From contig CAMYMU010000068.1 in the NCBI GenBank assembly GCA_947259575.1, positions 1-64,000 on the forward strand: a stretch of 64,000 bases of DNA, read 5' to 3'. Every line of letters begins with the position of its first letter. Position 1 is the first letter of the stretch. The notes under the pieces were generated by a model, which was given only the letters and a program-made list of their open reading frames with translations, ran no database searches and was not told where the DNA came from. The position numbers were made by a program, and so were the translations under genes. Source of the DNA: an uncultured Ectothiorhodospiraceae bacterium (GTDB lineage: Bacteria; Pseudomonadota; Gammaproteobacteria; UBA6429; Thiohalophilaceae). This document shows positions 1 to 64,000 of the stretch, one piece after another.

Positions 1-80
1 CGTTAGGTTACTTACATCGATTTTCATTGGCATACAAAGCCTCTTCAAACAATGCAAGCACCCACACAAATTATCTGATC

Positions 81-96
81 TAATTGTTAAAGAGCA
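81..96 (-). promoter_or_regulatory. rrn leader boxA antitermination site
   Basis: On the minus strand this reads TGCTCTTTAACAAT, the classic boxA sequence of gammaproteobacterial rRNA leaders, where the Nus factor antitermination complex assembles. It lies downstream of the promoter at 232-259. The 16S rRNA gene itself should begin left of position 1 and is not in the window. Confidence 0.8.
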
Positions 97-185
97 AAAA
101 CCGGTGGCCAAAGGACCTCCCGGCGCAGACTGGCTGAATTAGCCTAAATTTGAATCCCACCAAGCTTTTCAAGGGCTTATGGGCC

Positions 186-209
186 CCTCTTCCTGTGTTT
201 CCGAAGAGG
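186..209 (-). other. rrn leader stem-loop
   Basis: A perfect 7-bp inverted repeat (CCTCTTC at 186-192, GAAGAGG at 203-209) lies in the transcribed rRNA leader between promoter and boxA. It is probably a leader hairpin of the precursor rRNA. No T-tract follows it on the minus strand, so it is not an intrinsic terminator. Confidence 0.5.
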
Positions 210-231
210 TCAACGTCATGCGAAGGCGCGC

Positions 232-259
232 ATTATACGCACCCCGGGATACACGTCAA
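232..259 (-). promoter_or_regulatory. rRNA operon promoter
   Basis: Reading leftward, a -35 TTGACG (254-259) is followed after 16 bp by a perfect -10 TATAAT (232-237). A GC-rich discriminator (GCGCGCC) comes next, as expected of a stringently controlled stable-RNA promoter. A/T-rich sequence immediately upstream (260-290) could act as an UP element. The boxA downstream supports an rRNA operon leaving the window on the left. Confidence 0.85.
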
Positions 260-558
260 CCCTAATATGTCATGTAAATGAAATCTTTTTTGCCTGCCTA
301 AAAATTAACAAATAATCCCGCTGAGCCAAATCTGCGCAAAATATTAATTCCCATTAAAAACAATAAGTTAGTAACCAAAGCTAGTGTGGCGCATATTACA
401 GCATAAGCTGCTTTTTAAGCCCAACAACACAACAACAGTTCCTATTTCTAAGATTATTTGTCTGAGGCGCTGGCCAAAGCCAGATACACAAGGATTATGC
501 TCAATATTACGCCCAATTTTACCCTGTATACCTATAACAAGTGTGTGGAAAAAGGCCT
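260..558. other. Intergenic region upstream of rrn
   Basis: No gene is supported here. The first 30 bp or so are A/T-rich and may be the UP element of the rRNA promoter. The short rightward reading frames in this stretch lack ribosome binding sites and overlap the receiver gene on the other strand. Confidence 0.4.
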
Positions 559-1092
559 TTACTGGGAAGACGTGAGCAACTTATTTGCTTTCTTGATGTG
601 CCTGTTGTGTGGCATAACACTAATATTCAGCCAATAACTACAGGCATCCTTAAGAACATGGGCATATTCAGTGAAGGCAACCGGCTTTTGTATCACGCTG
701 CTGGCGCCATGCTTATAGCTATTAAAGATATCGTCTTGTTTGTCACTGTTACTAATCATCACTACCGGAGCATGTTGAATGATGGTATTGCTGCGAATCC
801 AATGCACCAGCTTGTAGGCGCTAGCATCAGGCAGATTAGTATCAATTAAGATTAAATCTGGGACTGGCTGAGCCAGAGATTGGTTGGGCTGGCTGAACTC
901 CTGAATCAACGCGTCGGCCGTCTGCAAGGCCTCTAAATGAACGGCATAGCCCGCCTGTAAAATAGCTCTACGCGCCAGAGTAATATCATCACTATTCTTT
1001 TCCACCAGGTAGACCCGCTTGGCTAATGTCGTTGCTGCAGGTGTAGGCGCCTGGTTGTCTATATCTGATGATTTTTTTGTTGCGTGTTTCAT
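559..1092 (-). CDS. Single-domain response regulator (receiver protein)
   Basis: A 177-aa protein made of one CheY-like receiver domain (about residues 25-150) with a disordered N-terminal extension. The expected phosphorelay residues are visible: acidic pocket near E31/D35-D36, phospho-acceptor D84 in LILIDTNLPD, switch S114 and conserved K136. There is no output domain, so it probably relays a signal to a partner, like Rcp1-type receivers that work with PAS/GAF histidine kinases. A PAS/GAF kinase lies 1.4 kb downstream and is a candidate partner by proximity only. Monocistronic, transcribed towards the rRNA promoter. Confidence 0.8.
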   Translation of the reverse strand: MKHATKKSSDIDNQAPTPAATTLAKRVYLVEKNSDDITLARRAILQAGYAVHLEALQTADALIQEFSQPNQSLAQPVPDLILIDTNLPDASAYKLVHWIRSNTIIQHAPVVMISNSDKQDDIFNSYKHGASSVIQKPVAFTEYAHVLKDACSYWLNISVMPHNRHIKKANKLLTSSQ

Positions 1093-1374
1093 CCTTGAGT
1101 CCTTACTTGAAAGCTATGGATACTAAGTGTGGTAAAGCAAACCCAGCCTGTCACGCTAAATGTTTTGCAAGTTGTGTCAGATACGGAGTCAGAAACGATC
1201 TTTTACAATGGGGACGGTCACTCTGGCTACAATTCAACCTACCCTCTCAGATATAGAGCAGCTTCAAATAGTGTTTACATAAAAATTATGGTCAATTCTC
1301 AATATTTGCTTCCATTTTCCTGAGATTCGATTATATTTCTAGTAACCCACTTAACTGTTTTAGGGAACCCAATA

Positions 1375-1605
1375 ATGCAGGAACGGGAAGCCAGATTACT
1401 CTTTGAGTCAAATGATCTAAGCAACGTCATTATTAGCGCTAGCAATGATAAACCAGGCTGGACAATTAACTTCGTTGATAAAAACGATAACAGTCAGTTT
1501 CTTGTCTCAAAACGATCAAACGATCCAAGACTATTCAAAACCTCTGATGCCGCTTTACGCTGCTGTGCGCGTATTGGTTTTCATCAAGTTGAAGTTAAAG
1601 TCTAA
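1375..1605 (+). CDS. Small protein with ParC-like partition-associated fold
   Basis: A 76-aa protein whose whole length resembles the N-terminal domain of the next gene. Shared features are ER..RLLF near the start, a central GW, then KR..PR.FKTSD.AL..C..IGF. From memory the pattern resembles the small ParC family partition-associated proteins of plasmids and integrative elements, but I cannot confirm this without a profile search. Starts at ATG 1375. Function unknown; probably paralogous to the 1772-2473 N-terminus. Confidence 0.55.
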   Translation: MQEREARLLFESNDLSNVIISASNDKPGWTINFVDKNDNSQFLVSKRSNDPRLFKTSDAALRCCARIGFHQVEVKV

Positions 1606-1771
1606 TTAGACCACGAGCACATCCAAGCGTTACGTCTTCCACCGATGGGATGAGTCTTAGTTACTTTATCCAGTTCAATTACCTGGGTACGATTTATCCT
1701 TTCCCGTTATTAACAATTTGGGTATATTTAAAAGACTACTAACCGATCAGATAAAACAGGCTAGTGCCAAA

Positions 1772-2473
1772 ATGAACGAGCGGGATGTAAGACTTTTATT
1801 CAACGCCAATCACTGGAGTGGCGCAGTCGTTAAGTATGCTCCGAAAGAAGAAGGTTGGTTAGTTGAACTACAGGAAGCAGAAACAAGAGAACTTCAAGTC
1901 CTTACCTTAAAGCGCGGCAAACCAAGAATATTTAAAACCTCCGACACTGCTTTGATGTGGTGCCGTGATATTGGTTTTCAAAAAATAACTGTCCAGTTAC
2001 ATAAGCTACATGACCAAGAATCTCTACCTGATCATGAAACCCCGATTGTCTTATTAGTTGAAGATAATAGCAGTGATATCGAACTCACATTTAGGGCGAT
2101 TCAACGACTAGACGTAAACTTCGATATAATTGTCTGCCGTGATGGTCAAGAGGCCCTGGACTTTCTATTTGCAAAAGAGAAATATTCATCTAGAAATATC
2201 AAAGAACTTCCACAACTCATTCTATTAGACATCAACCTGCCCAAAATCAATGGGATTAGCGTCCTTCATGAGATTCGTAAATCAGACATTACTCATTACA
2301 TCCCAGTAGTGATGCTAACAACTTCTGATGAGAAGAGTGATATACAAAAATGCTACTCAAACCTGGTGAACAGTTATGTATGCAAGCCTGTAGATTACAC
2401 AGAATTCTGTAATACGCTAAAAGCACTTGGTGAATACTGGCTAACGACGAATACTCCACCACCCGTTAATTAA
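1772..2473 (+). CDS. ParC-like domain fused to a receiver domain
   Basis: A 233-aa protein in two parts. Residues 1-75 match the 76-aa neighbour (NERDVRLLF, KR-KPRIFKTSD, C-DIGF). Residues about 90-220 are a complete Rcp1-type receiver with acidic pair E97/D98, phospho-acceptor D153 (LILLDINLPK), T183 and K205. I chose ATG 1772 because it aligns with the start of the paralogue; an upstream TTG at 1718 in the same frame would add 18 residues but has no clear ribosome binding site. Convergent with the histidine kinase gene at 2475-4751, its likely phosphodonor. The pairing of these two domains is unusual. Confidence 0.7.
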   Translation: MNERDVRLLFNANHWSGAVVKYAPKEEGWLVELQEAETRELQVLTLKRGKPRIFKTSDTALMWCRDIGFQKITVQLHKLHDQESLPDHETPIVLLVEDNSSDIELTFRAIQRLDVNFDIIVCRDGQEALDFLFAKEKYSSRNIKELPQLILLDINLPKINGISVLHEIRKSDITHYIPVVMLTTSDEKSDIQKCYSNLVNSYVCKPVDYTEFCNTLKALGEYWLTTNTPPPVN

Positions 2474-2474
2474 G

Positions 2475-4751
2475 TCAGGCCTTGTCAGGTAGTTCGAAAT
2501 AGACTGTTGTTCCTTTGTGTAAGACTGAATCGGCCCAGATGCGACCACCATGTCGTTCGATAATTCTAAAAACGGTAGCAAGACCAATTCCATAACCACT
2601 AAACTCTTCTTCTTTGTGTAGCCTTTGAAAGGGCTTGAATAGTTTATCTTTAAACGACATATCAAAACCAACCCCATTGTCTTTAACGTATACCACAGAT
2701 GTCTTGTTATGTTTTTCTGCCCCGATTTTGATCTCTGCTTTTTCTTTATCAATAGAGAATTTCAAAGCATTCATGAGTAGATTTTCTAATGCAATCTTTA
2801 GCAACATGGCATCACCTTCTACTTTGATATTCTCCTGTATCTCAAAATGAGCTTTATCCAAATCAGGCCCATCCACCAGATCGTCAATAATTGTTTGGCA
2901 CAACTTGGTAATATTAACTGTTTGCACATCTAGTTCATGACGCCGGATTCGAGAGAGCGAGAGCAGGCTGTCAATTAAAGCTCCCATTTTCTTACTCGCC
3001 GAACTAATTTTGTTAAGCAGTTGATGTCCTTCTTCATCAAGTAAATCTGCTTTATCTTCACCGAGTATATGGGTAAAACCATTTATAGCGCGCAAGGGAG
3101 TTCTTAAATCATGTGACACGGAATAAGCAAAACTTTCGAGTTCGTTATTTGCTTGTTGTAGATCCGCAGTTCGAAGCCCAACTTCTATTTCCAAATTCTT
3201 ACGATGTTCATCTAAGGCACTGAGTGCATCTGCACGCTCCATTTCCATCGAAATACGTGCAGCAACAACACTGAGTGTATCTTCATACCAGTCTGTCTCA
3301 GTGTGTGGTTTGTCATCCATAACTAAAACAAGTCCAGTCTTTTCACCTTGTGTATTCACTAATGGTGAACCAAAATACGATCTGATTCCAAACTCAATTA
3401 ACATGTCATCATCAGGAAATCTTTCTCTAACATTATTGATGATAATTTTCGAACCCGAATTAATAACTTCGTTACATGGAGTACCTTCAAGGTTATAAGT
3501 AATATTGTCCACGATTTGATTATTCATATATAAGGCTTCAGATACAACCTGGTTCTTATCTTTATCTAACCTGCCAACCATTGCATACCTGGCATCGAAC
3601 ACATCTACTAACAATTGCAAACTATCTTTTAAGAACAAAGAAAAATCTATTGCAGGTGCCCGGGCTAGAGCACGATAAACGTTATGATGACGTATACGCT
3701 CACTAATATTTCGTACATTAACAATAGCGCCCTGCACCTCATCACTCTCGCCATAATATGGTGTGTAAGTAATTTCTACCGGAACAGTTCTATCAGGACG
3801 TTCCACTACAGATTCAAACACAAAGTGTTTACCCTGGAATACTTGATCCATACGTTGTTTAACCACACTCGTAAAATACTCAGGGCCTAATAAGTCAGAA
3901 ACAGTATGGTTGACAATTTCTTCATATTCCTTATCAAACATTGCACAATAGGCCTGATTCACAGCAAGGTAAGTATACTGCTTGTCAACGAATGCCATTT
4001 GATCTGAAGTTGTAGACATAATTTTTTCATACATAGACAGACGCGTTTCTTTTTCTTTTATATGACTTATAGATTCTTTCAGGTTGACTTGCATTTTTTG
4101 TAATGCACTAACTACAACATCTAACTCATCATCGTAGTTGCTTCGCTTTTTACGATCTAGATATAGTGTTGAGTCCAGGTTAGTTAAGGTAAGCTGGTCG
4201 GCAAAATTGGCTATGTGATGTAAGTGTCGAGTGACAAGGTACTGAAAAATTAAAAATATGAAGCCAGTAACTAAAAATGTTTTAATCCCATTACTGATGA
4301 GAATATTCCATACTTCGTTGATCAGATTTTGATAAACCTCATTAAGAGAAGCCTGCACATATAAATCTGCTATATGATGCCTCTCACCACGATGGATATA
4401 ATAAATTGGGTACGTTTTTTCGATCTTATTTTCTTTTTGCATCACACCAGCCGTAACCCAGGATCGGCCTTGCTCTCTAACTCCCAGATAAACAATATCT
4501 TGCAGATTAAGCAATCCATGAAGATGAGTGCGCATTTCATCTTCATCTGCGACCCAGGTTTGAGTCGCAATATTTGAAAGGTAAACAGTTTCTATCTGTT
4601 CAAGATGCGCTTCAATCGCATTGAGGTCACGATCATAATATCCATATAACTGATAGGCACTGGTAAATAATGTAATAAAACCACTAAACAGGACTACCGC
4701 GATAATCAGGCGGCGGGCTATTCGTTTATGTGTCGATTTATACTTACCCAT
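2475..4751 (-). CDS. Transmembrane PAS-GAF sensor histidine kinase
   Basis: A 758-aa hybrid-less sensor kinase. In order: TM1 (about 12-35), a periplasmic segment, TM2 (about 153-172), a linker, a PAS domain (about 240-355), a GAF domain (about 370-510), a coiled coil, a HisKA domain with phospho-His near 545 in SHDLRTPL, and a HATPase domain with the N box (ENLLMNALKFS), DNGVGF and GYGIGLA. The HisKA-HATPase type is the one that usually signals to stand-alone receivers. It starts at ATG 4749-4751, sharing one base (TAATG) with the stop of the upstream binding-protein gene. The pair is therefore translationally coupled, and the binding protein may supply its periplasmic input. Confidence 0.85.
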   Translation of the reverse strand: MGKYKSTHKRIARRLIIAVVLFSGFITLFTSAYQLYGYYDRDLNAIEAHLEQIETVYLSNIATQTWVADEDEMRTHLHGLLNLQDIVYLGVREQGRSWVTAGVMQKENKIEKTYPIYYIHRGERHHIADLYVQASLNEVYQNLINEVWNILISNGIKTFLVTGFIFLIFQYLVTRHLHHIANFADQLTLTNLDSTLYLDRKKRSNYDDELDVVVSALQKMQVNLKESISHIKEKETRLSMYEKIMSTTSDQMAFVDKQYTYLAVNQAYCAMFDKEYEEIVNHTVSDLLGPEYFTSVVKQRMDQVFQGKHFVFESVVERPDRTVPVEITYTPYYGESDEVQGAIVNVRNISERIRHHNVYRALARAPAIDFSLFLKDSLQLLVDVFDARYAMVGRLDKDKNQVVSEALYMNNQIVDNITYNLEGTPCNEVINSGSKIIINNVRERFPDDDMLIEFGIRSYFGSPLVNTQGEKTGLVLVMDDKPHTETDWYEDTLSVVAARISMEMERADALSALDEHRKNLEIEVGLRTADLQQANNELESFAYSVSHDLRTPLRAINGFTHILGEDKADLLDEEGHQLLNKISSASKKMGALIDSLLSLSRIRRHELDVQTVNITKLCQTIIDDLVDGPDLDKAHFEIQENIKVEGDAMLLKIALENLLMNALKFSIDKEKAEIKIGAEKHNKTSVVYVKDNGVGFDMSFKDKLFKPFQRLHKEEEFSGYGIGLATVFRIIERHGGRIWADSVLHKGTTVYFELPDKA

Positions 4752-5473
4752 TATTTAAGCGGTTCTAGAATCTGTTCTTCCAATTTGTCATAGCTGCCAT
4801 CACGTTTCATGCTTACTAACGCCTCTGCAATTTTTATAGCCAGCACTCTGTGTTTTTTATGCAGGTACATATACATTTCTCGCTTTGACAAGGCAGGTTG
4901 TATCAGCCTGACTTTTTTCAATTGAGTTTGTTGGATTTGCCGAAGGCCGGCCCAGCGTTCATAAATAACCACTTGAGTTCGTTTTCGAGCCAGTAGGTAA
5001 AAAAGCTGCTCGGGATTTTTTACTTTAGTAATTTCAGTCTCGGCTGGAACATTTCTCTCAAGAATCTTCCAGCCATTAATAAATGCTACGGAATAATTAG
5101 TAAGATCTGGCCAGCCACCATTTAAATTTATTTTTAGTTCGCTGAAGGCATAAAATTCCCAGTCCATAATTGATTCCGGTACTCTGATTAAATTAGGATA
5201 GATTTTTTCCAGACCGGCAATCCGACTCATCTCACCATCTTCGATACCTAGATTGACATTTATTAGACCACGTTCGGCAGGTAGCATTACTGTTTCTAAT
5301 TTAAGACCACTACGACGAAATGCTTCAGCTGCAACAAGGTCTAAGAAACCAGTCTGTTCCGGTGTGTTAAGAGGGCTTTCGCCTGTAGTATTGATTACCA
5401 GGGTTTGACTTGCATGAACCAGCTGGCTGGCCAGTATCCATAAGAATAGGATGCTATAAGCTTGTTTCTTCAT
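4751..5473 (-). CDS. Periplasmic solute-binding protein (HisJ/PBPb-like)
   Basis: A 240-aa protein with a Sec signal peptide (KK then a hydrophobic run ending near VHA at residue 22) and the fold pattern of family-3 extracellular binding proteins. No ABC permease or ATPase gene lies nearby. Instead its stop codon overlaps the start of the histidine kinase at 2475-4751. It is more likely a sensory ligand-binding accessory than a transport component. The ligand is unknown. Confidence 0.7.
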   Translation of the reverse strand: MKKQAYSILFLWILASQLVHASQTLVINTTGESPLNTPEQTGFLDLVAAEAFRRSGLKLETVMLPAERGLINVNLGIEDGEMSRIAGLEKIYPNLIRVPESIMDWEFYAFSELKINLNGGWPDLTNYSVAFINGWKILERNVPAETEITKVKNPEQLFYLLARKRTQVVIYERWAGLRQIQQTQLKKVRLIQPALSKREMYMYLHKKHRVLAIKIAEALVSMKRDGSYDKLEEQILEPLK

Positions 5474-5598
5474 TTAGTCTGTCTTCAGTTAATGTTTCTT
5501 CACTAAAACTATAGCTGATAATTAATATTTAAATCGTCGCGCTAGCTAGATTGGAAAACAGACTTTCATTTAGGCTTTTTATTTTCTTAAAAAAATGA

Positions 5599-6813
5599 TT
5601 ACTCAACAGTCACTTTTGCAAAACGTCGCTTACCGACTTGATAAACATGGCTCGTGCCCGTTTTGATTAGAAGTTTGCTATCTTCAACTTTTTCGCCATC
5701 GATTTTTACCGCACCTTGCTTGATCATACGCATGGCATCAGAGGTACTATTAACCAGTTTTGCTTCTTTTAAAAGATTCGCAATTGCGATTTGTCCGTCT
5801 GCCGCTTTCAAGGTTACTTCCTCTATCTCATCTGGCATCGCGCCTTTCTGGAAACGAGCAATAAAAGTTTCCCTGGCCTTAGTAGCAGCGGTTTGATCAT
5901 GAAAACGCTCGATGATTTCTTCGGCCAATGCAAATTTGACGTCACGGGGATTCTTACCGTCTGCAATTTCGGTTTGGAAAGTCTTTATCTCAGCCTCTGA
6001 TTTAAAACTCAACAATTCAAAATAGCGCCACATCAAATCATCGGAGATCGACATAATCTTGCCAAACATCTCATCAGGTGATTCGTGGATACCTATATAG
6101 TTATTAAGCGACTTGGACATCTTCTGCACGCCATCCAGTCCTTCAAGTATGGGCATGGTCAAAACAATTTGCTGCTCCTGGCCATAATGCTTCTGTAATT
6201 CACGTCCAACCAGGAGATTGAATTTTTGATCCGTACCACCGAGCTCAACATCAGCCTTCATCGCTACTGAGTCATAGCCCTGAATTAACGGGTATAGGAA
6301 TTCGTGGATCGCAATCGGTTGCCCTGATTTATAACGCTTATCAAAATCGTCACGCTCCAGCATGCGAGCAACCGTGTGTTTTGCCGCCAGCTGAATGAGA
6401 TCGGAGACATCCATCTCATTCATCCAGCTTGAGTTGAACATCACCAGGGTCTTTTCAGGATCCAGGATTTTGAAAATTTGCTGCTCATAGGTCCTGGCAT
6501 TTTCGATGACGTCGTCGCGGGTTAAGGGTGGACGAGTCGCACTCTTTCCGGTTGGGTCACCAATCATGCCGGTGAAGTCACCTATTAAAAATAGTACTTC
6601 ATGTCCCAGGTCCTGAAACTGGCGCAGCTTATTGATAAGTACCGTATGACCGAGATGAAGATCTGGCGCGGTTGGATCAAAACCAGCCTTTATTCTCAGT
6701 GGCTTATCCTTTTTAAGCTTCTCGATAAGCTCGGCCTCGAGCAGCAGCTCATCACAGCCCCGCTTAATAATGGCTAAATTCTCATCAATCTTCGCTTTGA
6801 TCTTATCGACCAT
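5599..6813 (-). CDS. tyrS: Tyrosyl-tRNA synthetase
   Basis: A 404-aa class I synthetase that charges tRNA-Tyr. The HIGH-type motif appears as HLGH (about residue 53) and the KMSKS loop as [10 protein letters not shown] (about residue 232). A C-terminal S4-like RNA-binding domain contains [14 protein letters not shown]. Length is normal. Divergent from mepM-anmK, as is common in Gammaproteobacteria near an rRNA operon. Confidence 0.95.
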
Positions 6814-7010
6814 AGTTTTGTCTTTTCTCTGCCGTAAAAGCCGGCTAGGTTAGCACAGCCCGGCATTGTTTATGAATCTATACAATATCTAATGGTTTTG
6901 GGTACACTGGGCCCATATTGGACAAAAAGAAACGCTAAAGCTGGGGGAAATTTGACCGAAGAGCTATTTAGGGTTATCTTTTAAAAAAACAGAAAAAGCT
7001 AGGGTTTTCC

Positions 7011-8384
7011 GTGAATTACAAGTCAATCTTAACAAGAGATTTTAAGAGTATTGCTCATCCTGAATTGAGCCAGAATCCTGTTCGGTTCAAACGCCTGCAC
7101 ATGCTCGTACTCCTCGCCTTAGTAGCCGTAATTGGCACGTTGATTTCGGTAGTCTCACTTGATGCCAAAGCAAAAAAACATGTTTCAACAATTAACAACG
7201 ATCCGGAAAGCCAGTTGGTTTTACCGATAGACATCCCGTCTACCGAACAGAGAACCGAACTCACTAGAACTACACAAGAACAACAACAGTGGCAAACAGC
7301 CACAGTGAAAAGAGGTGACTCGCTTGCCGCTATTTTCAAACGCAATGCTTTAGAAGCCAGTGAACTACACGCGATCATGAAGCTCGGTAAAGAAACCCGA
7401 CGCCTGCGCAATGTCCAACCCGGACAAACATTCCGTTTTCAAGTTGATGAAGACGGTAGTTTACAAAAACTACATTATGAAGTGAACCAACTTGAGACGT
7501 TGGCAATCCAACGCGATGGCGACAGCTTTGTAGCATCTTATCATCACAAAGATGTTGAGAAGCGCACTAATCACGCTTCAGCGATGGTCATCAGTTCTTT
7601 ATTCGAAGCAGGACGTGAGGCAGGTCTGTCCGACAGCCTGACCATGGAGCTTGCTAATATATTCGGTTGGGATATCGACTTTGCCCTCGACATTCGTCAG
7701 GGTGATCACTTTACTGTGATCTATGAAGAGCACTTCCTAAATGGTGAAAAAATTAGTAACGGCGCTGTACTCGCCGCAGAATTCGTAAACCAGGGTAAAT
7801 CCTATAAGGCAATTCGTTACACCGATGCAAGTAATCGCAGCGATTACTATTCACCAAAAGGTCTATCAATGCGCAAGGCCTTTTTACGTACACCGGTTGA
7901 TTTCCGTCGAATCAGTTCACGTTTTGGTAAACGCAAACATCCCATTTTAAACCGGTTGCGCATGCATAAAGGCGTCGACTACGCTGCACCTCGTGGTACA
8001 CCTATTCGTGCAGCAGGTGATGGTAAAATTGTACATAAAGGCCGTAAGGGTGGTTATGGGCGCGCCATCATCATTCAACATGGTGGTCGCTACAGTACAC
8101 TCTATGCACATATGAACTCATATCGAAACGGAATGTATGTCGGTAAACGTGTCAAACAAGGTCAAATAATCGGCTACGTCGGTAGTTCTGGTCGTGCAAC
8201 CGGACCTCACCTACATTATGAATTCAGGGTTAACGGCGCACACCGCAACCCACTAACGGTAAAATTACCCAGCGCAAAACCGATCAATAAAAAATATAAG
8301 CAGGCATTTCAGGTGCATGCCAATACATTGATTAGCCAGATTGAGATGTTCAAAGAAACCAATATCGCTCTTAATCATCAATGA
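7011..8384 (+). CDS. mepM: M23 family peptidoglycan DD-endopeptidase (MepM-like)
   Basis: A 457-aa envelope protein with an N-terminal signal anchor (about residues 28-47), a LysM/OapA-like region (about 95-140) and a C-terminal LytM/M23 zinc-peptidase domain. The zinc ligands appear in HKGVDYAAPRGTP and HLHYEF, with YAHM between them. It is expected to cleave peptide cross-links during cell-wall growth. I took GTG 7011 as start because AGGG lies about 8 bases upstream. Followed after 9 bases by anmK, giving a cell-wall growth and recycling pair. Confidence 0.88.
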   Translation: MNYKSILTRDFKSIAHPELSQNPVRFKRLHMLVLLALVAVIGTLISVVSLDAKAKKHVSTINNDPESQLVLPIDIPSTEQRTELTRTTQEQQQWQTATVKRGDSLAAIFKRNALEASELHAIMKLGKETRRLRNVQPGQTFRFQVDEDGSLQKLHYEVNQLETLAIQRDGDSFVASYHHKDVEKRTNHASAMVISSLFEAGREAGLSDSLTMELANIFGWDIDFALDIRQGDHFTVIYEEHFLNGEKISNGAVLAAEFVNQGKSYKAIRYTDASNRSDYYSPKGLSMRKAFLRTPVDFRRISSRFGKRKHPILNRLRMHKGVDYAAPRGTPIRAAGDGKIVHKGRKGGYGRAIIIQHGGRYSTLYAHMNSYRNGMYVGKRVKQGQIIGYVGSSGRATGPHLHYEFRVNGAHRNPLTVKLPSAKPINKKYKQAFQVHANTLISQIEMFKETNIALNHQ

Positions 8385-8393
8385 TCAATTCTC

Positions 8394-9527
8394 ATGGACG
8401 ATCTCTACATAGGACTTATGTCTGGCACCAGTATCGATGGTGTCGATGCCGCTCTGATTGACCTGTCTAAACAACAATTCAAATTAATCGGAACACTGTA
8501 TCAAGCTTACCCCAATTCAATAAAGCAAACCCTCAGCAATATCATCCAGGGCAAACAAAGCGCCCTCGCGGATCAAGCCAAACTTGATAACGAACTGGCC
8601 ATACTCAATGCAAATGCGGTTAACGCCTTACTAAAAGATACTCGCGTTGCTCCCAGTAAGATCACGGCCATTGGCTACCATGGTCAAACTATTTTTCACC
8701 AGCCGGATGGTGACCACCCCAACTCCTTGCAGTTAGGCGATGCAAACGTATTGGTTGCTAAAACAGGTATTACAGTAGTCGCAGATTTTCGCCGCATGGA
8801 TATGGCCGTTGGCGGTCAGGGTGCCCCGCTGGTACCGGCATTCCATCAGTTTTTATTCCAGAATAACACTCAAACTAAATCGAAAAACATCGCCATACTT
8901 AATATAGGTGGCATTGCGAACCTGACTATTCTGCCCGCTGATAACACACAAGCCATAACAGGGTTTGATACAGGGCCAGGAAATTGTCTGCTCGATGAAT
9001 GGATCCAATTAGAGAAAGACCAGGCCTTTGATAAACATGGCGCCTGGGCAAGCCAGGGACAGTTAAATAAACATCTCCTGGAAGCTTTACTAGACGATAA
9101 TTATTTTTCTAAAAAGCCACCTAAGAGTACAGGCCGCGAGTATTTCCATCTGAGTTGGCTACGAGAAAAATGTAAGCAAAAAGACATCGACCTAACCGCT
9201 ATTCCCGCACAAGATGTGCAATCGACCCTGGCTTCGCTGTCCGCCATTACGATTGCCCGCGCCATTGCAGAACATGCACCAGGCACTCAACAGGTTTTTG
9301 TCTGTGGTGGTGGTGCGCATAATCAGTTTTTATTAGAATTATTGCAGGCCCAGCTCGGGGAAATCTCTCTGGCAACTACAACTGCGCTTGGCCTGGATCC
9401 TGATTGGGTTGAGGCTTCTGCCTTCGGATGGTTAGCTCAACAGCGACTCACAAAACGTCCAGCAAATATTCCAAGCGTTACCGGTGCCAGCAAACTAGTC
9501 TTACTTGGTGCGATTTACCAAGAGTAA
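8394..9527 (+). CDS. anmK: Anhydro-N-acetylmuramic acid kinase
   Basis: A 377-aa sugar kinase of the ASKHA fold that phosphorylates and opens 1,6-anhydro-MurNAc for cell-wall recycling in the cytoplasm. Diagnostic motifs are GLMSGTSIDGVDAALID at the N-terminus, the GYHGQTIFH and DFRRMDMAVGGQGAPL region, and FDTGPGN. Normal length. Directly follows mepM in the same orientation. Confidence 0.95.
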   Translation: MDDLYIGLMSGTSIDGVDAALIDLSKQQFKLIGTLYQAYPNSIKQTLSNIIQGKQSALADQAKLDNELAILNANAVNALLKDTRVAPSKITAIGYHGQTIFHQPDGDHPNSLQLGDANVLVAKTGITVVADFRRMDMAVGGQGAPLVPAFHQFLFQNNTQTKSKNIAILNIGGIANLTILPADNTQAITGFDTGPGNCLLDEWIQLEKDQAFDKHGAWASQGQLNKHLLEALLDDNYFSKKPPKSTGREYFHLSWLREKCKQKDIDLTAIPAQDVQSTLASLSAITIARAIAEHAPGTQQVFVCGGGAHNQFLLELLQAQLGEISLATTTALGLDPDWVEASAFGWLAQQRLTKRPANIPSVTGASKLVLLGAIYQE

Positions 9528-9533
9528 GTTTAC

Positions 9534-11732
9534 TTACCTAAGTTTGTGAATATTAGTAGTTGGGTCGGGATTTTCGATCCACTTTATATTTTCAAGTATC
9601 GGTGTAACCATTTCTGCGGGGACCGGACGACTAATATAATAGCCCTGAATATTATCGCAACCTAACTCTGCTAATTGCTGAGTTACCGTTCCATTTTCAA
9701 CACCTTCAGCGATTACATCTAGACCCAGGGTATGTGACATATCAATTATAGATTGAACTATCGCTCTATCGTCTGAATCAGTCGCCATATCCATAACGAA
9801 TGACTTATCAATTTTTAGTGCATGCACCGGTAATTTTTTCAGAAGACTTAGTGATGAATAACCTGTTCCAAAATCATCAATCGCAACACTGACATTCAAG
9901 GCACCCAGTTTATCAAGGACTTTAACCACATAGTCAGGATCACTCATAATAGCGCTCTCAGTGACTTCGAACTCAAAGGCCGTGTTTGGAACTTCTGTTT
10001 CATCCAGCAGTCGCTCTAACTCAAGAATAAAATCAGAATCATGCAGGTTATGCATGGAAAGATTGATCGCAACAACGATTTCTATCCCCGCATTATACCA
10101 CTGTTCATGTTGAGCGATTGCCGATTTGATTACCCAATATGAAAGAGGTCGAATCAGTGTTGACTGCTCAGCCATTGGAATGAACTCATCAGGAGGAATA
10201 AAACCACGTTCAGGGTGATTCCAACGTATCAATGCCTCAACTCCAGTAATCCTTGAGGATTTCAAATCAACCTTTGGTTGATAATACAGTTCCAGTTGAT
10301 CGTCATAAATGGCCTGGCGTAACTCACCCATTAAGCTAAGGCGATCCGGGGTATTACTATCCGCACCAGGATTATAAACATCGTAACCCGTCTTTTTATT
10401 CTTGGCTGTATACATCGCAACGTCAGCCGATTTCAGAATAGCTGATGTTGTGGTGCCGTGTTTAGGGAAAGTCGCGATACCAAAGCTGGCAGCAATGGAG
10501 AAACCCATTTCACCAACGTTAAAAGATGGCTCCAGTATTTTCTGAATTTTCTTAGCCACAAGTTTTGCGCCAAGCTCATCTGTCTCTGGTAGTATGATCG
10601 CAAACTCGTCACCGCCAAGGCGCCCAATAAAATCAGAAGGTCTTAGTGAATCACGCAAACGTAGACCTACTTCAACCAGCAATTGATCACCACAATCGTG
10701 CCCAAGGGTATCGTTGATCTCCTTAAACCTGTCCAGGTCCATCATAATCACGGTAAAACATGCGCTATCACGTTTAGATTCAGCTAAGGTTGTGTTTAAG
10801 TGGTCCTGTATAGAAAAACGATTGGGTAAACCGGTCAAAGAATCATGTAAAGCCAATTCCTCTAAGCGTTCATTTAGAGCCTCTAGCTCTTGGGTGCGTT
10901 GCACCACTCGCTCTTCAAGGTATTGGTTCAGCTCCTGGACTGTCTTTAGCGCTTCATCCTTCTCACTTATTGAGCTTTGCAGCTTATCCATCATTTGATT
11001 AAAGACACGGCCGAGATGTCCTAGTTCATCTGCACTCTGTATATCAACGGCCTTATCTAACATACCCTTGGAAATTCTGCGTGCGGCCTGAACCAGCTGC
11101 AAAATCGGTCTCATTGCATAGGTCTTGAAAACCACATAAATACCCATGCCAAGTAAAAGAGTCAGTACAGTGCTAACTACTGCCTGGTTAATCAGCTTCT
11201 TTTGCGATGCTAGTTCAACGCGATTTTTGTCCACACCAACATGGAAGTGGCCAAGCATGTTTTTCTGAAAAAAGATTGGGAAACTACGATGAATAATATT
11301 TTCATTCTGCTTGATGTTATTCACGATAGCCTTAACATTCATCGTTTTCTGATTTTTCAATTCGCCTGCGACATAACTATTTCTGCGATCAAGATAGGAG
11401 GTTAGCGCATCTCCCTCAGAAGAGATAATAACAGCATAGACAATGTCTTCACCTTTATTGATCTCTTCCATGTAATTATCAAGTGCATCAAAATCATAGG
11501 ACAGAAGTGCTTCTGGTGAAATACTGACAACAAAATTGCCTAACATTTCTGTTTGTGTTTCGATGCTTGAAAGGAGTTCGCTTCGTTGCGATTGATAGTT
11601 AATAACTGCACTCGCACCCATAAGCACAAATACAACCACCACGGTCAACGTCACAAATTTTCCGGCCAGGCTATTGCGCCACATTAGGTCGATAAGAGTG
11701 TTTTCGCCTTTAAACTTACTCATGTTACTCAA
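9534..11732 (-). CDS. Membrane-bound GGDEF-EAL c-di-GMP enzyme
   Basis: A 732-aa protein: TM1 (about 25-45), periplasmic sensor, TM2 (about 182-200), HAMP (about 205-260), coiled coil, GGDEF (intact GGDEF near residue 373) and EAL (intact EAL near 500, with DDFGTGYSSL further on). Both catalytic motifs are complete, so it could make and degrade c-di-GMP. The start is probably TTG at 11730-11732, because GGGGAG lies 5 bases upstream and the TTG overlaps the stop of the preceding gene; an ATG follows 3 codons later. It forms a coupled pair with the PhnD-like binding protein. Confidence 0.85.
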   Translation of the reverse strand: MSNMSKFKGENTLIDLMWRNSLAGKFVTLTVVVVFVLMGASAVINYQSQRSELLSSIETQTEMLGNFVVSISPEALLSYDFDALDNYMEEINKGEDIVYAVIISSEGDALTSYLDRRNSYVAGELKNQKTMNVKAIVNNIKQNENIIHRSFPIFFQKNMLGHFHVGVDKNRVELASQKKLINQAVVSTVLTLLLGMGIYVVFKTYAMRPILQLVQAARRISKGMLDKAVDIQSADELGHLGRVFNQMMDKLQSSISEKDEALKTVQELNQYLEERVVQRTQELEALNERLEELALHDSLTGLPNRFSIQDHLNTTLAESKRDSACFTVIMMDLDRFKEINDTLGHDCGDQLLVEVGLRLRDSLRPSDFIGRLGGDEFAIILPETDELGAKLVAKKIQKILEPSFNVGEMGFSIAASFGIATFPKHGTTTSAILKSADVAMYTAKNKKTGYDVYNPGADSNTPDRLSLMGELRQAIYDDQLELYYQPKVDLKSSRITGVEALIRWNHPERGFIPPDEFIPMAEQSTLIRPLSYWVIKSAIAQHEQWYNAGIEIVVAINLSMHNLHDSDFILELERLLDETEVPNTAFEFEVTESAIMSDPDYVVKVLDKLGALNVSVAIDDFGTGYSSLSLLKKLPVHALKIDKSFVMDMATDSDDRAIVQSIIDMSHTLGLDVIAEGVENGTVTQQLAELGCDNIQGYYISRPVPAEMVTPILENIKWIENPDPTTNIHKLR

Positions 11733-12649
11733 TACTGCTCCCCGAGGACTTCAAAGGTAATCTCTCGGTGTCGGTTATAATCACCATCCGTTGCGATGTT
11801 AATGCCTGTTAACTTGGCTTTTTCTAGAATATTTTTACCACCAGCAGATTTATGAAGATTAACTAGAACCGACTGAATTTTGGATCTTAGCTCAGTCGGC
11901 ATATCTCCATTCACAGCCCAGGGCAAATGAGCAACAGGGTCACTAACCGCAAGATACTTCATTTGCGTTGTATCACACTTTGATTTCACACTCGGCAACT
12001 CTAAACCAACGTCGCCCATTCCTGCAGCTTTACTTCGTTTGAAATAAGTAGAAAGAATGGAGTTCGGCGGTGTCTTTGAAAAATCTTCCTGGTAGTCTCC
12101 TGCTTTCAAACCTGCTCTTCGAAGTAAGTAGGTAGGTATGATATAGCTCATCATTGCCTTCGGGCCCCCACCAAAAACTATCTTCTCACCTTTGAGGGCC
12201 TGCAAGTTTTTTATCATGGAATCTTTTCTCACAATAATAGTCCCCGAAATCGCAGCCTTACCAAATTCTTCATTCATGGCGATCACATCGTAACCAAGTT
12301 TTTTATGAGAGCGAATATAGTGATATTGATTGTAATGAACGATGTCATAGCGAAGTGTGCTAACACCATCCCAAAAGTCCTTGAAGTTTGCCGAAGTCTC
12401 TAGGGTGACTGGGCGACCGAGTACAGTAGAGAGATGCTTTACCAATGGGGTGAACATTTCGAAAGTCAGTTTGGCGCTTCTTCGTGGTAAAACACCCATG
12501 ATCAGGGGATCTTGCTCTGCCAGCACTGGCGCTGGAACTGGTAACAAAATTAACAGGGGCAAGGCGATACTGAGCAAATAACGCCTTAACACATTGTTTT
12601 TATACAATTTTATTCTATCTTTCAGACTCATCAGGCGAGCTATCCCCAA
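11729..12649 (-). CDS. PhnD-like periplasmic binding protein
   Basis: A 306-aa protein with an N-terminal signal or anchor segment (about residues 22-44, ending APVLA) and the family-12 binding-protein pattern (LIMGVLPRRSA, VHYNQYHYI, GGGPKAMMSY). PhnD-type proteins bind phosphonate, phosphite or phosphate, but here no ABC permease genes follow. The stop overlaps the start of the GGDEF-EAL gene, so I infer it feeds ligand information into c-di-GMP signalling. Confidence 0.75.
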   Translation of the reverse strand: MGIARLMSLKDRIKLYKNNVLRRYLLSIALPLLILLPVPAPVLAEQDPLIMGVLPRRSAKLTFEMFTPLVKHLSTVLGRPVTLETSANFKDFWDGVSTLRYDIVHYNQYHYIRSHKKLGYDVIAMNEEFGKAAISGTIIVRKDSMIKNLQALKGEKIVFGGGPKAMMSYIIPTYLLRRAGLKAGDYQEDFSKTPPNSILSTYFKRSKAAGMGDVGLELPSVKSKCDTTQMKYLAVSDPVAHLPWAVNGDMPTELRSKIQSVLVNLHKSAGGKNILEKAKLTGINIATDGDYNRHREITFEVLGEQY

Positions 12650-12742
12650 GCAAAATCAACTATCCATATAGATCTCGGCAGATAGGCCAAAATGCTTAGC
12701 CTGAGTGGGGACGATAAGGGATAAAATTCCTTTATTTATTGG

Positions 12743-13903
12743 CTAGTTGCGAAGCTCGATTGGCACATAATCGCGTGAAGGCTCACCAGTATAGACCTGG
12801 GTAGGCCTGAAGATACGATTATCACCTAGCTGCTCACGCCAATGAGCCAACCAGCCAGCTGAACGCGCTACCGCGAAAATAGCAGTAAACTGATCGGCAG
12901 GTATGCCCATTTCGTGGTAAAGAATACCGGAGTAAAAATCGACATTGGCATACACACCTTTATGGGCAAGGCGATCCTCTGAAATACGTTCGACTTCTTT
13001 GGCTGTCTCAAGTAACGGGTTGACGTTACCGCCTCTTGATTCCAGTAATTTATCAACCAGCTTTTCCAGGAACTTGGCGCGTGGGTCTTTGGTTTTATAT
13101 TCACGGTGGCCCATTCCCCAGATGATCTCCTTATTGGCAAGCTTATTATCGATATACTTCTCAACCTTAGCTGGACTACCGATCTCAGCCAACATCTCCA
13201 GTACTTTCTGATTCGCCCCACCATGCAGGGGTCCGGATAATGTGCCAATGGCTGCTGCAATCACACTGTATGGACTGGCCAGAGTAGAGGCCGTTACCAG
13301 GACTGAAAAGGTCGAGGCGTTGATGGTATGTTCGGCATGCAAGATCAAACAGACATCCATGATTTTTGCCAGCAGCGGATCAGGCTCGGTGCCAGTAAAC
13401 ATATATAAAAAGTTTTCTGCATAACTCAAATCACTGCGTGGTTCGGGTGGTTCATAACCACGACGCAGGTGTTCCCACATAGCAACAATGGTGGCCATGC
13501 GGGCAATAATCTCTACCGTCATATTGTGGATATAATTCAGGTCCTCGCAGGCGTCGGCATCAGTCAGGCACTCATTACCCGGGTAGAACATGCCTAAGCT
13601 AGCTACCGCTGTCTGCAACATTTCCATCGGGTGGCCGCTGGGAGGAAAGGTCTTCATTAAGTCACGAATGTGGTACTGAGTCCGTCGGCTGGCACGAATA
13701 CGTTGATCAAAGTCTTCCAACTCTTGAGCCGTCGGCAGTTTGCCATCCAGCATTAGCAAGGTTGTTTCTTCGAAGGTACTTTTCTCGGCAAGCTGCTCGA
13801 TGGGATAACCGCGGTAGGCAAGAATGCCTTTCTCGCCATCGATATCCGAAATATTGGACTGGGTCGCCGGTACACCAGCAAGGCCCGGTAGGTACTCACT
13901 CAT
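12743..13903 (-). CDS. gltA: Citrate synthase
   Basis: A 386-aa citrate synthase-family enzyme condensing acetyl-CoA with oxaloacetate (TCA cycle). Catalytic landmarks are LHAEHTINAS (about residue 187), GPLHGGANQ (about 225), GMGHREYKTKDPRA (about 263) and the C-terminal VDFYSGILYHEMGIP with the catalytic Asp. At this length it resembles the dimeric citrate/2-methylcitrate type. No prp genes lie nearby, which favours citrate synthase. Monocistronic. Confidence 0.88.
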   Translation of the reverse strand: MSEYLPGLAGVPATQSNISDIDGEKGILAYRGYPIEQLAEKSTFEETTLLMLDGKLPTAQELEDFDQRIRASRRTQYHIRDLMKTFPPSGHPMEMLQTAVASLGMFYPGNECLTDADACEDLNYIHNMTVEIIARMATIVAMWEHLRRGYEPPEPRSDLSYAENFLYMFTGTEPDPLLAKIMDVCLILHAEHTINASTFSVLVTASTLASPYSVIAAAIGTLSGPLHGGANQKVLEMLAEIGSPAKVEKYIDNKLANKEIIWGMGHREYKTKDPRAKFLEKLVDKLLESRGGNVNPLLETAKEVERISEDRLAHKGVYANVDFYSGILYHEMGIPADQFTAIFAVARSAGWLAHWREQLGDNRIFRPTQVYTGEPSRDYVPIELRN

Positions 13904-14098
13904 TTCTCTCTCCCTAAAAATCGAGATTGGAACCAGAAAACCGCCATACCATCACCAAACAGTTAATGGGGTCTTCGGTGGGATAATTTGACAAGCTAAA
14001 GGATAGCACACCACCACTATGCGGCAGCTATCCAGTACAAAAAACGTGTTTGAAATTCAGCCAGTTAGGCCTAAAAACTAATCTGCCAGGCCTATCGG

Positions 14099-14446
14099 CT
14101 AAACAGAGAAGGAAGAACCACAACCGCAGGTTGTCGTTGCATTCGGGTTATTAATAGTGAACTGGGCACCGGATAAGTCTTCCTTGTAATCCACTTCTGC
14201 GCCGACTAAATACTGAAAGCTCATTGGATCGACTAACAGAGTCACACCGCTATTCTCAACGATGGTATCGCCATCTTGCTGGTTTTCATCAAAGGTAAAA
14301 CCGTATTGGAAACCGGAACAGCCACCACCGGTAATGAACACGCGTAATTTCAGCTCATCATTGCCTTCTTCTGCAATCAATTGCTTCACTTTATTCGCTG
14401 CATTGTCAGTAAAAACCAGTAAGGACTCTTGTGCTGCTTCACTCAT
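14099..14446 (-). CDS. erpA: Iron-sulfur cluster insertion protein ErpA
   Basis: An A-type Fe-S carrier of 115 aa when started at ATG 14446 (MSEAAQE), preceded by a purine-rich AAAGTGGA. An upstream ATG at 14485 would add 13 poorly conserved residues. The three cluster-ligand cysteines are in [11 protein letters not shown] and the C-terminal CGCGSSFSV. ErpA delivers clusters to respiratory and isoprenoid enzymes. Upstream are bactofilin, a DUF6776-like protein and argC, a common gammaproteobacterial order. Confidence 0.9.
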
Positions 14447-14553
14447 ATCAACATCCACTTTTAATAGTTCTGGGCCATATACCACATACTTTATGTGGCT
14501 TTATCTAAAACTTCAATATCCCAGATGTAGGGGTCAATGCCCCGAAATCAAGT

Positions 14554-14976
14554 CTATTCTGTCCCTTTAGAATCACCGCTCGCGACCTTAGTCGGCATAG
14601 CCACGACTGAATTATCGGCCTGATGGACCAGATTGCCATTGACCTCAGCACCCATCGCCATTTCAATCAAACTGTAATACACGTTGCCATGCACACGCGC
14701 CTGAGCCGCCAGTTCCACATGGGCCAGCGCATGTACGTCACCAATCACGGTTCCATTCACCACCACATTGGGTACCTTCACCTCACCCTCGATGGTGCCG
14801 CGCTCGCTCAAGGTCAAGACTGAATCATCACCTTCTGCAGCGATCACATTGCCGACCACCTTACCATCGACATGCAAGCCCCCACTGAAGATTACATCAC
14901 CGTGGATCTCGCTGTTTTGTCCAATTAAGGAATCGATCTGTGCTGTTTGTTTTGGTTTCTTACTATTACCCCACAT
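14554..14976 (-). CDS. Bactofilin family cytoskeletal protein
   Basis: A 140-aa protein with the beta-helical repeat pattern of bactofilins (short glycine/valine-rich turns from IGQNSEIHGDVIF to GAEVNGNLVH). These proteins polymerise into membrane-associated scaffolds that affect cell shape. A short disordered N-terminus and a C-terminal tail flank the repeat core. Starts 12 bases after the preceding gene's stop, so probably co-transcribed with it. Confidence 0.88.
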   Translation of the reverse strand: MWGNSKKPKQTAQIDSLIGQNSEIHGDVIFSGGLHVDGKVVGNVIAAEGDDSVLTLSERGTIEGEVKVPNVVVNGTVIGDVHALAHVELAAQARVHGNVYYSLIEMAMGAEVNGNLVHQADNSVVAMPTKVASGDSKGTE

Positions 14977-14988
14977 GGGTTCCTTCTC

Positions 14989-15693
14989 CTATGTTGGCCA
15001 ATCAAATGTCTTCTCAAAGGGTTCCTTGCGACGTTGATCCTTCGGAACCACTGAGACAGTAACACGTTGTGGCGTAAATCCTGAAGGCAAGGTCAGCTCA
15101 CCTTCCAGGCTTTGAAAATAACGAAAACGGTACTTCAGCTCTTTGACCGCCTTCTCAGTTACCTGACTTAAATTGAGCACCTTCGGCTTATCACCCTGCG
15201 TGCCTACTATTTTAATACGAATAATACCGGTTGCGGAGCGGTCATTCTTTAAAACTTGTGTCAGGATCACTTTAAATTGATAGCCATTTGGCTTGCCATT
15301 TGCCTCCACCCGAAAGCGCTGTAAGTACAATCCATGAGCCGCATCCTTGGGTGAGACAATGCCTCGGTAAAAAGCCAACTCGCCTTTTAATTCCAGGATC
15401 TCTGCCTGCAGAACTTTCAGCGTAGTATCCAGTTCATCGTAGGCCTTACGTTCGATTTGGGCGGCGCGTTCAAGCACAGCCTTTTGCTCATCGAGTTGAT
15501 CGATCTTTTCTTCCAGCTCACTCACATGATCCAGTAAAACGGCATGATCGTCGTCCGCTTCAATGCTATCAAAGCCGGCACTAAAGCGACCGTATTCATA
15601 CAATGCATAGCCGATCGTGATAAATGCGAAAATCACCAATCCGAATATAATTCGCATCTTCCAGGGCTGATGAGCTTTTACAACTAACGACAT
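14989..15693 (-). CDS. DUF6776-like membrane-anchored coiled-coil protein
   Basis: A 234-aa protein with one N-terminal transmembrane helix (about residues 12-32), a coiled coil (about 45-105) and a C-terminal globular domain. It sits between argC and bactofilin, a conserved position in many Gammaproteobacteria, and may help anchor the bactofilin scaffold. The family assignment is from memory of this context and the function is unknown. Confidence 0.6.
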   Translation of the reverse strand: MSLVVKAHQPWKMRIIFGLVIFAFITIGYALYEYGRFSAGFDSIEADDDHAVLLDHVSELEEKIDQLDEQKAVLERAAQIERKAYDELDTTLKVLQAEILELKGELAFYRGIVSPKDAAHGLYLQRFRVEANGKPNGYQFKVILTQVLKNDRSATGIIRIKIVGTQGDKPKVLNLSQVTEKAVKELKYRFRYFQSLEGELTLPSGFTPQRVTVSVVPKDQRRKEPFEKTFDWPT

Positions 15694-16734
15694 CTATGGC
15701 ACCAATCCAATTACTTCAAGGCCAGCGGTTTCATTGATTCCAAGCATAATATTCATATTTTGCACGGCCTGCCCTGCCGCACCTTTTACCAGGTTATCAA
15801 TCACCGATAAGACCACCACCGTGTCCCCGCTTGGAGGTACATGCACGGCAACGCGACAATGATTGGCACCCTTCACACTACGCGTCTCTGGATGGCTACC
15901 CGCTGGCATCACATCGACAAACGGCTCTGACTGATAGCGTTGTTCAAACAGCTGCTGCAAATCAGTCTCTTTGTCGTTCAATTTCGCGTAGAGCGTGGCA
16001 TGGATTCCTCTTATCATCGGTGTTAAGTGTGGTACAAAGGTCAAACCAACCTGCTCCTGACTCATACCATTCAGGCCCTGACGAATCTCAGGCCAGTGAC
16101 GATGACCTGCTACATTATAGGCCTTCATACTCTCACTTGCTTCTGCCAACAAGGTACCCACATTCGCACCCCGACCGGCACCACTCACGCCTGACTTGGT
16201 ATCTGCAATCAACTGGTTCGGCTCAACCAGGTTCGCTTCGAGTAGAGGCATAAAGCCAAGTTGCACCGCAGTCGGATAACAGCCTGGATTTGCCACTAGC
16301 TTTGCCGATTTGATCTGGTCCCGATTTATTTCAGGCAAACCATAAACCGCTTCTGTTAGAAGATCAGGACAGGCATGCTCCATGCCATACCACTGCAGCC
16401 ACTCATCTTTGTCGTGCAAACGAAAATCAGCCGCGAGGTCGATAACGCGTGTTCCTGCCGCAAGCAATTCAGGCACCAGCTTCATCGCGGTGCCATTGGG
16501 GGTCGCAAAAAAGACCACATCACACTGTGAAAGTATTTTCGGATCCGGTTGACTAAAAGCCAGGTCGAGGTGACCACGCAGGTTTGGGAACATCTGCGCA
16601 ACGGGTACACCCTCCTCTGAGCGTGAGGTGATGGCGGTTATCTCCGCCTCCGGATGCAACGCCAACAGACGCAATAACTCCACACCGGTATAACCTGTGC
16701 CGCCAACAATTCCGACTTTGATCTTCTTACTCAT
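15694..16734 (-). CDS. argC: N-acetyl-gamma-glutamyl-phosphate reductase
   Basis: A 346-aa NADPH-dependent reductase of arginine biosynthesis. Motifs: the Rossmann [14 protein letters not shown] at the N-terminus, the catalytic cysteine in [12 protein letters not shown] (about residue 150) and the [15 protein letters not shown] region. Normal length. The next gene starts directly at its stop, suggesting one transcript with the DUF6776, bactofilin and erpA genes. Confidence 0.95.
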
Positions 16735-16904
16735 CCTGCTTTCTGTCCATATAATGCCTTTTGATGGTGCATGATACTTGAGAACTTGATGTTATGTAAA
16801 AGAGAAGCCTCACATATCACGGATGAGAGACTGCAATACAGCTCGGCAGGCAATACAATGTGCTAATGCATAAGAAACACATCCACAACGTCAGGCGCTA
16901 TGTA

Positions 16905-18197
16905 ATGTCCACCCGCAAGTGGAAGCTGCGCATGATGTTCTGGGGCGGCGCCATCACGATTGGTGCGGTAGCAGCCATATTTGCCCTGGCAAGCTACGAG
17001 TCAGATGAATTATTCAGAAACTTTTATCGTTCATATCCGTTGCTCTCACTTCTCATTCCACCGGCGGGGCTGGTACTAATAGCCATCCTGACTCGCTATG
17101 TCTTCAAGGGTTCGGAAGGCAGCGGGATTCCACAGGCGATTGCGAGCCTGAGCATGCACAGCAGCCACGCCCGATCCCTTATCCTGTCGCCCAGAATTGT
17201 GATTGGTAAGATGCTGTTGACCTGTGGCGGCCTACTCAGTGGCGCTTCCATTGGCCGCGAAGGACCCACCGTGCATATCGGTGCGGCGATTATGTACTCG
17301 CTACGACGCATTGCCCCGTTTAGGGGTAAAGACATTACCCGCGGCCTGATTCTGGCTGGCGGTGCAGCTGGGATCTCCGCTGCCTTTAACACCCCACTTG
17401 CCGGAATTATGTTTGCCGTCGAGGAGATGAGCCGGTCCTTCCATGAGCGCACCAGTGGCATTCTATTGATTGCCGTTATTCTGGCCGGTATTACCGCCCT
17501 GACTATCCTGGGCAATTACACCTATTTCGGCATCTCCGATGCAACAACGACGATCAAAGAAGCCTGGCCCGCTATTTTAATCTGCGGTGTCCTGGGCGGC
17601 TTCTTTGGCGGGACATTTAGTAGCCTGCTATTGCTACTTACGAAACTCATTACCAATTTTGCGAAGAAACACCCCTTCAGCCTCGCTTTTGCCTGTGGCC
17701 TGGCCATTAGCCTGTTGGGTTTCCTCTCCGGCGGCCAAACCTTTGGCACGGGTTACCACGAGGCGAAAGATCTGATTACCGGTGATGCTCAACCCGATGT
17801 AATGTTCCCTATATATAAGTATATCGCGACGATTGCCTCCTACCTGAGCGGCATCCCAGGTGGTATCTTTGCCCCGTCCTTGTCCATTGGTGCCGGTCTA
17901 GGGGCTAGCATTTCGGAGTTTTTCCCCTATATTCCGCTCGCAGTACTGGCCATGTTGGGCATGGTTGGGTATTTTACTGGCGTCGCACAGACACCATTGA
18001 CCGCTTTGATTATTGTGATGGAAATGACGGACAATTCATCGATGCTATTGCCATTGATGGCAACCGCGCTCATCGCCAAGGGGATTTCCCGCTGGATCTG
18101 CCCGAAACCTATATATCAGGCCATGGCCGAGGCTTATATCGGCGCAATAGTGAACCAGGGCGAGCTAGATGAATCAAAGCAGAAAGCGACTAAATAA
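16905..18197 (+). CDS. ClC-type chloride channel/transporter
   Basis: A voltage-gated chloride channel-family membrane protein (430 aa from ATG 16905). The anion-binding signatures are GSEGSGIPQ, GREGPTVHIGA with the gating Glu, and GIFAPSLSIGAGLG. About ten to twelve membrane segments are visible and there are no CBS domains at the C-terminus. GTG 16860 and ATG 16866 also open this frame; I prefer 16905 because AGG lies 9 bases upstream and homologues begin close to the RKWKLR segment. Confidence 0.85.
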   Translation: MSTRKWKLRMMFWGGAITIGAVAAIFALASYESDELFRNFYRSYPLLSLLIPPAGLVLIAILTRYVFKGSEGSGIPQAIASLSMHSSHARSLILSPRIVIGKMLLTCGGLLSGASIGREGPTVHIGAAIMYSLRRIAPFRGKDITRGLILAGGAAGISAAFNTPLAGIMFAVEEMSRSFHERTSGILLIAVILAGITALTILGNYTYFGISDATTTIKEAWPAILICGVLGGFFGGTFSSLLLLLTKLITNFAKKHPFSLAFACGLAISLLGFLSGGQTFGTGYHEAKDLITGDAQPDVMFPIYKYIATIASYLSGIPGGIFAPSLSIGAGLGASISEFFPYIPLAVLAMLGMVGYFTGVAQTPLTALIIVMEMTDNSSMLLPLMATALIAKGISRWICPKPIYQAMAEAYIGAIVNQGELDESKQKATK

Positions 18198-18225
18198 TTA
18201 AACAACTGTCAGGATTAGAATAGAC

Positions 18226-18771
18226 ATGAAGAAACTATCAATACGTGATTGGATCATTGCCGGCTTTGTCGGTGTCTTATTAATCAGCATGGCCTATATC
18301 TGGTTCAGCCCTGCCGGTGTCCAGCCTGCCCCTGACTTACAAGTGTCGGTATTTAACTCCGAACAGACCATTGATCTCAAGGCACTAAAAGGTCGCCCAG
18401 TACTCGTGACCTTTTGGGCCACATCCTGCCAGGGCTGTATCAAGGAAATGCCTCATTTGATCGAACTCTATGAAGAGCTGGCGCCGAAAGGGTTGGAGAT
18501 TATTGGGGTTGCTATGTCTTATGATCGCCCTGACCACATCCTGGAAATGCAAAAACGAAAGAAGATTCCCTATCCTCTCGTTTATGATGGAATCGACGAG
18601 GCCTCACGTGCCTTTGGCGGTATTCGCCTGACCCCAACCACCTTTTTGATCAGTCCCAAAGGACAGATCGTGAGACAGAAAATCGGTGAGATGGATATGA
18701 AATTGTTGCATGCCCAGATCGTAACTATGCTGAAATCTGCTGGGCTGAAATCTGCCGAGAAGCAATCATAA
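18226..18771 (+). CDS. TlpA-like thioredoxin-fold protein
   Basis: A 181-aa protein with an N-terminal membrane anchor (about residues 10-28) and a periplasmic thioredoxin-like domain. The active-site pair is visible in WATSCQGCIKEMP, a CxxC motif of TlpA/ResA type, and a cis-Pro loop in RLTPTTFLI. It probably acts as a thiol-disulfide reductase in the periplasm, for example in cytochrome maturation. Its stop overlaps the start of hemJ by one base. Confidence 0.82.
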   Translation: MKKLSIRDWIIAGFVGVLLISMAYIWFSPAGVQPAPDLQVSVFNSEQTIDLKALKGRPVLVTFWATSCQGCIKEMPHLIELYEELAPKGLEIIGVAMSYDRPDHILEMQKRKKIPYPLVYDGIDEASRAFGGIRLTPTTFLISPKGQIVRQKIGEMDMKLLHAQIVTMLKSAGLKSAEKQS

Positions 18772-19187
18772 TGCTCTGGCTCAAGGCCCTGCACCTCATT
18801 TTCATGGTCACCTGGTTCGCTGGCTTATTTTATTTACCACGCCTGTTTGTCTACCACGCTATGTCGGAGGATCAAACCAGCCTCGAACGCTTCAAAGTCA
18901 TGGAACGTAAACTGTTCTTTGGCATTATGACCCCGGGCATGATGCTGACCCTTATCTTTGGTATCTGGATGTTATTCACACGCGATTATATGGCCGAACT
19001 CTGGGTTCACATCAAGTTGGCCTTAATCGCGGTACTTGTCGTCTACCACCTCTACTGTGGAAAGCTGGTCAAAGATTTCAAGCACGACCGTAATACCCGT
19101 AGCCACGTGTTTTATCGTTGGTTCAACGAATTCCCCGTTTTGATCCTGATTGCCATCATTTTCCTGGCAGTTTTGCGCCCTCAATAA
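18771..19187 (+). CDS. hemJ: Protoporphyrinogen IX oxidase HemJ
   Basis: A 138-aa four-helix membrane protein matching HemJ, which oxidises protoporphyrinogen IX to protoporphyrin IX in haem synthesis. The N-terminal LWLKALHLIFMVTWFAGLFYLPRLFVYH carries the conserved His and Arg residues, and KLALIAVLVVYH has a second conserved His. Coupled to the TlpA-like gene by TAATG. Confidence 0.85.
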   Translation: MLWLKALHLIFMVTWFAGLFYLPRLFVYHAMSEDQTSLERFKVMERKLFFGIMTPGMMLTLIFGIWMLFTRDYMAELWVHIKLALIAVLVVYHLYCGKLVKDFKHDRNTRSHVFYRWFNEFPVLILIAIIFLAVLRPQ

Positions 19188-19274
19188 GCTATAGCCAGCT
19201 AAATAGTTAGTCCTCACTCTCTGAAATTTCCATATTTTTCAATTCCTTATTGGCCTACATACTTTTAGCTTATT

Positions 19275-19293
19275 GCGAATGAGAATGATTTGC
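19275..19293 (+). promoter_or_regulatory. Fur-box-like operator
   Basis: The 19-bp site matches the consensus GATAATGATAATCATTATC at about 13 of 19 positions (core AATGAGAATGATT). It overlaps the -35 element of the promoter at 19290-19318, the right place for repression by iron-loaded Fur. It suggests that the porin, FMN, PepSY and peroxidase genes respond to iron. Confidence 0.65.
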
Positions 19294-19318
19294 ATTTAGA
19301 TTCTTATTTGAGTATAGT
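19290..19318 (+). promoter_or_regulatory. Sigma-70 promoter of the porin operon
   Basis: TTGCAT (19290-19295) and TATAGT (19313-19318) are separated by exactly 17 bp, about 50 bp before the porin start codon. The Fur-like site covers the -35 region. Confidence 0.65.
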
Positions 19319-19368
19319 GCTTAGCCATCGCATAAGTATTTAAGTATTTACTAAAACTGGAGGTCATC

Positions 19369-20541
19369 GTGATCAATCGCACTACCATCATCGCCCTTTG
19401 TCTGGGTCTCACTGGCTACGCTCATTCCAGCGAAGATGTAGAACATCTTCATAAGGATATTGAGCAGGTAAAAAAGCAATATATTGAAGTTAAGCAACAA
19501 CTCGACGCCACCATCAGCATGCTTGAGGACAACAAAGGTGGTGCCGGTAAATCTGCCGTCCACATAGGTGGTTATGGTGAACTGCATTACAACAACCTGA
19601 GTCAGGAAAACGCTGCCGCCAGTGGCAGCGATAAAGACGAAATTGATTTTCATCGTTTTGTCCTGTTCTTTGGCTATGACTTTAGCGATACGATTCGCTT
19701 TCATTCTGAAGTCGAACTGGAACATGCGTTGGCCGACGATTCAGGCAAGGGTGAATACGAACTGGAACAGGCCTACATCGAATTTGATCTAAGCGACAAC
19801 CAGTCAGCCAAAGCTGGTTTGTTCTTAGTACCTGTCGGTATCATCAATGAAACCCATGAACCACCTACCTTTTATGGTACTGAACGTAATCCGATAGAAA
19901 ACAAGATCATTCCTGCCACCTGGTGGGAAGCCGGTGCAGCCTACACACACCGCTTTGCAAATGCATTAAGCCTGGATATTGCCGCACACTCGGGTCTAAA
20001 CACGAGCAGTGCTAGCAACTATGCCCCCCGCAGTGGTCGCCAGAAAGTTGCCAAGGCTGTCGCTAAAGATCTGGCTTATACTGCGCGCCTTAAATATACA
20101 GGTGTACCAGGCTTGGAACTTGCGGCTACCCTGCAGCACCAGGCTAATATCACCCAAAGCACCGATGCCACCGCTGGCTCAGCTAACTTGATTGAGGCAC
20201 ATGCCGTATGGCAAAAAGGTCCATTTAACCTGCGTGCCTTATATGCGACCTGGGATCTGGACGGTTCTGGACCTGCAGCTGTTGGCGCCGATGAGCAAAC
20301 TGGTTGGTATGTTGAGCCCAGCTTCCGTATTAATGAAAAATGGGGTTTGTTTGCACGCTACAATCAATGGGATAATCAAGCCGGTGATGCCACTGACTCC
20401 GAGTTCTCCCAAGTCGATGTAGGCTTTAACTACTGGCCACATGAAGACGTCGTCCTGAAATTCGATTACCAGGACCAGGATGCACCTGGCACTGAGAATG
20501 AGTACGATGGAATTAACTTAGCTGTAGGTTATCAATTTTAA
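19369..20541 (+). CDS. Outer-membrane porin (OprO/P-like)
   Basis: A 390-aa protein starting at GTG 19369 behind AGGAGGTC-like sequence (GGAGGTCATC). It has a short signal peptide, an N-terminal coiled coil (EHLHKDIEQVKKQY) typical of trimeric porins, and amphipathic beta-strands ending in VGYQF, whose terminal Phe is the usual outer-membrane signature. First gene of the Fur-box operon, so probably an iron- or anion-related uptake channel. Substrate unknown. Confidence 0.8.
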   Translation: MINRTTIIALCLGLTGYAHSSEDVEHLHKDIEQVKKQYIEVKQQLDATISMLEDNKGGAGKSAVHIGGYGELHYNNLSQENAAASGSDKDEIDFHRFVLFFGYDFSDTIRFHSEVELEHALADDSGKGEYELEQAYIEFDLSDNQSAKAGLFLVPVGIINETHEPPTFYGTERNPIENKIIPATWWEAGAAYTHRFANALSLDIAAHSGLNTSSASNYAPRSGRQKVAKAVAKDLAYTARLKYTGVPGLELAATLQHQANITQSTDATAGSANLIEAHAVWQKGPFNLRALYATWDLDGSGPAAVGADEQTGWYVEPSFRINEKWGLFARYNQWDNQAGDATDSEFSQVDVGFNYWPHEDVVLKFDYQDQDAPGTENEYDGINLAVGYQF

Positions 20542-20549
20542 TAACAAAG

Positions 20550-21071
20550 ATGTTTAAATATATATTTGTATTAATTTTATTATCAAGTACATCAGTTCTA
20601 CAGGCACGGGGTGTTTATCAACACCCCGATGCTTTTTTGGATGATGTATTTAACGGTGAGGTTCCCAAACCTAAATTCGTCTGGTTCACAGGTGAAACTG
20701 GTAAAAAAGCAACCTCCATTCTCAAACATAAACCAGCTAGTCTTCGCACGCGTTACTGGTCAAAAGGAAAACGTAGCGCCTGGATACTTGAGGAAATAGG
20801 CAAGGAGAAGTTCATTACGACCGGTATTGTGATCAACGACAACCAAATAGAAAAAGTAAAAGTACTCATTTTTAGAGAAAGTCGTGGCTGGGAAATAAAA
20901 CGAAACGAGTTCACGCAACAATTTACTAATGCCACCTTAACTAGTGAAGGAAATTTATCTAAACGTATTGATGGCATATCCGGCGCAACACTATCAGTTA
21001 AGGCAGTAACTCGTTTGTCGCATTTAGCATTATATTTGCATTCAATAGTCGTTAAATCTGATGGCAACTAA
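20550..21071 (+). CDS. FMN-binding domain protein
   Basis: A 173-aa secreted protein with a signal peptide (residues 1-20) and a C-terminal FMN-binding domain. The motif DGISGATLS is the covalent flavinylation signature, in which the Thr receives FMN from ApbE. It probably shuttles electrons in the periplasm. It overlaps the PepSY gene by 11 bases, so the two are translationally linked. Confidence 0.8.
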   Translation: MFKYIFVLILLSSTSVLQARGVYQHPDAFLDDVFNGEVPKPKFVWFTGETGKKATSILKHKPASLRTRYWSKGKRSAWILEEIGKEKFITTGIVINDNQIEKVKVLIFRESRGWEIKRNEFTQQFTNATLTSEGNLSKRIDGISGATLSVKAVTRLSHLALYLHSIVVKSDGN

Positions 21072-21801
21072 ACCAAAAAAAATACCCATGCGCTTTCTTT
21101 TATGGTGGCATCGTCATATTGGTTTGACTGTGGCTATAGTCGCAATTCATTTATCCATCACCGGGATTTTATTAAACCACACGAGTGACATAGGCCTGGA
21201 CAAGGCTTATATCAACATCTCAACCGTTTTGAACTTGTACGACATTAAACTACCTGAGCAACTACCGGGTTATAAAATCGAAAATAATTGGTTGTCGCAC
21301 TGGAATGATGTAATTTATTTTAACGATCAGGTTATTGCCAACAGTATGCAGCCATTACGTGGTGCTGTTATTACTGCTCACTTTTATGCACTAGCAACCT
21401 CCGAGGAAATTTGGTTACTCACTATTGATGGTGAAATAATTGAAAAACTCAGTGCACCAGGAGAAAAACTCGGTGATATTATATCAATTGGTACTCAAGA
21501 CAATAATGTCACCATTAATACCGAGCAAGGCGTGTTCAAGGCAGACAATGACTTGATAGCCTGGCAACCAGTTGAAGCCGACAGTATCAATTGGTCAAAA
21601 CAGGCATATGTACCAAAAGAGCTGACAGAGCTATTATTTGCAGAAGGTCATAGTATTAGCTGGGAGCGGCTATTACTGGATTTGCATAGCGGTCGTATTG
21701 CTACCCGAGCAGGTACACTTCTAGTGGATCTGGCAGGTGTCGCGCTTTTGCTGCTCGCCATTACTGGTTTTACAATTTGGTTTAAACGCAGAAAAAAATA
21801 A
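21061..21801 (+). CDS. PepSY-associated transmembrane protein
   Basis: A 246-aa protein with an N-terminal helix (WWHRHIGLTVAIVAIHLSITGILLNH) and a C-terminal helix (TLLVDLAGVALLLLAITGFTIWF) flanking a periplasmic domain. The LWWHRHIGL and LDLHSGR segments are typical of PepSY membrane proteins, which often bind haem b and pass electrons across the membrane. Together with the flavinylated neighbour it resembles a ferric reductase or trans-membrane electron conduit. Confidence 0.75.
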   Translation: MATKPKKIPMRFLLWWHRHIGLTVAIVAIHLSITGILLNHTSDIGLDKAYINISTVLNLYDIKLPEQLPGYKIENNWLSHWNDVIYFNDQVIANSMQPLRGAVITAHFYALATSEEIWLLTIDGEIIEKLSAPGEKLGDIISIGTQDNNVTINTEQGVFKADNDLIAWQPVEADSINWSKQAYVPKELTELLFAEGHSISWERLLLDLHSGRIATRAGTLLVDLAGVALLLLAITGFTIWFKRRKK

Positions 21802-21832
21802 CCAGAATTAATTAAGCTTTTAAGGAACACTT

Positions 21833-23473
21833 ATGAAAATAACGTCTCACCTAATGGGCATTGCCATTATCCTTGGATTAGTTAGTAATGTTTCCTGCAC
21901 TGTGGATACAAATGAAAAAGCCGATGTAACAGATGCCGACTCAGCAGAGATCGCTATTGGTGAGCGCCTTTTTCTAGAGACCAGGTTTGCTCAGGCCTAC
22001 TACGCCAATCCCGGTCAGGAAGATCCCGCCCTGCGCTTTACCCCAACTATGGACCAACCACTGCGCGGACCCTTTGCAGGCAAGACCATGAACTGCCGCG
22101 CCTGCCACATGGTGGATGAACACCTGGAAGAGACAGGCATGCGCACCTATGCCGATTTCACTCACAACAGCCTCGTCCCTGATCGCAAAGACGGTAATCA
22201 CCTCACTCCACGCAACTCAATGTCGTTGGTTAACATCAGCGTTGCCAGCAAGCATGGCATACTGTTTCACTTTGATGGTCAATTCAACAGCATGGAAGAC
22301 CTGGTAAGAGCCACCTTAAGTGGCCGAAACTATGGCTGGCTGGCCGATGAATCCGAGCAGGCGATTAAGCATATCGCCAATATCATTCGCAGCGATGAGG
22401 GTAACAATGACTTAGGCAAAGAATTTGGTGGTAGCTACCAACGCGTTTTAACTGGCAGCGCAAAAGATATTCCCGCAGAATTTCGTCTGCCAGAAGAGTA
22501 TCGTCTGGATGTTGCCAAGGCTAGCGACCAACAGATCTTTGATGCTGTAGCGAACCTCATTACAGCCTATGTGAATGATCTTAATTTTGCGACAGACGAA
22601 AACGGTAACTACATCGGTAGCCCCTATGATGCTTTTTTAGCACTCAATGACCTACCTCAACAAGCTATAAAAGATGAGTCGCCAAAAAACTATGCCCAAC
22701 GTTTATTAACCGCAGTAAATAAACTTGAATCTCCAAAGTTTGTTACAGCCAAAGATGGGGAATTTAAATACCACAAACAAGCTTTTACCTTCGGTGATCA
22801 GGAGCTGAAAGGATTAAAGTTGTTTTTGACTCCTGGAAATAAAGGTGACAGTAACCATAATGTTCGCGGTGGAAATTGTGTGAGCTGTCATGCTGCACCG
22901 CATTTTTCAGACTTTAGCTTCCACAATACCGGCTTGTCACAAATTCGCTATGATGAGCTACATGGTACGGGTGAATTTGCAAAACTGAAAATTCCCGATT
23001 TAAAAACTCGCAGCGAAAACTATAATCAATATTTACCCGCGACAGCAAAACACCCGAAAGCCACGGGTCCGTTTCGTTCACTCGTCAACCTGGATAAACC
23101 TGGCTACGTTGATTTAGGTTTATGGAATGTCTTTGCTAACCCTGACATGCCGGCGCCTCAGGCCAAGCTAAGCAAGATTCTTTGTGAACAAGCTGCCAAC
23201 AAAACTTGTTCCGCATCTAACTTACTTCCCATGACGCTTGCTGCATTCAAAACACCGGTACTACGCGATCTGGGGCACTCTAATCCTTATATGCATGCCG
23301 GCCAGTTTAATACATTAAATGAGACAGTTGCCTTTTATGTTACCAGCAGCGCTCTTGCAAAGCAGGGGCAATTGCGCAATGCCGACCCAGCGTTACACTC
23401 AATCAATATTACCGGAGATGACGTCTTGCCACTTGTCGCCTTTCTCAAGGCACTCAACGAAGACTACGACTAG
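21833..23473 (+). CDS. Dihaem cytochrome c peroxidase-like lipoprotein
   Basis: A 546-aa protein with a lipoprotein signal (VSNVSC near residue 21) and two haem c motifs, CRACH (about residue 87) and CVSCH (about residue 349). The layout follows the CcpA/MauG superfamily, but the protein is longer than classical bacterial peroxidases (about 340 aa). Last gene of the Fur-box operon. It may oxidise a substrate such as Fe(II) or detoxify peroxide; the precise role is unknown. Confidence 0.82.
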   Translation: MKITSHLMGIAIILGLVSNVSCTVDTNEKADVTDADSAEIAIGERLFLETRFAQAYYANPGQEDPALRFTPTMDQPLRGPFAGKTMNCRACHMVDEHLEETGMRTYADFTHNSLVPDRKDGNHLTPRNSMSLVNISVASKHGILFHFDGQFNSMEDLVRATLSGRNYGWLADESEQAIKHIANIIRSDEGNNDLGKEFGGSYQRVLTGSAKDIPAEFRLPEEYRLDVAKASDQQIFDAVANLITAYVNDLNFATDENGNYIGSPYDAFLALNDLPQQAIKDESPKNYAQRLLTAVNKLESPKFVTAKDGEFKYHKQAFTFGDQELKGLKLFLTPGNKGDSNHNVRGGNCVSCHAAPHFSDFSFHNTGLSQIRYDELHGTGEFAKLKIPDLKTRSENYNQYLPATAKHPKATGPFRSLVNLDKPGYVDLGLWNVFANPDMPAPQAKLSKILCEQAANKTCSASNLLPMTLAAFKTPVLRDLGHSNPYMHAGQFNTLNETVAFYVTSSALAKQGQLRNADPALHSINITGDDVLPLVAFLKALNEDYD

Positions 23474-23500
23474 ACAACTAAATTTGTGTAAATAAAGAAA

Positions 23501-24322
23501 CTAATCGTGTTCCGGCCAGGCAACGGCCTCAACGGTTTCCTGATAGGCATGCCAGGTGGCATGTCCGATCAAAGGCAGCAAGACAATGAGCCCAATGAAT
23601 GCCGTCAATATGCCAATGATAACGCACGATAGAATAATGATGGCCCACACCAACATCGCCTTCTTGTTGCGTAACACCGCATTTACACTGGTTATAATCG
23701 CTGTGATCATATCTACTTTCTTATCCATGATCATTGGCAATGAAAAGGCCGCCGCACTGAAGATGATAGTTGCGAAAATTGCACCCACTGCCGAACCAAT
23801 GCCGAGGAAGACCACCATGTCCTCCCATTTTGGCTGTGCTTCAACGGGAAAGAATACATGTAACATCGCGGCCGCCCTGGCCCAGATAAGAAAAACTACA
23901 AGTAAAATTGCAGCAAAGATCATTTCATTACTTAAGTGACGAGTCCCCTCACGCAGGCAATATCCCAGACGCGGCGGAAGATTATTCTGCAGCTGACAGC
24001 TAATAGAATAGAGGCCAATCGCCAACACAGGCCCCATCAGAATAAAACCTGATAACATTGCAGCAAGCAGGTAAACATCCCCTATCTGATAACTAATAAT
24101 GCTAATCAGGTAACTAATAGCGAACATCACCGCGCCATAAGTTAAGCTTTGCTTAGGGGCGCGTTTAATATCCTGCCAACCCAGTTTTAACCAGTTAAAT
24201 GCAGCAAAGGTATCGAGTATCTTGCAGGGCGCAACAAAAGGGAGCTCATTAGGATTAAGAGGTTCGTGGTTGTCCGGGTTCTCAGTTCCATTCCCCGATT
24301 CATGCTCAGTATGAGTATTCAC
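23501..24322 (-). CDS. DUF2189 family membrane protein
   Basis: A 273-aa protein with about six hydrophobic segments. The motif FAAFNWLKLGWQDIKRAPKQSLTYG followed by repeated helices is characteristic of DUF2189 proteins, whose function is not known. Monocistronic, convergent with the peroxidase operon. Confidence 0.75.
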   Translation of the reverse strand: MNTHTEHESGNGTENPDNHEPLNPNELPFVAPCKILDTFAAFNWLKLGWQDIKRAPKQSLTYGAVMFAISYLISIISYQIGDVYLLAAMLSGFILMGPVLAIGLYSISCQLQNNLPPRLGYCLREGTRHLSNEMIFAAILLVVFLIWARAAAMLHVFFPVEAQPKWEDMVVFLGIGSAVGAIFATIIFSAAAFSLPMIMDKKVDMITAIITSVNAVLRNKKAMLVWAIIILSCVIIGILTAFIGLIVLLPLIGHATWHAYQETVEAVAWPEHD

Positions 24323-24464
24323 AGTCTCCCTCCTACATATTTTATTATGGCTTAAGTATAAACAATGAAATTGATACTAACTATGTTTGCCTAAGTAATA
24401 ACCATGAAAATAATAACTAAGCAATTCCCTCAATTATTGAGTCAATAACCTTAGCTTTAAAATT

Positions 24465-24499
24465 AAAAAAGCCCGCACCATGTTAAGTAGTGCAGGCTC
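24465..24499 (-). terminator. Rho-independent terminator of the VWA operon
   Basis: On the minus strand a 9-bp stem (AGCCTGCAC/GTGCGGGCT, one G-T pair) is followed by TTTTTT. It lies just after the stop of the VWA gene at 24524. Confidence 0.8.
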
Positions 24500-24523
24500 T
24501 AGAGTAGGTGTGTATTCACTCGT

Positions 24524-25762
24524 TTAATACGTTATAGACTCACCCGTATAATTCAGACCTTTATCCTTTGCCTGATCGCGAAGCGCACCCACTAATTGAT
24601 CATCAAGAGAGTCTGCAGTGCTTTCCCGCTCCTCCATCTGCTGACGAATATAAGCTGAGCGTTTCTTGGCTGTCTCCTTCATTTTAGCTTCCAGTTCGGC
24701 GCGTTTCTTCGCGGTAGCCTCAATTAATCTTTGCTGTTCGACCACGGGCATCTCGCGTATGGCTTCAGGCAGATTTTCTGTCGGTACTGTTGCTAAATCC
24801 GCCCGCCCTGAGGCTACGTCCTCTACCAAATCACCGTCTCCAATCTGATTTTTCTTGCCACTCTTAGATGCATTGAACATACCGCGTCGTGCACGCGACT
24901 CAACCGAAGCACTCTCATGAAGTTTATCCGTCGCCTCCTGTTTCCTCTTTTTTTCCTTTCTTTTAGCCTCACTACCATAATACATACGAGTACGATCCAT
25001 TTCCGATGACAATGTTGCTAACTCTTCATCATAAGGTGTGCTCACCGCAACGGCATTGCCATCCTGTGCAACATTAAAAAAGCGCCCATGACCTAACGAT
25101 GCCATGGTCTGCCATTTCGATAAGGTGCTACGATCATTACCACACTGGATGGTGTTCACCAGTATGCCTTTATCAACCGCGGCTTGAATGGATACCGGGT
25201 ATTTAACATCATCCTGATAATCCATATGTGGCGGTGCATCCCCGACCAGGAAGATGACCTGGAATGCATCGTTATCCTGACTCCAGGATATTTTATGCAC
25301 CGCGTCATGTAATGCCTGGTTAACGCTCTCAGGACCATCGCCACCACCATTGGCGCTAAAATCCATTAATTGTGCATAAACACTATCCAGGTCACTGGAT
25401 AGATCAATCACTTTAGTGATGTACTCATCACCTCGATCACGAAAGGCAACTAAACCAATTCTAATTTCCGGTGCCTGATCGGCCTGTGCCATGTTAGTTG
25501 CAATCGACCAAATTTTTTCCTTTGCTGCATGGATTAGGCCACCCATACTACCGGTCGTATCCAGTGCGAAGACCAGTTCGATCTTTTTTGCCTGGCTTTG
25601 CTTAATAGGGTCGGACTGACCTGGATCAATCTGGATCGGAGGTGTCCCCCCTGTTATCGCGTTACCTTTTTGATAAATAGGATAAAGTGCAATAACACCC
25701 GCGGTCACTACAAAAAGTGATATCGCTAGTACTTTTGATTTCATTGAATGACGTGCTGACAT
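24524..25762 (-). CDS. Membrane-anchored VWA domain protein
   Basis: A 412-aa protein with an N-terminal anchor (about residues 8-27) and a von Willebrand A domain (about 58-255) carrying the metal-binding MIDAS motif DTTGSMGG. The C-terminal 150 residues are strongly charged and probably helical or disordered. It is encoded with a membrane protein and a PspA-like protein (26367-26903), opposite a two-component system. Such combinations suggest an envelope-stress complex; the exact role is unknown. Confidence 0.75.
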   Translation of the reverse strand: MSARHSMKSKVLAISLFVVTAGVIALYPIYQKGNAITGGTPPIQIDPGQSDPIKQSQAKKIELVFALDTTGSMGGLIHAAKEKIWSIATNMAQADQAPEIRIGLVAFRDRGDEYITKVIDLSSDLDSVYAQLMDFSANGGGDGPESVNQALHDAVHKISWSQDNDAFQVIFLVGDAPPHMDYQDDVKYPVSIQAAVDKGILVNTIQCGNDRSTLSKWQTMASLGHGRFFNVAQDGNAVAVSTPYDEELATLSSEMDRTRMYYGSEAKRKEKKRKQEATDKLHESASVESRARRGMFNASKSGKKNQIGDGDLVEDVASGRADLATVPTENLPEAIREMPVVEQQRLIEATAKKRAELEAKMKETAKKRSAYIRQQMEERESTADSLDDQLVGALRDQAKDKGLNYTGESITY

Positions 25763-25785
25763 GGGAAACTCCTCCTGTTAAATTC

Positions 25786-26370
25786 TTAGCGTTGGGTTGT
25801 TAATTGGCGAAGTGCTACTTTTGCCGAGTGATATGCATTTTCAAAAGTGTCATCCGTTAACGGCTTATCAGTACCTGCTTGCTTACCAGACTTTTGCAAT
25901 GCAGATTTAAGATCTACAGGCAATACAACAAATAGCGCTTGTACCAGGAAGAAACACCAGACGCTCAAAAACAAACTATTGGTATACATCAAGGTCCAAA
26001 TAGCCGCGGCGATAGCGAAAAGACTCAGTCCCAGATCTATAAGTGCGATGGTCAGACTTGTATAGTAATAAAGCGCGCGAACCAGCCAGATCAATCCAAC
26101 ATGTATAAATAAGGTAATAAGGGTGCTTGGTGAAAACAATCCAGTTGCAATAGTCACGATACTCCAGACGGCAAGAACAATCAGCCTGCCCGTCTTTTCC
26201 TGACTGCGGACTAACAAGTAACAGACGTAAGCAAAACTGACTCCTGCGATCATGATATGCAGCAACCAGCGTGTGGGAAAAAAGGTAGATAACACTGTGA
26301 AAGCAATCGTCACTACCAGACTGGCCAACACCGCAACGATAATGCCTTCGGAGAATGTAGGTCGTTTCAT
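25786..26370 (-). CDS. Hypothetical six-helix membrane protein
   Basis: A 194-aa protein with about six predicted membrane segments and a short hydrophilic tail. I do not recognise the family. Its start overlaps the end of the PspA-like gene by 4 bases and it is followed by the VWA gene, so it is probably the membrane partner in that operon. Confidence 0.6.
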   Translation of the reverse strand: MKRPTFSEGIIVAVLASLVVTIAFTVLSTFFPTRWLLHIMIAGVSFAYVCYLLVRSQEKTGRLIVLAVWSIVTIATGLFSPSTLITLFIHVGLIWLVRALYYYTSLTIALIDLGLSLFAIAAAIWTLMYTNSLFLSVWCFFLVQALFVVLPVDLKSALQKSGKQAGTDKPLTDDTFENAYHSAKVALRQLTTQR

Positions 26371-26903
26371 GATGATGTCCTCGCCTGTTTTTCTTTTAAC
26401 AGTGCAACTTCAATGTCATCATCAGAAATAGTCACGTCCACATCACAAACACTTGCCTGTTGCATGCTATTGCTTTTGTCCTCTTCGAGGATCTCCAGCT
26501 TTTGCTGCATTGCACTTAAACGTCCTCGATTGTTTTCGAGGCGTCCAGCCAGACCAGCCACTTCTTTTTCCAGTGTATCTGACTTCACTCGTAGGCGTTT
26601 GGCACGTTGCTGACATTCGAGCTTACGTTTAATCACAGAACGAGCCAGCTTTTCATTATCGGAATCAAGACACAGCTCGATTTCCTTTTGCAGTTCATTG
26701 AGAGTCTTCTCGATTTCCTCTTCTAGAATCGGGATCTGCTCCAATTCATGTGCAAGAATTTTCAAATTGCGCTCATCCTGAACAACGTCATCTTCCATTT
26801 CACGTACCGCCTGCTTAAGCAAGATGGTAGGTTCTTCTATGCGATCGAGAACCGCATGCAAATCAGCCCTGAAGAGCCTGGAAAACCGGTTAATTAGTGC
26901 CAT
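26367..26903 (-). CDS. PspA/IM30-like coiled-coil protein
   Basis: A 178-aa all-helical protein. The N-terminus (FSRLFRADLHAVLDRIEEPTILLKQAVREME) has the PspA/Vipp1 pattern, followed by long heptad coiled coils. Members of this ESCRT-III-related family bind stressed membranes. It is shorter than E. coli PspA (222 aa). First gene of an operon with the membrane protein and the VWA protein, divergent from the two-component system. Confidence 0.78.
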   Translation of the reverse strand: MALINRFSRLFRADLHAVLDRIEEPTILLKQAVREMEDDVVQDERNLKILAHELEQIPILEEEIEKTLNELQKEIELCLDSDNEKLARSVIKRKLECQQRAKRLRVKSDTLEKEVAGLAGRLENNRGRLSAMQQKLEILEEDKSNSMQQASVCDVDVTISDDDIEVALLKEKQARTSS

Positions 26904-27085
26904 TTTTGTATCTCCTTTTTCAGAATATTCTCAGCAAAATTTATTGTCTGAAAAGGAGTTTAGGCGTGGCGACGGGGAAATTTTAGACAGTTGAGCGTAA
27001 AAGCTTATAGCCGGTATTTACAAAAGTTTTACATGCCAAATCGTCAATTACTGTTATTCTATATGTAATATTAAGTGAGACTATT

Positions 27086-27796
27086 ATGAATAGAAAATTA
27101 CGCATTCTAGTTGTAGAGGACGAAGCCGCAATTCGAACAGGCTTGATAGATGTGCTTGTCTACCATGGCTACGATACTGATTTTTCTGAGGAAGGCATTG
27201 ATGGTCTCAAAAAGGCGCAGTCAGGGCAATATGATCTGATCCTATTGGATGTCATGCTGCCCGGTATGGATGGCTTTGAGATTTGTAATCGAGTTCGTGA
27301 GAATGACCGTGAACAACCCATTATCATGTTAACCGCGAAAACCAGCGATGAAGATATTATCCAGGGCCTGTCGCTGGGCGCGGATGATTATGTGGCAAAA
27401 CCCTTTTCAGTTGCACAACTCGTGTTACGCATCCAGGCCGTGTTACGACGTGCTAAGGTTGCCGCTGAACAGGAAAACCAAATACAGCTTGATAATGACA
27501 CCTTCGTCGACACCAGAAACCTGTCTGGTAAACGTAAAAATACTGAGCTGTCCTTTACCCGTCGCGAAATAGAAATCCTGCAATATCTTAAGACCCATGA
27601 AGAGCGGCCAGTTCCACGTGAAGAGCTGCTCACCAAGATCTGGGGCTATGCCAAGGACCTCGACATTGAAACCCGTACCGTGGATATTCATATTGCTAAA
27701 CTAAGACGCAAGATCGAACACGAATCATCAAGTCCAAACTTTCTTGTGACCGTGCGTGGCGCGGGTTACCGGTTGATGACTCAAGCCAGTGCTTAA
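27086..27796 (+). CDS. OmpR/PhoB-family response regulator
   Basis: A 236-aa DNA-binding regulator with an N-terminal receiver (phospho-acceptor in LILLDVMLPGMDG, then MLTAK and YVAKPF) and a C-terminal winged helix (EIEILQYLKTH ... RTVDIHIAKLRRKIE ... VRGAGYRL). It is 24 bases upstream of its probable kinase partner. It may control the divergent PspA operon from the shared intergenic region 26904-27085. Confidence 0.9.
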   Translation: MNRKLRILVVEDEAAIRTGLIDVLVYHGYDTDFSEEGIDGLKKAQSGQYDLILLDVMLPGMDGFEICNRVRENDREQPIIMLTAKTSDEDIIQGLSLGADDYVAKPFSVAQLVLRIQAVLRRAKVAAEQENQIQLDNDTFVDTRNLSGKRKNTELSFTRREIEILQYLKTHEERPVPREELLTKIWGYAKDLDIETRTVDIHIAKLRRKIEHESSSPNFLVTVRGAGYRLMTQASA

Positions 27797-27820
27797 ATTA
27801 AGCTAGCCCAATATATTTAT

Positions 27821-30040
27821 ATGAAAAAGCGTCTATTCCGACAGTTCGAAAAAAAACACCTCAGGCTTATTCTTGTGGTGTTCTTTTTAGCCCTTTTCAT
27901 TCCAACCAGCGTATTGATATATAAAACCTATGATCAATTCAAATGGGAGGCCTATCATCAACAGCGCCAACTAGCCGAAGAGCTAGCTAGTCGAATTGAT
28001 AATCAATTTGTTAATTTGATTATTAAAGAAGAGGCTCGAGCTTTCGCCGACTATAGTTTTTTAAATGTCGCTGGCGATCCATCCGCCAGTTTCCTGCAAC
28101 GATCACCACTATCCAATCTTGCGCAACAATCTGAACTTGCGGGTATTATTGGCTATTTCCAAATCGATAACCAGGGACAGTTTAGTTCTCCTCTGTTACC
28201 CGATACAGGTGATGATATTTCCAGTTATGGTATCTCTAAAACAGAATATGCCGAACGAGCGCAACAACAACAACGAGTATTGGATATTCTTGGTAAAAAT
28301 CAATTAATCAAACCTGATCGTGCAGCCCGAGTCGGGGTCACTGATGTAAGGACGGCAACTCTTTCAACACCTGAGCCTGTCACGACAAAACCGACAGGGG
28401 CTTATTCGGATGACTTTAGTGGTAGCGGTCAGGCACGGCTTGAAGCTAGTGTAGGTGAGAGTGATGCTGTTGATTCAATTGAGGAAAAGTCGACAGCCAA
28501 GCCTGAAGCTGAAGTTAAACCTGAGCCTGATTATAGCAGGACAGATGAAGTCTTATCGCAATCGGGATTTGATCAACTCGCCCGCAGCAAATCATCATTG
28601 GACCGGCCCGTAGAAGAAAAGGAAACCGCTAATGCTCCCTATTCTCTCGGAAAAGTTGAAGATTTGAAGCTTGAAAAACAATACGCCGAAGATGCTCGCA
28701 GTAAACAAAAAGAAAAATATAACAAACAACGCGAAGAACAGGCTCGAAAAAAAAGAGCAGGTAAGCGTAAGGAGCGCACCGCACTGCCTGAACAACGCAT
28801 ACGCCAACAAAAAGGTAAGACCGATAAAGATGCAGGTCGAGAAAGCAAGTCTTCGCCCAAGATAGAAATTTTCGAAAGTGAAGTTGATCCATTTGAATTT
28901 AACTTATTGCAAAGTGGCCAATTTGTTCTGTACCGTAAAGCATGGCGCAACGATCACCGTTACATTCAAGGTATATTAGTTGAGTCAAAAAACTTCCTAC
29001 AAGATATTATTAACCCTATATTCCAGGATGCCACACTAGCGCAGGTGAATGATCTCTCTATTGCATACAACGGCGATATCCTCTCAGTTATCAGCGGCCG
29101 TCGCAGTTCGAACTATTTAGCGAGCCGTACTGATGTTAGTTGGGCGCAAGTTGAGGGAGAACTACTCTACCGCACACGACTGTCACCACCTTTTAATGAC
29201 GTCGAAATTATTTTCAGTACCCACGACCTACCAGTTGGCCCAGGTGGACGTATTGTTACCTGGACTGCGATAATCCTGTTTATCGTTCTGTGTAGTGGAT
29301 TTCTATTAATGTATCGCATGGGTGCGCGCCAACTCAGTCTTATTAGACAACAACGTGACTTTGTCTCAGCAGTGAGTCACGAACTCAAAACACCACTTAC
29401 CTCAATTCGGATGTATGGTGAAATGTTGCGTGAAGGCTGGGCGCCAGAAGAAAAGAAGCGTTCCTATTACGACTTTATTTATTACGAGAGTGAGCGTCTG
29501 TCCAGGCTGATTCAGAACATCCTGCAACTTGCTCGCATGACACGTAATGAACTTAATCTCGAACTCGCCACGCTTAGTATCTCAGAACTAATCGATACGA
29601 TTCGTTCCAAGGTATCCTCACAGGTTGAGAGGAGTGGTTTCCAGCTCGTGTTAGATTGTGACGAAGCCATTCTTGCTAAGAAACTGGAAATTGATACCGA
29701 CTACTTTAGCCAGATCATTATTAACCTAGTCGACAATGCTATTAAGTTCTCTACCGATGCGGAGAAAAAACAGATTGATATACGCTGCAGTCTGCAGGGT
29801 ACAGACAAAGTTAGTTTTCACATACGTGACTATGGACCCGGAATTGAAAAAAGTCAGTTAAAGAAAATTTTCACCCTCTTCTACCGCACAGAAAATGAGC
29901 TTACCCGTAAGACGGTTGGTACAGGGATTGGTTTAGCCCTGGTACATCAACTAGCACGAGCGTTGAATGGTGAGATTGATGTCATCAATCAGTCTCCTGG
30001 CGCTGAATTTGTCATCACTTTCCCTTTTATTGAAACTTAA
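27821..30040 (+). CDS. Sensor histidine kinase with long charged periplasmic insert
   Basis: A 739-aa kinase: TM1 (about 14-33), a very large extracytoplasmic region, TM2 (about 478-500), HisKA with phospho-His near 519 (SHELKTPLTS) and HATPase (NLVDNAIKFS, DYGPGI, GTGIGLALVHQL). Between about residues 160 and 350 the periplasmic part is a low-complexity stretch rich in Lys, Glu, Gln and Arg. It is unlike a usual sensor domain and may be an extended linker reaching across the periplasm. Confidence 0.85.
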   Translation: MKKRLFRQFEKKHLRLILVVFFLALFIPTSVLIYKTYDQFKWEAYHQQRQLAEELASRIDNQFVNLIIKEEARAFADYSFLNVAGDPSASFLQRSPLSNLAQQSELAGIIGYFQIDNQGQFSSPLLPDTGDDISSYGISKTEYAERAQQQQRVLDILGKNQLIKPDRAARVGVTDVRTATLSTPEPVTTKPTGAYSDDFSGSGQARLEASVGESDAVDSIEEKSTAKPEAEVKPEPDYSRTDEVLSQSGFDQLARSKSSLDRPVEEKETANAPYSLGKVEDLKLEKQYAEDARSKQKEKYNKQREEQARKKRAGKRKERTALPEQRIRQQKGKTDKDAGRESKSSPKIEIFESEVDPFEFNLLQSGQFVLYRKAWRNDHRYIQGILVESKNFLQDIINPIFQDATLAQVNDLSIAYNGDILSVISGRRSSNYLASRTDVSWAQVEGELLYRTRLSPPFNDVEIIFSTHDLPVGPGGRIVTWTAIILFIVLCSGFLLMYRMGARQLSLIRQQRDFVSAVSHELKTPLTSIRMYGEMLREGWAPEEKKRSYYDFIYYESERLSRLIQNILQLARMTRNELNLELATLSISELIDTIRSKVSSQVERSGFQLVLDCDEAILAKKLEIDTDYFSQIIINLVDNAIKFSTDAEKKQIDIRCSLQGTDKVSFHIRDYGPGIEKSQLKKIFTLFYRTENELTRKTVGTGIGLALVHQLARALNGEIDVINQSPGAEFVITFPFIET

Positions 30041-30292
30041 CTGATCAGATAAGCGTAAAACAACTATGGACTTGTCTTGGCAACTACTTTTCCGTGAAGC
30101 TTTTCACTTCTTTGCCGCAAATTTGTAGATTGCATACGTTAGCTTATTAGTAATTATTAATTTAACAGTAATCCTAAAAATTACTGTTCAATTCCAACAA
30201 TTTAGCTACAATGAATTCAAGCTTGGGGGAACAACCAGGTCTTAACCTTTTGTATCCAAAACCATAAATAAAGTCTTACGAGGAGAATATCT

Positions 30293-30694
30293 ATGAACGA
30301 AGCTGATATTGCTAATGGGGGTGCTGCTGCTGGCGGATTAATCACTTTCATAATTTTAATTGCGATACTACTCCTGTATATCGTATCAGTTTGGAAAATT
30401 TTTACCAAGGCTGGCAAGCCTGGTTGGGCATGCTTAATCCCTATTTACAACTTTATCGTTTTCCTTGAAGTTGTTGGCAGACCAATATGGTGGATCATTC
30501 TGATGTTAATTCCATTTGTTAACATTATTATTATCCTTATCCTCTGTCTTGATTTGGCAAAAAGTTTTGGTAAAAGTGCTGCTTTTGGGGTCTTTATGTT
30601 TCTCTTTACGATCTTCCTTGGACTTCCAATCTTCCAAGTTATTATCGGTCTAGGCAGCTCAACCTACCAAGGTCCATCTGCTGCACAAGCTTAA
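30293..30694 (+). CDS. Small membrane protein, DUF5684-like
   Basis: A 133-aa protein with three to four hydrophobic segments, including the WKIFTKAGKPGWACLIPIYN motif that I associate with DUF5684 (signal-peptidase-like) proteins. AGGAG lies 7 bases upstream of the ATG. Followed directly by an intrinsic terminator, so monocistronic. Function unknown. Confidence 0.65.
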   Translation: MNEADIANGGAAAGGLITFIILIAILLLYIVSVWKIFTKAGKPGWACLIPIYNFIVFLEVVGRPIWWIILMLIPFVNIIIILILCLDLAKSFGKSAAFGVFMFLFTIFLGLPIFQVIIGLGSSTYQGPSAAQA

Positions 30695-30719
30695 ATACGG
30701 ACCACAAGCTAGGTATGTA

Positions 30720-30757
30720 ACCCCCAGAACAGCATTGCTGTTTTGGGGTTTTTTAAT
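30720..30757 (+). terminator. Rho-independent terminator
   Basis: A long GC-rich stem (CCCCAGAACAGCA with TGCTGTTTTGGGG, short loop) followed by TTTTTT, about 25 bp after the stop of the DUF5684-like gene. Confidence 0.9.
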
Positions 30758-30924
30758 GCCCGCAGAACAACCTTTGTCAAATTCGTCACACTTTCGGCTT
30801 TTGGCCTCTAATTTACGTTATTAATGTTGTGACCTACCTCGTATTTTCGTGACTAACTGCTTAATTTCAAACGGATAATGCCGATTTAGTAACATAGAGA
30901 AAGTAAGTTAGTGGTAACGGAATA

Positions 30925-31821
30925 ATGATCTTTGAAAATGTCTTCAAAAGCTTAGTCGATAACACCAATGATGTGATCATGGTGATGGACTCTACTCCAC
31001 TGGAGGAAGGGGGGCCTTTTATCGTCTACGTGAACCCCGCATTTGAACGCTTGCTAGGTTATACAACAGATGAAGTTGTGGGACAAAATCCGAAGGTTCT
31101 GCAAGGACCCGATACCGATGACACGACTCGCGAAAATATTCGTGAAGCCATGGCCAGTGGTGAGCGTATCCGTACCCAAATACTTAACTACACAAAAGAT
31201 GGACACCCACTGTGGATGGATATCAATATTGTCCCGATCTTTAACGAACAAGGCCAACTCGCCTACTTTGCCGCAATTGAACGCGACTTAACTGAACATA
31301 AAATGTTGCAAGCGCGCCTTGAGATCCTGGCTAGCACAGATGCCCTCACCGGTTTGCCTAACCGCCAGGCTTTTACTGGCAGAGCAAACAAAGAATTCAG
31401 TCGTTCTAACCGATACAGCCGCCCATTATCGTTAATCATGATTGATGTCGATCACTTTAAATCAATCAACGATCAATATGGGCATGCCGCCGGAGATCAC
31501 GTCCTGACAAATGTTGGACGCATACTCGGGGATGGTTTGAGAGACTCTGATGTACTTGCGCGCATTGGTGGTGAAGAGTTTGTGTTATTGTTGCCTGATA
31601 CCCCCATGACTAATGCAGAATACGTTGCCGAACGCATGCGCCTGGGACTAGAAGTTACGCCTATAAAATATCAAGACCTGGAACTAACCATCACTGCCAG
31701 CTTTGGTGTTGCCGCCATCAGCCCACAAGATGAAACACTCGATCAAATGCTCGCCCGAGCAGATCAGGCTATGTATGAGGCAAAAAATAAGGGTCGTAAC
31801 CAAGTAAAAACAGCTGCATAA
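30925..31821 (+). CDS. PAS-GGDEF diguanylate cyclase
   Basis: A 298-aa cytoplasmic protein: PAS domain (about residues 5-125, with NPAFERLLGYTTDEVVGQNP and a PAC segment) then GGDEF (about 130-297). The active site reads GGEEF (ARIGGEEFVLLLP), an accepted catalytic variant. No EAL domain. It should make c-di-GMP in response to a PAS signal. Convergent with the rtcB operon. Confidence 0.87.
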   Translation: MIFENVFKSLVDNTNDVIMVMDSTPLEEGGPFIVYVNPAFERLLGYTTDEVVGQNPKVLQGPDTDDTTRENIREAMASGERIRTQILNYTKDGHPLWMDINIVPIFNEQGQLAYFAAIERDLTEHKMLQARLEILASTDALTGLPNRQAFTGRANKEFSRSNRYSRPLSLIMIDVDHFKSINDQYGHAAGDHVLTNVGRILGDGLRDSDVLARIGGEEFVLLLPDTPMTNAEYVAERMRLGLEVTPIKYQDLELTITASFGVAAISPQDETLDQMLARADQAMYEAKNKGRNQVKTAA

Positions 31822-31852
31822 AAAAACCGATAAGCAAGGAAGCTTATCGGTT
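31819..31852 (-). terminator. Terminator of the tRNA-array/rtcB unit
   Basis: An 11-bp perfect stem (AACCGATAAGC/GCTTATCGGTT, 6-nt loop) is followed on the minus strand by a run of seven T. It ends leftward transcription just after rtcB and may work weakly for the convergent cyclase gene. Confidence 0.9.
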
Positions 31853-31868
31853 CTATTAGCATACTTCG

Positions 31869-33065
31869 CTAACCTTTTACACAAACGACCTGGCGTAAAG
31901 TGTGCACAACTTCAACCAGGTCATGCTGGTTTTGCATCACAACATCAATGTCCTTGTAAGCACCTGGAATTTCATCGATTACGCCCTTATCCTTACGGCA
32001 TTCAATTCCTACGGTCTGTGCCTCCAAATCGATTTCGCTGAAGTGACGCTTGGCCTTACCACGACTCATCTTCCGTCCCGCACCATGCGAACATGAGCAA
32101 AAAGATTCGGGGTTTCCCTTGCCTCGAACAATGTAGCTATTGGCACCCATACTTCCTGGAATAATTCCCAGTTCATCTTCACCGGCGCGAATCGCACCCT
32201 TACGGGTCACATAGACATTCTCACCGAAGTGATTTTCCATGGACACATAGTTGTGGTGACAGTTGATCGCTTCCTTGGTAATACCAAACTTGGGTAGCTT
32301 CTTCTTCAATGCCTCCACGATCAGACGCATCATTTCACGACGGTTTTCCATCGCGTAATCCTGCCCCCAATGGACCGCTTCTACATAGTCATCGAAGTGC
32401 TCGGCACCCTCGGTAAAGTAAGCCAGGTCTTTATCCGGCAGGCTATGGATATGACGTTCCATATCCTTCTGTGCCAGACGAATGAAGTACTGACCAATCA
32501 CATTACCTACACCACGGCTACCCGAGTGCAGCATAATCCAGACATCATCGTTCTGATCGATACATAGTTCGATGAAGTGATTACCGCCACCCAAAGTACC
32601 CAACTGGCGTACCCAGGTCTGGTATGGCTTCTTCTGCATCTTTAACACCTTAGGATGACGATCCAGGATCTTATCCAGACCAACAGACAAGGCCCGAATC
32701 GTTGAGGCCTTTGCTTTATCAGACTTGTGTAGATCAAAACCAACCGGAATCGCAGCTTCGATCGCAGTACGCACACCACGCAGGTTATCAGGCAGTTCAT
32801 CGGCCTTGATTGATAGACGTAGCGCATTCATACCACAGCCGATATCAACCCCTACCGCCGCCGGAATGATCGCACCTTTAGATGGAATCACCGATCCCAC
32901 TGTTGCACCCTTGCCATAATGCACGTCTGGCATCGCCGCTACATGACTATGGATAAAGGGCAACTGTGAAATATTCAGCAGCTGCTGGTAGGCTTCGTGC
33001 TCGATATCGTCAGTAAAAATCTTGACCGGCACCTTACCTTTTGTAATTTTCTTGATAATTGGCAT
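31869..33065 (-). CDS. rtcB: RNA ligase RtcB
   Basis: A 398-aa tRNA-splicing ligase that joins 2',3'-cyclic-phosphate or 3'-phosphate RNA ends to 5'-OH ends using GTP and Mn2+. Metal and catalytic residues are all present: D74 and C77 in VDIGCG, N162/H163 in GGGNHF, H180 in HSGSRG, H270/H271 in CHHNYV, and the guanylated His at 327 in SCSHGAGR. Length and motifs match the E. coli enzyme. It is the last gene of a leftward unit with a slipin, an unknown 320-aa protein, an HNH protein and 22 tRNA genes. No rtcA or rtcR is in the window. A role in rejoining cleaved tRNAs is inferred from family and context. Confidence 0.95.
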   Translation of the reverse strand: MPIIKKITKGKVPVKIFTDDIEHEAYQQLLNISQLPFIHSHVAAMPDVHYGKGATVGSVIPSKGAIIPAAVGVDIGCGMNALRLSIKADELPDNLRGVRTAIEAAIPVGFDLHKSDKAKASTIRALSVGLDKILDRHPKVLKMQKKPYQTWVRQLGTLGGGNHFIELCIDQNDDVWIMLHSGSRGVGNVIGQYFIRLAQKDMERHIHSLPDKDLAYFTEGAEHFDDYVEAVHWGQDYAMENRREMMRLIVEALKKKLPKFGITKEAINCHHNYVSMENHFGENVYVTRKGAIRAGEDELGIIPGSMGANSYIVRGKGNPESFCSCSHGAGRKMSRGKAKRHFSEIDLEAQTVGIECRKDKGVIDEIPGAYKDIDVVMQNQHDLVEVVHTLRQVVCVKG

Positions 33066-33123
33066 TGTTCTATACTCTATTTAAATTATCCCAGATCAGG
33101 TTAAGCTGATCCGGGATATTATT

Positions 33124-34086
33124 TTACAACTGCATGCGGAACCACGTTGGGTTCTCGACCTTCTTGTAGATACGACGGAAGTACTTGTCCTGGCTTAAAA
33201 ACTCAGGTGCATTTCCTACCTTATCAAAACAAAACTGCTTAGGCAGTTTCTGATACAAAGACTTAGGTGGCTTATCGCAATCAATTCTCTTGACACGATA
33301 ACCTGTTGTATCGGTGTGATAGTAGATAGTCTTGATACCTAATTCGGCCTTGATAAAATCAATCGTCGCAGCCAGCATCGCCTCACTCCACATCACTTGA
33401 TAAGGCTTCAGTACTTTTTCGCAGTATTCTACAACACCATCAATGTCGCCATTTACATCCCAGTAATACATACGGTCATAGCCACGTTGACGGTATAGCT
33501 TTGCATCACGTAACAGTGAAGAACCTTCACGAACCCAGTCACTCTGAATCTCTTCGATCAAGGCTTCATTAGTAGAAAAGTCCAGATCGATACGTGCCCA
33601 GGCCAGTGTCTCCCGAACATAACCTGCACCATCATTTTCGAATACAGGGTGTCCATAAAAGTTTAAAGCTCGCTTCACCTGAGGCTTGACCAAGCTGTTA
33701 TAAGCACCATCATGCTGGTTTGAGAAATTCAACTGCAATACGATGTTATAACCCTTTCGTGAAGTCTGGTTCCAGGCTGGATTTTCACCACCCCACTTAT
33801 CTAAAGTTAATACAAAGCTGTACATATCATTGAGCCAAACATCTTTCAGATCCGCCTTTGTTAGCTTGCCACTACCAATGCTAGCTAAAAATTCACGTAT
33901 CACAGGCTTTTGTAAAAGCCCAGCCATACGCGAGCCTTTAATTTGCTTGATATCCATCTCATCACCAATGAAATGATTCAGCAAAATCAACGCATACCGG
34001 TCCTTAAAGTAACGAAACAGTGTTCGCTCCTTTGGCAGGCAATCAATGATTTCTTTTACTAAGTTCTTGTCCATTATTCTCATCAT
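33124..34086 (-). CDS. Unknown protein of the rtcB/slipin unit
   Basis: A 320-aa protein I cannot assign. It is rich in aromatic and basic residues. Visible motifs are LIEEIQSDWVREG (about residue 182) and a GYDRMYYWD segment about 20 residues later, then YYHTDTTGYRVK. An EEIQSDW box followed by a GYD segment occurs in some phage and polyvalent-protein domains, but the link is only by pattern. It is not Ro60. ATG 34086 is the first start; ATG 34074 is possible. Lying between slipin and rtcB with short gaps, it probably functions in the same RNA-repair process. Confidence 0.75.
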   Translation of the reverse strand: MMRIMDKNLVKEIIDCLPKERTLFRYFKDRYALILLNHFIGDEMDIKQIKGSRMAGLLQKPVIREFLASIGSGKLTKADLKDVWLNDMYSFVLTLDKWGGENPAWNQTSRKGYNIVLQLNFSNQHDGAYNSLVKPQVKRALNFYGHPVFENDGAGYVRETLAWARIDLDFSTNEALIEEIQSDWVREGSSLLRDAKLYRQRGYDRMYYWDVNGDIDGVVEYCEKVLKPYQVMWSEAMLAATIDFIKAELGIKTIYYHTDTTGYRVKRIDCDKPPKSLYQKLPKQFCFDKVGNAPEFLSQDKYFRRIYKKVENPTWFRMQL

Positions 34087-34143
34087 CTCTATTGGTTTAA
34101 AAATGTGCGCCTGAATATCAGGCGCACCCCTTGCACATCCCTG

Positions 34144-35298
34144 TTAGTCTGCATTCACCTTGATGCGAACGGTATCGTTTAAAACACCATCCAGACCACC
34201 GAATACAGTCAACTTGTCGACTTTTTCAGTCACTTTTTCCAGAACTTCCAGTTCCTTCAAACGCATCAAAGTCGGGTTGTCATCCATTAAACGTGCTGTG
34301 TTCAACAGTGACCGTGTAGCCGCAGTTTCTTCACGACGTTTGATGACATTTGCCTGTGCCACTTTTTCAGCCTCAACAACCTGGTTCAGGATATCTTTCA
34401 TGTCACCCGGCAAAATGACATCTTTAACACCAACACTACGTACTTCGATTCCGAACTCTGAGACCTTTTCTTTCACTTCAGAAAAAATCACTTTATCCAA
34501 CTCATCCTTGTTACCCAACAGGGTATCCAAAGTACGTGTCCCAACCGCCTGGCGCAGCGCAAACTGCACTTCTCGGTAGACGTAGTCTGCAACGTTGACC
34601 AACTTGCTACGTGCAGCCACCGGATCAGTGATCTGGTACTGCGCTGACAAGTTCACACGCAAGCTAACTTTGTCTTTAGTCAGGATTTCCTGACCCTGTA
34701 CTTCCATCACTTGCATACGTAGCTCAACCTGTTCTACTTTTACGTTACGGTTGAACTTCCAGTAAGCGTACAATCCTGGTTTCAGGATTTGCACCATCTC
34801 ACCATCAACAATCAACAGACCAACATGGTTGTCAGCAACTTCAGCGATGTACACGTAGTTGACAACTTCTCGCGGCATGGAATCCATACGCGCATTCGCG
34901 ATCAAGCCTACTTTCGCTTTTGGTACTGCAAAGTCCTGTTCAATGTTCAGTGCTTCAACTTTTACATCCACTAGACCTTTCCAGTACAGCTGACGAGTTC
35001 CAGGTTTCAGTACACCGCTCAACTTGCCATTTTTGTATACCAGGCCAACTTCATACTCACCTAGTTCAATAAACTGGAAGTACTTATCTACCATTTCACA
35101 GTTTTCTTTCACCAATACATCGACGTATGGATGATCAAACTCTGACACTGTCAAGTTATGAACCTCAACCGCCACACGACCCAATAGGTCAAATACACGG
35201 TAGATGCCCGGTTCAAGAATCTTGACGATGCTGCGATCTTTCAAGTACACACCACGTTCATGCTGTGCAATCACAATACGTTTTATTCCGAACATCAT
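34144..35298 (-). CDS. Slipin (SPFH/band-7 protein)
   Basis: A 384-aa SPFH-superfamily protein. The N-terminal 130 residues contain two similar short repeats (R-GVYLKDRSIVKILEPGIY and VGLVYKNGKLSGVLKPGT), and a third copy follows (VGLLIVDGEMVQILKPGLY). The SPFH core (about 165-330) contains YQITDPVAARSKLVNVADYVYREVQFALRQAV and GIEVRSVGVKDVILPGDM. No clear membrane helix is present. Strong ribosome binding site AAAAGGAG. Slipins recur in bacterial RNA-repair operons with rtcB. It may form an oligomeric scaffold. Confidence 0.85.
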   Translation of the reverse strand: MMFGIKRIVIAQHERGVYLKDRSIVKILEPGIYRVFDLLGRVAVEVHNLTVSEFDHPYVDVLVKENCEMVDKYFQFIELGEYEVGLVYKNGKLSGVLKPGTRQLYWKGLVDVKVEALNIEQDFAVPKAKVGLIANARMDSMPREVVNYVYIAEVADNHVGLLIVDGEMVQILKPGLYAYWKFNRNVKVEQVELRMQVMEVQGQEILTKDKVSLRVNLSAQYQITDPVAARSKLVNVADYVYREVQFALRQAVGTRTLDTLLGNKDELDKVIFSEVKEKVSEFGIEVRSVGVKDVILPGDMKDILNQVVEAEKVAQANVIKRREETAATRSLLNTARLMDDNPTLMRLKELEVLEKVTEKVDKLTVFGGLDGVLNDTVRIKVNAD

Positions 35299-35663
35299 TA
35301 CTACTCCTTTTATGTAAATATTGAGAAATGCTCCACACGCTCATTGCGGGGTAAAACGCTGTTCTGTTGCGGGTCAAAGGTTACTCCCAAATTGTCACAA
35401 CCCTTCGCGTATCCATATGCCGACACGCTCCATGATTGCTCATACCTGTTTGTTACCTGCAACTAGCAACAGCACTTAGTTATGCCGCGGGCAATTAGCA
35501 TGCTGTAGCATCGAATACGCCTGATTCGCCACAATCCGAAGATCAAGACTTATAATTTGTTTCCAACCCACGGGAGCATTTCCCGTTGTGTGGTTTTACC
35601 CACCGTAAATGCGGATTCGAACCGCGAGGCTTTCGCCTTTTCCATCATCAGCGTTAAAGGCTG
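35299..35663 (-). other. Non-coding stretch with tRNA-like fragment
   Basis: No ORF is supported. At 35611-35626 the minus strand has a perfect T-arm (GCGG, loop TTCGAAT, CCGC), preceded at 35627-35638 by a hairpin AGGC-GAAA-GCCT. Variable arm plus T-arm is what the 3' half of a class II tRNA looks like, but I find no matching 5' half next to it. A GGGA/TCCC-type hairpin follows at about 35566-35585. The rest may be 5' leader of the slipin mRNA. It could be a degenerate tRNA or a small tRNA-like RNA. Confidence 0.4.
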
Positions 35664-35736
35664 CGAGAAGAACGGGACTTGAACCCGAAACACACTGTTT
35701 ATCAGACAGTTGCTCTACCCATTGAGCTATCTTCAC
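35664..35736 (-). tRNA. tRNA-Ile(GAU)-like, degenerate
   Basis: Cloverleaf with anticodon loop CTGATAA (U33, GAU) and stem ACTGT/ACAGT. The acceptor has 6 of 7 pairs (a T-T mismatch at position 2). The discriminator G is followed by CAG, so CCA is not encoded. It stands apart from the main array, downstream of the HNH gene, and duplicates the GAU anticodon found at 38397-38472. Confidence 0.7.
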
Positions 35737-36028
35737 TGGTGCATTTGGGCATCTATCGTTTTGTATACACCTTGCGATCCCTTCCGGTTAGCTTCAGTGC
35801 ACAGGTCAGGCATTCCGAACCTGAACCGCTAAACAAATACATGTAACCAAGCGCTTCTGAATCACGTGTTATCTCAACACGCAATCACAATTCTTTATGG
35901 TGATTTAACGTGCGACCAGCCAACTGAAAATAACCAGGCTGGCCACACGAGATACCAGGACCACCTCCTCTAACTACTGAACAAATTGTCACGTCGTTCC
36001 TTCGGTCGTTACGCACATCCATGTGCTC
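35737..36028 (-). other. Non-coding stretch between HNH gene and tRNA-Ile
   Basis: No ORF is supported. The right end (about 35998-36028) belongs to a hairpin repeat also found at 38481-38630. Elsewhere I see potential local stems, for example CAGG/CCTG around a loop near 35815, but no complete tRNA. It may be structured leader or spacer RNA. Confidence 0.35.
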
Positions 36029-36060
36029 TCACGACACTTGTACGTCCCTGTACTTCGGGC
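35996..36060 (-). repeat. Hairpin repeat, copy A (overlaps HNH 3' end)
   Basis: Two short hairpins, GCAC-atccat-GTGC (36013-36026) and GTAC-gtccct-GTAC (36040-36053), with surrounding sequence collinear with 38481-38545 in the tRNA array (shared TTCC, GGTCG, CTCTC, CGACA and GTAC-TCCCT-GTAC blocks). The second hairpin lies inside the HNH reading frame, so the last residues of that protein are encoded by the repeat. Confidence 0.6.
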
Positions 36061-36595
36061 ATTGGGCCTTCAAGAACGCCATCTGATCCGCACTAATGTG
36101 ACGGTTTCGTAAAATCAACCATTCCGCATGGTTTGGTGTATAAGGCACAGCATGAAGGCGCATATTCGTTTCGCTTAATAGCTGGTCCGCTTTACGCTGG
36201 TTACACGCACGACATGCCGTAACAACATTTGTCCAAATATTTCGACCACCACGTGAAATCGGTACAACGTGGTCACGTGTTAAGTGACGATCGCCTAAAC
36301 TAGTTAAACAATACATACAGGTATGACCATCACGTTGGAACAACTCGCGGTTGTTTAGCGTAGGTACTGTTCCAAATACCGAACGACCCTGGTCACCCTG
36401 CACAGCGATAATCGGGTGAATGTCCATATATGAGCGTGCATTACTCACACGGTTAACACCGCCGTAAAAACGCAATGTCTGGTCACCCAATGTCCATGCA
36501 ACCTGATCCTTGGCGTAATACAACACGGCATCCCGCCAATGGATCCAACTAACCGCCTGGCCACCTTGACTCAACTGTAAAATCAATGGTGTCAT
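36029..36595 (-). CDS. HNH endonuclease
   Basis: A 188-aa protein with a central HNH domain (about residues 95-150). CMYCLTSLG and CRACNQRK supply the zinc CxxC pairs, LTRDHVVPISRGGRNIWTNVVTAC is the HNH beta-beta-alpha core, and the N-terminal region is a separate domain of unknown fold. AGGAGAAGG precedes the ATG. HNH nucleases often accompany tRNA arrays in phages as homing enzymes, and related genes occur in cellular genomes. Here it lies inside the tRNA unit; a role in array mobility or RNA/DNA cleavage is inferred. Confidence 0.85.
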   Translation of the reverse strand: MTPLILQLSQGGQAVSWIHWRDAVLYYAKDQVAWTLGDQTLRFYGGVNRVSNARSYMDIHPIIAVQGDQGRSVFGTVPTLNNRELFQRDGHTCMYCLTSLGDRHLTRDHVVPISRGGRNIWTNVVTACRACNQRKADQLLSETNMRLHAVPYTPNHAEWLILRNRHISADQMAFLKAQCPKYRDVQVS

Positions 36596-36634
36596 CCACC
36601 TTCTCCTATCATTTATAACTTGGTTAAAATTTTG

Positions 36635-36663
36635 GCTCTTTACTAATTTGGGAAGTGTTTAAT
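36635..36663 (+). repeat. 29-bp inverted repeat, left copy (with boxA-like start)
   Basis: This 29-bp segment matches the reverse complement of 39696-39724 at 27 of 29 positions. It starts with the boxA-like GCTCTTTA and contains a 19-bp identical core. The two copies face each other across the main tRNA array. Its junction falls immediately beside a truncated tRNA-Ser (36677-36701). Confidence 0.75.
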
Positions 36664-36676
36664 ATTGAGGAAGATT

Positions 36677-36701
36677 CTTTAAACCACTCAGCCATCTCTC
36701 C
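36677..36701 (-). pseudogene. Truncated tRNA-Ser (5' part only)
   Basis: The minus strand begins GGAGAGATGGCTGAGTGG, the typical 5' acceptor strand and D-arm of tRNA-Ser, but the similarity stops after about 25 nt. No anticodon arm or 3' half follows; instead the left 29-bp inverted repeat begins within 15 bp. The original anticodon cannot be read. The rearrangement that created the inverted repeat may have destroyed the gene. Confidence 0.6.
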
Positions 36702-36707
36702 TGTACT

Positions 36708-36793
36708 TGGTGCGCCCGGTCAGATTCGAACTGACATTCCTTAAAGGAGCCAAATTTTAAGTTTGGTGCGTTTGCCAATTACACCACGGGCGC
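36708..36793 (-). tRNA. tRNA-Leu(UAA)
   Basis: Class II tRNA; anticodon loop CTTAAAA with stem CCAAA/TTTGG, acceptor GCGCCCG/CGGGCGC, long variable arm, CCA encoded. Last tRNA of the main array. Confidence 0.92.
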
Positions 36794-36798
36794 TTTAT

Positions 36799-36874
36799 TG
36801 GTCGTGACCCCTGGATTTGAACCAGAATCTTCAAGATTATGAGTCTTGTGCTTTTCCACTTAAGCTAGATCACG
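36799..36874 (-). tRNA. tRNA with CAU anticodon (Met or Ile2)
   Basis: Anticodon loop CTCATAA, stem CAAGA/TCTTG, acceptor CGTGATC with one G-U pair, CCA encoded. It lacks the C1-A72 mismatch and GC-rich anticodon stem of an initiator. Elongator Met versus lysidine-modified Ile2 cannot be decided by eye. Confidence 0.88.
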
Positions 36875-36878
36875 TGTT

Positions 36879-36954
36879 TGGTACCGCAGGTTCGATTCGA
36901 ACAAACATCCCCATGATTTGGAGGCATGTGCTTTACCAATTAAGCTACTACGGC
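36879..36954 (-). tRNA. tRNA-Trp(CCA)
   Basis: Anticodon loop CTCCAAA within stem CATG/CATG plus one mismatched pair, acceptor GCCGTAG with G-U pairs, CCA encoded. Only 4 bp separate it from the next gene. Confidence 0.85.
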
Positions 36955-36987
36955 ATAAAGTAGGTGGCGCACAATGCGCCACCGAAG

Positions 36988-37218
36988 TTACATAATGTTT
37001 TGAGTTTGCTTTGCCATATGCAGGGCTTTTATCTGTTTACGGATATAGCGCATCATCAGCATTGCCTTTTCTTCGGCACCAAAAGTGGCAGAACTCGCAT
37101 CGTCAATCGGCACAGGAAAGTTAAACCCATCTTCCGTCTCATAGTGCAATGCACTGTCACGATAAAATACAAACCTGACTTTCTTATCGTTCGATACCAT
37201 TTCTTTAAGCGTTAACAT
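36988..37218 (-). CDS. Small hypothetical protein inside the tRNA array
   Basis: A 76-aa protein between tRNA-Gln and tRNA-Trp, with AAGGAG 7-8 bases before its ATG. Composition is ordinary and soluble (KKVRFVFYRDSALHYETEDGFNFPVPIDD then a helical C-terminus). I do not recognise it. Its placement in an intact inter-tRNA gap with a good ribosome binding site supports real translation from the tRNA transcript. Confidence 0.7.
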   Translation of the reverse strand: MLTLKEMVSNDKKVRFVFYRDSALHYETEDGFNFPVPIDDASSATFGAEEKAMLMMRYIRKQIKALHMAKQTQNIM

Positions 37219-37235
37219 GCTATCTCTCCTTTCGT

Positions 37236-37310
37236 TGGCAGGGGATCCTGGGATCGAACCAGAACTACGAACTTCAAAGGCTCGTGTGCTACCAGTTACA
37301 CCAATCCCCT
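37236..37310 (-). tRNA. tRNA-Gln(UUG)
   Basis: Anticodon loop CTTTGAA, acceptor AGGGGAT/ATCCCCT, discriminator G, CCA encoded. Confidence 0.9.
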
Positions 37311-37321
37311 AGTATAAAAAT

Positions 37322-37398
37322 TGGTGCGCCCCCTCGGAGTCGAACCGAGAAAACACTGGGTCTAAGCCAGCGGCGTATGCCAGTTCCGCCAGGGGCGC
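37322..37398 (-). tRNA. tRNA-Leu(UAG)
   Basis: Anticodon loop CTTAGAC with stem GCTGG/CCAGT, acceptor GCGCCCC/GGGGCGC, CCA encoded. UAG here is the anticodon reading CUN leucine codons, not an amber suppressor. Confidence 0.9.
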
Positions 37399-37405
37399 AA
37401 TAAAT

Positions 37406-37481
37406 TGGCGCGCCTGTGAGGAGTTCAACCTCAACCTCCCACCTTCGCACGGTGGTGCTCTTGCAATTAAGCTACAGGCAC
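37406..37481 (-). tRNA. tRNA-Arg(GCG)
   Basis: Anticodon loop GTGCGAA with stem CCACC/GGTGG, acceptor GTGCCTG/CAGGCGC, CCA encoded. T-loop reads TTGAACT, so the usual C56 is G. Confidence 0.87.
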
Positions 37482-37643
37482 TAAATTGGTCGGTCGCGAA
37501 GGATTCGAACCTTCACCTGCCTGATTAAAAGTCAGGTGTGCTACCATTACACCAGCGACCAGTTTTTCTTTCTGTTTTTCTCGTTTCTCTTTTTCCTTTC
37601 GAATACGTCGCAACAAAATGCGTTGCTTCATGCTGAGTTTCAT
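37467..37643 (-). CDS. Small lysine-rich ORF reading into tRNA-Lys
   Basis: A 58-aa frame starting at ATG 37643 behind the very strong site AAGGAGGTG. The first 29 residues are extremely basic (RKEKEKREKQKEKL). The frame then continues through the whole tRNA-Lys gene before a stop. Either a short basic peptide whose own stop was lost, or an mRNA-like spacer. It resembles the ORF at 38675-38941 in composition and position. Confidence 0.45.
   Translation of the reverse strand: MKLSMKQRILLRRIRKEKEKREKQKEKLVAGVMVAHLTFNQAGEGSNPSRPTNLVPVA
37487..37561 (-). tRNA. tRNA-Lys(UUU)
   Basis: Anticodon loop CTTTTAA with stem CCTGA/TCAGG, acceptor TGGTCGC/GCGACCG, CCA encoded. Overlapped by the reading frame of the small basic ORF at 37467-37643. 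Confidence 0.9.
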
Positions 37644-37661
37644 GGAACACCTCCTTTTTGT

Positions 37662-37736
37662 TAGCGCACCCAGTAGGATTCGAACCACATCTATTTGGTT
37701 AGAAGCAAAATGCTTTTCCAGTTAAGCTACAGGCGC
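37662..37736 (-). tRNA. tRNA-Arg(UCU), 3' end CTA
   Basis: Anticodon loop CTTCTAA; anticodon stem has one T-C mismatch. Acceptor GCGCCTG pairs with TGGGTGC, then discriminator G and CTA in place of CCA, so CCA would have to be added after trimming. Confidence 0.82.
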
Positions 37737-37750
37737 ATTGACAAGTAAAT

Positions 37751-37826
37751 TGGTGCGCTCAGCAAGACTCGAACTTGCATCACTCTGTTTCGAAGACAGA
37801 TGCTTTTCCAATTAAGCTACAAGCGC
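37751..37826 (-). tRNA. tRNA-Arg(UCG)
   Basis: Anticodon loop CTTCGAA with perfect stem TCTGT/ACAGA, acceptor GCGCTTG, canonical TTCGAGT T-loop, CCA encoded. Confidence 0.9.
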
Positions 37827-37835
37827 AGAATATTT

Positions 37836-37933
37836 TGGCGGAGAGACAGAGATTCGAACTCAGACACCTGCGCTGCAGGCCCTCTGTTTTCAAGACAGTC
37901 GCCGCTACCCAGAATCTTTAGGCTTACCTCTCC
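37836..37933 (-). tRNA. tRNA-Ser(UGA)
   Basis: Class II tRNA; anticodon loop CTTGAAA, acceptor GGAGAGG with CTCTCC, discriminator G, CCA encoded. The D-arm region is longer and more irregular than usual. Confidence 0.85.
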
Positions 37934-37938
37934 GTATT

Positions 37939-38012
37939 TGGTCGTCACCGTCAGAATCGAACTGACACATCCTGTATGTAACACAGGTGTTCTACCGTTA
38001 AACTAGGCGACA
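37939..38012 (-). tRNA. tRNA-Val(UAC)
   Basis: Anticodon loop GTTACAT with stem CCTGT/ACAGG, acceptor TGTCGCC/GGTGACG, T-loop TTCGATT, CCA encoded. Confidence 0.88.
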
Positions 38013-38021
38013 GTGAATGCT

Positions 38022-38198
38022 TCACGCATAGGGTCGAATCAACCGCAGTAAATCTTGAAGCTTGGGGTTGTTACGGTTGTCAATCCATGCATTGGCAAGC
38101 AACCACCTTAAGTTTGGTTGCGTGGGTACGGTTCTATTCGCAGGCACATTCAGCTGATCAATGAGCCGTCTGAATCGGTTTATTTCGATGTTATTCAT
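38022..38198 (-). CDS. Small hypothetical protein inside the tRNA array
   Basis: A 58-aa protein (MNNIEINRFRRLIDQLN ... RLIRPYA) between tRNA-His and tRNA-Val, with AAGGAG 6-7 bases before ATG. It ends just before tRNA-Val without overlap. Helical, basic and soluble. Family not recognised. The clean fit between two tRNAs and the good ribosome binding site support it. Confidence 0.65.
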   Translation of the reverse strand: MNNIEINRFRRLIDQLNVPANRTVPTQPNLRWLLANAWIDNRNNPKLQDLLRLIRPYA

Positions 38199-38217
38199 AA
38201 CGAACTCCTTTTGTGTT

Positions 38218-38294
38218 TGGGGCGACCGGCCGGATTTGAACCCGCATCTTCATGCTTCACAGGCATGGGCTTTACCAATTAAGCTAAGGCCACC
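38218..38294 (-). tRNA. tRNA-His(GUG)
   Basis: Anticodon loop CTGTGAA with stem CATGC/GCATG. An extra 5' G (G-1) faces C73, the histidine identity element. CCA encoded. One mismatch each in T-stem and acceptor. Confidence 0.85.
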
Positions 38295-38312
38295 ATTGAA
38301 TAAATATTAAAT

Positions 38313-38390
38313 TGGTCTGGGTGATAGGATTTGAACCTATGACATCTCCGTTCCAGGCGGAGTACTCTGGCCAGGCTGAGCTACACCCAG
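38313..38390 (-). tRNA. tRNA-Pro(UGG) with C33
   Basis: Anticodon stem CTCCG/CGGAG encloses loop CCTGGAA, so position 33 is C instead of the nearly universal U. Acceptor CTGGGTG/CACCCAG, discriminator A, CCA encoded. Confidence 0.87.
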
Positions 38391-38396
38391 TTAAGT

Positions 38397-38472
38397 TGGT
38401 ACCTCGATCTAGATTTGAACTAGAAACTTGCGATTATCGGTCGCACGTTTTACCAAATTAAACTATCAAGGC
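38397..38472 (-). tRNA. tRNA-Ile(GAU) with C33
   Basis: Anticodon stem TGCGA/TCGCA encloses loop CCGATAA, again with C at position 33. Acceptor GCCTTGA/TCGAGGT has G-U pairs; CCA encoded. Followed upstream by the hairpin repeat at 38481-38630. Confidence 0.87.
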
Positions 38473-38480
38473 ATTGGTGA

Positions 38481-38630
38481 ACCGTTCCGGTCGCTCCGGG
38501 CTTCCTGCCCTCTCGCGACATTCGTACATCCCTGTACATCGGACTCGACAATTTTGTCGGGAGCAAAATTGGCCGCGCATTGCGCGCCCGAAGGGCACAG
38601 GCCATGGATGGCCTGTGGCAACCCGCACAG
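38481..38630. repeat. Hairpin repeat, copy B (in tRNA array)
   Basis: Four successive hairpins: GGGC-ttcct-GCCC, GTAC-atccct-GTAC (38524-38537), AATTTTG-tcgggag-CAAAATT (38550-38570) and CACAGGCC-atggat-GGCCTGTG (38596-38617). The GGGAG loop flanked by an A/T-rich stem and the later GGAT loop recur downstream of tRNA-Met (50217-50283) and tRNA-Gln (62005-62074). It fills the gap between tRNA-Asp and tRNA-Ile and contains no ORF of its own. Confidence 0.65.
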
Positions 38631-38674
38631 ACTAACTTGAAGGGCTAGTTACTTTGGCCAATTTGTATACCGGT

Positions 38675-38941
38675 TCATATTTTGGCGCGCTGGAAGGGAT
38701 TCAAACCCTCATTCCCTTGATCGACAGTCAAGTGCTTTATCATTAAGCTACCAGCACCGTTGAATGGTGTTTTTAAATAACACTGAATCAATGTCATTAA
38801 AGAACACCACTCTTTTTTCAGCTTCTGTTTCTCGCCTTTGCGCTTTGCCTTATTGTTCTTTTCATGTACACCACCCTTTCGCATCAATGGATGGTTATGA
38901 AAAGGGTTACGCGCGTTAGACTTATGATTACTATTTGCCAT
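38675..38941 (-). CDS. Small basic ORF reading into tRNA-Asp
   Basis: An 88-aa frame from ATG 38941, preceded by AAGGAGAAG. The first 50 residues are Lys/Asn/His-rich (KAKRKGEKQKLKKEW). The frame then runs on through tRNA-Asp before ending. Same design as 37467-37643. Uncertain as a protein gene, but the ribosome binding site is too good to ignore. Confidence 0.45.
   Translation of the reverse strand: MANSNHKSNARNPFHNHPLMRKGGVHEKNNKAKRKGEKQKLKKEWCSLMTLIQCYLKTPFNGAGSLMIKHLTVDQGNEGLNPFQRAKI
38683..38757 (-). tRNA. tRNA-Asp(GUC)
   Basis: Anticodon loop CTGTCGA with stem CTTGA/TCAAG, acceptor GTGCTGG/CCAGCGC, discriminator G, CCA encoded. T-loop TTTGAAT has U56 in place of C56. Confidence 0.88.
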
Positions 38942-38965
38942 TTCACTTCTCCTTCGTTTAAGAAT

Positions 38966-39041
38966 TGGTGGAGCTGAGAAGATTTGCACTTCCAATTTCC
39001 TGCTTGCAACACAGGCACTCTACTAGTTGAGTTACAGCCCC
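38966..39041 (-). tRNA. tRNA-Ala(UGC)
   Basis: Anticodon loop GTTGCAA, acceptor GGGGCTG/CAGCTCC with the G3-U70 pair that specifies alanine. CCA encoded. T-loop TGCAAAT has G at position 55. Confidence 0.9.
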
Positions 39042-39050
39042 GTTAAATTT

Positions 39051-39138
39051 TGGTGGATTGCCTAGGACTCGAACCTAGATATGTCTGAGACTCCTGGTTT
39101 ACAGTCAGGTGGTGCCAGCCTATCGCACCGCGCAATCC
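39051..39138 (-). tRNA. tRNA-Tyr(GUA)
   Basis: Class II tRNA; anticodon loop CTGTAAA, acceptor GGATTGC/GCAATCC, long variable arm, canonical TTCGAGT T-loop, CCA encoded. Confidence 0.9.
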
Positions 39139-39143
39139 AAAAT

Positions 39144-39218
39144 TGGCTCCCAGGGTTGGACTCGAACCAACATACAGCTCCTTAACAGGGAGACCACCTA
39201 CCCATGGTGCATCTGGAA
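39144..39218 (-). tRNA. tRNA-Asn(GUU)
   Basis: Anticodon loop CTGTTAA with stem CTCC/GGAG, T-loop TTCGAGT, discriminator G, CCA encoded. One mismatch at the base of the acceptor stem. Confidence 0.87.
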
Positions 39219-39225
39219 TAAAAAT

Positions 39226-39301
39226 TGGTACAACGGGATGGAATTGCACCACCAACGCGCTGAGCTTCAATCAACCGCTCTACTATTTGAGCTACCGTTG
39301 T
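39226..39301 (-). tRNA. tRNA-Phe(GAA)
   Basis: Anticodon loop TTGAAGC with stem GTTGA/TCAGC, acceptor ACAACGG/CCGTTGT, CCA encoded. T-loop TGCAATT has G55; position 37 is G and 38 is C, unlike usual tRNA-Phe. Confidence 0.82.
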
Positions 39302-39463
39302 ACTTATTTGTTATACGAGCTGGCTTCCCACAACCAGCACCCGAGAGGTTTCCCCCGTGACTTTTCTTTACTTACCCTTGTGCTGTTAGACAGATTTGAT
39401 TAACACCACAACAGGCTAAAAGCCCAACCAAGTGCTGTCACACTTTCGTATAACAAATAAAGT

Positions 39464-39540
39464 TGGAGCTGATGGCATGGACTTGCACCTGCATCTTGTC
39501 GCTTACAAGGCGACAGCTTTACTAATTAAGCTACATCAGC
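39464..39540 (-). tRNA. tRNA-Thr(UGU)
   Basis: Anticodon loop CTTGTAA with perfect stem GTCGC/GCGAC, acceptor GCTGATG/CATCAGC, CCA encoded. The T-arm is irregular (TGC in place of TTC). A gap of 162 bp without a gene precedes tRNA-Phe. Confidence 0.86.
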
Positions 39541-39549
39541 AACATAAAT

Positions 39550-39623
39550 TGGAGCGGGTACAGAGATTCAAACTCTGACCAAGAGGTTGGAGGCCTCGCA
39601 TGCTATCGTTACACCACACCCGC
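39550..39623 (-). tRNA. tRNA-Gly(UCC) with C33
   Basis: First tRNA of the array. Anticodon stem CGAGG/CCTCT encloses loop CCTCCAA, with C33. Acceptor GCGGGTG with CCCGC, discriminator T, CCA encoded. T-loop TTTGAAT has U56. Confidence 0.86.
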
Positions 39624-39634
39624 ATTTTGAGGGC

Positions 39635-39691
39635 TCTGCCTAAAGCTTTATAGGCAGATCTATCCCTCACACGTAATACACATCTGTATTA
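39635..39691 (-). other. Leader hairpins of the tRNA array
   Basis: Two perfect 8-bp stem-loops in the leader: TCTGCCTA/TAGGCAGA (39635-39658) and GTAATACA/TGTATTAC (39672-39691). They lie between the boxA and the first tRNA and may direct processing or prevent premature termination. Confidence 0.55.
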
Positions 39692-39695
39692 CGCA

Positions 39696-39724
39696 ATTAA
39701 ACACTTCCCAAATTGTTAAAGAGC
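39696..39724 (-). repeat. 29-bp inverted repeat, right copy; boxA of the tRNA array
   Basis: On the minus strand it starts GCTCTTTAACAATTT, an rRNA-type boxA, placing antitermination machinery at the head of the tRNA array. The whole 29 bp recurs inverted at 36635-36663 with 2 mismatches. Confidence 0.75.
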
Positions 39725-39791
39725 ACGCCACTACCAGAACATTGCTGGTGGGCAAAAACATCGAGGTAGTAAACCGTCATGGTTTGCATAA

Positions 39792-39825
39792 AAAAACCCC
39801 GTTAAGCTAATGCCTAACGGGGTTC
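39792..39825 (-). terminator. Rho-independent terminator
   Basis: On the minus strand AACCCCGTTAGGC...AACGGGGTT forms a strong stem followed by TTTTTTT. It ends the transcript of the small gene at 39888-40076. The tRNA array must therefore have its own promoter between here and the boxA at 39724, although I cannot pick a convincing one by eye. Confidence 0.88.
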
Positions 39826-39887
39826 CTGTGGTTCCCGCGGAAGGCATCAATATTCATCAGCCTTCCGCAATATATTGTTACGAAAAG

Positions 39888-40076
39888 CTAGGTCATACCG
39901 AGTTCACTCGCATATGATTTATTCTGTTCATTGGTTATTGATAAATGCTGCACATCAGCATTCACCGACAATCTGATCTCAATTGTGCGCATATAGATAG
40001 ACGGACAGATGCCGCCGTTCCCGCGCAGACCGGGTTGCTCTGGTAAATAACTAATTGTGTGTTGTGTTGCTTGCAT
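39888..40076 (-). CDS. Small protein divergent from the XRE regulator
   Basis: A 62-aa protein with GGAGA 5 bases before ATG, a promoter (TTGCTT, 16 bp, TATACT at 40101-40128) and a terminator at 39792-39825, so it is a complete transcription unit. No known family. Its place divergent from a phage-type repressor resembles cro-like or antirepressor positions, but the sequence shows no helix-turn-helix. Confidence 0.5.
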   Translation of the reverse strand: MQATQHTISYLPEQPGLRGNGGICPSIYMRTIEIRLSVNADVQHLSITNEQNKSYASELGMT

Positions 40077-40100
40077 TTATGTCTCCAATAATTTGCGCAA

Positions 40101-40149
40101 AGTATAATTTAATATTTCAAGAAAGCAAGAAATATTTTCAAGTTTCTTG
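40101..40149. promoter_or_regulatory. Divergent promoter/operator of the XRE regulator
   Basis: Minus-strand promoter TTGCTT (40123-40128), 16 bp, TATACT (40101-40106). It is covered by an 8-bp inverted repeat AATATTTC/GAAATATT (40111-40118 and 40129-40136) and a second pair CAAGAAA/TTTCTTG (40118-40124 and 40143-40149). A plus promoter TTCTTG-16-TAATAC may serve the XRE gene. The layout suggests autoregulation by the XRE protein. Confidence 0.55.
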
Positions 40150-40237
40150 TATCATTAACTAACGCTAATACTTCAACGAATGAAGGGCAGCAATTAGGTT
40201 AAGAAACCTCTAAATAAATATTTCAGGAGCCACTGCC

Positions 40238-40837
40238 ATGGCAGACAGAAAGAACCCCACCGCTGTGCAGATAGGACAGCGCATAAAGCAAGCCCGTAAA
40301 ATGGCAGGCTTTGATACCGCAGCGCAATTATTAGCACGAATCCCCGAGTGGGGAACAGGTCGACTTGGAAACTATGAAGCAGGCATCTCTGTACCCTCCC
40401 CAGATGATGTCAAAATCATATCAAAGGTCACCGACTCATCCCCCTGCTGGATCATGTTTGGCCTGGGACCCATCCGCGCCACTGGTCGTGATATCCAGGC
40501 CATTCGCCATCAAAATTTTGTTTATATCTTCGAAAATACAAAAGCACATCGAGGAGGCATTACAAAGTTCTTGAAGGGCATTGGCCTGTCACGCAAGAAA
40601 GTCGATGAACACATCAACAACCCCTTTCAGACTATCCCTGATCGCACTGCCCGCAAGTGTGAGAAGTTTGCAAAAAAATCCTTAGGCTGGCTAGATGAAC
40701 AACACGTGGAATCAGATCCGGTGTGTGCCGCTTTCCCAGAAGATATGCGTGAAGTCATGGAGATATTTTCTGGTTTAGATAATGGTAAACGTGAGATGTT
40801 TTTAAAAATGGCAAGAATTTTTGATACATCCGTATGA
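40238..40837 (+). CDS. XRE-family phage-type repressor-like regulator
   Basis: A 199-aa protein with an N-terminal helix-turn-helix (about residues 10-68; IGQRIKQARKMAGFDTAAQLLARI ... GRLGNYEAG). A middle region and C-terminus show no LexA-type protease signature. Ribosome binding site CAGGAG 8 bases upstream. Divergent from a 62-aa gene with an operator between them. It probably controls its own promoter; control over the tRNA array is possible but unproven. Confidence 0.75.
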   Translation: MADRKNPTAVQIGQRIKQARKMAGFDTAAQLLARIPEWGTGRLGNYEAGISVPSPDDVKIISKVTDSSPCWIMFGLGPIRATGRDIQAIRHQNFVYIFENTKAHRGGITKFLKGIGLSRKKVDEHINNPFQTIPDRTARKCEKFAKKSLGWLDEQHVESDPVCAAFPEDMREVMEIFSGLDNGKREMFLKMARIFDTSV

Positions 40838-40925
40838 AAACCACATATATAAACACCCGCAGAGCAAAATGCTCTACAGGGTTTGTCATTAGACTCTACT
40901 TCCTAATCTTGATGGCTGGTAAATG

Positions 40926-43634
40926 CTAATTCACAGCCTGTACAGGTACTGCCAATTTCAACCCATCCTGTTGAGCCTGGACCAGGTATTTTTTCGCCTT
41001 TTCAGTGTCGCCTTCTACCTGGCTCGACCAGGCCAACAAATAGGCTGTGGATAGCGATGCAGTATTTAATTTTTCGACAAAGGCATCATCGAGCTTACGA
41101 CTTTTGCTTGCTAATAGTTCCTTTTTTTGATTTTCAGCATAGGCAGCTGCAGTATGCCTCAATAAGGCCCAGTCACCGACACTCGGTGTGTTAGGAAACT
41201 TCTTATCTGACACCATCATTAGCGCTTGCGCTCGATTGAAATGCTTATTATTTAAAACATTGTCCGCACCTAATATTTTATTATCGAGCGCGATAGTAAT
41301 TAGCGTTTTATGGCTTAAGGCACGCCCAGAGCGCTTAAGCATGGCTTGATAGGCCTTATTCTGTTTTGCTAGTTGCGTGCTCGCTTTTAAAAATAGTACT
41401 TCTAACAATGTTCCACGAGTACTTGATGATGGCGAAGCACTATAGAGTTTTGTCGCATAATTTAACAACTTATTGCTATCAATACGTTTACCCATTCTTG
41501 CTAACGACAAGTAACTATCAATATATCGCGTCATGACGACGGCATAGGTAACCGGGTCTTTTCCTGCATTAATCTTCTTGAGCAAACTTACACTGTTTTT
41601 AATGCTTTTATTTATTCTGTCGTAATACTTTTTATCATCTTTTCCGCTGTAGTATCTTTCTGCCTCATCTGTAGCAGTTTTTAGGTCAAGTTCAACATTT
41701 TTAAGCTTATCGACAATCTGTGTTAACGCATCATAATCTTTAGTAAACCTCAATACATTATAGGTAGATTCATAACCGTAAGACTGCTTTGGCATTAATA
41801 ACATGACGCGCTGCATATACTCCATTCCACGCTTAATGCTTGGGTGTTGCGCAACCTGTTTAATGTAAACTGCCTTCTCTTTTTCATCGCTATAGCAGTA
41901 TGAAAGATAACTGACACTACCGCTCGTAGAGAGCAATTTTAAGTTAATCTTATCCTGGACTACATCCGCAAGCCCTGTGCTAATCATATAACTAGCTGCA
42001 TTCCATAATGTAATACCATCGCCCGGATTCAAGGCAACCGCCTTATCAAACATGTCCAAACCACTTTTAAGGGCTTTTTTATCCTGCGTTACTCTATAAA
42101 GTGATAAGTATACAAGTGCCGTGTTGTTTAATGATGAGGAGGTTTCCGGTTGCTTTAAAAAAGCAGCGATTGATTTTCGGTAAAATTGCTCGGCTTTTTT
42201 GTACTGATACTTAGTTTCAGCCCTTTCACCTTTGCTTGAGTAAAGCGTGGCTTGCACATATGGATCGGTCTGGTCTGAGCGACCCAACCACTTAATTTGC
42301 TCGTCAACATCAATCGATACTAGTGAACGCAATCGTGCTGCCACGTGCTTCTCAGCAGCGACGCCCGTTTTCTTATAGGCCTCTTCAGCCATATTACGAG
42401 CTTTGGTTGTTTCACCAACTTCACGCAAGCTGCTAGCGACAGCCATCAGAATTGAAAAACTACGTTTATTGGCGGCTAACAGGGAATCGAATTGTTGCTC
42501 ACCTTCAGCAAATTTACCCAGCCAGTAATACACCTGACCTAAATAGAGTTTGTACTCATCTGTATCACCGACTGCACCTTTAATTGAAAGGAATGTTTCT
42601 TCGGCATTTTCAAGCTGGGCATTACGTTTAGCTACATCCTGTTCATTTTGTGCTTTACGCAACATAACTATGCCTAAATCAAGCGCAACCGGCACTATAT
42701 ACGTGGCTTCCTGATAGGCTTGTGAAACCGCTTTAAACATCAAATCTGAATCAAGTCGATCGCGCACAAAACTCTGCACCATTGTGTTTTGTGTCTCTTT
42801 ATCTGCTTTATCGTACTTAGTATAAAATGTCGGAGGGGCAAGACCTTTATTTAAATCTTCTATTGCCTGGTCGTAAATTTTGTTTAATTTATCGTTATAT
42901 TGTTTTTCCGCGAACAAATATGTTTGCAGGCGTTTTGCTGTATACGGTTGGAGTAATTGATAGGCCTCATCAATTTTACCTTGGTTGGTGTAAAGCTGGC
43001 CTAAAATTCGCGCACCCTCACTATCCGCTAACTTATCCTTCACAGGTACTAAAACTGCCTCAATCTCATTCCATCGACGCAGTGCCTCATACTCCTGCGC
43101 CAACTCTATTGCATTCGTTACATTATCAGGGTGTTTTTTTGCGACAGCTTCTAATAGTTCCAGTCTAAGAGCTGATAACTGCTTATTAGGCTTGCGTAAA
43201 TCTTTTATTGCATCGTAGATAACCTTTGCACTCAATGGATCTGATGCTTTGTGCTTTTCAATTAAGCCCAAACCTGATGCAAAAGTGTCAATTTTTGCTT
43301 CACTGGATAAGAAGGCGATAGCGATTATCAGTTTTGCCGACGACGACGCTGATGCCTGGTTAAGTATTTCAGGCTTGGCTAGCTTTATTATTTTGCTTCT
43401 AGCCTCTTCTTTTAATGATGAGAAGTCCTTAGCAACTTCTAAATAGAGTTCCGCTGCCTCCCCATATTGCTTATTAGCAACGAGTTGGTCGGCCTTTTTG
43501 ATGTTTTGTTTTGCAATATAGTCTGGAGAAGTAAAATAAAAGTAACCCACACCGCCAGCGACACCTGCCAAAATAAGAATGACGAGAAAGATCGCTAATC
43601 CCTTTCCCTGATATGCGCGCAATGAATTGACCAT
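40926..43634 (-). CDS. Large TPR-repeat protein with N-terminal membrane anchor
   Basis: A 902-aa protein. One transmembrane helix near residues 13-32 is followed by alpha-helical repeats of TPR/Sel1-like character over the rest (for example DQLVANKQYGEAAELYLEVAKDF, GKIDEAYQLLQPY, GKFAEGEQQFDSLLAAN, GDTEKAKKYLVQAQQDG). The bulk is predicted to be periplasmic. It is probably a scaffold or assembly factor. No partner is evident among its neighbours. Confidence 0.7.
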   Translation of the reverse strand: MVNSLRAYQGKGLAIFLVILILAGVAGGVGYFYFTSPDYIAKQNIKKADQLVANKQYGEAAELYLEVAKDFSSLKEEARSKIIKLAKPEILNQASASSSAKLIIAIAFLSSEAKIDTFASGLGLIEKHKASDPLSAKVIYDAIKDLRKPNKQLSALRLELLEAVAKKHPDNVTNAIELAQEYEALRRWNEIEAVLVPVKDKLADSEGARILGQLYTNQGKIDEAYQLLQPYTAKRLQTYLFAEKQYNDKLNKIYDQAIEDLNKGLAPPTFYTKYDKADKETQNTMVQSFVRDRLDSDLMFKAVSQAYQEATYIVPVALDLGIVMLRKAQNEQDVAKRNAQLENAEETFLSIKGAVGDTDEYKLYLGQVYYWLGKFAEGEQQFDSLLAANKRSFSILMAVASSLREVGETTKARNMAEEAYKKTGVAAEKHVAARLRSLVSIDVDEQIKWLGRSDQTDPYVQATLYSSKGERAETKYQYKKAEQFYRKSIAAFLKQPETSSSLNNTALVYLSLYRVTQDKKALKSGLDMFDKAVALNPGDGITLWNAASYMISTGLADVVQDKINLKLLSTSGSVSYLSYCYSDEKEKAVYIKQVAQHPSIKRGMEYMQRVMLLMPKQSYGYESTYNVLRFTKDYDALTQIVDKLKNVELDLKTATDEAERYYSGKDDKKYYDRINKSIKNSVSLLKKINAGKDPVTYAVVMTRYIDSYLSLARMGKRIDSNKLLNYATKLYSASPSSSTRGTLLEVLFLKASTQLAKQNKAYQAMLKRSGRALSHKTLITIALDNKILGADNVLNNKHFNRAQALMMVSDKKFPNTPSVGDWALLRHTAAAYAENQKKELLASKSRKLDDAFVEKLNTASLSTAYLLAWSSQVEGDTEKAKKYLVQAQQDGLKLAVPVQAVN

Positions 43635-44083
43635 GATGAAATCCCCCTAAATATAAATAAAGCAAAAAGTTACTGCGTGACACATTATTAGTGTTGATTA
43701 TTATCTTACTTGTACTAGAACTAATGTTTTCAATCAATACGATCTGTGTCATTTTTGCTCTAAATGAGACGAAATCGCACTTGCGTCTGCCCAATATGGC
43801 GTAAAACCGTTCGAAGAACTCGGCTGGTAGAGGAATTTCTAAGTAGTGACAATTACAAGAAAAATTGAGCCTACCTTCAAATTACTGGCGCCTCGTATTT
43901 TTAATTAGGCGAGTATCAGTTTTTATTAAGGATGTTCAAAGCGATTTTACATCCATACACGAACTGTTATTTTCAATAAAAACCTATTTCAACACATGGG
44001 CCAAAACAGAGCACCTAACTAAAAAAAACTTAATTCAATTTGTATATAAATAAATAATTTTATAGTAATGGACTTATTATATT
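43635..44083. other. AT-rich intergenic stretch
   Basis: About 450 bp without a supported gene. The right part (43860-44080) is very A/T-rich. The rightward 62-codon frame in it has only a TTG start and no ribosome binding site. Nothing else is recognisable. Confidence 0.4.
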
Positions 44084-44275
44084 TTATTTACCGCCTCCTT
44101 CAAGAGCATGTGAAGTTCCACGGAACTCTATTATAAGTACTATTGTTACAATGACGGAAGCGCTAATTCTTAGTGCTATATTTTCTAGCCAAAATCTTGC
44201 ATTTGCAGTCAGCAAGACAACAATTAGCAGCAAATTATAAATTACACCCTTTTTACTGAAGTATAATTGTTCCAT
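44084..44275 (-). CDS. Small hypothetical membrane protein
   Basis: A 63-aa protein with two hydrophobic helices (about 12-28 and 33-50). Weak ribosome binding site. Downstream of a larger membrane protein in the same orientation. Family not recognised; A/T-rich like its surroundings. Confidence 0.4.
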   Translation of the reverse strand: MEQLYFSKKGVIYNLLLIVVLLTANARFWLENIALRISASVIVTIVLIIEFRGTSHALEGGGK

Positions 44276-44311
44276 TCTTGAACTTGATGGAGCTAAGTCA
44301 TAGGCTGCACA

Positions 44312-44839
44312 TCAGAGATTTACTCGGAAAACCGACCATAAAAATAAAATGGTATAAATTATTAATGAACCGTACGTGAATACCTTAGTGGCATGCTTTC
44401 TTTTTTGTTCATTGTCACGCGCCCGCATAATGTCTAATAGTGCTTGGTAAAAAAGAAAGGTATACATAATATAATAAACAGTAGGCAAGATATGGTAATA
44501 CAGTGGGTAATCCCAAAAAGACCGTTCAAAAAAGGATAAGAGCAAAGATATTGTAGATAAGACACCATATAGCCCAAGCAAAGAATCCCGAACATATGAC
44601 ATGAGGTCTTCAAGCTTGAAAGTTACGACATAAAAAACTGAGTATATAAACAGGGCAAAACCACCGAAAATAAGCGTATTGCCATACGTGGGGGTGGGTG
44701 TCCATTCTTCAGGGAAATATGTAATAGAAACAGTGATTCCGCCAAATCCGAGCATATGAATGGCAAAGAAAAAATAGAAACTCCACTTGATATTGTTGCC
44801 TTTCATTATTTTATCGTCGGGTGGGGGATTCGCTTGCAT
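44312..44839 (-). CDS. Hypothetical five-to-six-helix membrane protein
   Basis: A 175-aa integral membrane protein with hydrophobic segments near residues 18-40, 52-72, 82-102, 112-135 and 150-172. I do not recognise the family. An internal ATG at 44806 could be the real start. A/T-rich accessory gene, possibly co-transcribed with the small membrane protein downstream. Confidence 0.55.
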   Translation of the reverse strand: MQANPPPDDKIMKGNNIKWSFYFFFAIHMLGFGGITVSITYFPEEWTPTPTYGNTLIFGGFALFIYSVFYVVTFKLEDLMSYVRDSLLGLYGVLSTISLLLSFFERSFWDYPLYYHILPTVYYIMYTFLFYQALLDIMRARDNEQKRKHATKVFTYGSLIIYTILFLWSVFRVNL

Positions 44840-44925
44840 AGTTTAGTAGGCATAACGTTTGAAACAAGTGGCCGCTAAAAAGCGAAGCGGTATGATGTCC
44901 AAAGTGGCGCGCTTTTTTATGCGTT

Positions 44926-45288
44926 TTATTCTCCATTCTTTTGATATTCGCCAATTACTTTGATCTTACCCACGATACTTTTATTCAATTCCTCTAATTC
45001 TTCCGCTGGCACACACCACTCGGTGTGATGTGATGCACCAACCTATTGTGCTTCATATTTATCCATGAAGACTTTTTTTACTTCAAAGCACGTAACATAG
45101 CCAATACCACTGTGTTTGGTATTCCAGTTCATAGCAATTACTTTGGCACATGCTTCATTCGTGACTGGATAAAAAATGGGTTGCTCAGTCAATCGTGGTG
45201 GCCAGGCTTTATAATCATTAGCCTTCACTAAGGCTAATTCACTAGGGCCTGTTGGGCGATAAAGGGTAATGGTCTCCGCCGACATCAC
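44926..45288 (-). pseudogene. ADP-ribosylation/crystallin J1-like protein with in-frame amber stop
   Basis: The frame encodes 80 residues (TLYRPTGPSELALVKA, WPPRLTEQPIFYPVTNE, IGYVTCFEVKKVF) and stops at TAG 45043-45045. The same frame then continues with VGASHHTEWCVPAEELEE and a further KSIVGKIKVIGEY to a TAA at 44926. The tail is the expected C-terminus of a protein of about 120 aa that databases often name ADP-ribosylation/crystallin J1. One substitution thus interrupts the gene. No CUA-anticodon tRNA exists in the nearby array to read the stop. The upstream gene overlaps its start by four bases. Confidence 0.7.
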
Positions 45289-45551
45289 ACTTCTCCTTGT
45301 AGAGATCTGACCCGTTTGCCCAGTTCACGCATCGCCTCTGCAATCGACCGGCCTAGCTGGGTTTGTGCTTTTACAAAACTCGCCTTGGCCAGCACATTCA
45401 TGACCTCTTCCAACTTACCCGTCGTGTAACAGGGGTTTTGCTTATTCTGTAGTGCCAGCTCCATGCACTGCGCAATCTCATTTGTATCAAACTGTTTTGC
45501 CAGATCGCGCACTTCAGTGAGGTGCATAGATGGTTGTGTTTGTTGGCTCAT
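45285..45551 (-). CDS. Small helical protein paired with the interrupted gene
   Basis: An 88-aa protein from ATG 45551, which follows AAAGAGGAG by 7 bases; an upstream ATG at 45575 lacks a site. Predicted mostly helical. ATGA overlap with the next gene indicates a two-gene operon divergent from nrtR, possibly under the same operator. The arrangement resembles a toxin-antitoxin pair, but no known family is recognised. Confidence 0.55.
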   Translation of the reverse strand: MSQQTQPSMHLTEVRDLAKQFDTNEIAQCMELALQNKQNPCYTTGKLEEVMNVLAKASFVKAQTQLGRSIAEAMRELGKRVRSLQGEV

Positions 45552-45621
45552 AACAGCACTCCTCTTTTGTAACATGGTTTACTTTTGGTTCAAACCATAA
45601 GTTTTGGTCTTATAGCTAAAT

Positions 45622-45663
45622 TTGCCTTGACTTTGTGTAAATACTACACTAAGTTGTTAGTGT
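45622..45663 (+). promoter_or_regulatory. nrtR operon promoter with overlapping palindromic operators
   Basis: A promoter TTGCCT (45622-45627), 17 bp, TACACT (45645-45650) is covered by two overlapping perfect palindromes. GTGTA-N5-TACAC lies at 45635-45649 and ACACTAA-gttg-TTAGTGT at 45646-45663. They share the middle half-site, giving three half-sites in a row. This fits an autoregulated NrtR-type operator and could control the divergent pair too. Confidence 0.65.
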
Positions 45664-45691
45664 AATCAAGACGCAAAGTAGAGGAAAGGCT

Positions 45692-46357
45692 ATGTATCAA
45701 TATGAACACCCACATCCAGCGCTCACCACGGACGTCGTGATTTTCACGATTCGTGATAAGCAATTGAAATTGTTGCTGATTATGCGTGCTGGTGAGCCCT
45801 ATAAGGGTAAATGGGCCTTGCCAGGTGGCTTTGTGCAGCAGGATGAGGATCTGGAGGCCGGTGCACGCCGGGAGCTGGCGGAGGAAACCGGAATTGCCGG
45901 TGTGTACCTGGAGCAGCTTTATACCTTTGGCGCTGTCGATCGGGATCCCCGCGAGCGGGTGATTACAGTGGCCTACTATGCCCTGATCCCCTCCGACAAG
46001 ATTGTGCTGCAGGCCGCCACTGATGCCGAGGCGGTGGGCTGGTTCAGCCTGGATGAGTTGCCCGAGCTGGCGTTTGATCACCAGGGGATCGTCGACATGG
46101 CCCATGAACGTTTAGTGGCGAAGCTTGATTACTCGACGATTGCCTTTCAGTTTATGCCGGAAGAATTCACCTTAAGTGAATTGCAGGATGTGTATGAAAT
46201 TATTCTGCGTGAAGAGATGGACCGCCGTAATTTTCGCAAGTGGGTGCTGGCACTGGAACAGATTGAAGAGACCGGTGAAGAACGACGTGAGGGGGCACAC
46301 CGCCCCGCCAAACTTTATCGGGTTATCCACCCCGGCAAGGTTGAGATCATTAAGTAA
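45692..46357 (+). CDS. nrtR: NrtR-type Nudix transcriptional regulator
   Basis: A 221-aa protein with an N-terminal Nudix domain (about residues 10-140) and a C-terminal winged helix (about 155-215). The C-terminal segment FTLSELQDVYEIIL ... DRRNFRKWVL ... HRPAKLYR is the NrtR signature. The Nudix box is nearly intact (GGFVQQDEDLEAGARRELAEETGI), so hydrolase activity is possible. NrtR proteins repress NAD-synthesis genes and are released by ADP-ribose. Here it heads an operon with a NadA-like and an NAD-kinase-like gene, consistent with that role. Confidence 0.88.
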   Translation: MYQYEHPHPALTTDVVIFTIRDKQLKLLLIMRAGEPYKGKWALPGGFVQQDEDLEAGARRELAEETGIAGVYLEQLYTFGAVDRDPRERVITVAYYALIPSDKIVLQAATDAEAVGWFSLDELPELAFDHQGIVDMAHERLVAKLDYSTIAFQFMPEEFTLSELQDVYEIILREEMDRRNFRKWVLALEQIEETGEERREGAHRPAKLYRVIHPGKVEIIK

Positions 46358-46367
46358 GGAGGTCGCG

Positions 46368-47297
46368 ATGAATACACTGACATTAGCACACTACTACACC
46401 ACGCCGGATGTACAGGCGATGGCCGATTATGTGGGAGACAGTCTTGAGCTAGCATTGATCGCCCAGCGTGAACAGACGGATCGCATTGTCTTTGCCGGTG
46501 TTCAGTTCATGGCGGAGACCACCAAGATGTTGAATCCTGCGGCACAGGTGATTTTGCCAGATGAAAGGGCTACCTGTTCGTTGGTGACACAAACCGATAT
46601 CGAGGCACTGAAACAGTGGCGCGAAAAATATCACGACCATGTACACGTGAGCTATATCAACTCCAGCGCTGTACATAAGACTTTATCGGACTGGATAGTA
46701 ACCTCGCGCAATGTCGATGACATTATTGCGAGTATTTATGCCGAAGGTAAGCAGGTGATCTTTTCGCCGGACCGCAACATGGGTGCCTATTTGAATTATC
46801 AATATGGTTACAACATGCCGGTGTGGGACGCCGTATGTGAAGTACACGATAAATTCAAGGACGAACAAATCCAATACATGATCGAGCATGCGAAAGCGGA
46901 TGGTGATGTGTATTTACTCGCGCACCCCGAATCACCGTTACCGGTATTAAAACGGGCCGACGTGGTGGGTTCGACCAAACAAATGCTGGATTGGGTAAAT
47001 AAATTTAATGGTGATATTCGCTCTACCATTTATATCGCTACTGAAGAAGGCTTGTTGCACAACATGCGTACATTGCGGCCTGAGCTGAATTTACAACAGG
47101 CACCGATTTATAGTGGCTGCCAGTGTAACGCCTGCCCTTACATGAAACGTAACACGGTTGATCTGGTTAAGCGTGCAAAGCAAGGCGAAGGTTTTGAAAT
47201 AGATTATTTAGATGATGACATTATTGAAAAGGCCAAGGCACCGATTGAAAGGATGCTTGAATTCAGTAAACAACAAATGGAAAAAACAGCGGCCTGA
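46368..47297 (+). CDS. NadA-like quinolinate synthase, one Fe-S cysteine replaced
   Basis: A 309-aa protein from ATG 46368 (strong AAGGAGGTCGCG). It follows quinolinate synthase throughout: AHYYTTPDVQAMADYVGDSLELA, FAGVQFMAE, LPDERATCSL (C70), HPES, GSTKQML and CQCNACPYMK (C251, C253, C256). NadA enzymes bind a 4Fe-4S cluster with three Cys, the second in HPEC; here that residue is Ser189. It may be inactive, use another ligand, or have a new substrate. No nadB or nadC is adjacent. Stop is 93 bp before the SPFH gene. Confidence 0.82.
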   Translation: MNTLTLAHYYTTPDVQAMADYVGDSLELALIAQREQTDRIVFAGVQFMAETTKMLNPAAQVILPDERATCSLVTQTDIEALKQWREKYHDHVHVSYINSSAVHKTLSDWIVTSRNVDDIIASIYAEGKQVIFSPDRNMGAYLNYQYGYNMPVWDAVCEVHDKFKDEQIQYMIEHAKADGDVYLLAHPESPLPVLKRADVVGSTKQMLDWVNKFNGDIRSTIYIATEEGLLHNMRTLRPELNLQQAPIYSGCQCNACPYMKRNTVDLVKRAKQGEGFEIDYLDDDIIEKAKAPIERMLEFSKQQMEKTAA

Positions 47298-47331
47298 TTT
47301 AATTAAAGCAACGAAAGGAGGTACGCCAACA

Positions 47332-47346
47332 TGAAACCGACATAAC
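47332..47346 (+). other. Four-codon leader ORF
   Basis: A near-perfect ribosome binding site (AAAGGAGGT) precedes ATGAAACCGACATAA, which encodes only MKPT. The SPFH gene starts 44 bases later with its own site. It could be a leader peptide affecting translation of the downstream genes, or the remnant of a gene start. Confidence 0.4.
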
Positions 47347-47390
47347 TTTATTAAACAAATATGAGCTTGATGCTCAGTAGGAGAATTATC

Positions 47391-48584
47391 ATGACAGATA
47401 TAAAAAGAACATTATTTTTGAAACACCTGCGCAGCGAATCGAATATGCACATTCGCCGCTTCCGAAAAGGCCGCCTGGTTAAATCCGGCAAGGGACTCGC
47501 CTTCTGGTTTATACCTATGGGTACCAGTATCGCGGAAGTGCCAACAGATGATCGTGAGTTGCAGTTTATATTTCAAGGTCGGTCACGCGATTTTCAGGAA
47601 GCGACTATCCAGGGTGAACTTATTTATCGGGTCACCGATCCGGATTGCCTGGCCGATCGTATCGACTTCTCGATTGATCTTAACTCGGGTTTACACCGTA
47701 ACGCACCATTGGAGCAGCTTGCATCTTTATTTACCAACACTGTACAAAAGCATGCAACCCGTTACATTGCGAGCAAGGATATAAGACAGCTCATTGTTGA
47801 TGGACCGGAAAATATCCTCAATGCGATTGAACAGGGTTTTGCCGCTGAGAATGTGTTTGCCGAGATGGGGCTGGAAATTGTCAGTCTTGGTATCAATGAG
47901 ATTAGCCCGGTTGCTGAGTTGGAAAAAGCGCTACAGATCCCGACAAGGGAAAGCATCCAGCAAAATGCAGATGAGGCGACTTTTCAGCGACGTGCACTGG
48001 CGGTCGAAAAAGAACGGGCCATCGCAGAGAATGAGTTGCAGAGCCAGATCGAGCTGGCAACCCGCGAAGAAAACCTTATCTCACAACAAGGTAAGAATGA
48101 ACGACGCCGTGTTGAAGAAGAGGCGACCGCTGAAGAAACGTCGGTTAAAGCACGCATTGAACGTGAACGCATCCAGTCTGAGGCTATCGCACTACAAGCC
48201 AAGCTGGAGGCTGAATCTGAAAGTGAACGTCAACGCATTATTTCACAATCTGATAGTGAAGCTCAGCGTCTTGCCGCGGATACCTCGGCACAAAACCGTC
48301 GCACACTGGGTGCAGCGGAAGCCGAAACAATACGCCTGGAAGGTAACGCCGAGGCGGAGAAAGTGGAAGCGATTGGTCTGGCAGAAGCTGCGGGCGAGAA
48401 AGAGCGTATGTCGGTCTATGAGACATTGCCTGCCAATGTTGTATTTGCGTTAGCCTTGCAGGAGTTTGCAGGTAAGCTGGATAAGATTGAACACTTAAAC
48501 ATTACACCGGATGTGTTAAGTACTAATCTTGCCGACTTGTTTGCAGCTGGTGCGCAAAAGATTCAGAGCCTGGGAGGTGAATGA
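47391..48584 (+). CDS. Soluble SPFH/band-7 protein
   Basis: A 397-aa protein from ATG 47391 (TAGGAGAATTATC); an upstream in-frame ATG at 47361 has no site. An SPFH domain (about residues 15-190, with IQGELIYRVTDPDCL and FAEMGLEIVSLGINEISP) is followed by a long charged coiled coil (about 200-345) typical of flotillins and a C-terminal helical tail. There is no transmembrane helix. Its stop overlaps the next gene. It is the second SPFH protein of the region, distinct from the slipin at 34144. Confidence 0.85.
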   Translation: MTDIKRTLFLKHLRSESNMHIRRFRKGRLVKSGKGLAFWFIPMGTSIAEVPTDDRELQFIFQGRSRDFQEATIQGELIYRVTDPDCLADRIDFSIDLNSGLHRNAPLEQLASLFTNTVQKHATRYIASKDIRQLIVDGPENILNAIEQGFAAENVFAEMGLEIVSLGINEISPVAELEKALQIPTRESIQQNADEATFQRRALAVEKERAIAENELQSQIELATREENLISQQGKNERRRVEEEATAEETSVKARIERERIQSEAIALQAKLEAESESERQRIISQSDSEAQRLAADTSAQNRRTLGAAEAETIRLEGNAEAEKVEAIGLAEAAGEKERMSVYETLPANVVFALALQEFAGKLDKIEHLNITPDVLSTNLADLFAAGAQKIQSLGGE

Positions 48585-49534
48585 TGAATACCTTAATCCC
48601 ACGGGTTGTTGTGATCACACGCGAGACCGAATACGAGTTGTTACTCGCACGCCACGCAACCCGTGGCCAGGCTGAATTCTTTTTGCGCGAACGTGGTCAG
48701 TCGATCGAGCAGGTAGAACAACGCCATAAACATCATCAAGCGGCGTTGCAAAAGGTTATCGCGGCTATCCCAACTGACTGGCGGCGTAACCAGGTTAAAC
48801 GGCAAGAACTTGATCGGTTTTTGTTTGAGCCCGAAGACCTGGTGATCGCCGTTGGTCAGGATGGTTTAGTCGCGAATACAGCCAAGTACCTGAATGGTCA
48901 AAACGTGATTGGGGTTAATCCCGACAAAGACTTATACGATGGCATTCTGGTGCCATTCTCAAGTGATGAGGCCAGTGCCATCATGGTTGCGGCCATGTAT
49001 AACGATATTGATGTTCAATACCGAACTATGGCGCAGGTGGATCTTGATGATGGTCAGAGCTTATTTGCACTGAATGAATTGTTCATTGGTCACCATAGTC
49101 ACCAGTCTGCACGTTATTCAATTAGCACTGAAGGTAGTAAGGAACATCATTCATCGTCAGGGGTTATTATAGCGACCGGCACGGGTGCAACGGGTTGGGC
49201 GCGATCGATTCATCGTGAACGGCATGATAAGTTGCAGTTGCCCTCCCCTGAAGATGAAAAGCTGGCATTTTATGTGCGCGAAGCCTTCCCCAGCATTGCC
49301 ACTGGCACCAGTCTCACTTCTGGGTTGATCGTTAAGGGACAGTCGTTAGAGATTCGTTCAGAACTGAATGAGGGGGGAGTTATTTTTGGGGATGGTATCG
49401 AAGCCGACTACTTATCCTTTAACTGGGGTATGCGTGCTATCTTTAGCGTTGCACAAAATAAATTATCCATGGTGCAACCGGCAAGCATAACCATTTCAGG
49501 AAGAGAAACACAACAAGCGAGGTTAGCGAGTTAG
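48581..49534 (+). CDS. NAD kinase-like protein
   Basis: A 317-aa protein of the NAD-kinase/diacylglycerol-kinase superfamily. The GGDGT box appears as VGQDGLV (D94 retained), followed by NPD, ALNELFIGH (the NE/D box) and GTGATGWARS (equivalent to the TPTGSTAY segment). The first Gly of GGDG is replaced and the N-terminal 75 residues are unusual (HATRGQAEFFLRERGQ), so this is a divergent branch. GGGAGGTG precedes ATG and it overlaps the SPFH gene by four bases. Substrate, NAD or an ADP-ribose-like molecule, is uncertain. Confidence 0.75.
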   Translation: MMNTLIPRVVVITRETEYELLLARHATRGQAEFFLRERGQSIEQVEQRHKHHQAALQKVIAAIPTDWRRNQVKRQELDRFLFEPEDLVIAVGQDGLVANTAKYLNGQNVIGVNPDKDLYDGILVPFSSDEASAIMVAAMYNDIDVQYRTMAQVDLDDGQSLFALNELFIGHHSHQSARYSISTEGSKEHHSSSGVIIATGTGATGWARSIHRERHDKLQLPSPEDEKLAFYVREAFPSIATGTSLTSGLIVKGQSLEIRSELNEGGVIFGDGIEADYLSFNWGMRAIFSVAQNKLSMVQPASITISGRETQQARLAS

Positions 49535-49537
49535 AGT

Positions 49538-50146
49538 ATGCAGTATCAATCAATACAACTTGCACATTATCCTGACCAGAAACAGACCTGGCCCAAGGAG
49601 GGTCGGCATATACTTGCACAATATGATGATGACTCCGTTATTGTCTATCAGGCATATCGACCTGCGATCGGTTTATATGCTGCTGAGCATCAGTATTTTG
49701 GTGGTGAGTTTAGACTAAATCGTATGAGCTGGATCAAACCAAATTTTTTATGGATGATGTACCGAAGCGACTGGGCTCGCACTCAGGGACAGGAAGTGGT
49801 GTTAGCGATAAGACTACATCGATCATTTTTTGATGAAGTGTTGTCACTTGCGGTTCCTTCCAGTTTTGATAACAACTTATATAAAACAGCGGAAGAGTGG
49901 AAACGCGCGGTTCGAAAATCAGAGGTGAGATTACAATGGGATCCGGATCATGCGCCCTCTGGTGGTAAATGTATCCGCCGCGCAATTCAACTGGGTCTTC
50001 GCGGTAAGTTACTGGAAAAATATAGCCGCGACGCCATTATTGAAATTATTAACGTCACAGAACTGGTTCACCAGTATAGCCCTTATGCCCGCAAACCCTA
50101 TGAGGGTCTCTACACGCCGATGGAAAAAGTGTATCCGGGAAAATAG
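49538..50146 (+). CDS. DUF4291 family protein
   Basis: A 202-aa protein matching DUF4291: DSVIVYQAYRPAIGLYAAEHQYFGG, RMSWIKPNFLWMMYRSDWA, EVVLAIRLHRSFFDEVL and a C-terminal IIEIINVTELV. The family has no proven function to my knowledge. It ends an operon of NAD-related genes, 3 bp after the NAD-kinase-like gene. An NAD- or ADP-ribose-dependent reaction is a guess from context. Confidence 0.8.
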   Translation: MQYQSIQLAHYPDQKQTWPKEGRHILAQYDDDSVIVYQAYRPAIGLYAAEHQYFGGEFRLNRMSWIKPNFLWMMYRSDWARTQGQEVVLAIRLHRSFFDEVLSLAVPSSFDNNLYKTAEEWKRAVRKSEVRLQWDPDHAPSGGKCIRRAIQLGLRGKLLEKYSRDAIIEIINVTELVHQYSPYARKPYEGLYTPMEKVYPGK

Positions 50147-50187
50147 AGAGCAAATTGAGAACTTGGAGACAGAATGACAAACTAGAG

Positions 50188-50216
50188 TTTAAGATGGTAG
50201 CGAGGGGGAGACTTGA
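50188..50216 (-). repeat. Duplicated 3' end of tRNA-Met
   Basis: 29 bp identical to 50358-50386, exactly 170 bp away. It comprises the 3' acceptor strand, CCA and part of the T-arm of tRNA-Met plus a few downstream bases. Weaker similarity continues about 30 bp further. The layout (tRNA 3' end repeated 170 bp downstream) parallels the 178-bp tyrT repeats of E. coli. Confidence 0.8.
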
Positions 50217-50283
50217 CCATTTTGCATGGAGCAAAATGGGACAGCGAAGCTGCCCGCAGGGTGGCGCACACGGAAGTGCGCCA
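50217..50283. repeat. Hairpin repeat, copy C (downstream of tRNA-Met)
   Basis: Three hairpins: CCATTTTG-catggag-CAAAATGG (50217-50239), a CAGC/GCTG stem (50242-50252) and TGGCGCAC-acggaa-GTGCGCCA (50262-50283). The first matches copy B in stem composition and GGAG loop. It lies between the tRNA-Met gene and its duplicated 3' end. Confidence 0.65.
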
Positions 50284-50364
50284 TCAACTCGACCGAAGCA
50301 TTAAATCAGTGAGGTCGGGCAAGTTTATAGCTTAGAAATAGAATGATGATATAGGGTTTTAAGA

Positions 50365-50441
50365 TGGTAGCGAGGGGGAGACTTGAACTCCCGACCTCAG
50401 CATTATGAATGCTGCGCTCTAACCAGCTGAGCTACCTCGCC
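50365..50441 (-). tRNA. tRNA-Met(CAU), elongator
   Basis: Canonical cloverleaf: acceptor GGCGAGG/CCTCGCT (G1-U72), anticodon loop CTCATAA region with stem GCATT/AATGC, T-loop TTCAAGT, CCA encoded. Unlike the array tRNAs it is close to the usual gammaproteobacterial consensus, so it is the cell's ordinary gene. Confidence 0.93.
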
Positions 50442-50603
50442 ATAAGCTACCCCGTTGTATGTTCGGGGAAGCCGCGCATTCTCGGTTTTAGGCCCGGTTT
50501 TGTCAAGTTTTTAGGCTGTGTTCCAATCCCATCTCAAATGCCAGGCAGACATATAAGTGCTTGTTCGTATTGAAAATTTTGCTGTTTTTGCCTATGCTGG
50601 GGG

Positions 50604-51491
50604 ATGACTAATTCACTTGATTGGCCGCAGGAAGCGGCCCTACGTTCTGAGCTCAGCCAACGTTGGCTGCAGCCTGAATCTAATATCTGTCTGGATTTTC
50701 ATGGTGACCCGGTTACAGCCGGCCTGGTGGTGTTCTCAGATGGAAACCACCACATGGCGCTAGAGGCCAGCGTAAAGCGCTTTGTTAAGCAGCACCCAGA
50801 AGTAGTGGATATCTTCTATGCCACTACCCCACCGGGTGTCATTGTTAATCTGTTAAAAAATGGCCAGTTAGTGCTGGGCAATTTGAGCCTTTCGCGGCTA
50901 CCTAATGTCTTTATTAGCCCCCCAGATATTCTGGATAAGTTGCAGGCAGACGGTTACCTCGCCTCACACCGTGCTTTTATGCAGAGTAAGGGCAATGCAT
51001 TACTCGTTCGCAAAAGTAACCCAAAGAATATTCAATCGGTGGCTGATCTGCTGCGAGAGGATGTCCGCTTATTCATTTCCAATCCTGTCACTGAAAGAGC
51101 TAGTTATGAAGTCTATGAACAAGCACTATTGAATCAGAGCATAGAACAAAAGATTAGCGAAGCGGCAATAAAGGATTTGCTCAACAAACCTTCTGATCGT
51201 CTGATCAACGGTAAGCGTATTCACCACCGTGAGGCGCCGCAATGCTTATTTGATGACAAAGCTGATGTAGCGATTATTTATCATCATCTTGCCTTGCGCT
51301 ATACCCGCATCTTCCCGGAGCACTTTGAGTTCATTCCACTTGGTAATGATGATACGAGTGTGACAAATACTTATCATATAGGCCTGCTCGGTGACGGTGG
51401 CAGGTGGGGACAGCAATTTCATGACTTCATGTTCAGCGACGAGGTAATAGAACTATACATAGAACATGGGCTGCAGCGACCAATTAAATAA
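50604..51491 (+). CDS. ModA/PstS-like binding-fold protein without signal peptide
   Basis: A 295-aa protein with the pattern of type II periplasmic binding proteins (FSDGNHHMALEASVKRFVKQHPEV, GNALLVRKSNPKNIQSVADLL, ADVAIIYHHLALRY). No signal peptide is visible, so it is probably cytoplasmic. It may bind an oxyanion such as molybdate. Monocistronic, bounded by the hairpin at 51499-51518. Confidence 0.65.
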   Translation: MTNSLDWPQEAALRSELSQRWLQPESNICLDFHGDPVTAGLVVFSDGNHHMALEASVKRFVKQHPEVVDIFYATTPPGVIVNLLKNGQLVLGNLSLSRLPNVFISPPDILDKLQADGYLASHRAFMQSKGNALLVRKSNPKNIQSVADLLREDVRLFISNPVTERASYEVYEQALLNQSIEQKISEAAIKDLLNKPSDRLINGKRIHHREAPQCLFDDKADVAIIYHHLALRYTRIFPEHFEFIPLGNDDTSVTNTYHIGLLGDGGRWGQQFHDFMFSDEVIELYIEHGLQRPIK

Positions 51492-51493
51492 CC

Positions 51494-51518
51494 GAAAAAA
51501 AACGCCACCCGAAGGTGG
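51494..51518 (-). terminator. Rho-independent terminator of the tct operon
   Basis: On the minus strand GCCACC-ttcg-GGTGGC is followed by a run of eight T, about 35 bp after the stop of the DUF3604 gene. Confidence 0.85.
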
Positions 51519-51550
51519 CATGTAACGGAAGAGAACGAGGAAATCTATAA

Positions 51551-53941
51551 TTATTTTTTGAATGTCATAAAAAGTGCCGATGTCCAGATTTTTGCATCAT
51601 CGACCTGACGCGCCACAACATAAACAGGGCGATGACCGTGTGGTCCGTTCTTAGGCGCGACTTCAAAGTTACCGGTCACTTCACGCGGCGCAGCAGAATC
51701 GCTCATTCGCTCCATCGCCAGGAACATTTCTACACCGGGTAAGTCTTTCTTCAAGCGTGCAGCCTCGAGTAACTCTGCACCGGTAAACTCCCAGGTAAAG
51801 GTTGGACAGTGAACAAAAGGATTACCTTTTAATGGATCACCGACCTTGACATAACCGTCGATGGTACCTTCGATCTTTATTTTGGCTGTCGCCAAGTGTG
51901 AAACATCCATTTCAATCGCATCTACGTCACCGTAGGTGTCACTCTTGAAACCAATCGTGGTTGCTGTTTCGCGCCAGCAGGTTTCTTCCTTGTGTTCAAA
52001 ACCCAGGCCTTCAAATTCATTGATGACGGCATCGATAATGGTGATCTTGCCTTTCCATACTGCCCAGCGATAACGATCCTTAATACGCGCACCACCCCAG
52101 CGGAAACGAATCTTGCGTTCTGAATAACCTAGTTCTTCCTGCAGGTCACGCCGCCAGAACTCGCCGTCCTGATCGTATGCCACTAGCTCATCCCAGCCGG
52201 CATCGCCAAGGAAACGATAATTTACCTGTGCCGCACCCTTATGTTCGAATTCGTCACCCATGATGTGCTTGCCGCAACTTATCAAACCAAAGGTCCGCTC
52301 ACCGGTTGAAGCAAAGGTATGACGTTCGCGCAATGCTACACCAATCGCCTTGCGTGATAACTCGGGTGAGATGACACCAGAGATGCCCCCTTTGGTTCCG
52401 AAGACCGCGGTACCTGGTACACCACCACCACAACGACCACGGTGTTCGTCACCGGCCATACTCGCACCGATTTTATAACCACGTTCCATTGCATCCTGAT
52501 ATAACCAACCAAAGTGGCCCCAGGCAGAACCGATCTCGACTAATTTTTCCAGCTCAGGATGATGCCAGTCCATAAGACAACGACGACCGCCGACGTGAGG
52601 CGTTAACAAATGACCTTCTGGGTCATGGGCATAAGCGGCCCATAGTTCTTCTAATGGCCAGGCGCCGGGAATGGCTTCGGTCGTACCTGAGTCTTCGTTC
52701 CAGTCAACCGATCGTACGTGCGTTCCATCTTTCAGGAACGGGAACTCCGGCTCATCATCATGCAGGAAGATAACGTTATGGTCACCACCGGCACAGGAGC
52801 TACCACACCATTCCGTTCCCGGATAGGCGACGAACTCACCATCTTTAGTGATCTCACGAATCAGTTCAACTGTCTTTTTCCAACGCTCGGTGGTGATATT
52901 AAAATCATTGTGCGCAAAGGCCAGTACATCCAGGCCTGTGACATCACGACCATAGTTCAAGTTATAACTCGTCGAGTTGGTGCCGACGGTATCTTCTGAA
53001 TGCACATGCAGGTCGGTATAAAAGATCCGAGGGAAATCTAATTCTTTATCGATCGTCACATAAAAGGTATGTGGTTTGACCGCGGGGTGATCAGGCATGG
53101 TTGCACTGACGACTAGCTCACCGGGTTTATCGGTCGGCATGTCTTCCAGTAGTTGCACGGACCAGCCTTCTTTAGGCAAGGTAATGTCTTTTTTATAACA
53201 CTCCTTGCCATCCAGGGTAGCGGTTATATACACTTTATCCGCACGTGACCAACAGGTGTTACCCCATTCATCTTCAGCACGAATACGCAAAGGAATTTTT
53301 TCTCCCTGCTTAACCAAACGCGAACCCGCCCATTGCAATAGTGCAGGTACTCCCGGTTTGATATTGATAGTCAGATCAGGCTCAACTGCAGCAAAGCGTG
53401 AAGTACCTAAGGGATCTGCATAACAACGGAACTTAAAGAATTCTTCCGTGAAAGTTTGCACGCGGGTACCGGGTCCGCCAAAGCGACGATCGCCCATACG
53501 TATAACAATTTTATCACCCGCTTTCAGGTAACCATCGTATGTATCGACGATAACGGCTTTTTGGAATGGTCTTTCGTGTCCTTTTTGATCAAACCGAACT
53601 GAAAGCTTTTGTACAGAAGCAGGACTTTGTCCTTCTACCGTTGGCGCCGCATGATATTCAGCAGAGACATAGTTCGCAGCTTTTGGATCAGTGGTCTGAA
53701 ATAACTCCCAGTCTGAATAAAAACGGAAGGTTGCCTTGAACCATGAGCCATCAGCCATACCAGATTGACCGAGGGTGTACACAATAATGACTTCATGCCA
53801 TGAGCCGGCAATCATCTCTTCGGTGTTACAGCTAACCGAGCCAAGAAATGGCATGTCTTTGGTCTTTGCATATAACCCCACCGGTGCAGTATATGAATCG
53901 CCTAGTTTTTCTTTCAACTCTGCGTCAGTCATTTTTTTCAT
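51551..53941 (-). CDS. DUF3604 domain protein (PHP-like metallohydrolase)
   Basis: A 796-aa protein. The central part contains YTDLHVHSEDTVG, a PHP-type metal-binding motif, then AFAHNDFNIT, YPGTEWCG, DHNVIFLHDDEPEF and ASMAGDEHRGRCGG, all typical of DUF3604. No signal peptide. It is the last gene of an operon with TctC, TctB and TctA, so it may process the carboxylate that the transporter imports. Reaction unknown. Confidence 0.82.
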   Translation of the reverse strand: MKKMTDAELKEKLGDSYTAPVGLYAKTKDMPFLGSVSCNTEEMIAGSWHEVIIVYTLGQSGMADGSWFKATFRFYSDWELFQTTDPKAANYVSAEYHAAPTVEGQSPASVQKLSVRFDQKGHERPFQKAVIVDTYDGYLKAGDKIVIRMGDRRFGGPGTRVQTFTEEFFKFRCYADPLGTSRFAAVEPDLTINIKPGVPALLQWAGSRLVKQGEKIPLRIRAEDEWGNTCWSRADKVYITATLDGKECYKKDITLPKEGWSVQLLEDMPTDKPGELVVSATMPDHPAVKPHTFYVTIDKELDFPRIFYTDLHVHSEDTVGTNSTSYNLNYGRDVTGLDVLAFAHNDFNITTERWKKTVELIREITKDGEFVAYPGTEWCGSSCAGGDHNVIFLHDDEPEFPFLKDGTHVRSVDWNEDSGTTEAIPGAWPLEELWAAYAHDPEGHLLTPHVGGRRCLMDWHHPELEKLVEIGSAWGHFGWLYQDAMERGYKIGASMAGDEHRGRCGGGVPGTAVFGTKGGISGVISPELSRKAIGVALRERHTFASTGERTFGLISCGKHIMGDEFEHKGAAQVNYRFLGDAGWDELVAYDQDGEFWRRDLQEELGYSERKIRFRWGGARIKDRYRWAVWKGKITIIDAVINEFEGLGFEHKEETCWRETATTIGFKSDTYGDVDAIEMDVSHLATAKIKIEGTIDGYVKVGDPLKGNPFVHCPTFTWEFTGAELLEAARLKKDLPGVEMFLAMERMSDSAAPREVTGNFEVAPKNGPHGHRPVYVVARQVDDAKIWTSALFMTFKK

Positions 53942-53994
53942 AATGTTACCTCTTTAACTTTTATTCTTTGATTGCTTTAAGTCCAGGATTTCTT

Positions 53995-55539
53995 TCAGTC
54001 GGCTTTGTGCTGCCCCGCTGCTGCTGCCGCAGCTTCCACTCGTCTCTTGCGTCCAGCATTGATGCTCGTCCAGAAAGTACGCGCAATTACAAAGAGAGTA
54101 AGCACCATCAGCCCCATGGCTACGGGTCGTTGGAAGAACATGAAAGTATCATGCTCGGAAATGATGACCACCTGTTGCAGGGCACGCTCCCACTCTGGAG
54201 CCAGGATAAAACCAATCAGGAATGCCACGTAGGAGTAGTCGAACTTACGCATGAAATAACCGATGAAACCGAATGCGAGCATGATACCCACATCGAACAT
54301 CGACGACTTGCCCAGGTAGGCACCCATAATGCAGGTGAAGATTACGATCGGATACAGGATTAATGCCGGGATATTCACAGCCTTGCAAAAAAAGCGCAGT
54401 CCAAAGCGTCCAATCAACAATAAAAACAGACTGGCAAGTATCAGGCTACCGTAAATGCCATACATGAGTTGAGCATTTTCCTTAAACAGTAGTGGACCCG
54501 GTTGCATACCGTGGATCATGAACGCGCCCATCAACATAGCGGCAGCCAGGTTACCGGGTATGCCCAGAACGAACAGTGGAATCAGGCTGGATGCTACCAC
54601 TGAGCTATTGGCCGACTCGGACGCAGCAATGCCTTCGAGGCGCCCCTTACCAAATTCTTCTTTGTGCTTGGATCGCTTCATCGCCTGGTCATAAGACATG
54701 AACGACGCCACGGGTGCACCCAAGCCTGGCATCGCTCCCACACCAATACCGATCAGACTACCCCGCAATAGTGTTTTGATGTTGGCAAAGAATTCCTTGA
54801 ACGACAGCAATCGATCTTCAAGCTTCGATGAGAATTTAGTGGCTGCGTGTTCGCCAGCACCCTTGCCCACTAACTTTTCCAGTTGCAGCAGGATTTCCGA
54901 GAACGCTAGAAGACCAATCGCCACCGGAATCAACGACAAACCACTGCCGAACTGATAGACATCGAAAGTAAGCCTGGGCAAGGCGGTTACCGGCTCAGTA
55001 CCAATCAAGCCCAAAAGAATTCCGAACCCGGCGGCCATCAAACCACGAGAGATGGAAGTGGTACCTATACCGGCGATAACTGTCAGCGCTAGCGAAATCA
55101 ATGCAAAGATTTCCGACGGGCCCATGAACAAGGCAACCGCGGCAAGAGGAGCGGCAATTAAAATTAACACCACCGTTGAGATAAAGTCGCCGGCCACTGA
55201 ACTATACAAGGCCATGCGAAGTGCCTTTTCACCCTTCCCCTGCTGGGTGAGCGGATAACCATCCCAGGAGGTCGCCGCCGCCTCGGGTGTGCCTGGCGTG
55301 CGTAAAAGTACAGCCGACACCGCACCACCGAAAAAAGCGCCCTTGTTCAATCCCACCAGGAAGCCAATCGCAGCGAGTGGTGTCATGTAATAAGTAATCG
55401 GGATAAAAAGCGCAATGGCCATAGGACCATTGATCCCAGGGATAGCTCCAATCATCACCCCGATAGTAACGCCCAGAAGTAGGAACATCAGGCTGTTAAT
55501 TGAAATGGAGTCCATAAGCCCCGCGATGATCATTTCCAT
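53995..55539 (-). CDS. tctA: Tripartite tricarboxylate transporter permease TctA
   Basis: A 514-aa membrane protein with about 12 helices. Signatures are LLGVTIGVMIGAIPGINGPMAIALFIP near the N-terminus, GAVSAVLLRTPGTPEAAATSWDGYPL, and GVGAMPGLGAPVASFMSYDQA, plus FVLGIPGNLAAAMLMGA. It is the large permease subunit of TTT systems, which take up carboxylates by ion symport. Confidence 0.93.
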   Translation of the reverse strand: MEMIIAGLMDSISINSLMFLLLGVTIGVMIGAIPGINGPMAIALFIPITYYMTPLAAIGFLVGLNKGAFFGGAVSAVLLRTPGTPEAAATSWDGYPLTQQGKGEKALRMALYSSVAGDFISTVVLILIAAPLAAVALFMGPSEIFALISLALTVIAGIGTTSISRGLMAAGFGILLGLIGTEPVTALPRLTFDVYQFGSGLSLIPVAIGLLAFSEILLQLEKLVGKGAGEHAATKFSSKLEDRLLSFKEFFANIKTLLRGSLIGIGVGAMPGLGAPVASFMSYDQAMKRSKHKEEFGKGRLEGIAASESANSSVVASSLIPLFVLGIPGNLAAAMLMGAFMIHGMQPGPLLFKENAQLMYGIYGSLILASLFLLLIGRFGLRFFCKAVNIPALILYPIVIFTCIMGAYLGKSSMFDVGIMLAFGFIGYFMRKFDYSYVAFLIGFILAPEWERALQQVVIISEHDTFMFFQRPVAMGLMVLTLFVIARTFWTSINAGRKRRVEAAAAAAGQHKAD

Positions 55540-55584
55540 AGTTTTTTTATTTTCCGCTGCTTGGTTTTATTATTCGAAGATCAA

Positions 55585-56103
55585 TTATTCAAAAATTTGA
55601 GGGCCCGGCACTGGTACACCAAATCCGTAGCGCATGATGATATAGAGCACCGCCGTCAGGGTGATCGACACAAGGATCGACTGCAGCCACTTGCGACTAC
55701 CAATGAAATATTGCAGGACCATCAGGAATGCGAAAGATGCCAGCATATAACCTATGTATTCAATCGCCACGACCAGAAGCACGCACGGAATCATGATGCG
55801 CGCAAGATGGTATAAATTGACCCGACCTACCTGGGTAAAACCATCACCGTCTTCCAGATCTTCAGAAAATTCACTTTCCTCTTTTGGTAAAGTTTTTTTC
55901 GTAAATAGAGAAATAGCGACGGTTACCATAGAAAGGATCGCCATAAACAGCATAACGCCAACTGCCACATTCGGAACCAGTGCCGGCGAGGCGCCGTATC
56001 CGGGATAGGCGGGTGTATAGGTGGGAATGGCCCAGGTAAAAAGCACTATGCTAAATACGATGATCAGCAGGTAGGCGATCATGTCTCTTGTTATTCTTGT
56101 CAC
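55585..56103 (-). CDS. tctB: Tripartite tricarboxylate transporter TctB
   Basis: A 172-aa small membrane subunit with four helices, starting at GTG 56101-56103 behind GAGAGGAAA. An in-frame ATG at 56190 would add 29 hydrophilic residues read from the intergenic region. The pattern (AWAIPTYTPAYPGYGASPALVPNVAV region, C-terminal ILVSITLTAVLYIIMRYGFGVPVPG) is typical of TctB. Confidence 0.88.
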   Translation of the reverse strand: MTRITRDMIAYLLIIVFSIVLFTWAIPTYTPAYPGYGASPALVPNVAVGVMLFMAILSMVTVAISLFTKKTLPKEESEFSEDLEDGDGFTQVGRVNLYHLARIMIPCVLLVVAIEYIGYMLASFAFLMVLQYFIGSRKWLQSILVSITLTAVLYIIMRYGFGVPVPGPQIFE

Positions 56104-56208
56104 TTGTTTTTCCTCTCTCCCACAGTCTTGTTTTGGAAATATTTGGGGAGCGATGCCACCGGACTGGATAGGACTCCAGGCCGGTGACAATCAACTAATC
56201 AATAAAGC

Positions 56209-57147
56209 TTATTTATTTTTTGCTTGCTTACCGAAGGCTACAAACAAGTCTTTCGCTGTCTTGTCGGCGTGTGTTTCACCCCATGACACGGGTCGCATGA
56301 GTAGATTAGCCGTGATGAAGTTCTGGGTTTCTTTGTCATTCGCTAAATTATTAGCTGCAGCAAGAAGTTTAGCTTTTGCTTTCTTATCCAGACCTTTTGG
56401 AGCAACCAGTGCAACGATCATTTCTACCTGTTCATCGTAACCCTGTTCGCGCAAAGTAGGCACATCAGGAATCGGCGGTAGACGGTTACCTAAGGCTGCG
56501 GCGATTAATTTGATAGAGCCGGCTTCTACATGTTTGTAAAGAATAGCGCCCACATAACCAACGTCAGCGTGACCACCAGTTACCGCTTTAATCACTGAAG
56601 GACCACCTTTGGAAGGGATCAGTGACAGCTTCACACCTTCTTTCTTGGCAATACGTGTAATCGCGTCGCGATCATCGGCACCGTGGAACATGGCAACCAT
56701 GGCCTTGTTGTTTTTCTTATGCCATGCAAAGGCTTCTTTCAGCGTTTTCCAGGGCTTGTCGGCTTTGGAAATAAAACCGCTAGAGTTCAGCGCTACCAGA
56801 GTCAGGTAGTCAAAGTCTTCTGGCTTATAGATCAACTTGGCGTGATGTGGTGCGTAGGTATACGCGGTCAATGAGGTAACGCCGATGGTGTAACCGTCAC
56901 CTTTGGCTTTGCTGAGCTCGGTTGCCATCACGGTACCGTGTGATCCGGTCACGTTCTTAACGTTAATGGGCTGACCTAGAATCTTGCTCATCCGCTGGGC
57001 GAGGCCACGTGTCAGGCGGTCGATCTGGGCACCTGGCTGGGTCATGGTCATGAAAGTAATGGGGCGACTCGGGTAATCCGCTGCACTGACACTAACAGTC
57101 ATTATGGCCATCAACAGGCCAAGTCCTAGTTTAAATATTTTTCTCAT
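56209..57147 (-). CDS. tctC: Tripartite tricarboxylate transporter binding protein TctC
   Basis: A 312-aa periplasmic receptor (Bug/TctC family) with signal peptide ending VSVSA. Start ATG 57147 follows GGAGAA by 6 bases. Family features are YPSRPITFMTMTQPGAQIDRLTRGLA near the mature N-terminus and the VGYVGAILYKH and DVPTLREQGYD segments. First gene of the operon tctC-tctB-tctA-DUF3604. Ligand unknown. Confidence 0.92.
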   Translation of the reverse strand: MRKIFKLGLGLLMAIMTVSVSAADYPSRPITFMTMTQPGAQIDRLTRGLAQRMSKILGQPINVKNVTGSHGTVMATELSKAKGDGYTIGVTSLTAYTYAPHHAKLIYKPEDFDYLTLVALNSSGFISKADKPWKTLKEAFAWHKKNNKAMVAMFHGADDRDAITRIAKKEGVKLSLIPSKGGPSVIKAVTGGHADVGYVGAILYKHVEAGSIKLIAAALGNRLPPIPDVPTLREQGYDEQVEMIVALVAPKGLDKKAKAKLLAAANNLANDKETQNFITANLLMRPVSWGETHADKTAKDLFVAFGKQAKNK

Positions 57148-57153
57148 CGTCAC

Positions 57154-57614
57154 TTCTCCTTGTTTTAGATAATTTTTAAACGTCTACTATTATGTTTTAT
57201 CCGGCCTTAAATTTAAGGAACGGTCTTTTATTTACCTTACAAACTACTAATACGAGTTGGCAGAGTTGTCTGCCTCAAAAGAATTCGTCTGGGTAACACA
57301 AAGCTCCAGACCATTATGGAAATAGATAATTTACTACCGTAAATATTATGCAGGCTTTCAAAAAGGAGGTATTCACTTCCAATACGCTTAAAAGCAGTCA
57401 CATAACCTCCTCACGATTGTGTCATTCCGTAAAAACTAATCTGTAAATCAGCTACTTATATCCATATTAAACATTTACTTCTATTTATGGACTTTACAAA
57501 CCGAACTGGTATTCTATCCAGACGCAAGGATTAGTCTGTCGTATAGACGACAGTTGCACAAAAATAGTTATTAACTAAATAACAATAAAATTATTTACTA
57601 AAATGGGGGCGTAA
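57154..57614. other. Intergenic control region of tct operon and Crp/Fnr gene
   Basis: About 460 bp, A/T-rich, holding the divergent promoters. An 18-bp perfect palindrome (57536-57553) lies about 60 bp before the Crp/Fnr start. No ORF is supported. Confidence 0.5.
57536..57553. promoter_or_regulatory. Palindromic operator upstream of the Crp/Fnr gene
   Basis: CTGTCGT-atag-ACGACAG is a perfect 7-bp inverted repeat with a 4-bp centre, a size suited to a dimeric regulator. It does not match the FNR consensus TTGAT-N4-ATCAA. It is more likely a site for the adjacent regulator or for another factor. Confidence 0.5.
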
Positions 57615-58319
57615 ATGGAACACGCTGCAAATTTTTTACCTTATAGCTTTGCCGATCAGCTCAAACCATCTGAAATTAGAAACATTGAGTCGATTGCGCA
57701 TGAATATCGCTTTCGAAAAGGTGAGCATATCTTTCAAGCCGATCAGTCCGACCAATCAGTCTATATAGTTATAAGTGGCAAAGTAAAAATCTCACGGATC
57801 TCTCAACTAGGGCAGGAGCTCATTCAGTGGTTTTGCATGTCTGGTGATATTTTTGGCATATCAGGTGAAAACAACATCACGAATAGTATCTATGCAAAAG
57901 CGCTGTCTGACTGTGTTGTATTGCGCGTCAATAAACATGCGTTTAATCAGCTAATGCTAGAAGAGCCACGCATCAGTTTACTGGTAATTGATAAGCTATC
58001 ATCTCGAATTCATACCCTGGGCGATATGATTTTGTATATGGCCAGCGATGATGCAAACACACGCTTTATAAAATTACTGCAGTATTTGTCGAAGAATTAT
58101 GGTGAACAAACTAAAGAAGGTATGTATATCGACATACCGACAACACATCAAGATATGGCCGATATGATTGGTGTCTGTCGACAGACCGTCTCAAATATAA
58201 TTGGTAAGTTAAAACGTGCAGGGGTGATCAGAATGGATCGCAATGGGATCCATATCGACAATCCGCAACATTTGAATAAACAAACGAGGGAACCACTGAA
58301 TCATTCCTTAAGTGGATGA
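57615..58319 (+). CDS. Crp/Fnr-family transcription regulator
   Basis: A 234-aa regulator with a cyclic-nucleotide-binding beta-barrel (about residues 12-130), a dimer helix and a C-terminal HTH (TTHQDMADMIGVCRQTVSNIIGKLKRAGVI). It lacks the N-terminal cysteine cluster of FNR, so an Fe-S oxygen sensor is unlikely. Divergent from the tct operon, which it may regulate. Confidence 0.85.
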   Translation: MEHAANFLPYSFADQLKPSEIRNIESIAHEYRFRKGEHIFQADQSDQSVYIVISGKVKISRISQLGQELIQWFCMSGDIFGISGENNITNSIYAKALSDCVVLRVNKHAFNQLMLEEPRISLLVIDKLSSRIHTLGDMILYMASDDANTRFIKLLQYLSKNYGEQTKEGMYIDIPTTHQDMADMIGVCRQTVSNIIGKLKRAGVIRMDRNGIHIDNPQHLNKQTREPLNHSLSG

Positions 58320-58421
58320 TGGCAAGGCAAAAAGGAATGAGAATGCGGAGTTTACACGTTAGTAAATGAGCAGTTCGAGGTACTTTTTAACGTAGCCAGC
58401 GCCGCTTAAGGAATGAATCAG
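58296..58421. repeat. MITE-like element with 20-bp terminal inverted repeats
   Basis: 58296-58315 and the reverse complement of 58402-58421 agree at 18 of 20 positions. They flank about 86 bp without a gene. The left end reaches into the last codons of the Crp/Fnr gene, which implies insertion at its 3' end. The size and ends suit a miniature inverted-repeat element, but no second copy is seen in this window. Confidence 0.5.
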
Positions 58422-58428
58422 GGATTCC

Positions 58429-59520
58429 TCAGACATTAAAACGAAAGTGCATTACATCACCATCTTTAACGATGTAATCTTTTCCCTCTAGGCGTAATTT
58501 ACCCGCTTCCTTCGCACCACTTTCTCCGTTGTGTGCAATGAAGTCATCATAGCTGGTGACTTCTGCGCGGATAAAACCTTTTTCAAAATCGGTATGAATC
58601 ACACCTGCTGCCTGTGGGGCAGTGGCGCCAACCTTAACAGTCCAGCCACGTACTTCTTTTACACCGGCGGTAAAATAAGTTTGTAAGCCCAGAAGAGTAT
58701 GTCCTGCACGAATAACTCGATTAAGTCCAGGCTCATCAAGGCCCATTTCATCCAGAAATTCCCGCTTTTCTTCATCGTCGAGTTCAACCATCTCCGCTTC
58801 AATAGATGCGCAGACAGGCACTACCGGTGCCCCCTCTTGCTCTGCAAGTTTTTTTACAGCATCCAAACGAGGATTGTTTTCAAAACCATTCTCATCGACG
58901 TTGGCAATATACATTGTTGGCTTGCTAGTCAGCAAAAACAGATCTCGAATCTGGAGTTTCTCTTCTTTTTCCAACTCAAGCGCACGAACAGGTTTGCCTT
59001 CATCTAACTGGGCTTTAACTTTTTCAAGCACAACCATTTTTGCTTTAGCGTCTTTGTCGCCTGACTTGGCGATCTTACTGGTACGCAGAATACTTTTTTC
59101 AACTGAGTCCATATCTGCTAGAGCCAGTTCGGTATTGATAATATCAATATCACTGATTGGATCGACCTTGCCTGCAACGTGTACGATGTCATCATTTTCA
59201 AAACAACGAACGACGTGTGCTATCGCATCTGTCTCACGTATATTTGCCAAAAACTGATTTCCTAATCCTTCACCCTTTGATGCGCCTTCAACCAACCCGG
59301 CTATATCAACAAACTCCATGGTAGTGGGGATTACTTTTTCTGGATGGACAATCTCTGCCAGTTTATCCAGACGCGGATCAGGAATAGGTACGATCCCGAC
59401 ATTGGGCTCAATCGTACAAAATGGATAATTCTCAGCCTGAATCTCAGCCTTGGTTAATGCATTAAATAGCGTTGATTTACCTACATTCGGTAAACCGACG
59501 ATGCCGCATTTAAAACCCAT
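58429..59520 (-). CDS. ychF: Redox-regulated ATPase YchF
   Basis: A 363-aa Obg-like P-loop NTPase: [14 protein letters not shown] (G1), [25 protein letters not shown] (G3 region), coiled coil in the middle, and a TGS domain at the C-terminus ([27 protein letters not shown]). It binds ribosomes and prefers ATP. Usual neighbour of pth. Confidence 0.96.
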
Positions 59521-59537
59521 TTTCTGTACCCCGTTAG

Positions 59538-60116
59538 TTATTTGGTATGCAAACTTTGCATAGCTTTGGCGGTCTCACCATTGACGATACGATCAAGCTC
59601 ACTAATCGCCTTGTCGATCGCATTTTCTATCGCAATTTGGTCATCGGTCGCTGCTTTCTTTAATACGTGGCCAGTAACCTTTGATTTATTTCCTGGGTGG
59701 CCAATACCGAGGCGAATACGTTGAAAACCATTTCCACCGCAGCGACTGATGATGTCACGTAGTCCATTGTGGCCGCCGTGCCCGCCTCCTTCTTTTAAGC
59801 GGACATCCCCCACTTCTAAATCAAGATCGTCGTGAACAACTAAAACATTGGCCAGTTTGATTTTATAAAACTGCATAAGCGCCAGTACTGACTGACCACT
59901 TAAGTTCATGAAGGTATCAGGTTTTAGCAGCCAGACTTGTTGGCCATGAATAGTAGAGCGAGCGACTTCACCCTGAAACTTTTTCTCTTGCTTGAAGTTG
60001 CCACCAAATTTGCGCACAACCTCATCCACAAACCAAAAGCCGGCATTGTGCCGCGTGTTGGCATACTCAGTTCCTGGGTTTCCTAACCCTACTATGATGT
60101 CAACATGCGCGGGCAC
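59538..60116 (-). CDS. pth: Peptidyl-tRNA hydrolase
   Basis: A 192-aa enzyme releasing tRNA from stalled peptidyl-tRNA. Motifs: [23 protein letters not shown] with the catalytic His, [41 protein letters not shown]. Between rplY and ychF, as in most Gammaproteobacteria. Confidence 0.96.
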
Positions 60117-60148
60117 AGCCGGCTCCGGTATTCAATGTGAAGAAAAGC

Positions 60149-60811
60149 TTATTCTGCGGCTGGCTCAGCTGCTTCACCACCTTCAGCTGCTTCACCACCT
60201 TCTTCAGTTGTCGTCTCTTCTTCTTCCTTCGCTGCACGAGGTACATGCACACTAGCGACAGCCTGGTCATGACTTTCACCATGAGACAGTTCAACCAGTT
60301 CAATACCTTTCGCCAACTTAAGATCAGACATGTGGAATATTGCATTCAATTCTAGTTCACTCAGATCAGCCTCAATGTATTCAGGCAGATCCGCTGGTAA
60401 ACAGGCAACTTCTACTTCTGTCATCATATGGTTGATCAAACCACCTTCGCGAACACCTGGTGACTGTTCTTCGTTAATGAAGTGGATTGGAACCTGGACG
60501 CGAATCTTCTCTTTCGCGCTGACACGTTGCAGATCCATATGCATGATGATTGGGCGACTTGGATGACGCTGCAGATCTTTAACAATCGCTTGTTGATCTT
60601 TGCCATCGACTTTCACTTTAAGAATATGTGAAAAGAAAGCTTCATTCTCGATCTGGTGAGCCAGTTCGTTATGTTGCAACGTTAATGATACTGGGTCTTC
60701 ACCCGCACCATACATAACAGCTGGAACTTTACCGGTATGACGTAGGCGGCGGCTCGCACCCTTCCCTAAGTCAGTACGGAGTTCAGCATTTAATACGAAA
60801 TCATTAGCCAT
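60149..60811 (-). CDS. rplY: 50S ribosomal protein L25/Ctc
   Basis: A 220-aa long-form L25 (TL5/Ctc type) that binds 5S rRNA. The N-terminal L25 domain (LRTDLGKGASRRLRHTGKVPAVMYG) is followed by a beta domain and an acidic, repetitive C-terminal tail rich in Glu, Ala and Gly. Confidence 0.94.
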   Translation of the reverse strand: MANDFVLNAELRTDLGKGASRRLRHTGKVPAVMYGAGEDPVSLTLQHNELAHQIENEAFFSHILKVKVDGKDQQAIVKDLQRHPSRPIIMHMDLQRVSAKEKIRVQVPIHFINEEQSPGVREGGLINHMMTEVEVACLPADLPEYIEADLSELELNAIFHMSDLKLAKGIELVELSHGESHDQAVASVHVPRAAKEEEETTTEEGGEAAEGGEAAEPAAE

Positions 60812-60965
60812 GTTACTTACTCCAGTTTTGCAGATAGTTATCTGCGTTTAATAAAACAAGCCTAAGGCTTGTTGCTAGACTCCCTTGCGACCAGGGTGCC
60901 TTCTTGCCATTAAATGACAAACTTGATGCGTCTGATTTACAAATAAAACAAACGCATTAAGTTTA

Positions 60966-61919
60966 TCAGTCTATATATAAGGAGCTAACTGACTCCTCAT
61001 TACTAATCCGGCGAATTGTCTCAGCCAGAAGTTCCGCAATGCTCAATTGGCGAATACGACCACAGTTCATTGCTGCCTCACTCAAGGGAATCGTATCGGT
61101 CACTACCAACTCATCCAGCTCAGAATTACTAATATTCTCTACCGCCGGTCCCGACAATACTGGGTGAGTACAATAGGCGACAACTTTTGCTGCACCATGT
61201 TCTTTCAATGCACCTGCTGCACGACATAAGGTACCCGCGGTGTCCACCAGGTCGTCGATAAGGATACAGCTACGCCCTTCGACATCACCGATAATATTCA
61301 TCACCTTGGCTACATTAGCCTTGGGACGACGTTTATCAATAATTGCCAGATCCGCATCATCCAGTCGCTTGGCCAAAGCTCTAGCACGTACTACACCTCC
61401 CACATCGGGAGACACCACCATCAGGTTTGGATACTTTTGTCTCCATACATCGCCTAATAAAACAGGTGATGCGTAGACATTATCCACCGGGATATTAAAA
61501 AATCCCTGTATCTGATCCGCGTGCAAATCGACAGTAAGCACACGATCAGTCCCTACTGTGGCGACCATATCTGCCACAACCTTGGCCGTAATCGGTACGC
61601 GTGCCGAACGTGGTCGGCGATCTTGTCGTGCATAACCAAAGTAAGGCAAAACGGCAGTAACTCGAGCAGCAGATGAACGACGTACCGCATCGACCATCAC
61701 CAGCAATTCCATCAGGTTTTCGTTGGTCGGTGCACAGGTTGGCTGCACAATGAAAACATCCCTACCGCGGACATTTTCCATAATCTCGACCTGGACTTCA
61801 CCATCGCTGAATTTGCCAACGACAGCTTTCCCAAGCGGGATCTGTAATCTACTTGCTATATCATTGGCGAGTTTCAGGTTTGCATTACCCGAAAACACCA
61901 TCAAACTGCCGTCAGTCAC
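60966..61919 (-). CDS. prs: Ribose-phosphate pyrophosphokinase
   Basis: A 317-aa PRPP synthase supplying nucleotide, His, Trp and NAD synthesis. Motifs: [17 protein letters not shown] at the start, [29 protein letters not shown] and the PRPP loop [13 protein letters not shown]. Normal length. Lies between tRNA-Gln and rplY. Confidence 0.96.
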
Positions 61920-61966
61920 GAGAACTCTCCACTCTCGTTAAAAAATCGCTAGAACCCGAATCATCG

Positions 61967-61999
61967 GCGCTCTATATATATGGCTGGGGTGCCAGGATT
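61967..61999 (-). repeat. Duplicated 3' end of tRNA-Gln
   Basis: 33 bp identical to 62142-62174 at a distance of 175 bp. It contains the acceptor 3' strand, CCA and part of the T-stem of tRNA-Gln plus the A/T-rich bases just downstream. Same design as at tRNA-Met. Confidence 0.8.
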
Positions 62000-62004
62000 A
62001 TTCC

Positions 62005-62074
62005 GGGCATCCTGCCCTCCACCCTATGGCCTGCTCGCTTTGCTTGCAGTTCGATTTCGCTCCCGGCGAAATCG
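62005..62074. repeat. Hairpin repeat, copy D (downstream of tRNA-Gln)
   Basis: Hairpins GGGC-atcct-GCCC (62005-62017) and CGATTTCG-ctcccgg-CGAAATCG (62052-62074). Read on the minus strand, the second has loop CCGGGAG, like copies B and C. It lies between tRNA-Gln and its duplicated 3' end. Confidence 0.6.
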
Positions 62075-62155
62075 TCGAACCAATTCCTCGGTTCTCACCC
62101 TGGCTTAACCAGTACAACTCATTTTAGAGTCTGAGTTTCCAGCGCTCTATATATA

Positions 62156-62230
62156 TGGCTGGGGTGCCAGGATTCGAACCTGGGAATGCTGGAATCAAAA
62201 TCCAGTGCCTTACCGCTTGGCGACACCCCA
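62156..62230 (-). tRNA. tRNA-Gln(UUG)
   Basis: Canonical: acceptor TGGGGTG/CACCCCA, discriminator G, CCA encoded, anticodon loop TTTTGAT region with stem CTGGA/TCCAG, T-loop TTCGAAT. Between ispE and prs, its usual place. Confidence 0.93.
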
Positions 62231-62343
62231 ATTTAAAACTTTCACGTCTGCCTGGAAATTCACAGGTTCAATACTTTCAAACAGATTTCACCCATAAAAC
62301 CTGTGCTGGGCGCATACCGTCTTGCTGCTTGGCGCACTGCTTT

Positions 62344-62385
62344 GAAACCCTCTGGGTTTCATGCAGTATTTCCTACGCTGCGCTA
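62344..62385. repeat. Hairpin repeat-like sequence between ispE and tRNA-Gln
   Basis: A perfect GAAACCC-tct-GGGTTTC hairpin (62344-62360) is followed by a GTAGCGCAGC-type inverted repeat on the minus strand. It resembles the A/T-stem plus GGAG/CTCC-loop unit of copies B-D, but less closely. Confidence 0.4.
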
Positions 62386-62421
62386 CGGTTACACCCCAAT
62401 AAATCTATACTAAACAATCAG

Positions 62422-63270
62422 TTACTCTACGTCGAGTACTGGCGAACGGTTCAAACCTCTGGCTACGAAACCATCCCACTGGTCTGATAGTTCAGACCAC
62501 GCTTGCCTTGCCTCGTCTTCAGAACCAAATGCGGCAAATACACATGCGCCGGTCCCGGTCATTCTGGCTTCAGCGAAGTGTCCTAGCGCATCCATCGCTT
62601 TTCGGACTTCCGGGTACATCTCAGTGACAATGGGCTCACATACATTGTGCCCCTGCCCTGCCAGAAAGTCGCGTATTGTAATGGCTGGGCAATCCCGTAT
62701 CAATTGCGGGTTGGCAAAAACTTTGGCTGTTGAGACACTTATTTTGGGGATCAGTACCACAAACCATGACTCGGGTAGCTCGACGGGGGTAATTTGCTCG
62801 CCAACCCCCTCAGCCCAAGCTGCCTGCCCCTGTATAAACACCGGTACATCTGCCCCCAGAGAGAGCCCAATTTCCATCAAAGTGGGCAACGATAGCCCGC
62901 AATCCCAGAGCTGGTTTAATGCCAGCAATGTGGTCGCCGCATCTGAGCTGCCACCGCCAAGGCCACCGCCCATGGGCAGGACCTTATCGAGCTGTATATC
63001 CACACCGTGTTCTACACTACACTGAGCCTGTAGGGCTCTCGCAGCCCGGTAAATAATATCGTCTTGTTCCTCAACACCCTCAATCTGGTAACGGCGGGTA
63101 ATTCCACCCGTCTGGTTAACCTCAAAGGAAAGGCGATCAGCCTGCTCGAGGAATATAAAAACGGTTTGTAGCAGATGATAACCATCCTCGCGCTGCCCGG
63201 TAATATGTAAAAACAGATTGAGTTTGGCCGGGGCAGGCCATACCTTTGTAGTTTGAGAATTCATGGGCAT
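62422..63270 (-). CDS. ispE: 4-diphosphocytidyl-2-C-methyl-D-erythritol kinase
   Basis: A 282-aa GHMP kinase of the MEP isoprenoid pathway. The N-terminal PAPAKLNLFLHITGQREDGYH and the ATP-binding loop PMGGGLGGGSSDAATTLLALNQLW are diagnostic; the C-terminal MTGTGACVFAAF completes the fold. Normal length. Confidence 0.95.
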   Translation of the reverse strand: MPMNSQTTKVWPAPAKLNLFLHITGQREDGYHLLQTVFIFLEQADRLSFEVNQTGGITRRYQIEGVEEQDDIIYRAARALQAQCSVEHGVDIQLDKVLPMGGGLGGGSSDAATTLLALNQLWDCGLSLPTLMEIGLSLGADVPVFIQGQAAWAEGVGEQITPVELPESWFVVLIPKISVSTAKVFANPQLIRDCPAITIRDFLAGQGHNVCEPIVTEMYPEVRKAMDALGHFAEARMTGTGACVFAAFGSEDEARQAWSELSDQWDGFVARGLNRSPVLDVE

Positions 63271-63351
63271 CGGCGTAATTAAGATGCCTCGATTCTAGTC
63301 GTTGCGAATCACAACAGCAAACAGGCAACACAACATTTTGTTGGAGTACAA

Positions 63352-63954
63352 ATGACACAATCATCACTTGAAAAAGCGATAGCAATGATCGATGCAGCAA
63401 ATAGCGAAGACCCGAATATCGACATTGAAAATGACCAAGAATGGCCAAAAGAGCTTCTATATTCACGCCGGATGTCCGATATGCTTGAGCGCTTTAAACC
63501 AAATACTGATGACGCGATCAAACTGGCTATTCATGCGCAACATATTCAGCGTTGGAAATCCCCGCGCGATGCCTATCCAAAAACGCGTGAGGGATATTTC
63601 AAATGGCGGACAGAACTCTATACATTTCATGCAAATACCGTCGCTAAAATACTTGAAGAAGTTGGTTATCCCGAAGAGGACATCGAACGAGTCAAACTAA
63701 TGGTCGGTAAACGTGGAATTAAAAGTAACCCTGACACTCAATTACTGGAAGATATAGCGAATCTGGTCTTCATTGAGCATTACATGCTCGATTTTGCACA
63801 AAGGCATCCCGAATATGATGAGGAAAAGTGGCTCAACATTATTCGCAAGACCTGGCGAAAAATGTCGGAACAAGGTCAGCAGTTTGCACTGGCAGGTAAG
63901 ATCACTCTTCCAGAACCATTGATCCCATTAATTAAAAAAGCCGTAGCAAGTTAA
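63352..63954 (+). CDS. DUF4202 family protein
   Basis: A 200-aa soluble helical protein. RRMSDMLERFKPNTDDAIKLAIHAQHIQRWKSPRDAYP and GYFKWRTELYTFHA match DUF4202, with an HD-like pattern of conserved His residues. Function unknown. Starts at ATG 63352 behind a GGAG site. Divergent from ispE. Confidence 0.85.
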   Translation: MTQSSLEKAIAMIDAANSEDPNIDIENDQEWPKELLYSRRMSDMLERFKPNTDDAIKLAIHAQHIQRWKSPRDAYPKTREGYFKWRTELYTFHANTVAKILEEVGYPEEDIERVKLMVGKRGIKSNPDTQLLEDIANLVFIEHYMLDFAQRHPEYDEEKWLNIIRKTWRKMSEQGQQFALAGKITLPEPLIPLIKKAVAS

Positions 63955-64000
63955 TACGAGATCCCTACTTTATCGCTTAAGGTGAATGTGCATCTTTTCT

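Follow-up and report, generated by a model that had tools for sequence, protein, structure and literature searches.

The window (the whole 64,000-nucleotide stretch of DNA analysed, from an uncultured Ectothiorhodospiraceae bacterium) carries a conserved module in which a divergent XRE-type putative repressor, a predicted promoter, a leader ORF, a terminator, a boxA and a tRNA array precede an HNH gene, which is followed by a leader RNA with an embedded tRNA, slipin and the RNA ligase RtcB (Table 1).

Table 1. Features of the tRNA array module and its flanks, in the direction of the array
Feature	Position	Strand	Evidence and remarks
XRE/HTH-type transcriptional regulator	40238..40837	(+)	Divergent from array; weak HTH_3 and phage-repressor PHROG matches
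Putative promoter/operator TTGCTT-16-TATACT	40100..40150	(-)	Overlapping CAAGAAACTTG / CTTG dyads
Leader ORF, 62 codons	39888..40076	(-)	C-terminal ...SYASELGMT*; position kept across operons
Putative four-segment attenuator	39785..39890	(-)	Segment 1 at leader stop; P1 hairpin = 2:3; intrinsic terminator AACCCCGTTA..TAACGGGGTTTTTTT
boxA-like GCTCTTTAACAATTTGG	39708..39724	(-)	Identical in G027, G015, G008
Long-range stem enclosing array, 5' arm	39696..39724	(-)	29 nt, 93% complementary to 3' arm
tRNA array	36708..39623	(-)	ARAGORN, Rfam, sequence reading
tRNA-Thr(UGU)	39467..39540		Rfam
Element X, ~157-nt structured RNA	39304..39460	(-)	Closed by 15-bp perfect inverted repeat
tRNA-Glu(UUC)	38475..38677	(-)	Two palindromic inserts interrupt it, at T arm and T-arm/acceptor junction
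Small ORF within array	38022..38198	(-)	G027 relative 67% identical
tRNA-Ser(UGA)	37836..37933		Sequence
Small ORF within array (phrog_20427)	36988..37218	(-)	Jumbo-phage relatives; 89% identical in G030
Weak terminator-like hairpin within array	36963..36983
Ser-type tRNA 5' fragment (GGAGAGATGGCTGAGTGG)	36684..36701	(-)	Sequence
Long-range stem enclosing array, 3' arm	36635..36663	(-)	Pairs with 5' arm
Array-linked HNH endonuclease	36029..36595	(-)	Pfam HNH_5; paralogue of widespread chromosomal HNH
Structured leader RNA of slipin operon, conserved	35325..35990	(-)	8-locus alignment
tRNA-Ile(GAU)-like gene within slipin leader RNA	35663..35736	(-)	ARAGORN, Rfam
Slipin (SPFH/Band 7)	34144..35298	(-)	Pfam, neighbourhood comparison
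Conserved protein, no family assigned	33124..34086	(-)	Adjoins RtcB or slipin in several operons
RtcB RNA ligase	31869..33065	(-)	Pfam RtcB 1.8e-131

ARAGORN finds 19 tRNAs in the array, all on the minus strand; Rfam adds Thr(UGU), and Ser(UGA), which shares 94% identity with its orthologue in the array of genome G027, is evident from the sequence, for a total of 21. The anticodons are Gly UCC, Thr UGU, Phe GAA, Asn GUU, Tyr GUA, Ala UGC, Asp GUC, Ile GAU, Pro UGG, His GUG, Val UAC, Ser UGA, Arg UCG, Arg UCU, Lys UUU, Arg GCG, Leu UAG, Gln UUG, Trp CCA, Met CAU and Leu UAA. At about 7 tRNAs per kb (21 in 2.9 kb), the cluster is a tRNA array unit, defined as at least 15 tRNA genes at a density of at least 2 per kb (PMC6409571). 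Its tRNAs share 60-74% identity with the host tRNAs of like amino-acid specificity and are thus no recent host copies; with the corresponding tRNAs of the G027 and G030 arrays they mostly share 73-96%, with Pro and Lys at 58-63%. Comparison of 327 stem pairs with those of the relatives reveals 32 that changed on both sides with pairing kept and 5 that are broken, which indicates that the intact array tRNAs are under strong structural constraint. In several array tRNAs the T arm is interrupted by palindromic inserts, and maturation of these tRNAs may fail. The split Glu has counterparts at the matching place in G027 (also split) and G008, and where the window array retains a Ser 5' fragment, G027 has an intact Ser(GCU). 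Segments similar to element X, which has no Rfam match, occur in G027, G015 and G008.

The first-pass annotation of this DNA listed the anticodons correctly and saw in them a compact, nearly complete toolkit kept by selection. The economy of the set is real: a U34 tRNA serves each four-codon box (8/8), 18 amino acids are covered, and redundancy is lower than expected by chance, as evidenced by a probability of 1e-6 to 1e-7 that at least 20 of 21 species fall in the minimal class when drawn at random from a pool of 39-44 species, pool sizes being assumed typical values. That only Cys, Glu and the AGY Ser tRNA are missing is right for Cys, which has no tRNA in the window array, and wrong for Glu, which is present though split, and in part for Ser, of which the 5' fragment is present. 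The same list also omits an absence. The only CAU tRNA has a C1-G72 pair and an anticodon stem that is not of the GGG/CCC type, features that exclude it as an initiator. The array thus lacks initiator Met too, along with elongator Met, Ile2 or both. Recurrence of one minimal set, with Cys and Glu always absent, did not hold up either. To illustrate, the orthologous G027 array contains Cys(GCA), Ser(GCU) and the split Glu, the G008 array covers ~14 amino acids and that of G015 ~7, and in a Thiotrichales array (L023) Cys and Gly(GCC) occur alongside four isoacceptors for Leu. What stands is an economical, non-random set; what falls is a fixed, complete, recurring kit. The array probably serves as a tRNA reserve for emergencies, not as a means of takeover, and since most isoacceptors are missing from the arrays of G015 and G008, a full reserve would not be needed everywhere.

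Upstream, orthologues of the XRE regulator occupy the same place in G027, G015 and G008 (73-76% identical) and also in the G006 and G386 operons (46-47%), both of which are without a long array. The regulator probably acts as a repressor of the array promoter. The promoter/operator region is kept in G027, G015 and G008; we count it as inferred because a promoter consensus scan did not flag it. The boxA is found in G386 and G205 as well, and the long-range stem around the array shows covariation among four genomes.

Between promoter and array, 12 operons have a short ORF at the same position, with its stop 52-78 nt upstream of the terminator. The G015 and G008 leader peptides are alike, and the differences between their genes are in excess at third positions. 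The leader RNA contains antiterminator and terminator pairings that, by sequence complementarity and predicted folds, are mutually exclusive. Complementarity of segments 1:2 (Fisher p 2e-12) and 3:4 (Fisher p 5e-9) exceeds chance across 10 loci when compared with shuffles that preserve base composition alone, although these values overstate independence because there is some relatedness among the loci, both the four with arrays and those of the operons. Energy predictions for the RNA before synthesis of the terminator 3' arm give 1:2 plus 3:4 in most loci. The same layout was found again in four loci examined later (G416, G417, G413 and G236), the last being an RtcB operon without slipin. Taken together, the leader looks like an attenuator-type switch that responds to ribosomes failing to finish the leader ORF. 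The idea that this ORF is built to hold all 20 amino acids was dropped: the leaders of the window, G027, G015, G008, G006 and G386 each contain ~16-20 kinds, which matches a random peptide of 50-60 residues.

Downstream of the array, the closest relatives of the HNH endonuclease (84, 75, 65 and 65% identity) are the array-linked ones, and PADLOC returns generic HNH matches only. The leader RNA of the slipin operon has 15 pairs changed on both sides in the alignment of eight loci, and a search against Rfam yields tRNA and no other family. A tRNA-like gene, often with an odd anticodon, lies at a comparable place upstream of slipin in most operons. Slipin is directly 3' of an array-type HNH in 5/5 family genomes with such an HNH (G000, G030, G027, G015 and G008), and a slipin of this type is present in 1/35 of the remaining family genomes. 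RtcB comes next in G000, G030 and G027. No RtcB turned up next to the array of G015, and the contig of G008 stops before that point. In G006, slipin adjoins RtcB and the array is absent; linkage to RtcB also occurs in operons other than those of G030, G027 and G006. For the 320-aa conserved protein, the AlphaFold model has a pLDDT of 68, and Foldseek matches are mostly GNAT-like, none of them significant (best E 0.09). No T6-type terminator was found between attenuator and slipin in the four arrays and the genes are on the same strand, an arrangement compatible with a single transcript; the weak terminator-like hairpin within the array counts against it.

A known parallel is in Anabaena, where the repressor TrcR controls a 26-tRNA array, the HNH gene all8564, the slipin gene alr0740 and the RtcB gene all3526, a regulon that is derepressed by translation inhibitors (PMC10272220). 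The trn operon and TrcR regulon of Anabaena PCC 7120 thus likewise show shared control of a tRNA array, an HNH gene, slipin and RtcB. There, however, the array is on a plasmid, rtcB is chromosomal and the RHH repressor TrcR co-regulates them, with a TGTAGTAT-like site, whereas in the window the genes are contiguous and have an XRE/HTH-type regulator and an attenuator. Arrays from Mycobacterium, phages, plasmids and an Acidithiobacillus ICE resemble that of the window in dense clustering, HNH genes, near-complete isotypes and sequences unlike host tRNAs; the window array differs in lying in a chromosomal RtcB-slipin operon with a repressor, a leader-ORF attenuator, a boxA and an enclosing stem. 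RtcB(A) operons with RtcR and Ro60/Y RNAs (PMC7790460) have in common with the window RtcB and a tRNA-like non-coding RNA, and in Salmonella, damaged tRNAs switch on rtcBA (PMC7790460). Slipin, the tRNA array and the attenuator set the window apart, and in a Pfam search of neighbouring genes RtcA, RtcR and Ro60 did not appear. As in trp-type attenuators, there is a leader ORF, a set of exclusive 1:2, 2:3 and 3:4 pairings and an intrinsic terminator. Unlike in those, leaders of 31-62 codons have no obvious single-codon run and the genes under control would be those for tRNAs and RNA repair, so that the switch would sense translation in general.

On these sequence comparisons, the array is probably the replacement-tRNA part of an operon for RNA repair under translation stress; it is its context within an RNA-repair operon that suggests a stress-induced reserve. 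The XRE repressor would act on the promoter, and the transcript would begin with the leader ORF and attenuator. When the leader ORF is completed, ribosomes would cover segment 1, P1 (2:3) and the terminator would form and the operon would be off. Where something blocks or slows translation, such as tRNA cleavage, antibiotics or uncharged tRNAs, segment 1 could pair with 2 and segment 3 with the 5' half of the terminator, and RNA polymerase would go on, crossing the untranslated tRNA region with the help of the boxA-like signal, as in rRNA leaders. The output would be new tRNAs, which we presume to serve in decoding, together with HNH, slipin and the RtcB ligase, by which damaged tRNAs would be replaced and repaired. 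We lean slightly towards a wider proposal, namely that one class of gammaproteobacterial RtcB operons uses a general ribosome-progress attenuator that is not amino-acid-specific, the tRNA arrays and embedded tRNA-like RNAs being 'replace' modules beside the RtcB 'repair' module.

What bacterial tRNA arrays are for is still debated, with codon supply, anti-defence and phage remnants among the proposals. Tying an array to RNA repair and a ribosome-progress leader would give these puzzling clusters a testable function, and predicts both the timing of expression and the threat protected against; if true, tRNA arrays would be cellular damage-response devices. The leader would also be a candidate for the switch that governs a set of RtcB operons without RtcR nearby; the literature searched makes no mention of such a switch. 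The arrangement parallels the TrcR regulon of Anabaena, which was discovered independently.

The array could also be read as cargo that a phage or mobile element carries against defences, its tRNAs countering host anticodon nucleases and its adjacency to RtcB being secondary, an explanation we regard as unlikely. Phages, plasmids and prophages commonly carry tRNA clusters that include HNH genes (PMC6409571, PMC5966550, PMC12803027), and tRNAs encoded by phages are able to escape defences that cut tRNAs (PMC10264068, PMC11555353). The phrog_20427 ORF has a relative sited among tRNA genes in jumbo phage CBB, Ser(UGA) is similar to Vibrio phage tRNAs, and GOLLD RNA, with a tRNA inside, is present in two sister arrays (G027 and G015), although the window has no RF02032 match. 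However, no phage structural, integrase or conjugation genes occur among the flanking proteins tested, which gives no phage or prophage setting; a plasmid search with the array returned no match; and the same chromosomal module recurs with a cellular RNA-repair operon across several genera. In phage DNA the array matches only ~100-130 bp around Ser(UGA), viral contigs with the HNH amount to two distant loci, both without tRNAs, and none was found with the array small ORF. Less probable again is a decaying, selfish tRNA cluster driven by its HNH endonuclease and hitch-hiking beside the repair operon with no present role. HNH endonucleases have been suggested to spread tRNA clusters (PMC6409571), and the split Glu, the Ser fragment, the variable array content and locus L022, where a tRNA-Gly 5' half alone remains before the HNH gene, would fit. 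The strong constraint on intact tRNA stems, the conserved attenuator and boxA and the covarying enclosing stem argue against decay. The original suggestion, that selection kept a minimal complete set for taking over host translation, is highly improbable: it has the economical U34 set and its 18 amino acids in its favour, but no initiator-type tRNA was found and the sister arrays are redundant or far from complete.

Two further observations concern individual tRNAs. Outside the array the host assembly has no Trp or Tyr tRNA, which we do not count as evidence, the assembly being in 70 contigs with several tRNA genes missing; Trp and Tyr tRNAs are absent from the sister arrays as well. A tRNA-Pyl(CUA) in G030, considered as an amber suppressor, becomes Ser(GCU) with one mismatch when its anticodon arm is re-read, and we therefore claim no recoding.

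The same strand continues downstream of the tRNA array with the HNH gene, then a structured leader RNA that has a tRNA embedded in it, and then the genes for a slipin, a conserved protein of unknown family and the RNA ligase RtcB, an organisation that is conserved in related genomes. The slipin occurs in six of the 40 sampled genomes of the family, five of which carry the array-type HNH gene with the slipin directly downstream; the sixth (G006) has slipin-RtcB without an array. A class-level sample contains the slipin in 20 of 369 genomes, in many of which RtcB adjoins it. In most operons ARAGORN reports a tRNA-like sequence, often with an anomalous anticodon, a few hundred nt upstream of the slipin, and this tRNA-bearing leader, alignable in eight loci, has 15 pairs with two-sided changes. 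Because no genes are shared upstream past the regulator, and the gene past RtcB is not shared outside the genus, the module behaves as a unit. When tRNAs are damaged or translation stalls, the array would most likely be the 'replace' half of the response and RtcB the 'repair' half. Independent support for this reading comes from Anabaena, where one repressor, TrcR, acts on a tRNA array and on the genes for an HNH protein, a slipin and RtcB, and is relieved by translation inhibitors; these genes are co-regulated and not reported as a single operon (PMC10272220). Further support comes from Salmonella, whose rtcBA is responsive to damaged tRNAs (PMC7790460).

An XRE-type regulator gene is divergent from the array; its conservation is 73-76% among the sister arrays, against 46-47% in G006 and another sampled genome, G386. 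In the interval between regulator and array, a dyad and a -10 region, both conserved, are followed by a short ORF, the P1 hairpin, an intrinsic terminator and boxA; a short ORF and then a terminator recur in this order in 12 slipin operons. P1 could be dissected in ten of the 12. In these, segment 1, at the leader stop, is complementary to the P1 5' arm (segment 2; Fisher p 2e-12), and the P1 3' side (segment 3) to the 5' half and loop of the terminator (segment 4; 5e-9), both against shuffled controls and uncorrected for shared ancestry of the loci; a reduced set of seven loci gives 1e-9 and 3e-7, respectively. When the RNA is folded only as far as the decision point, the predicted state is 1:2 plus 3:4 in most loci; masking the first 29 nt gives P1 plus terminator instead. 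Some differences within the attenuator are compensated, for example TGATGCCT:AGGCATTA in the window versus AGATGCCT:AGGCATCT in G027. The layout was found again in loci fetched after the idea had formed (G416, G417, G413 and G236, in the last of which it precedes RtcB without a slipin); the same search did not reveal it in the later-fetched G409, L180, L182, L184 and L186. From the sequence we infer that the module is transcribed, that its attenuator would sense whether ribosomes get to the leader ORF stop, and that the array tRNAs are used.

All 21 minus-strand tRNAs and anticodons listed in the first-pass annotation were recovered with ARAGORN and Rfam, Ser(UGA) being assigned from its sequence and a 94% identical copy in G027, at a density of about 7 tRNAs per kb. 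The economy claimed for the set also holds: U34 tRNAs serve eight of eight four-codon boxes, and the chance of so economical a set is 1e-6 to 1e-7 if 21 species are drawn from an assumed typical pool of 39-44. The list of absent species (Cys, Glu and AGY Ser) requires amendment, as a Glu(UUC) gene is present in split form. No initiator-type tRNA was found in the window array, and its one CAU tRNA could not serve both Met and Ile2. A search with the HNH protein encoded downstream of the array retrieved sister arrays from four genomes of the same gammaproteobacterial family (G030, G027, G015 and G008) and one from the Thiotrichales bin L023; their interrupted tRNAs were assigned by script and by eye. 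Nearly all amino acids are covered in G027, where Cys, Ser(GCU) and a split Glu are among the tRNAs, against about 14 in G008 and about seven in G015; the L023 array carries Cys, Gly(GCC) and four Leu isoacceptors. Since contents vary, with redundancy for Leu in L023, the idea of one recurring minimal set is partly refuted by the criterion that the first-pass annotation itself gave.

Features of the window and of related loci
Locus	Positions	Feature	Remarks
Window	36026-36058	Palindromic element copy	At HNH gene end
Window	36684-36701	Ser-type tRNA 5' fragment	Remnant
Window	36988-37218	Array small ORF	Has relatives in jumbo phages XacN1, CBB, GAP32 and BF; that in CBB sits among tRNA genes
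Window	37322-37398	tRNA-Leu(UAG)	Without long variable arm of bacterial tRNA-Leu; same in all family arrays
Window	38475-38677	tRNA-Glu(UUC)	Interrupted by palindromic inserts
Window	39304-39460	Structured element, ~157 nt	15-bp inverted repeat closes it; sister arrays have similar elements
Window	46176-50146	NadA, SPFH, unknown and DUF4291 genes	Close to module
L106 (sister array)	9300-9450	~50-aa basic peptide, HDHPLM(R/K)KGGVH..S	In array and operon leaders, L132 being another example; recurs in arrays and array-less G006 operon
L106	10126-10611	GOLLD giant RNA	Embedded tRNA; inside array
L107 (G015)	9877-10360	GOLLD giant RNA	Embedded tRNA; inside array
L107	145-5759	NADAR, ADP-ribosylglycohydrolase, NrtR-type NUDIX, NadA and SPFH genes	Adjoin slipin
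L022	7896-8000	Apparent array deletion	Only tRNA-Gly 5' half left, just upstream of HNH gene

The array tRNAs are distant from those of the host (60-74% identity) and mostly close to those of related arrays (73-96%). It is possible that the array originated as anti-defence cargo from phage, as its jumbo-phage-like small ORF, the phage-like Ser tRNA and GOLLD in related arrays would suggest. Of the flanking proteins that were tested, none was recognised as a phage or transfer protein, and the array has no plasmid match. Among 327 stem pairs compared with orthologues from G027 and G030, found with plain BLAST, 276 are unchanged, 32 have two-sided changes with pairing kept, 14 have a one-sided change and five are broken. 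A selfish, decaying cluster would fit the split tRNAs but not this preservation of stems, nor that of the leader.

Small palindromic elements, with relatives elsewhere in the genome, split tRNA genes, usually at the T arm, both in the window (Glu) and in the arrays of L106, L107, L108 and L109; by genome, the interrupted tRNAs are Lys, Trp, Leu and Glu in G027, Glu and Arg in G030, Asn and Pro in G015, and Pro, Leu and Glu in G008. The ~157-nt element of the window array, for which Rfam gave no match, may be a new ncRNA.

In four genomes the boxA region is predicted to pair with sequence that lies 2.2-4.6 kb away, immediately ahead of the HNH gene, at -30 to -42 kcal/mol versus averages of -16 to -19 for shuffles, one of which nearly reaches the weakest pairing (G008). 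The sequence of this long-range stem changes in concert between two genome pairs. Precursors of rRNA have a processing stalk that is similar to this stem.

Follow-up and report, generated by a model that had tools for sequence, protein, structure and literature searches.

The doubled 3′ end of tRNA-Gln in the window (the whole 64,000-nucleotide stretch that was analysed, from a contig of an uncultured Ectothiorhodospiraceae bacterium) was found to be one instance of a real and recurrent arrangement, in which an intact stable-RNA gene is accompanied by a short hairpin core and a second copy of its own end. The design matches that of the tyrT repeats of Escherichia coli, and the Rfam model of the corresponding RtT RNA is not satisfied by it. 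From the anatomy of the units and from their presence or absence at related sites, we infer that, on a modest balance of probability, the repeat was left by a small non-coding insertion element, which would prefer stable-RNA genes and keep them whole by means of target duplication.

A perfect 33-bp repeat of the tRNA-Gln 3′ end with a spacing of 175 bp had been reported in the initial annotation, and was confirmed by an exact match between positions 61967-61999 and 62142-62174 on the minus strand, the spacing being measured from start to start. The locus and its immediate upstream region comprise the following features.

62156..62230, minus strand: intact tRNA-Gln(UUG), CCA encoded (ARAGORN; Rfam RF00005, 64.5 bits)
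62142..62174, minus strand: first direct repeat, nt 57-75 of the tRNA (its last 19 nt) and 14 bp of 3′ flank (exact 33-bp match)
62090..62103, minus strand: inverted T-arm copy (INV), CCAGGGTGAGAACC, an imperfect reverse complement of the tRNA-Gln T-arm (sequence reading; aligned with the INV of 32 other units)
61998..62081, minus strand: core with flanking T-loop piece GGTTCGA, hairpins, in the orientation of tRNA-Gln (models R2 and R1)
61967..61999, minus strand: second direct repeat, the copied 3′ end with 14 bp of flank, identical to the first
62368..62389, minus strand: element of a second, REP-like family, upstream of tRNA-Gln (pattern ACCGNAGCNNAGCGTAGGAAAT, 0 mismatches)

In its own genome, the tRNA-Gln core was matched by R2, a core-only model, with 81.7 bits (E 7.6e-18), and positions 61987-62106 were matched by R1, a whole-unit model, with 85 bits; the sequence is contained in both models, and the E-values of R1 and R2 are rough. 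A GTAG tag marks the foot of REP palindromes; the sequence GCGTAG, present by eye in some cores (e.g. at L054), is absent from the tRNA-Gln core. A short stretch resembling the 5′ end of tRNA-Gln (GGGGTGT, 62391-62397) is located just before the REP-like element, and may be due to chance.

The same design had been claimed for tRNA-Met, at which an exact repeat of 29 bp with a spacing of 170 bp was indeed identified (50188-50216 and 50358-50386).

50365..50441, minus strand: intact tRNA-Met(CAU), at which the design recurs (ARAGORN, Rfam)
50358..50386, minus strand: first direct repeat, nt 56-77 of the tRNA and 7 bp past CCA (exact match)
50310..50319, minus strand: INV, CCCGACCTCA (10 nt), the reverse complement of TGAGGTCGGG in the tRNA (sequence reading)
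50210..50286, plus strand: core, in the orientation opposite to the tRNA (R2 63.7 bits, E 3.7e-13; sequence contained in R2)
50188..50216, minus strand: second direct repeat, the copied 3′ end (exact 29 bp)

With its 10 nt, the INV of tRNA-Met is shorter than the cut of the INV scan (11 nt). R1, which was built without the tRNA-Met unit, gave 21.8 bits (E 0.012) at this locus.

A scan of the other tRNA genes for partial 3′ copies, as proposed in the initial annotation, was performed on the genome, which contains 52 Rfam tRNA matches and, in the loci used, 52 ARAGORN genes. Twenty of the latter belong to an array in the window (35.6-39.6 kb) that was excluded from all rates, leaving 32 tRNA genes; one of these, a tRNA-Pro(CGG) gene on contig C39, ends where the contig ends, leaving nothing downstream to search, and is possibly identical to the other tRNA-Pro(CGG) gene. 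With a copy defined as 13 nt or more from the final 30 nt of the tRNA recurring exactly within 300 bp downstream, 11 of the 32 genes were shown to carry one, compared with 0 of 32 in the upstream flanks of the same genes. Comparison of each tRNA end with the downstream region of another tRNA returned 11 of 992 pairs: six (27-30 nt) represented the neighbouring tRNA gene itself, one (20 nt) fell between the two tRNA-Pro(CGG) entries and four were 13-15 nt in length. Chance similarity as the source of the copies was ruled out by these upstream and cross-tRNA controls.

The 11 genes represent nine amino acids and exhibited spacings of 160 (Asn), 161 (ThrCGT), 170 (Met), 175 (Gln), 176 (SerGCT and ThrTGT), 188 (ArgTCT), 199 (LeuCAA), 201 (His), 202 (ProCGG) and 257 bp (LeuTAA). 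The anticipated range of 160-190 bp was therefore observed for seven of the copies, the other four being wider and extending the full range to 160-257 bp. The related hairpin repeat that had been noticed inside the tRNA-Gln repeat corresponds to the conserved core, which was found by the model at eight of the 11 copies. At LeuTAA, Asn and ThrCGT no R2 core match was obtained; LeuTAA holds three copies of the second, REP-like family, and Asn and ThrCGT have no match to either family. The suggestion of a recurring mechanism, rather than of two chance island scars, is supported by the 11 copies and by the eight with one core family, and is further backed by copies of at least 13 nt in relatives (6 of 21 tRNAs in the congener G003 and 8 of 37 in G021, from another genus of the family) and by the same anatomy at E. 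coli tyrT.

Integrase islands in tRNA genes are similar to the units in leaving a whole tRNA and a duplicated 3′ end, and the copies could represent scars of integrase-borne islands or satellite phages that shrank to their attachment ends. PMC9897764 describes tRNA 3′ ends as classic attachment sites and tRNA fragments as arising from islands, and one island-type tRNA-Glu fragment was observed on contig C41. In contrast to such islands, however, the inserts between the repeats at the 11 copies are gene-free and measure about 140-235 bp, too short to hold an integrase gene between the direct repeats. Moreover, a core, in one orientation or the other, breaks the copied end at the T-loop, and eight of the copies, at tRNA genes for various amino acids, share one core. 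Given the short gene-free inserts and the common core, island scars are disfavoured and considered highly improbable.

At E 0.1, R2 detected 12 places in its own genome, ten of which have a tRNA gene within 400 bp, with one (C41) located, by eye, after a tRNA-Glu 3′ fragment and one (C49) alone. The model was built from 22 sequences, including nine of these 12 places, and the scores consequently lean towards those nine; ArgTCT, ProCGG and the core in the tRNA array are outside the model. On C41 (L126, about 1420-1470), the tRNA-Glu 3′ fragment of ~50 nt is followed by a terminator and, behind it, by a unit of its own (by eye), and is apparently an island attachment scar which carried its element along.

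At the eight copies with a core, the core was shown to be oriented with the tRNA at Gln, SerGCT, ArgTCT and ProCGG, and against it at Met, LeuCAA, ThrTGT and His. When read in core orientation, its left neighbour is usually Y-GA, situated in the T-loop (TCA at the His and ProCGG copies of this genome); the Y-GA motif is present on both strands of the T-loop, and both strands are used. The His copy has an extra hairpin between core and copied end. A mirror layout was observed at tRNA-Ser(TGA) of G021, where a 23-nt 5′ copy ending in GGTCGA is followed by the core and then by the intact gene; SerGCT of the present genome likewise displays, by eye, a mirror layout, but with no repeat of 11 nt.

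Direct repeats of at least 11 nt were found across 20 of the 28 cores examined, for instance with lengths of 33 bp at Gln, 29 at Met, 58 at SerTGA of G021, 73 at ProTGG of G003 and 21 at 5S, and longer ones at tandem arrays. None was found at the remaining eight, i.e. C49 and the upstream core of SerGCT in the present genome, L226 and L233 (both G021), G003 C32, two fragment-linked G003 cores and the core in the tRNA array. Among five lone cores, target duplication of at least 11 nt was absent from four, and reached only 11 nt at L228. These lone cores indicate that duplication may be tied to the surroundings of an RNA gene rather than to insertion itself, or may show only where a gene was rescued; the putative target duplication characterises RNA-gene sites, with none clear elsewhere.

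The third core of the window is located within the tRNA array.

38542..38620, plus strand: core, 63 bp behind tRNA-Asp and in opposite orientation (R2 51.1 bits, E 6.9e-10; outside the model)

By eye, this core divides a T-arm-like GCGGGT/TCGAGTCCG that is not the T-arm of the neighbouring tRNA-Asp, and no direct repeat of at least 11 nt was found across it. The array itself (35663-39623) encompasses 20 tRNA genes (ARAGORN) of many isotypes in ~4 kb, all on the minus strand, the other chromosomal tRNA genes being scattered; it perhaps originated in a mobile element or phage. When the window was searched against Rfam, tRNA was the sole family above its cut-off.

A complete unit consists, in order, of an intact tRNA, flank (with a terminator in some), the INV, a short T-arm piece (e.g. 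GGTTCGA), a hairpin core of ~80 bp, the remaining T-arm, the acceptor strand, CCA and flank. The INV, which often stands before the core and reads as the T-arm region in reverse complement, was exact over at least 11 nt at four of the 11 copies in the genome (SerGCT, LeuTAA, ArgTCT and ThrTGT), and was by eye shorter or imperfect at Met, Gln and Asn. Behind tRNA-Lys (L041), a 12-nt inverted T-arm copy is present ~54 nt beyond the gene with no 3′ copy, and perhaps represents a decayed unit.

For a structural comparison, 39 units with at most two mismatches between copy and gene were extracted, of which six near-duplicates were dropped (ProCGG and the second unit of L084, with no recognisable INV, L086, containing N, and L065 and the first unit of L063, both too long, were not extracted). 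The resulting alignment of 33 units covers eight gene kinds (Gln TTG and CTG; Ser GCT, GGA and CGA; Tyr; Arg TCT; tmRNA), two of the units being from E. coli tyrT. In the consensus structure, an outer helix links the INV with the copied T-stem, with which the INVs of all 33 units, including that of tRNA-Gln, were aligned as pairing. In this helix (helix 1), 87.9% of cells are paired, and changes on both sides were observed at four of eight pairs. Changes on both sides were counted in 60 cells, compared with 22.3 after shuffling, and none of the 500 shuffles reached 60. Another of the five covariation measures, the count of pairs with two-sided changes (8 of 18), did not exceed shuffles (77 of 500).

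The hairpins were shown to contain 54 C(GNA)G triloops (54 of 88 triloops), compared with 0.66 in shuffles, and nine GNRA tetraloops, compared with 1.26, with the remaining hairpin classes likewise above shuffles; these loop counts come from 39 homologous sequences. C(GNA)G triloops are unusually stable in DNA. By eye, CsrA-type GGA loops are visible in some hairpins, and core hairpin loops at L065 and L063 harbour GACGTACAGG...GAGCGAC-like insertions, i.e. nested elements.

The original RtT paper is reportedly that of Bosl and Kersten from 1991. The 178-bp repeats at E. coli tyrT (RtT RNA, Rfam RF00391, rttR), present in four copies in K-12, display the same anatomy as the units of the window, consisting of an inverted T-arm GGGGAAGGATGAGAAGC, GGTTCGAC, hairpins, CCCGAAGGGC, GAGT, and then AATCC to the CCA of tRNA-Tyr with flank. 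Two of these E. coli units were alignable with the unit of the window and, as at tyrT, the units of the window immediately follow a tRNA and include a second copy of its 3′ end. The Rfam RtT model (cut-off 45 bits) returned no match at the Gln and Met units up to E 5; at SerGCT it gave 34.5 bits (E 0.0028) over the full model length, below its cut-off, which was the only RtT match among ten loci searched with lax Rfam settings. Compared with RtT, the copies described here follow 11 tRNA genes, with cores pointing either way, and related genomes also have them behind 5S rRNA and tmRNA.

Alternatively, the unit could be an RtT-like RNA gene, in which read-through past the tRNA would yield a small RNA whose 3′ end is matured in a tRNA-like manner, with the INV pairing with the copied T-stem and thereby sparing the tRNA. 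Consistent with this, E. coli rttR, annotated at 1287066-1287236, terminates (by arithmetic) with the final A of the first copied CCA, and two RtT-family RNAs, located upstream of the Asn and Lys tRNA genes of Actinobacillus, were detected by RT-PCR according to PMC4986893. The pairing and two-sided changes in helix 1 point in the same direction, as do the final 16 nt of the copies, which are identical to those of the gene in 35 of the 39 units (preselected for at most two mismatches), and the lack of a rule-based terminator before 28 of 32 first copies. Conversely, the reversed cores at Met, LeuCAA, ThrTGT and His would specify complementary RNA, and a terminator does separate gene and unit at four of the 32 first copies by the same rule and, by eye, at ThrTGT, Asn and ProCGG of the present genome and at the 5S rRNA. 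Covariation alone is also no proof of selection on RNA, because one strand is copied from the tRNA: an INV copied from the gene would pair and covary even with no selection, and the pairs changed on both sides were not above shuffles. An RNA gene is accordingly regarded as a rather unlikely explanation of the unit as such; an RNA role alongside insertion is possible, as both can coexist. With only four of 32 first copies showing it, a terminator between gene and unit was rejected as a general rule.

Sites in related genomes were shown to vary in occupancy and in target. The set of tRNAs bearing copies differs between congeners, and in G021 a core with no tRNA was found behind the 5S rRNA (Rfam 104 bits), beyond its terminator, with a 21-bp copy of the 5S end; here, the 5S is split after CATGTGA, and its end AGTAGGTCACCGCCAGGCTTT follows the core. 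A unit behind tmRNA was identified in another genome. Of four G003 cores, one is located behind a tRNA (by program), two abut, by eye, fragments of tRNA-Glu and tRNA-Pro, and one is alone; 14 of the 20 G021 cores are linked to tRNA or 5S by context or coordinates.

Among 30 loci fetched downstream of tRNA-Gln, units were present by eye at 14, including that of the window, and absent from 16, and three congeners have no unit behind tRNA-Gln. L061, from a second genus, is an empty site at which the sequence beyond CCA corresponds to that found beyond the copy in L060 and L062. Behind tRNA-Met, the present genome has one unit, G001 has two in tandem (the outer with two mismatches) and G002 (70% complete) has none. 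Tandem arrays of identical or near-identical units were observed at L066 (three units by coordinates), L068 (two) and L055 (at a contig end).

Such arrays, together with that of E. coli tyrT, would also fit plain tandem duplication, in which replication slippage doubled the tRNA 3′ ends and the hairpins were merely its cause, and the same applies to the lone cores with no duplication and to the three copies with no core. Local duplication cannot, however, create the one alignable core that is common to different tRNAs, 5S rRNA and tmRNA, and slippage is therefore considered improbable.

With R1 at E 0.001, matches were obtained in at least 117 of 276 gammaproteobacterial genomes and at least 98 of 216 genera, these counts being lower bounds, as 13 candidates were scored per genome. 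At E 1e-6 in the phylum, R1 matched 51 of 299 genomes, 23 of them outside the class and belonging to two families, with 22 in one (the outside-class total is not stated). In the class, 26 of 29 R1 loci are positioned behind a same-strand tRNA (one at a distance of 617 bp, in a tandem array) and three at contig edges; with 11 of 11 further loci also behind a same-strand tRNA, all 37 placed loci of other genomes are on the tRNA strand, a linkage and strand bias that is partly built in, since R1 was built from such units and contains T-stem columns.

The Rfam RtT model matched 33 of 143 genomes at E 0.01, seven of them above its cut-off, and 1 of 14 controls (E. coli). Its 12 best loci had a tRNA or tmRNA in all 12 cases and a 3′ copy with at most two mismatches in 11. 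When named genomes were scanned by pattern, the tRNA-Gln end was found doubled in 28 stretches, of which 18 represent the unit and ten are ordinary tandem tRNA genes. Four of these 18 (L108, L109, L113 and L117) have, by eye, a different-looking core combined with the same layout and inverted T-arm, three belonging to two genomes of Desulfuromonadales or their relatives, one of which is Pelovirga terrestris, and the fourth to Candidatus Aphodovivens (a coriobacterium, Actinomycetota), which hints at selection on the layout itself.

IS200/IS605 elements insert after a fixed short motif, carry hairpins at both ends and cause no target duplication. The units are similar in their apparent insertion after a fixed short motif and in their hairpins; they differ in that no Y1 gene was linked to the core in the 30 loci compared. 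Direct repeats of at least 11 nt surround 20 of the 28 cores, with none around eight, including four of the five lone cores. No match to the Y1 transposase (PF01797) was found in the present genome (E 1e-5, with six candidates scored in a genome of 95.85% completeness), and no core was present in any of 30 regions surrounding the class's strongest Y1 genes; on both grounds, a Y1 transposase was rejected as the engine. Y1 genes are present in 89 of 117 genomes with the unit and in 89 of 159 without (odds ratio 2.5, p 6e-4; genome size and ancestry uncontrolled).

REP elements, BIMEs and REPINs, which are mobilised by RAYT Y1 transposases, are likewise short, hairpin-rich and non-coding. PMC2965389 reports a link between rtT and BIMEs in enterobacteria, and PMC3733652 treats GTAG repeats. 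In contrast to REP elements and REPINs, about a dozen copies were found here by model, nearly all at stable-RNA genes, with gene ends duplicated and no Y1 gene found. The second, REP-like family (pattern ACCGNAGCNNAGCGTAGGAAAT, at most two mismatches, with a GCGTAGG head) was detected at eight places in the genome, and the reversed control pattern at none. By coordinates, seven of the eight places are within about 250 bp of tRNA genes; the family is located in the window (62368-62397) and on contigs C5, C33, C47 and C32. Two of its elements flank tRNA-Thr(UGU), nt 1-39 of which are repeated upstream, directly before one of them. The proximity of this family to tRNA genes suggests that tRNA genes are used by at least two element families in this genome.

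The units carry the 3′ part of their target twice (roughly 14 to 70 bp of tRNA 3′ end and flank), with an intact gene beside the core. If they result from insertion, the core would be mobile DNA that acts as a folded single strand and picks Y-GA in the loops of structured-RNA genes. Repair of the insertion would re-copy the 3′ end and flank, so that the tRNA remains functional, and a fold-back copying step could leave the inverted T-arm behind. Unequal exchange between the direct repeats may then lead to tandem arrays or to clean loss, and would help to keep the copy identical to the gene.

Insertion is favoured by the contrast between downstream (11 of 32) and upstream (0 of 32) flanks, by the alignable core at eight of 11 copies and by its two orientations. 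The empty site at L061, the one, two or no units behind tRNA-Met, the variation between congeners and the 5S and tmRNA targets also argue for it, as do the mirror layouts (SerTGA of G021 and, by eye, SerGCT), the C(GNA)G triloops and the second family at tRNA genes. The lone cores with no duplication, the failure to identify an enzyme, the three copies with no core, the 37 of 37 R1 loci on the tRNA strand (R1 being built from such units), the different-looking cores that share the layout, the excess of every hairpin class over shuffles and the homology of the loops counted argue against it.

No description of tRNA-, tmRNA- and 5S-linked insertions of this kind was found in our full-text literature searches. 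It is conceivable, although we give this somewhat less than even weight, that the units represent a widespread, unrecognised class of miniature mobile DNA specialised on the loops of stable-RNA genes (tRNA, tmRNA and 5S rRNA), which would recognise folded single-stranded gene ends and not a particular sequence, insert either way and carry or regenerate the missing end, making many different tRNAs available as targets. The E. coli tyrT repeats would then be its first-described member, and the cores from Desulfuromonadales and Coriobacteriia would indicate that the strategy arose repeatedly. Direct tests are feasible, as empty and filled sites exist within one genus, both orientations are available and E. 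coli K-12 has four units. tRNA genes are classic docking sites of mobile DNA, and an integrase is usually tied to one tRNA sequence. If the proposal is true, one short core using many tRNAs, tmRNA and 5S rRNA, and leaving all of them intact, would represent another way of living in essential genes, and would explain in a natural way the E. coli tyrT repeats, treated as a source of small RNA in the literature consulted.
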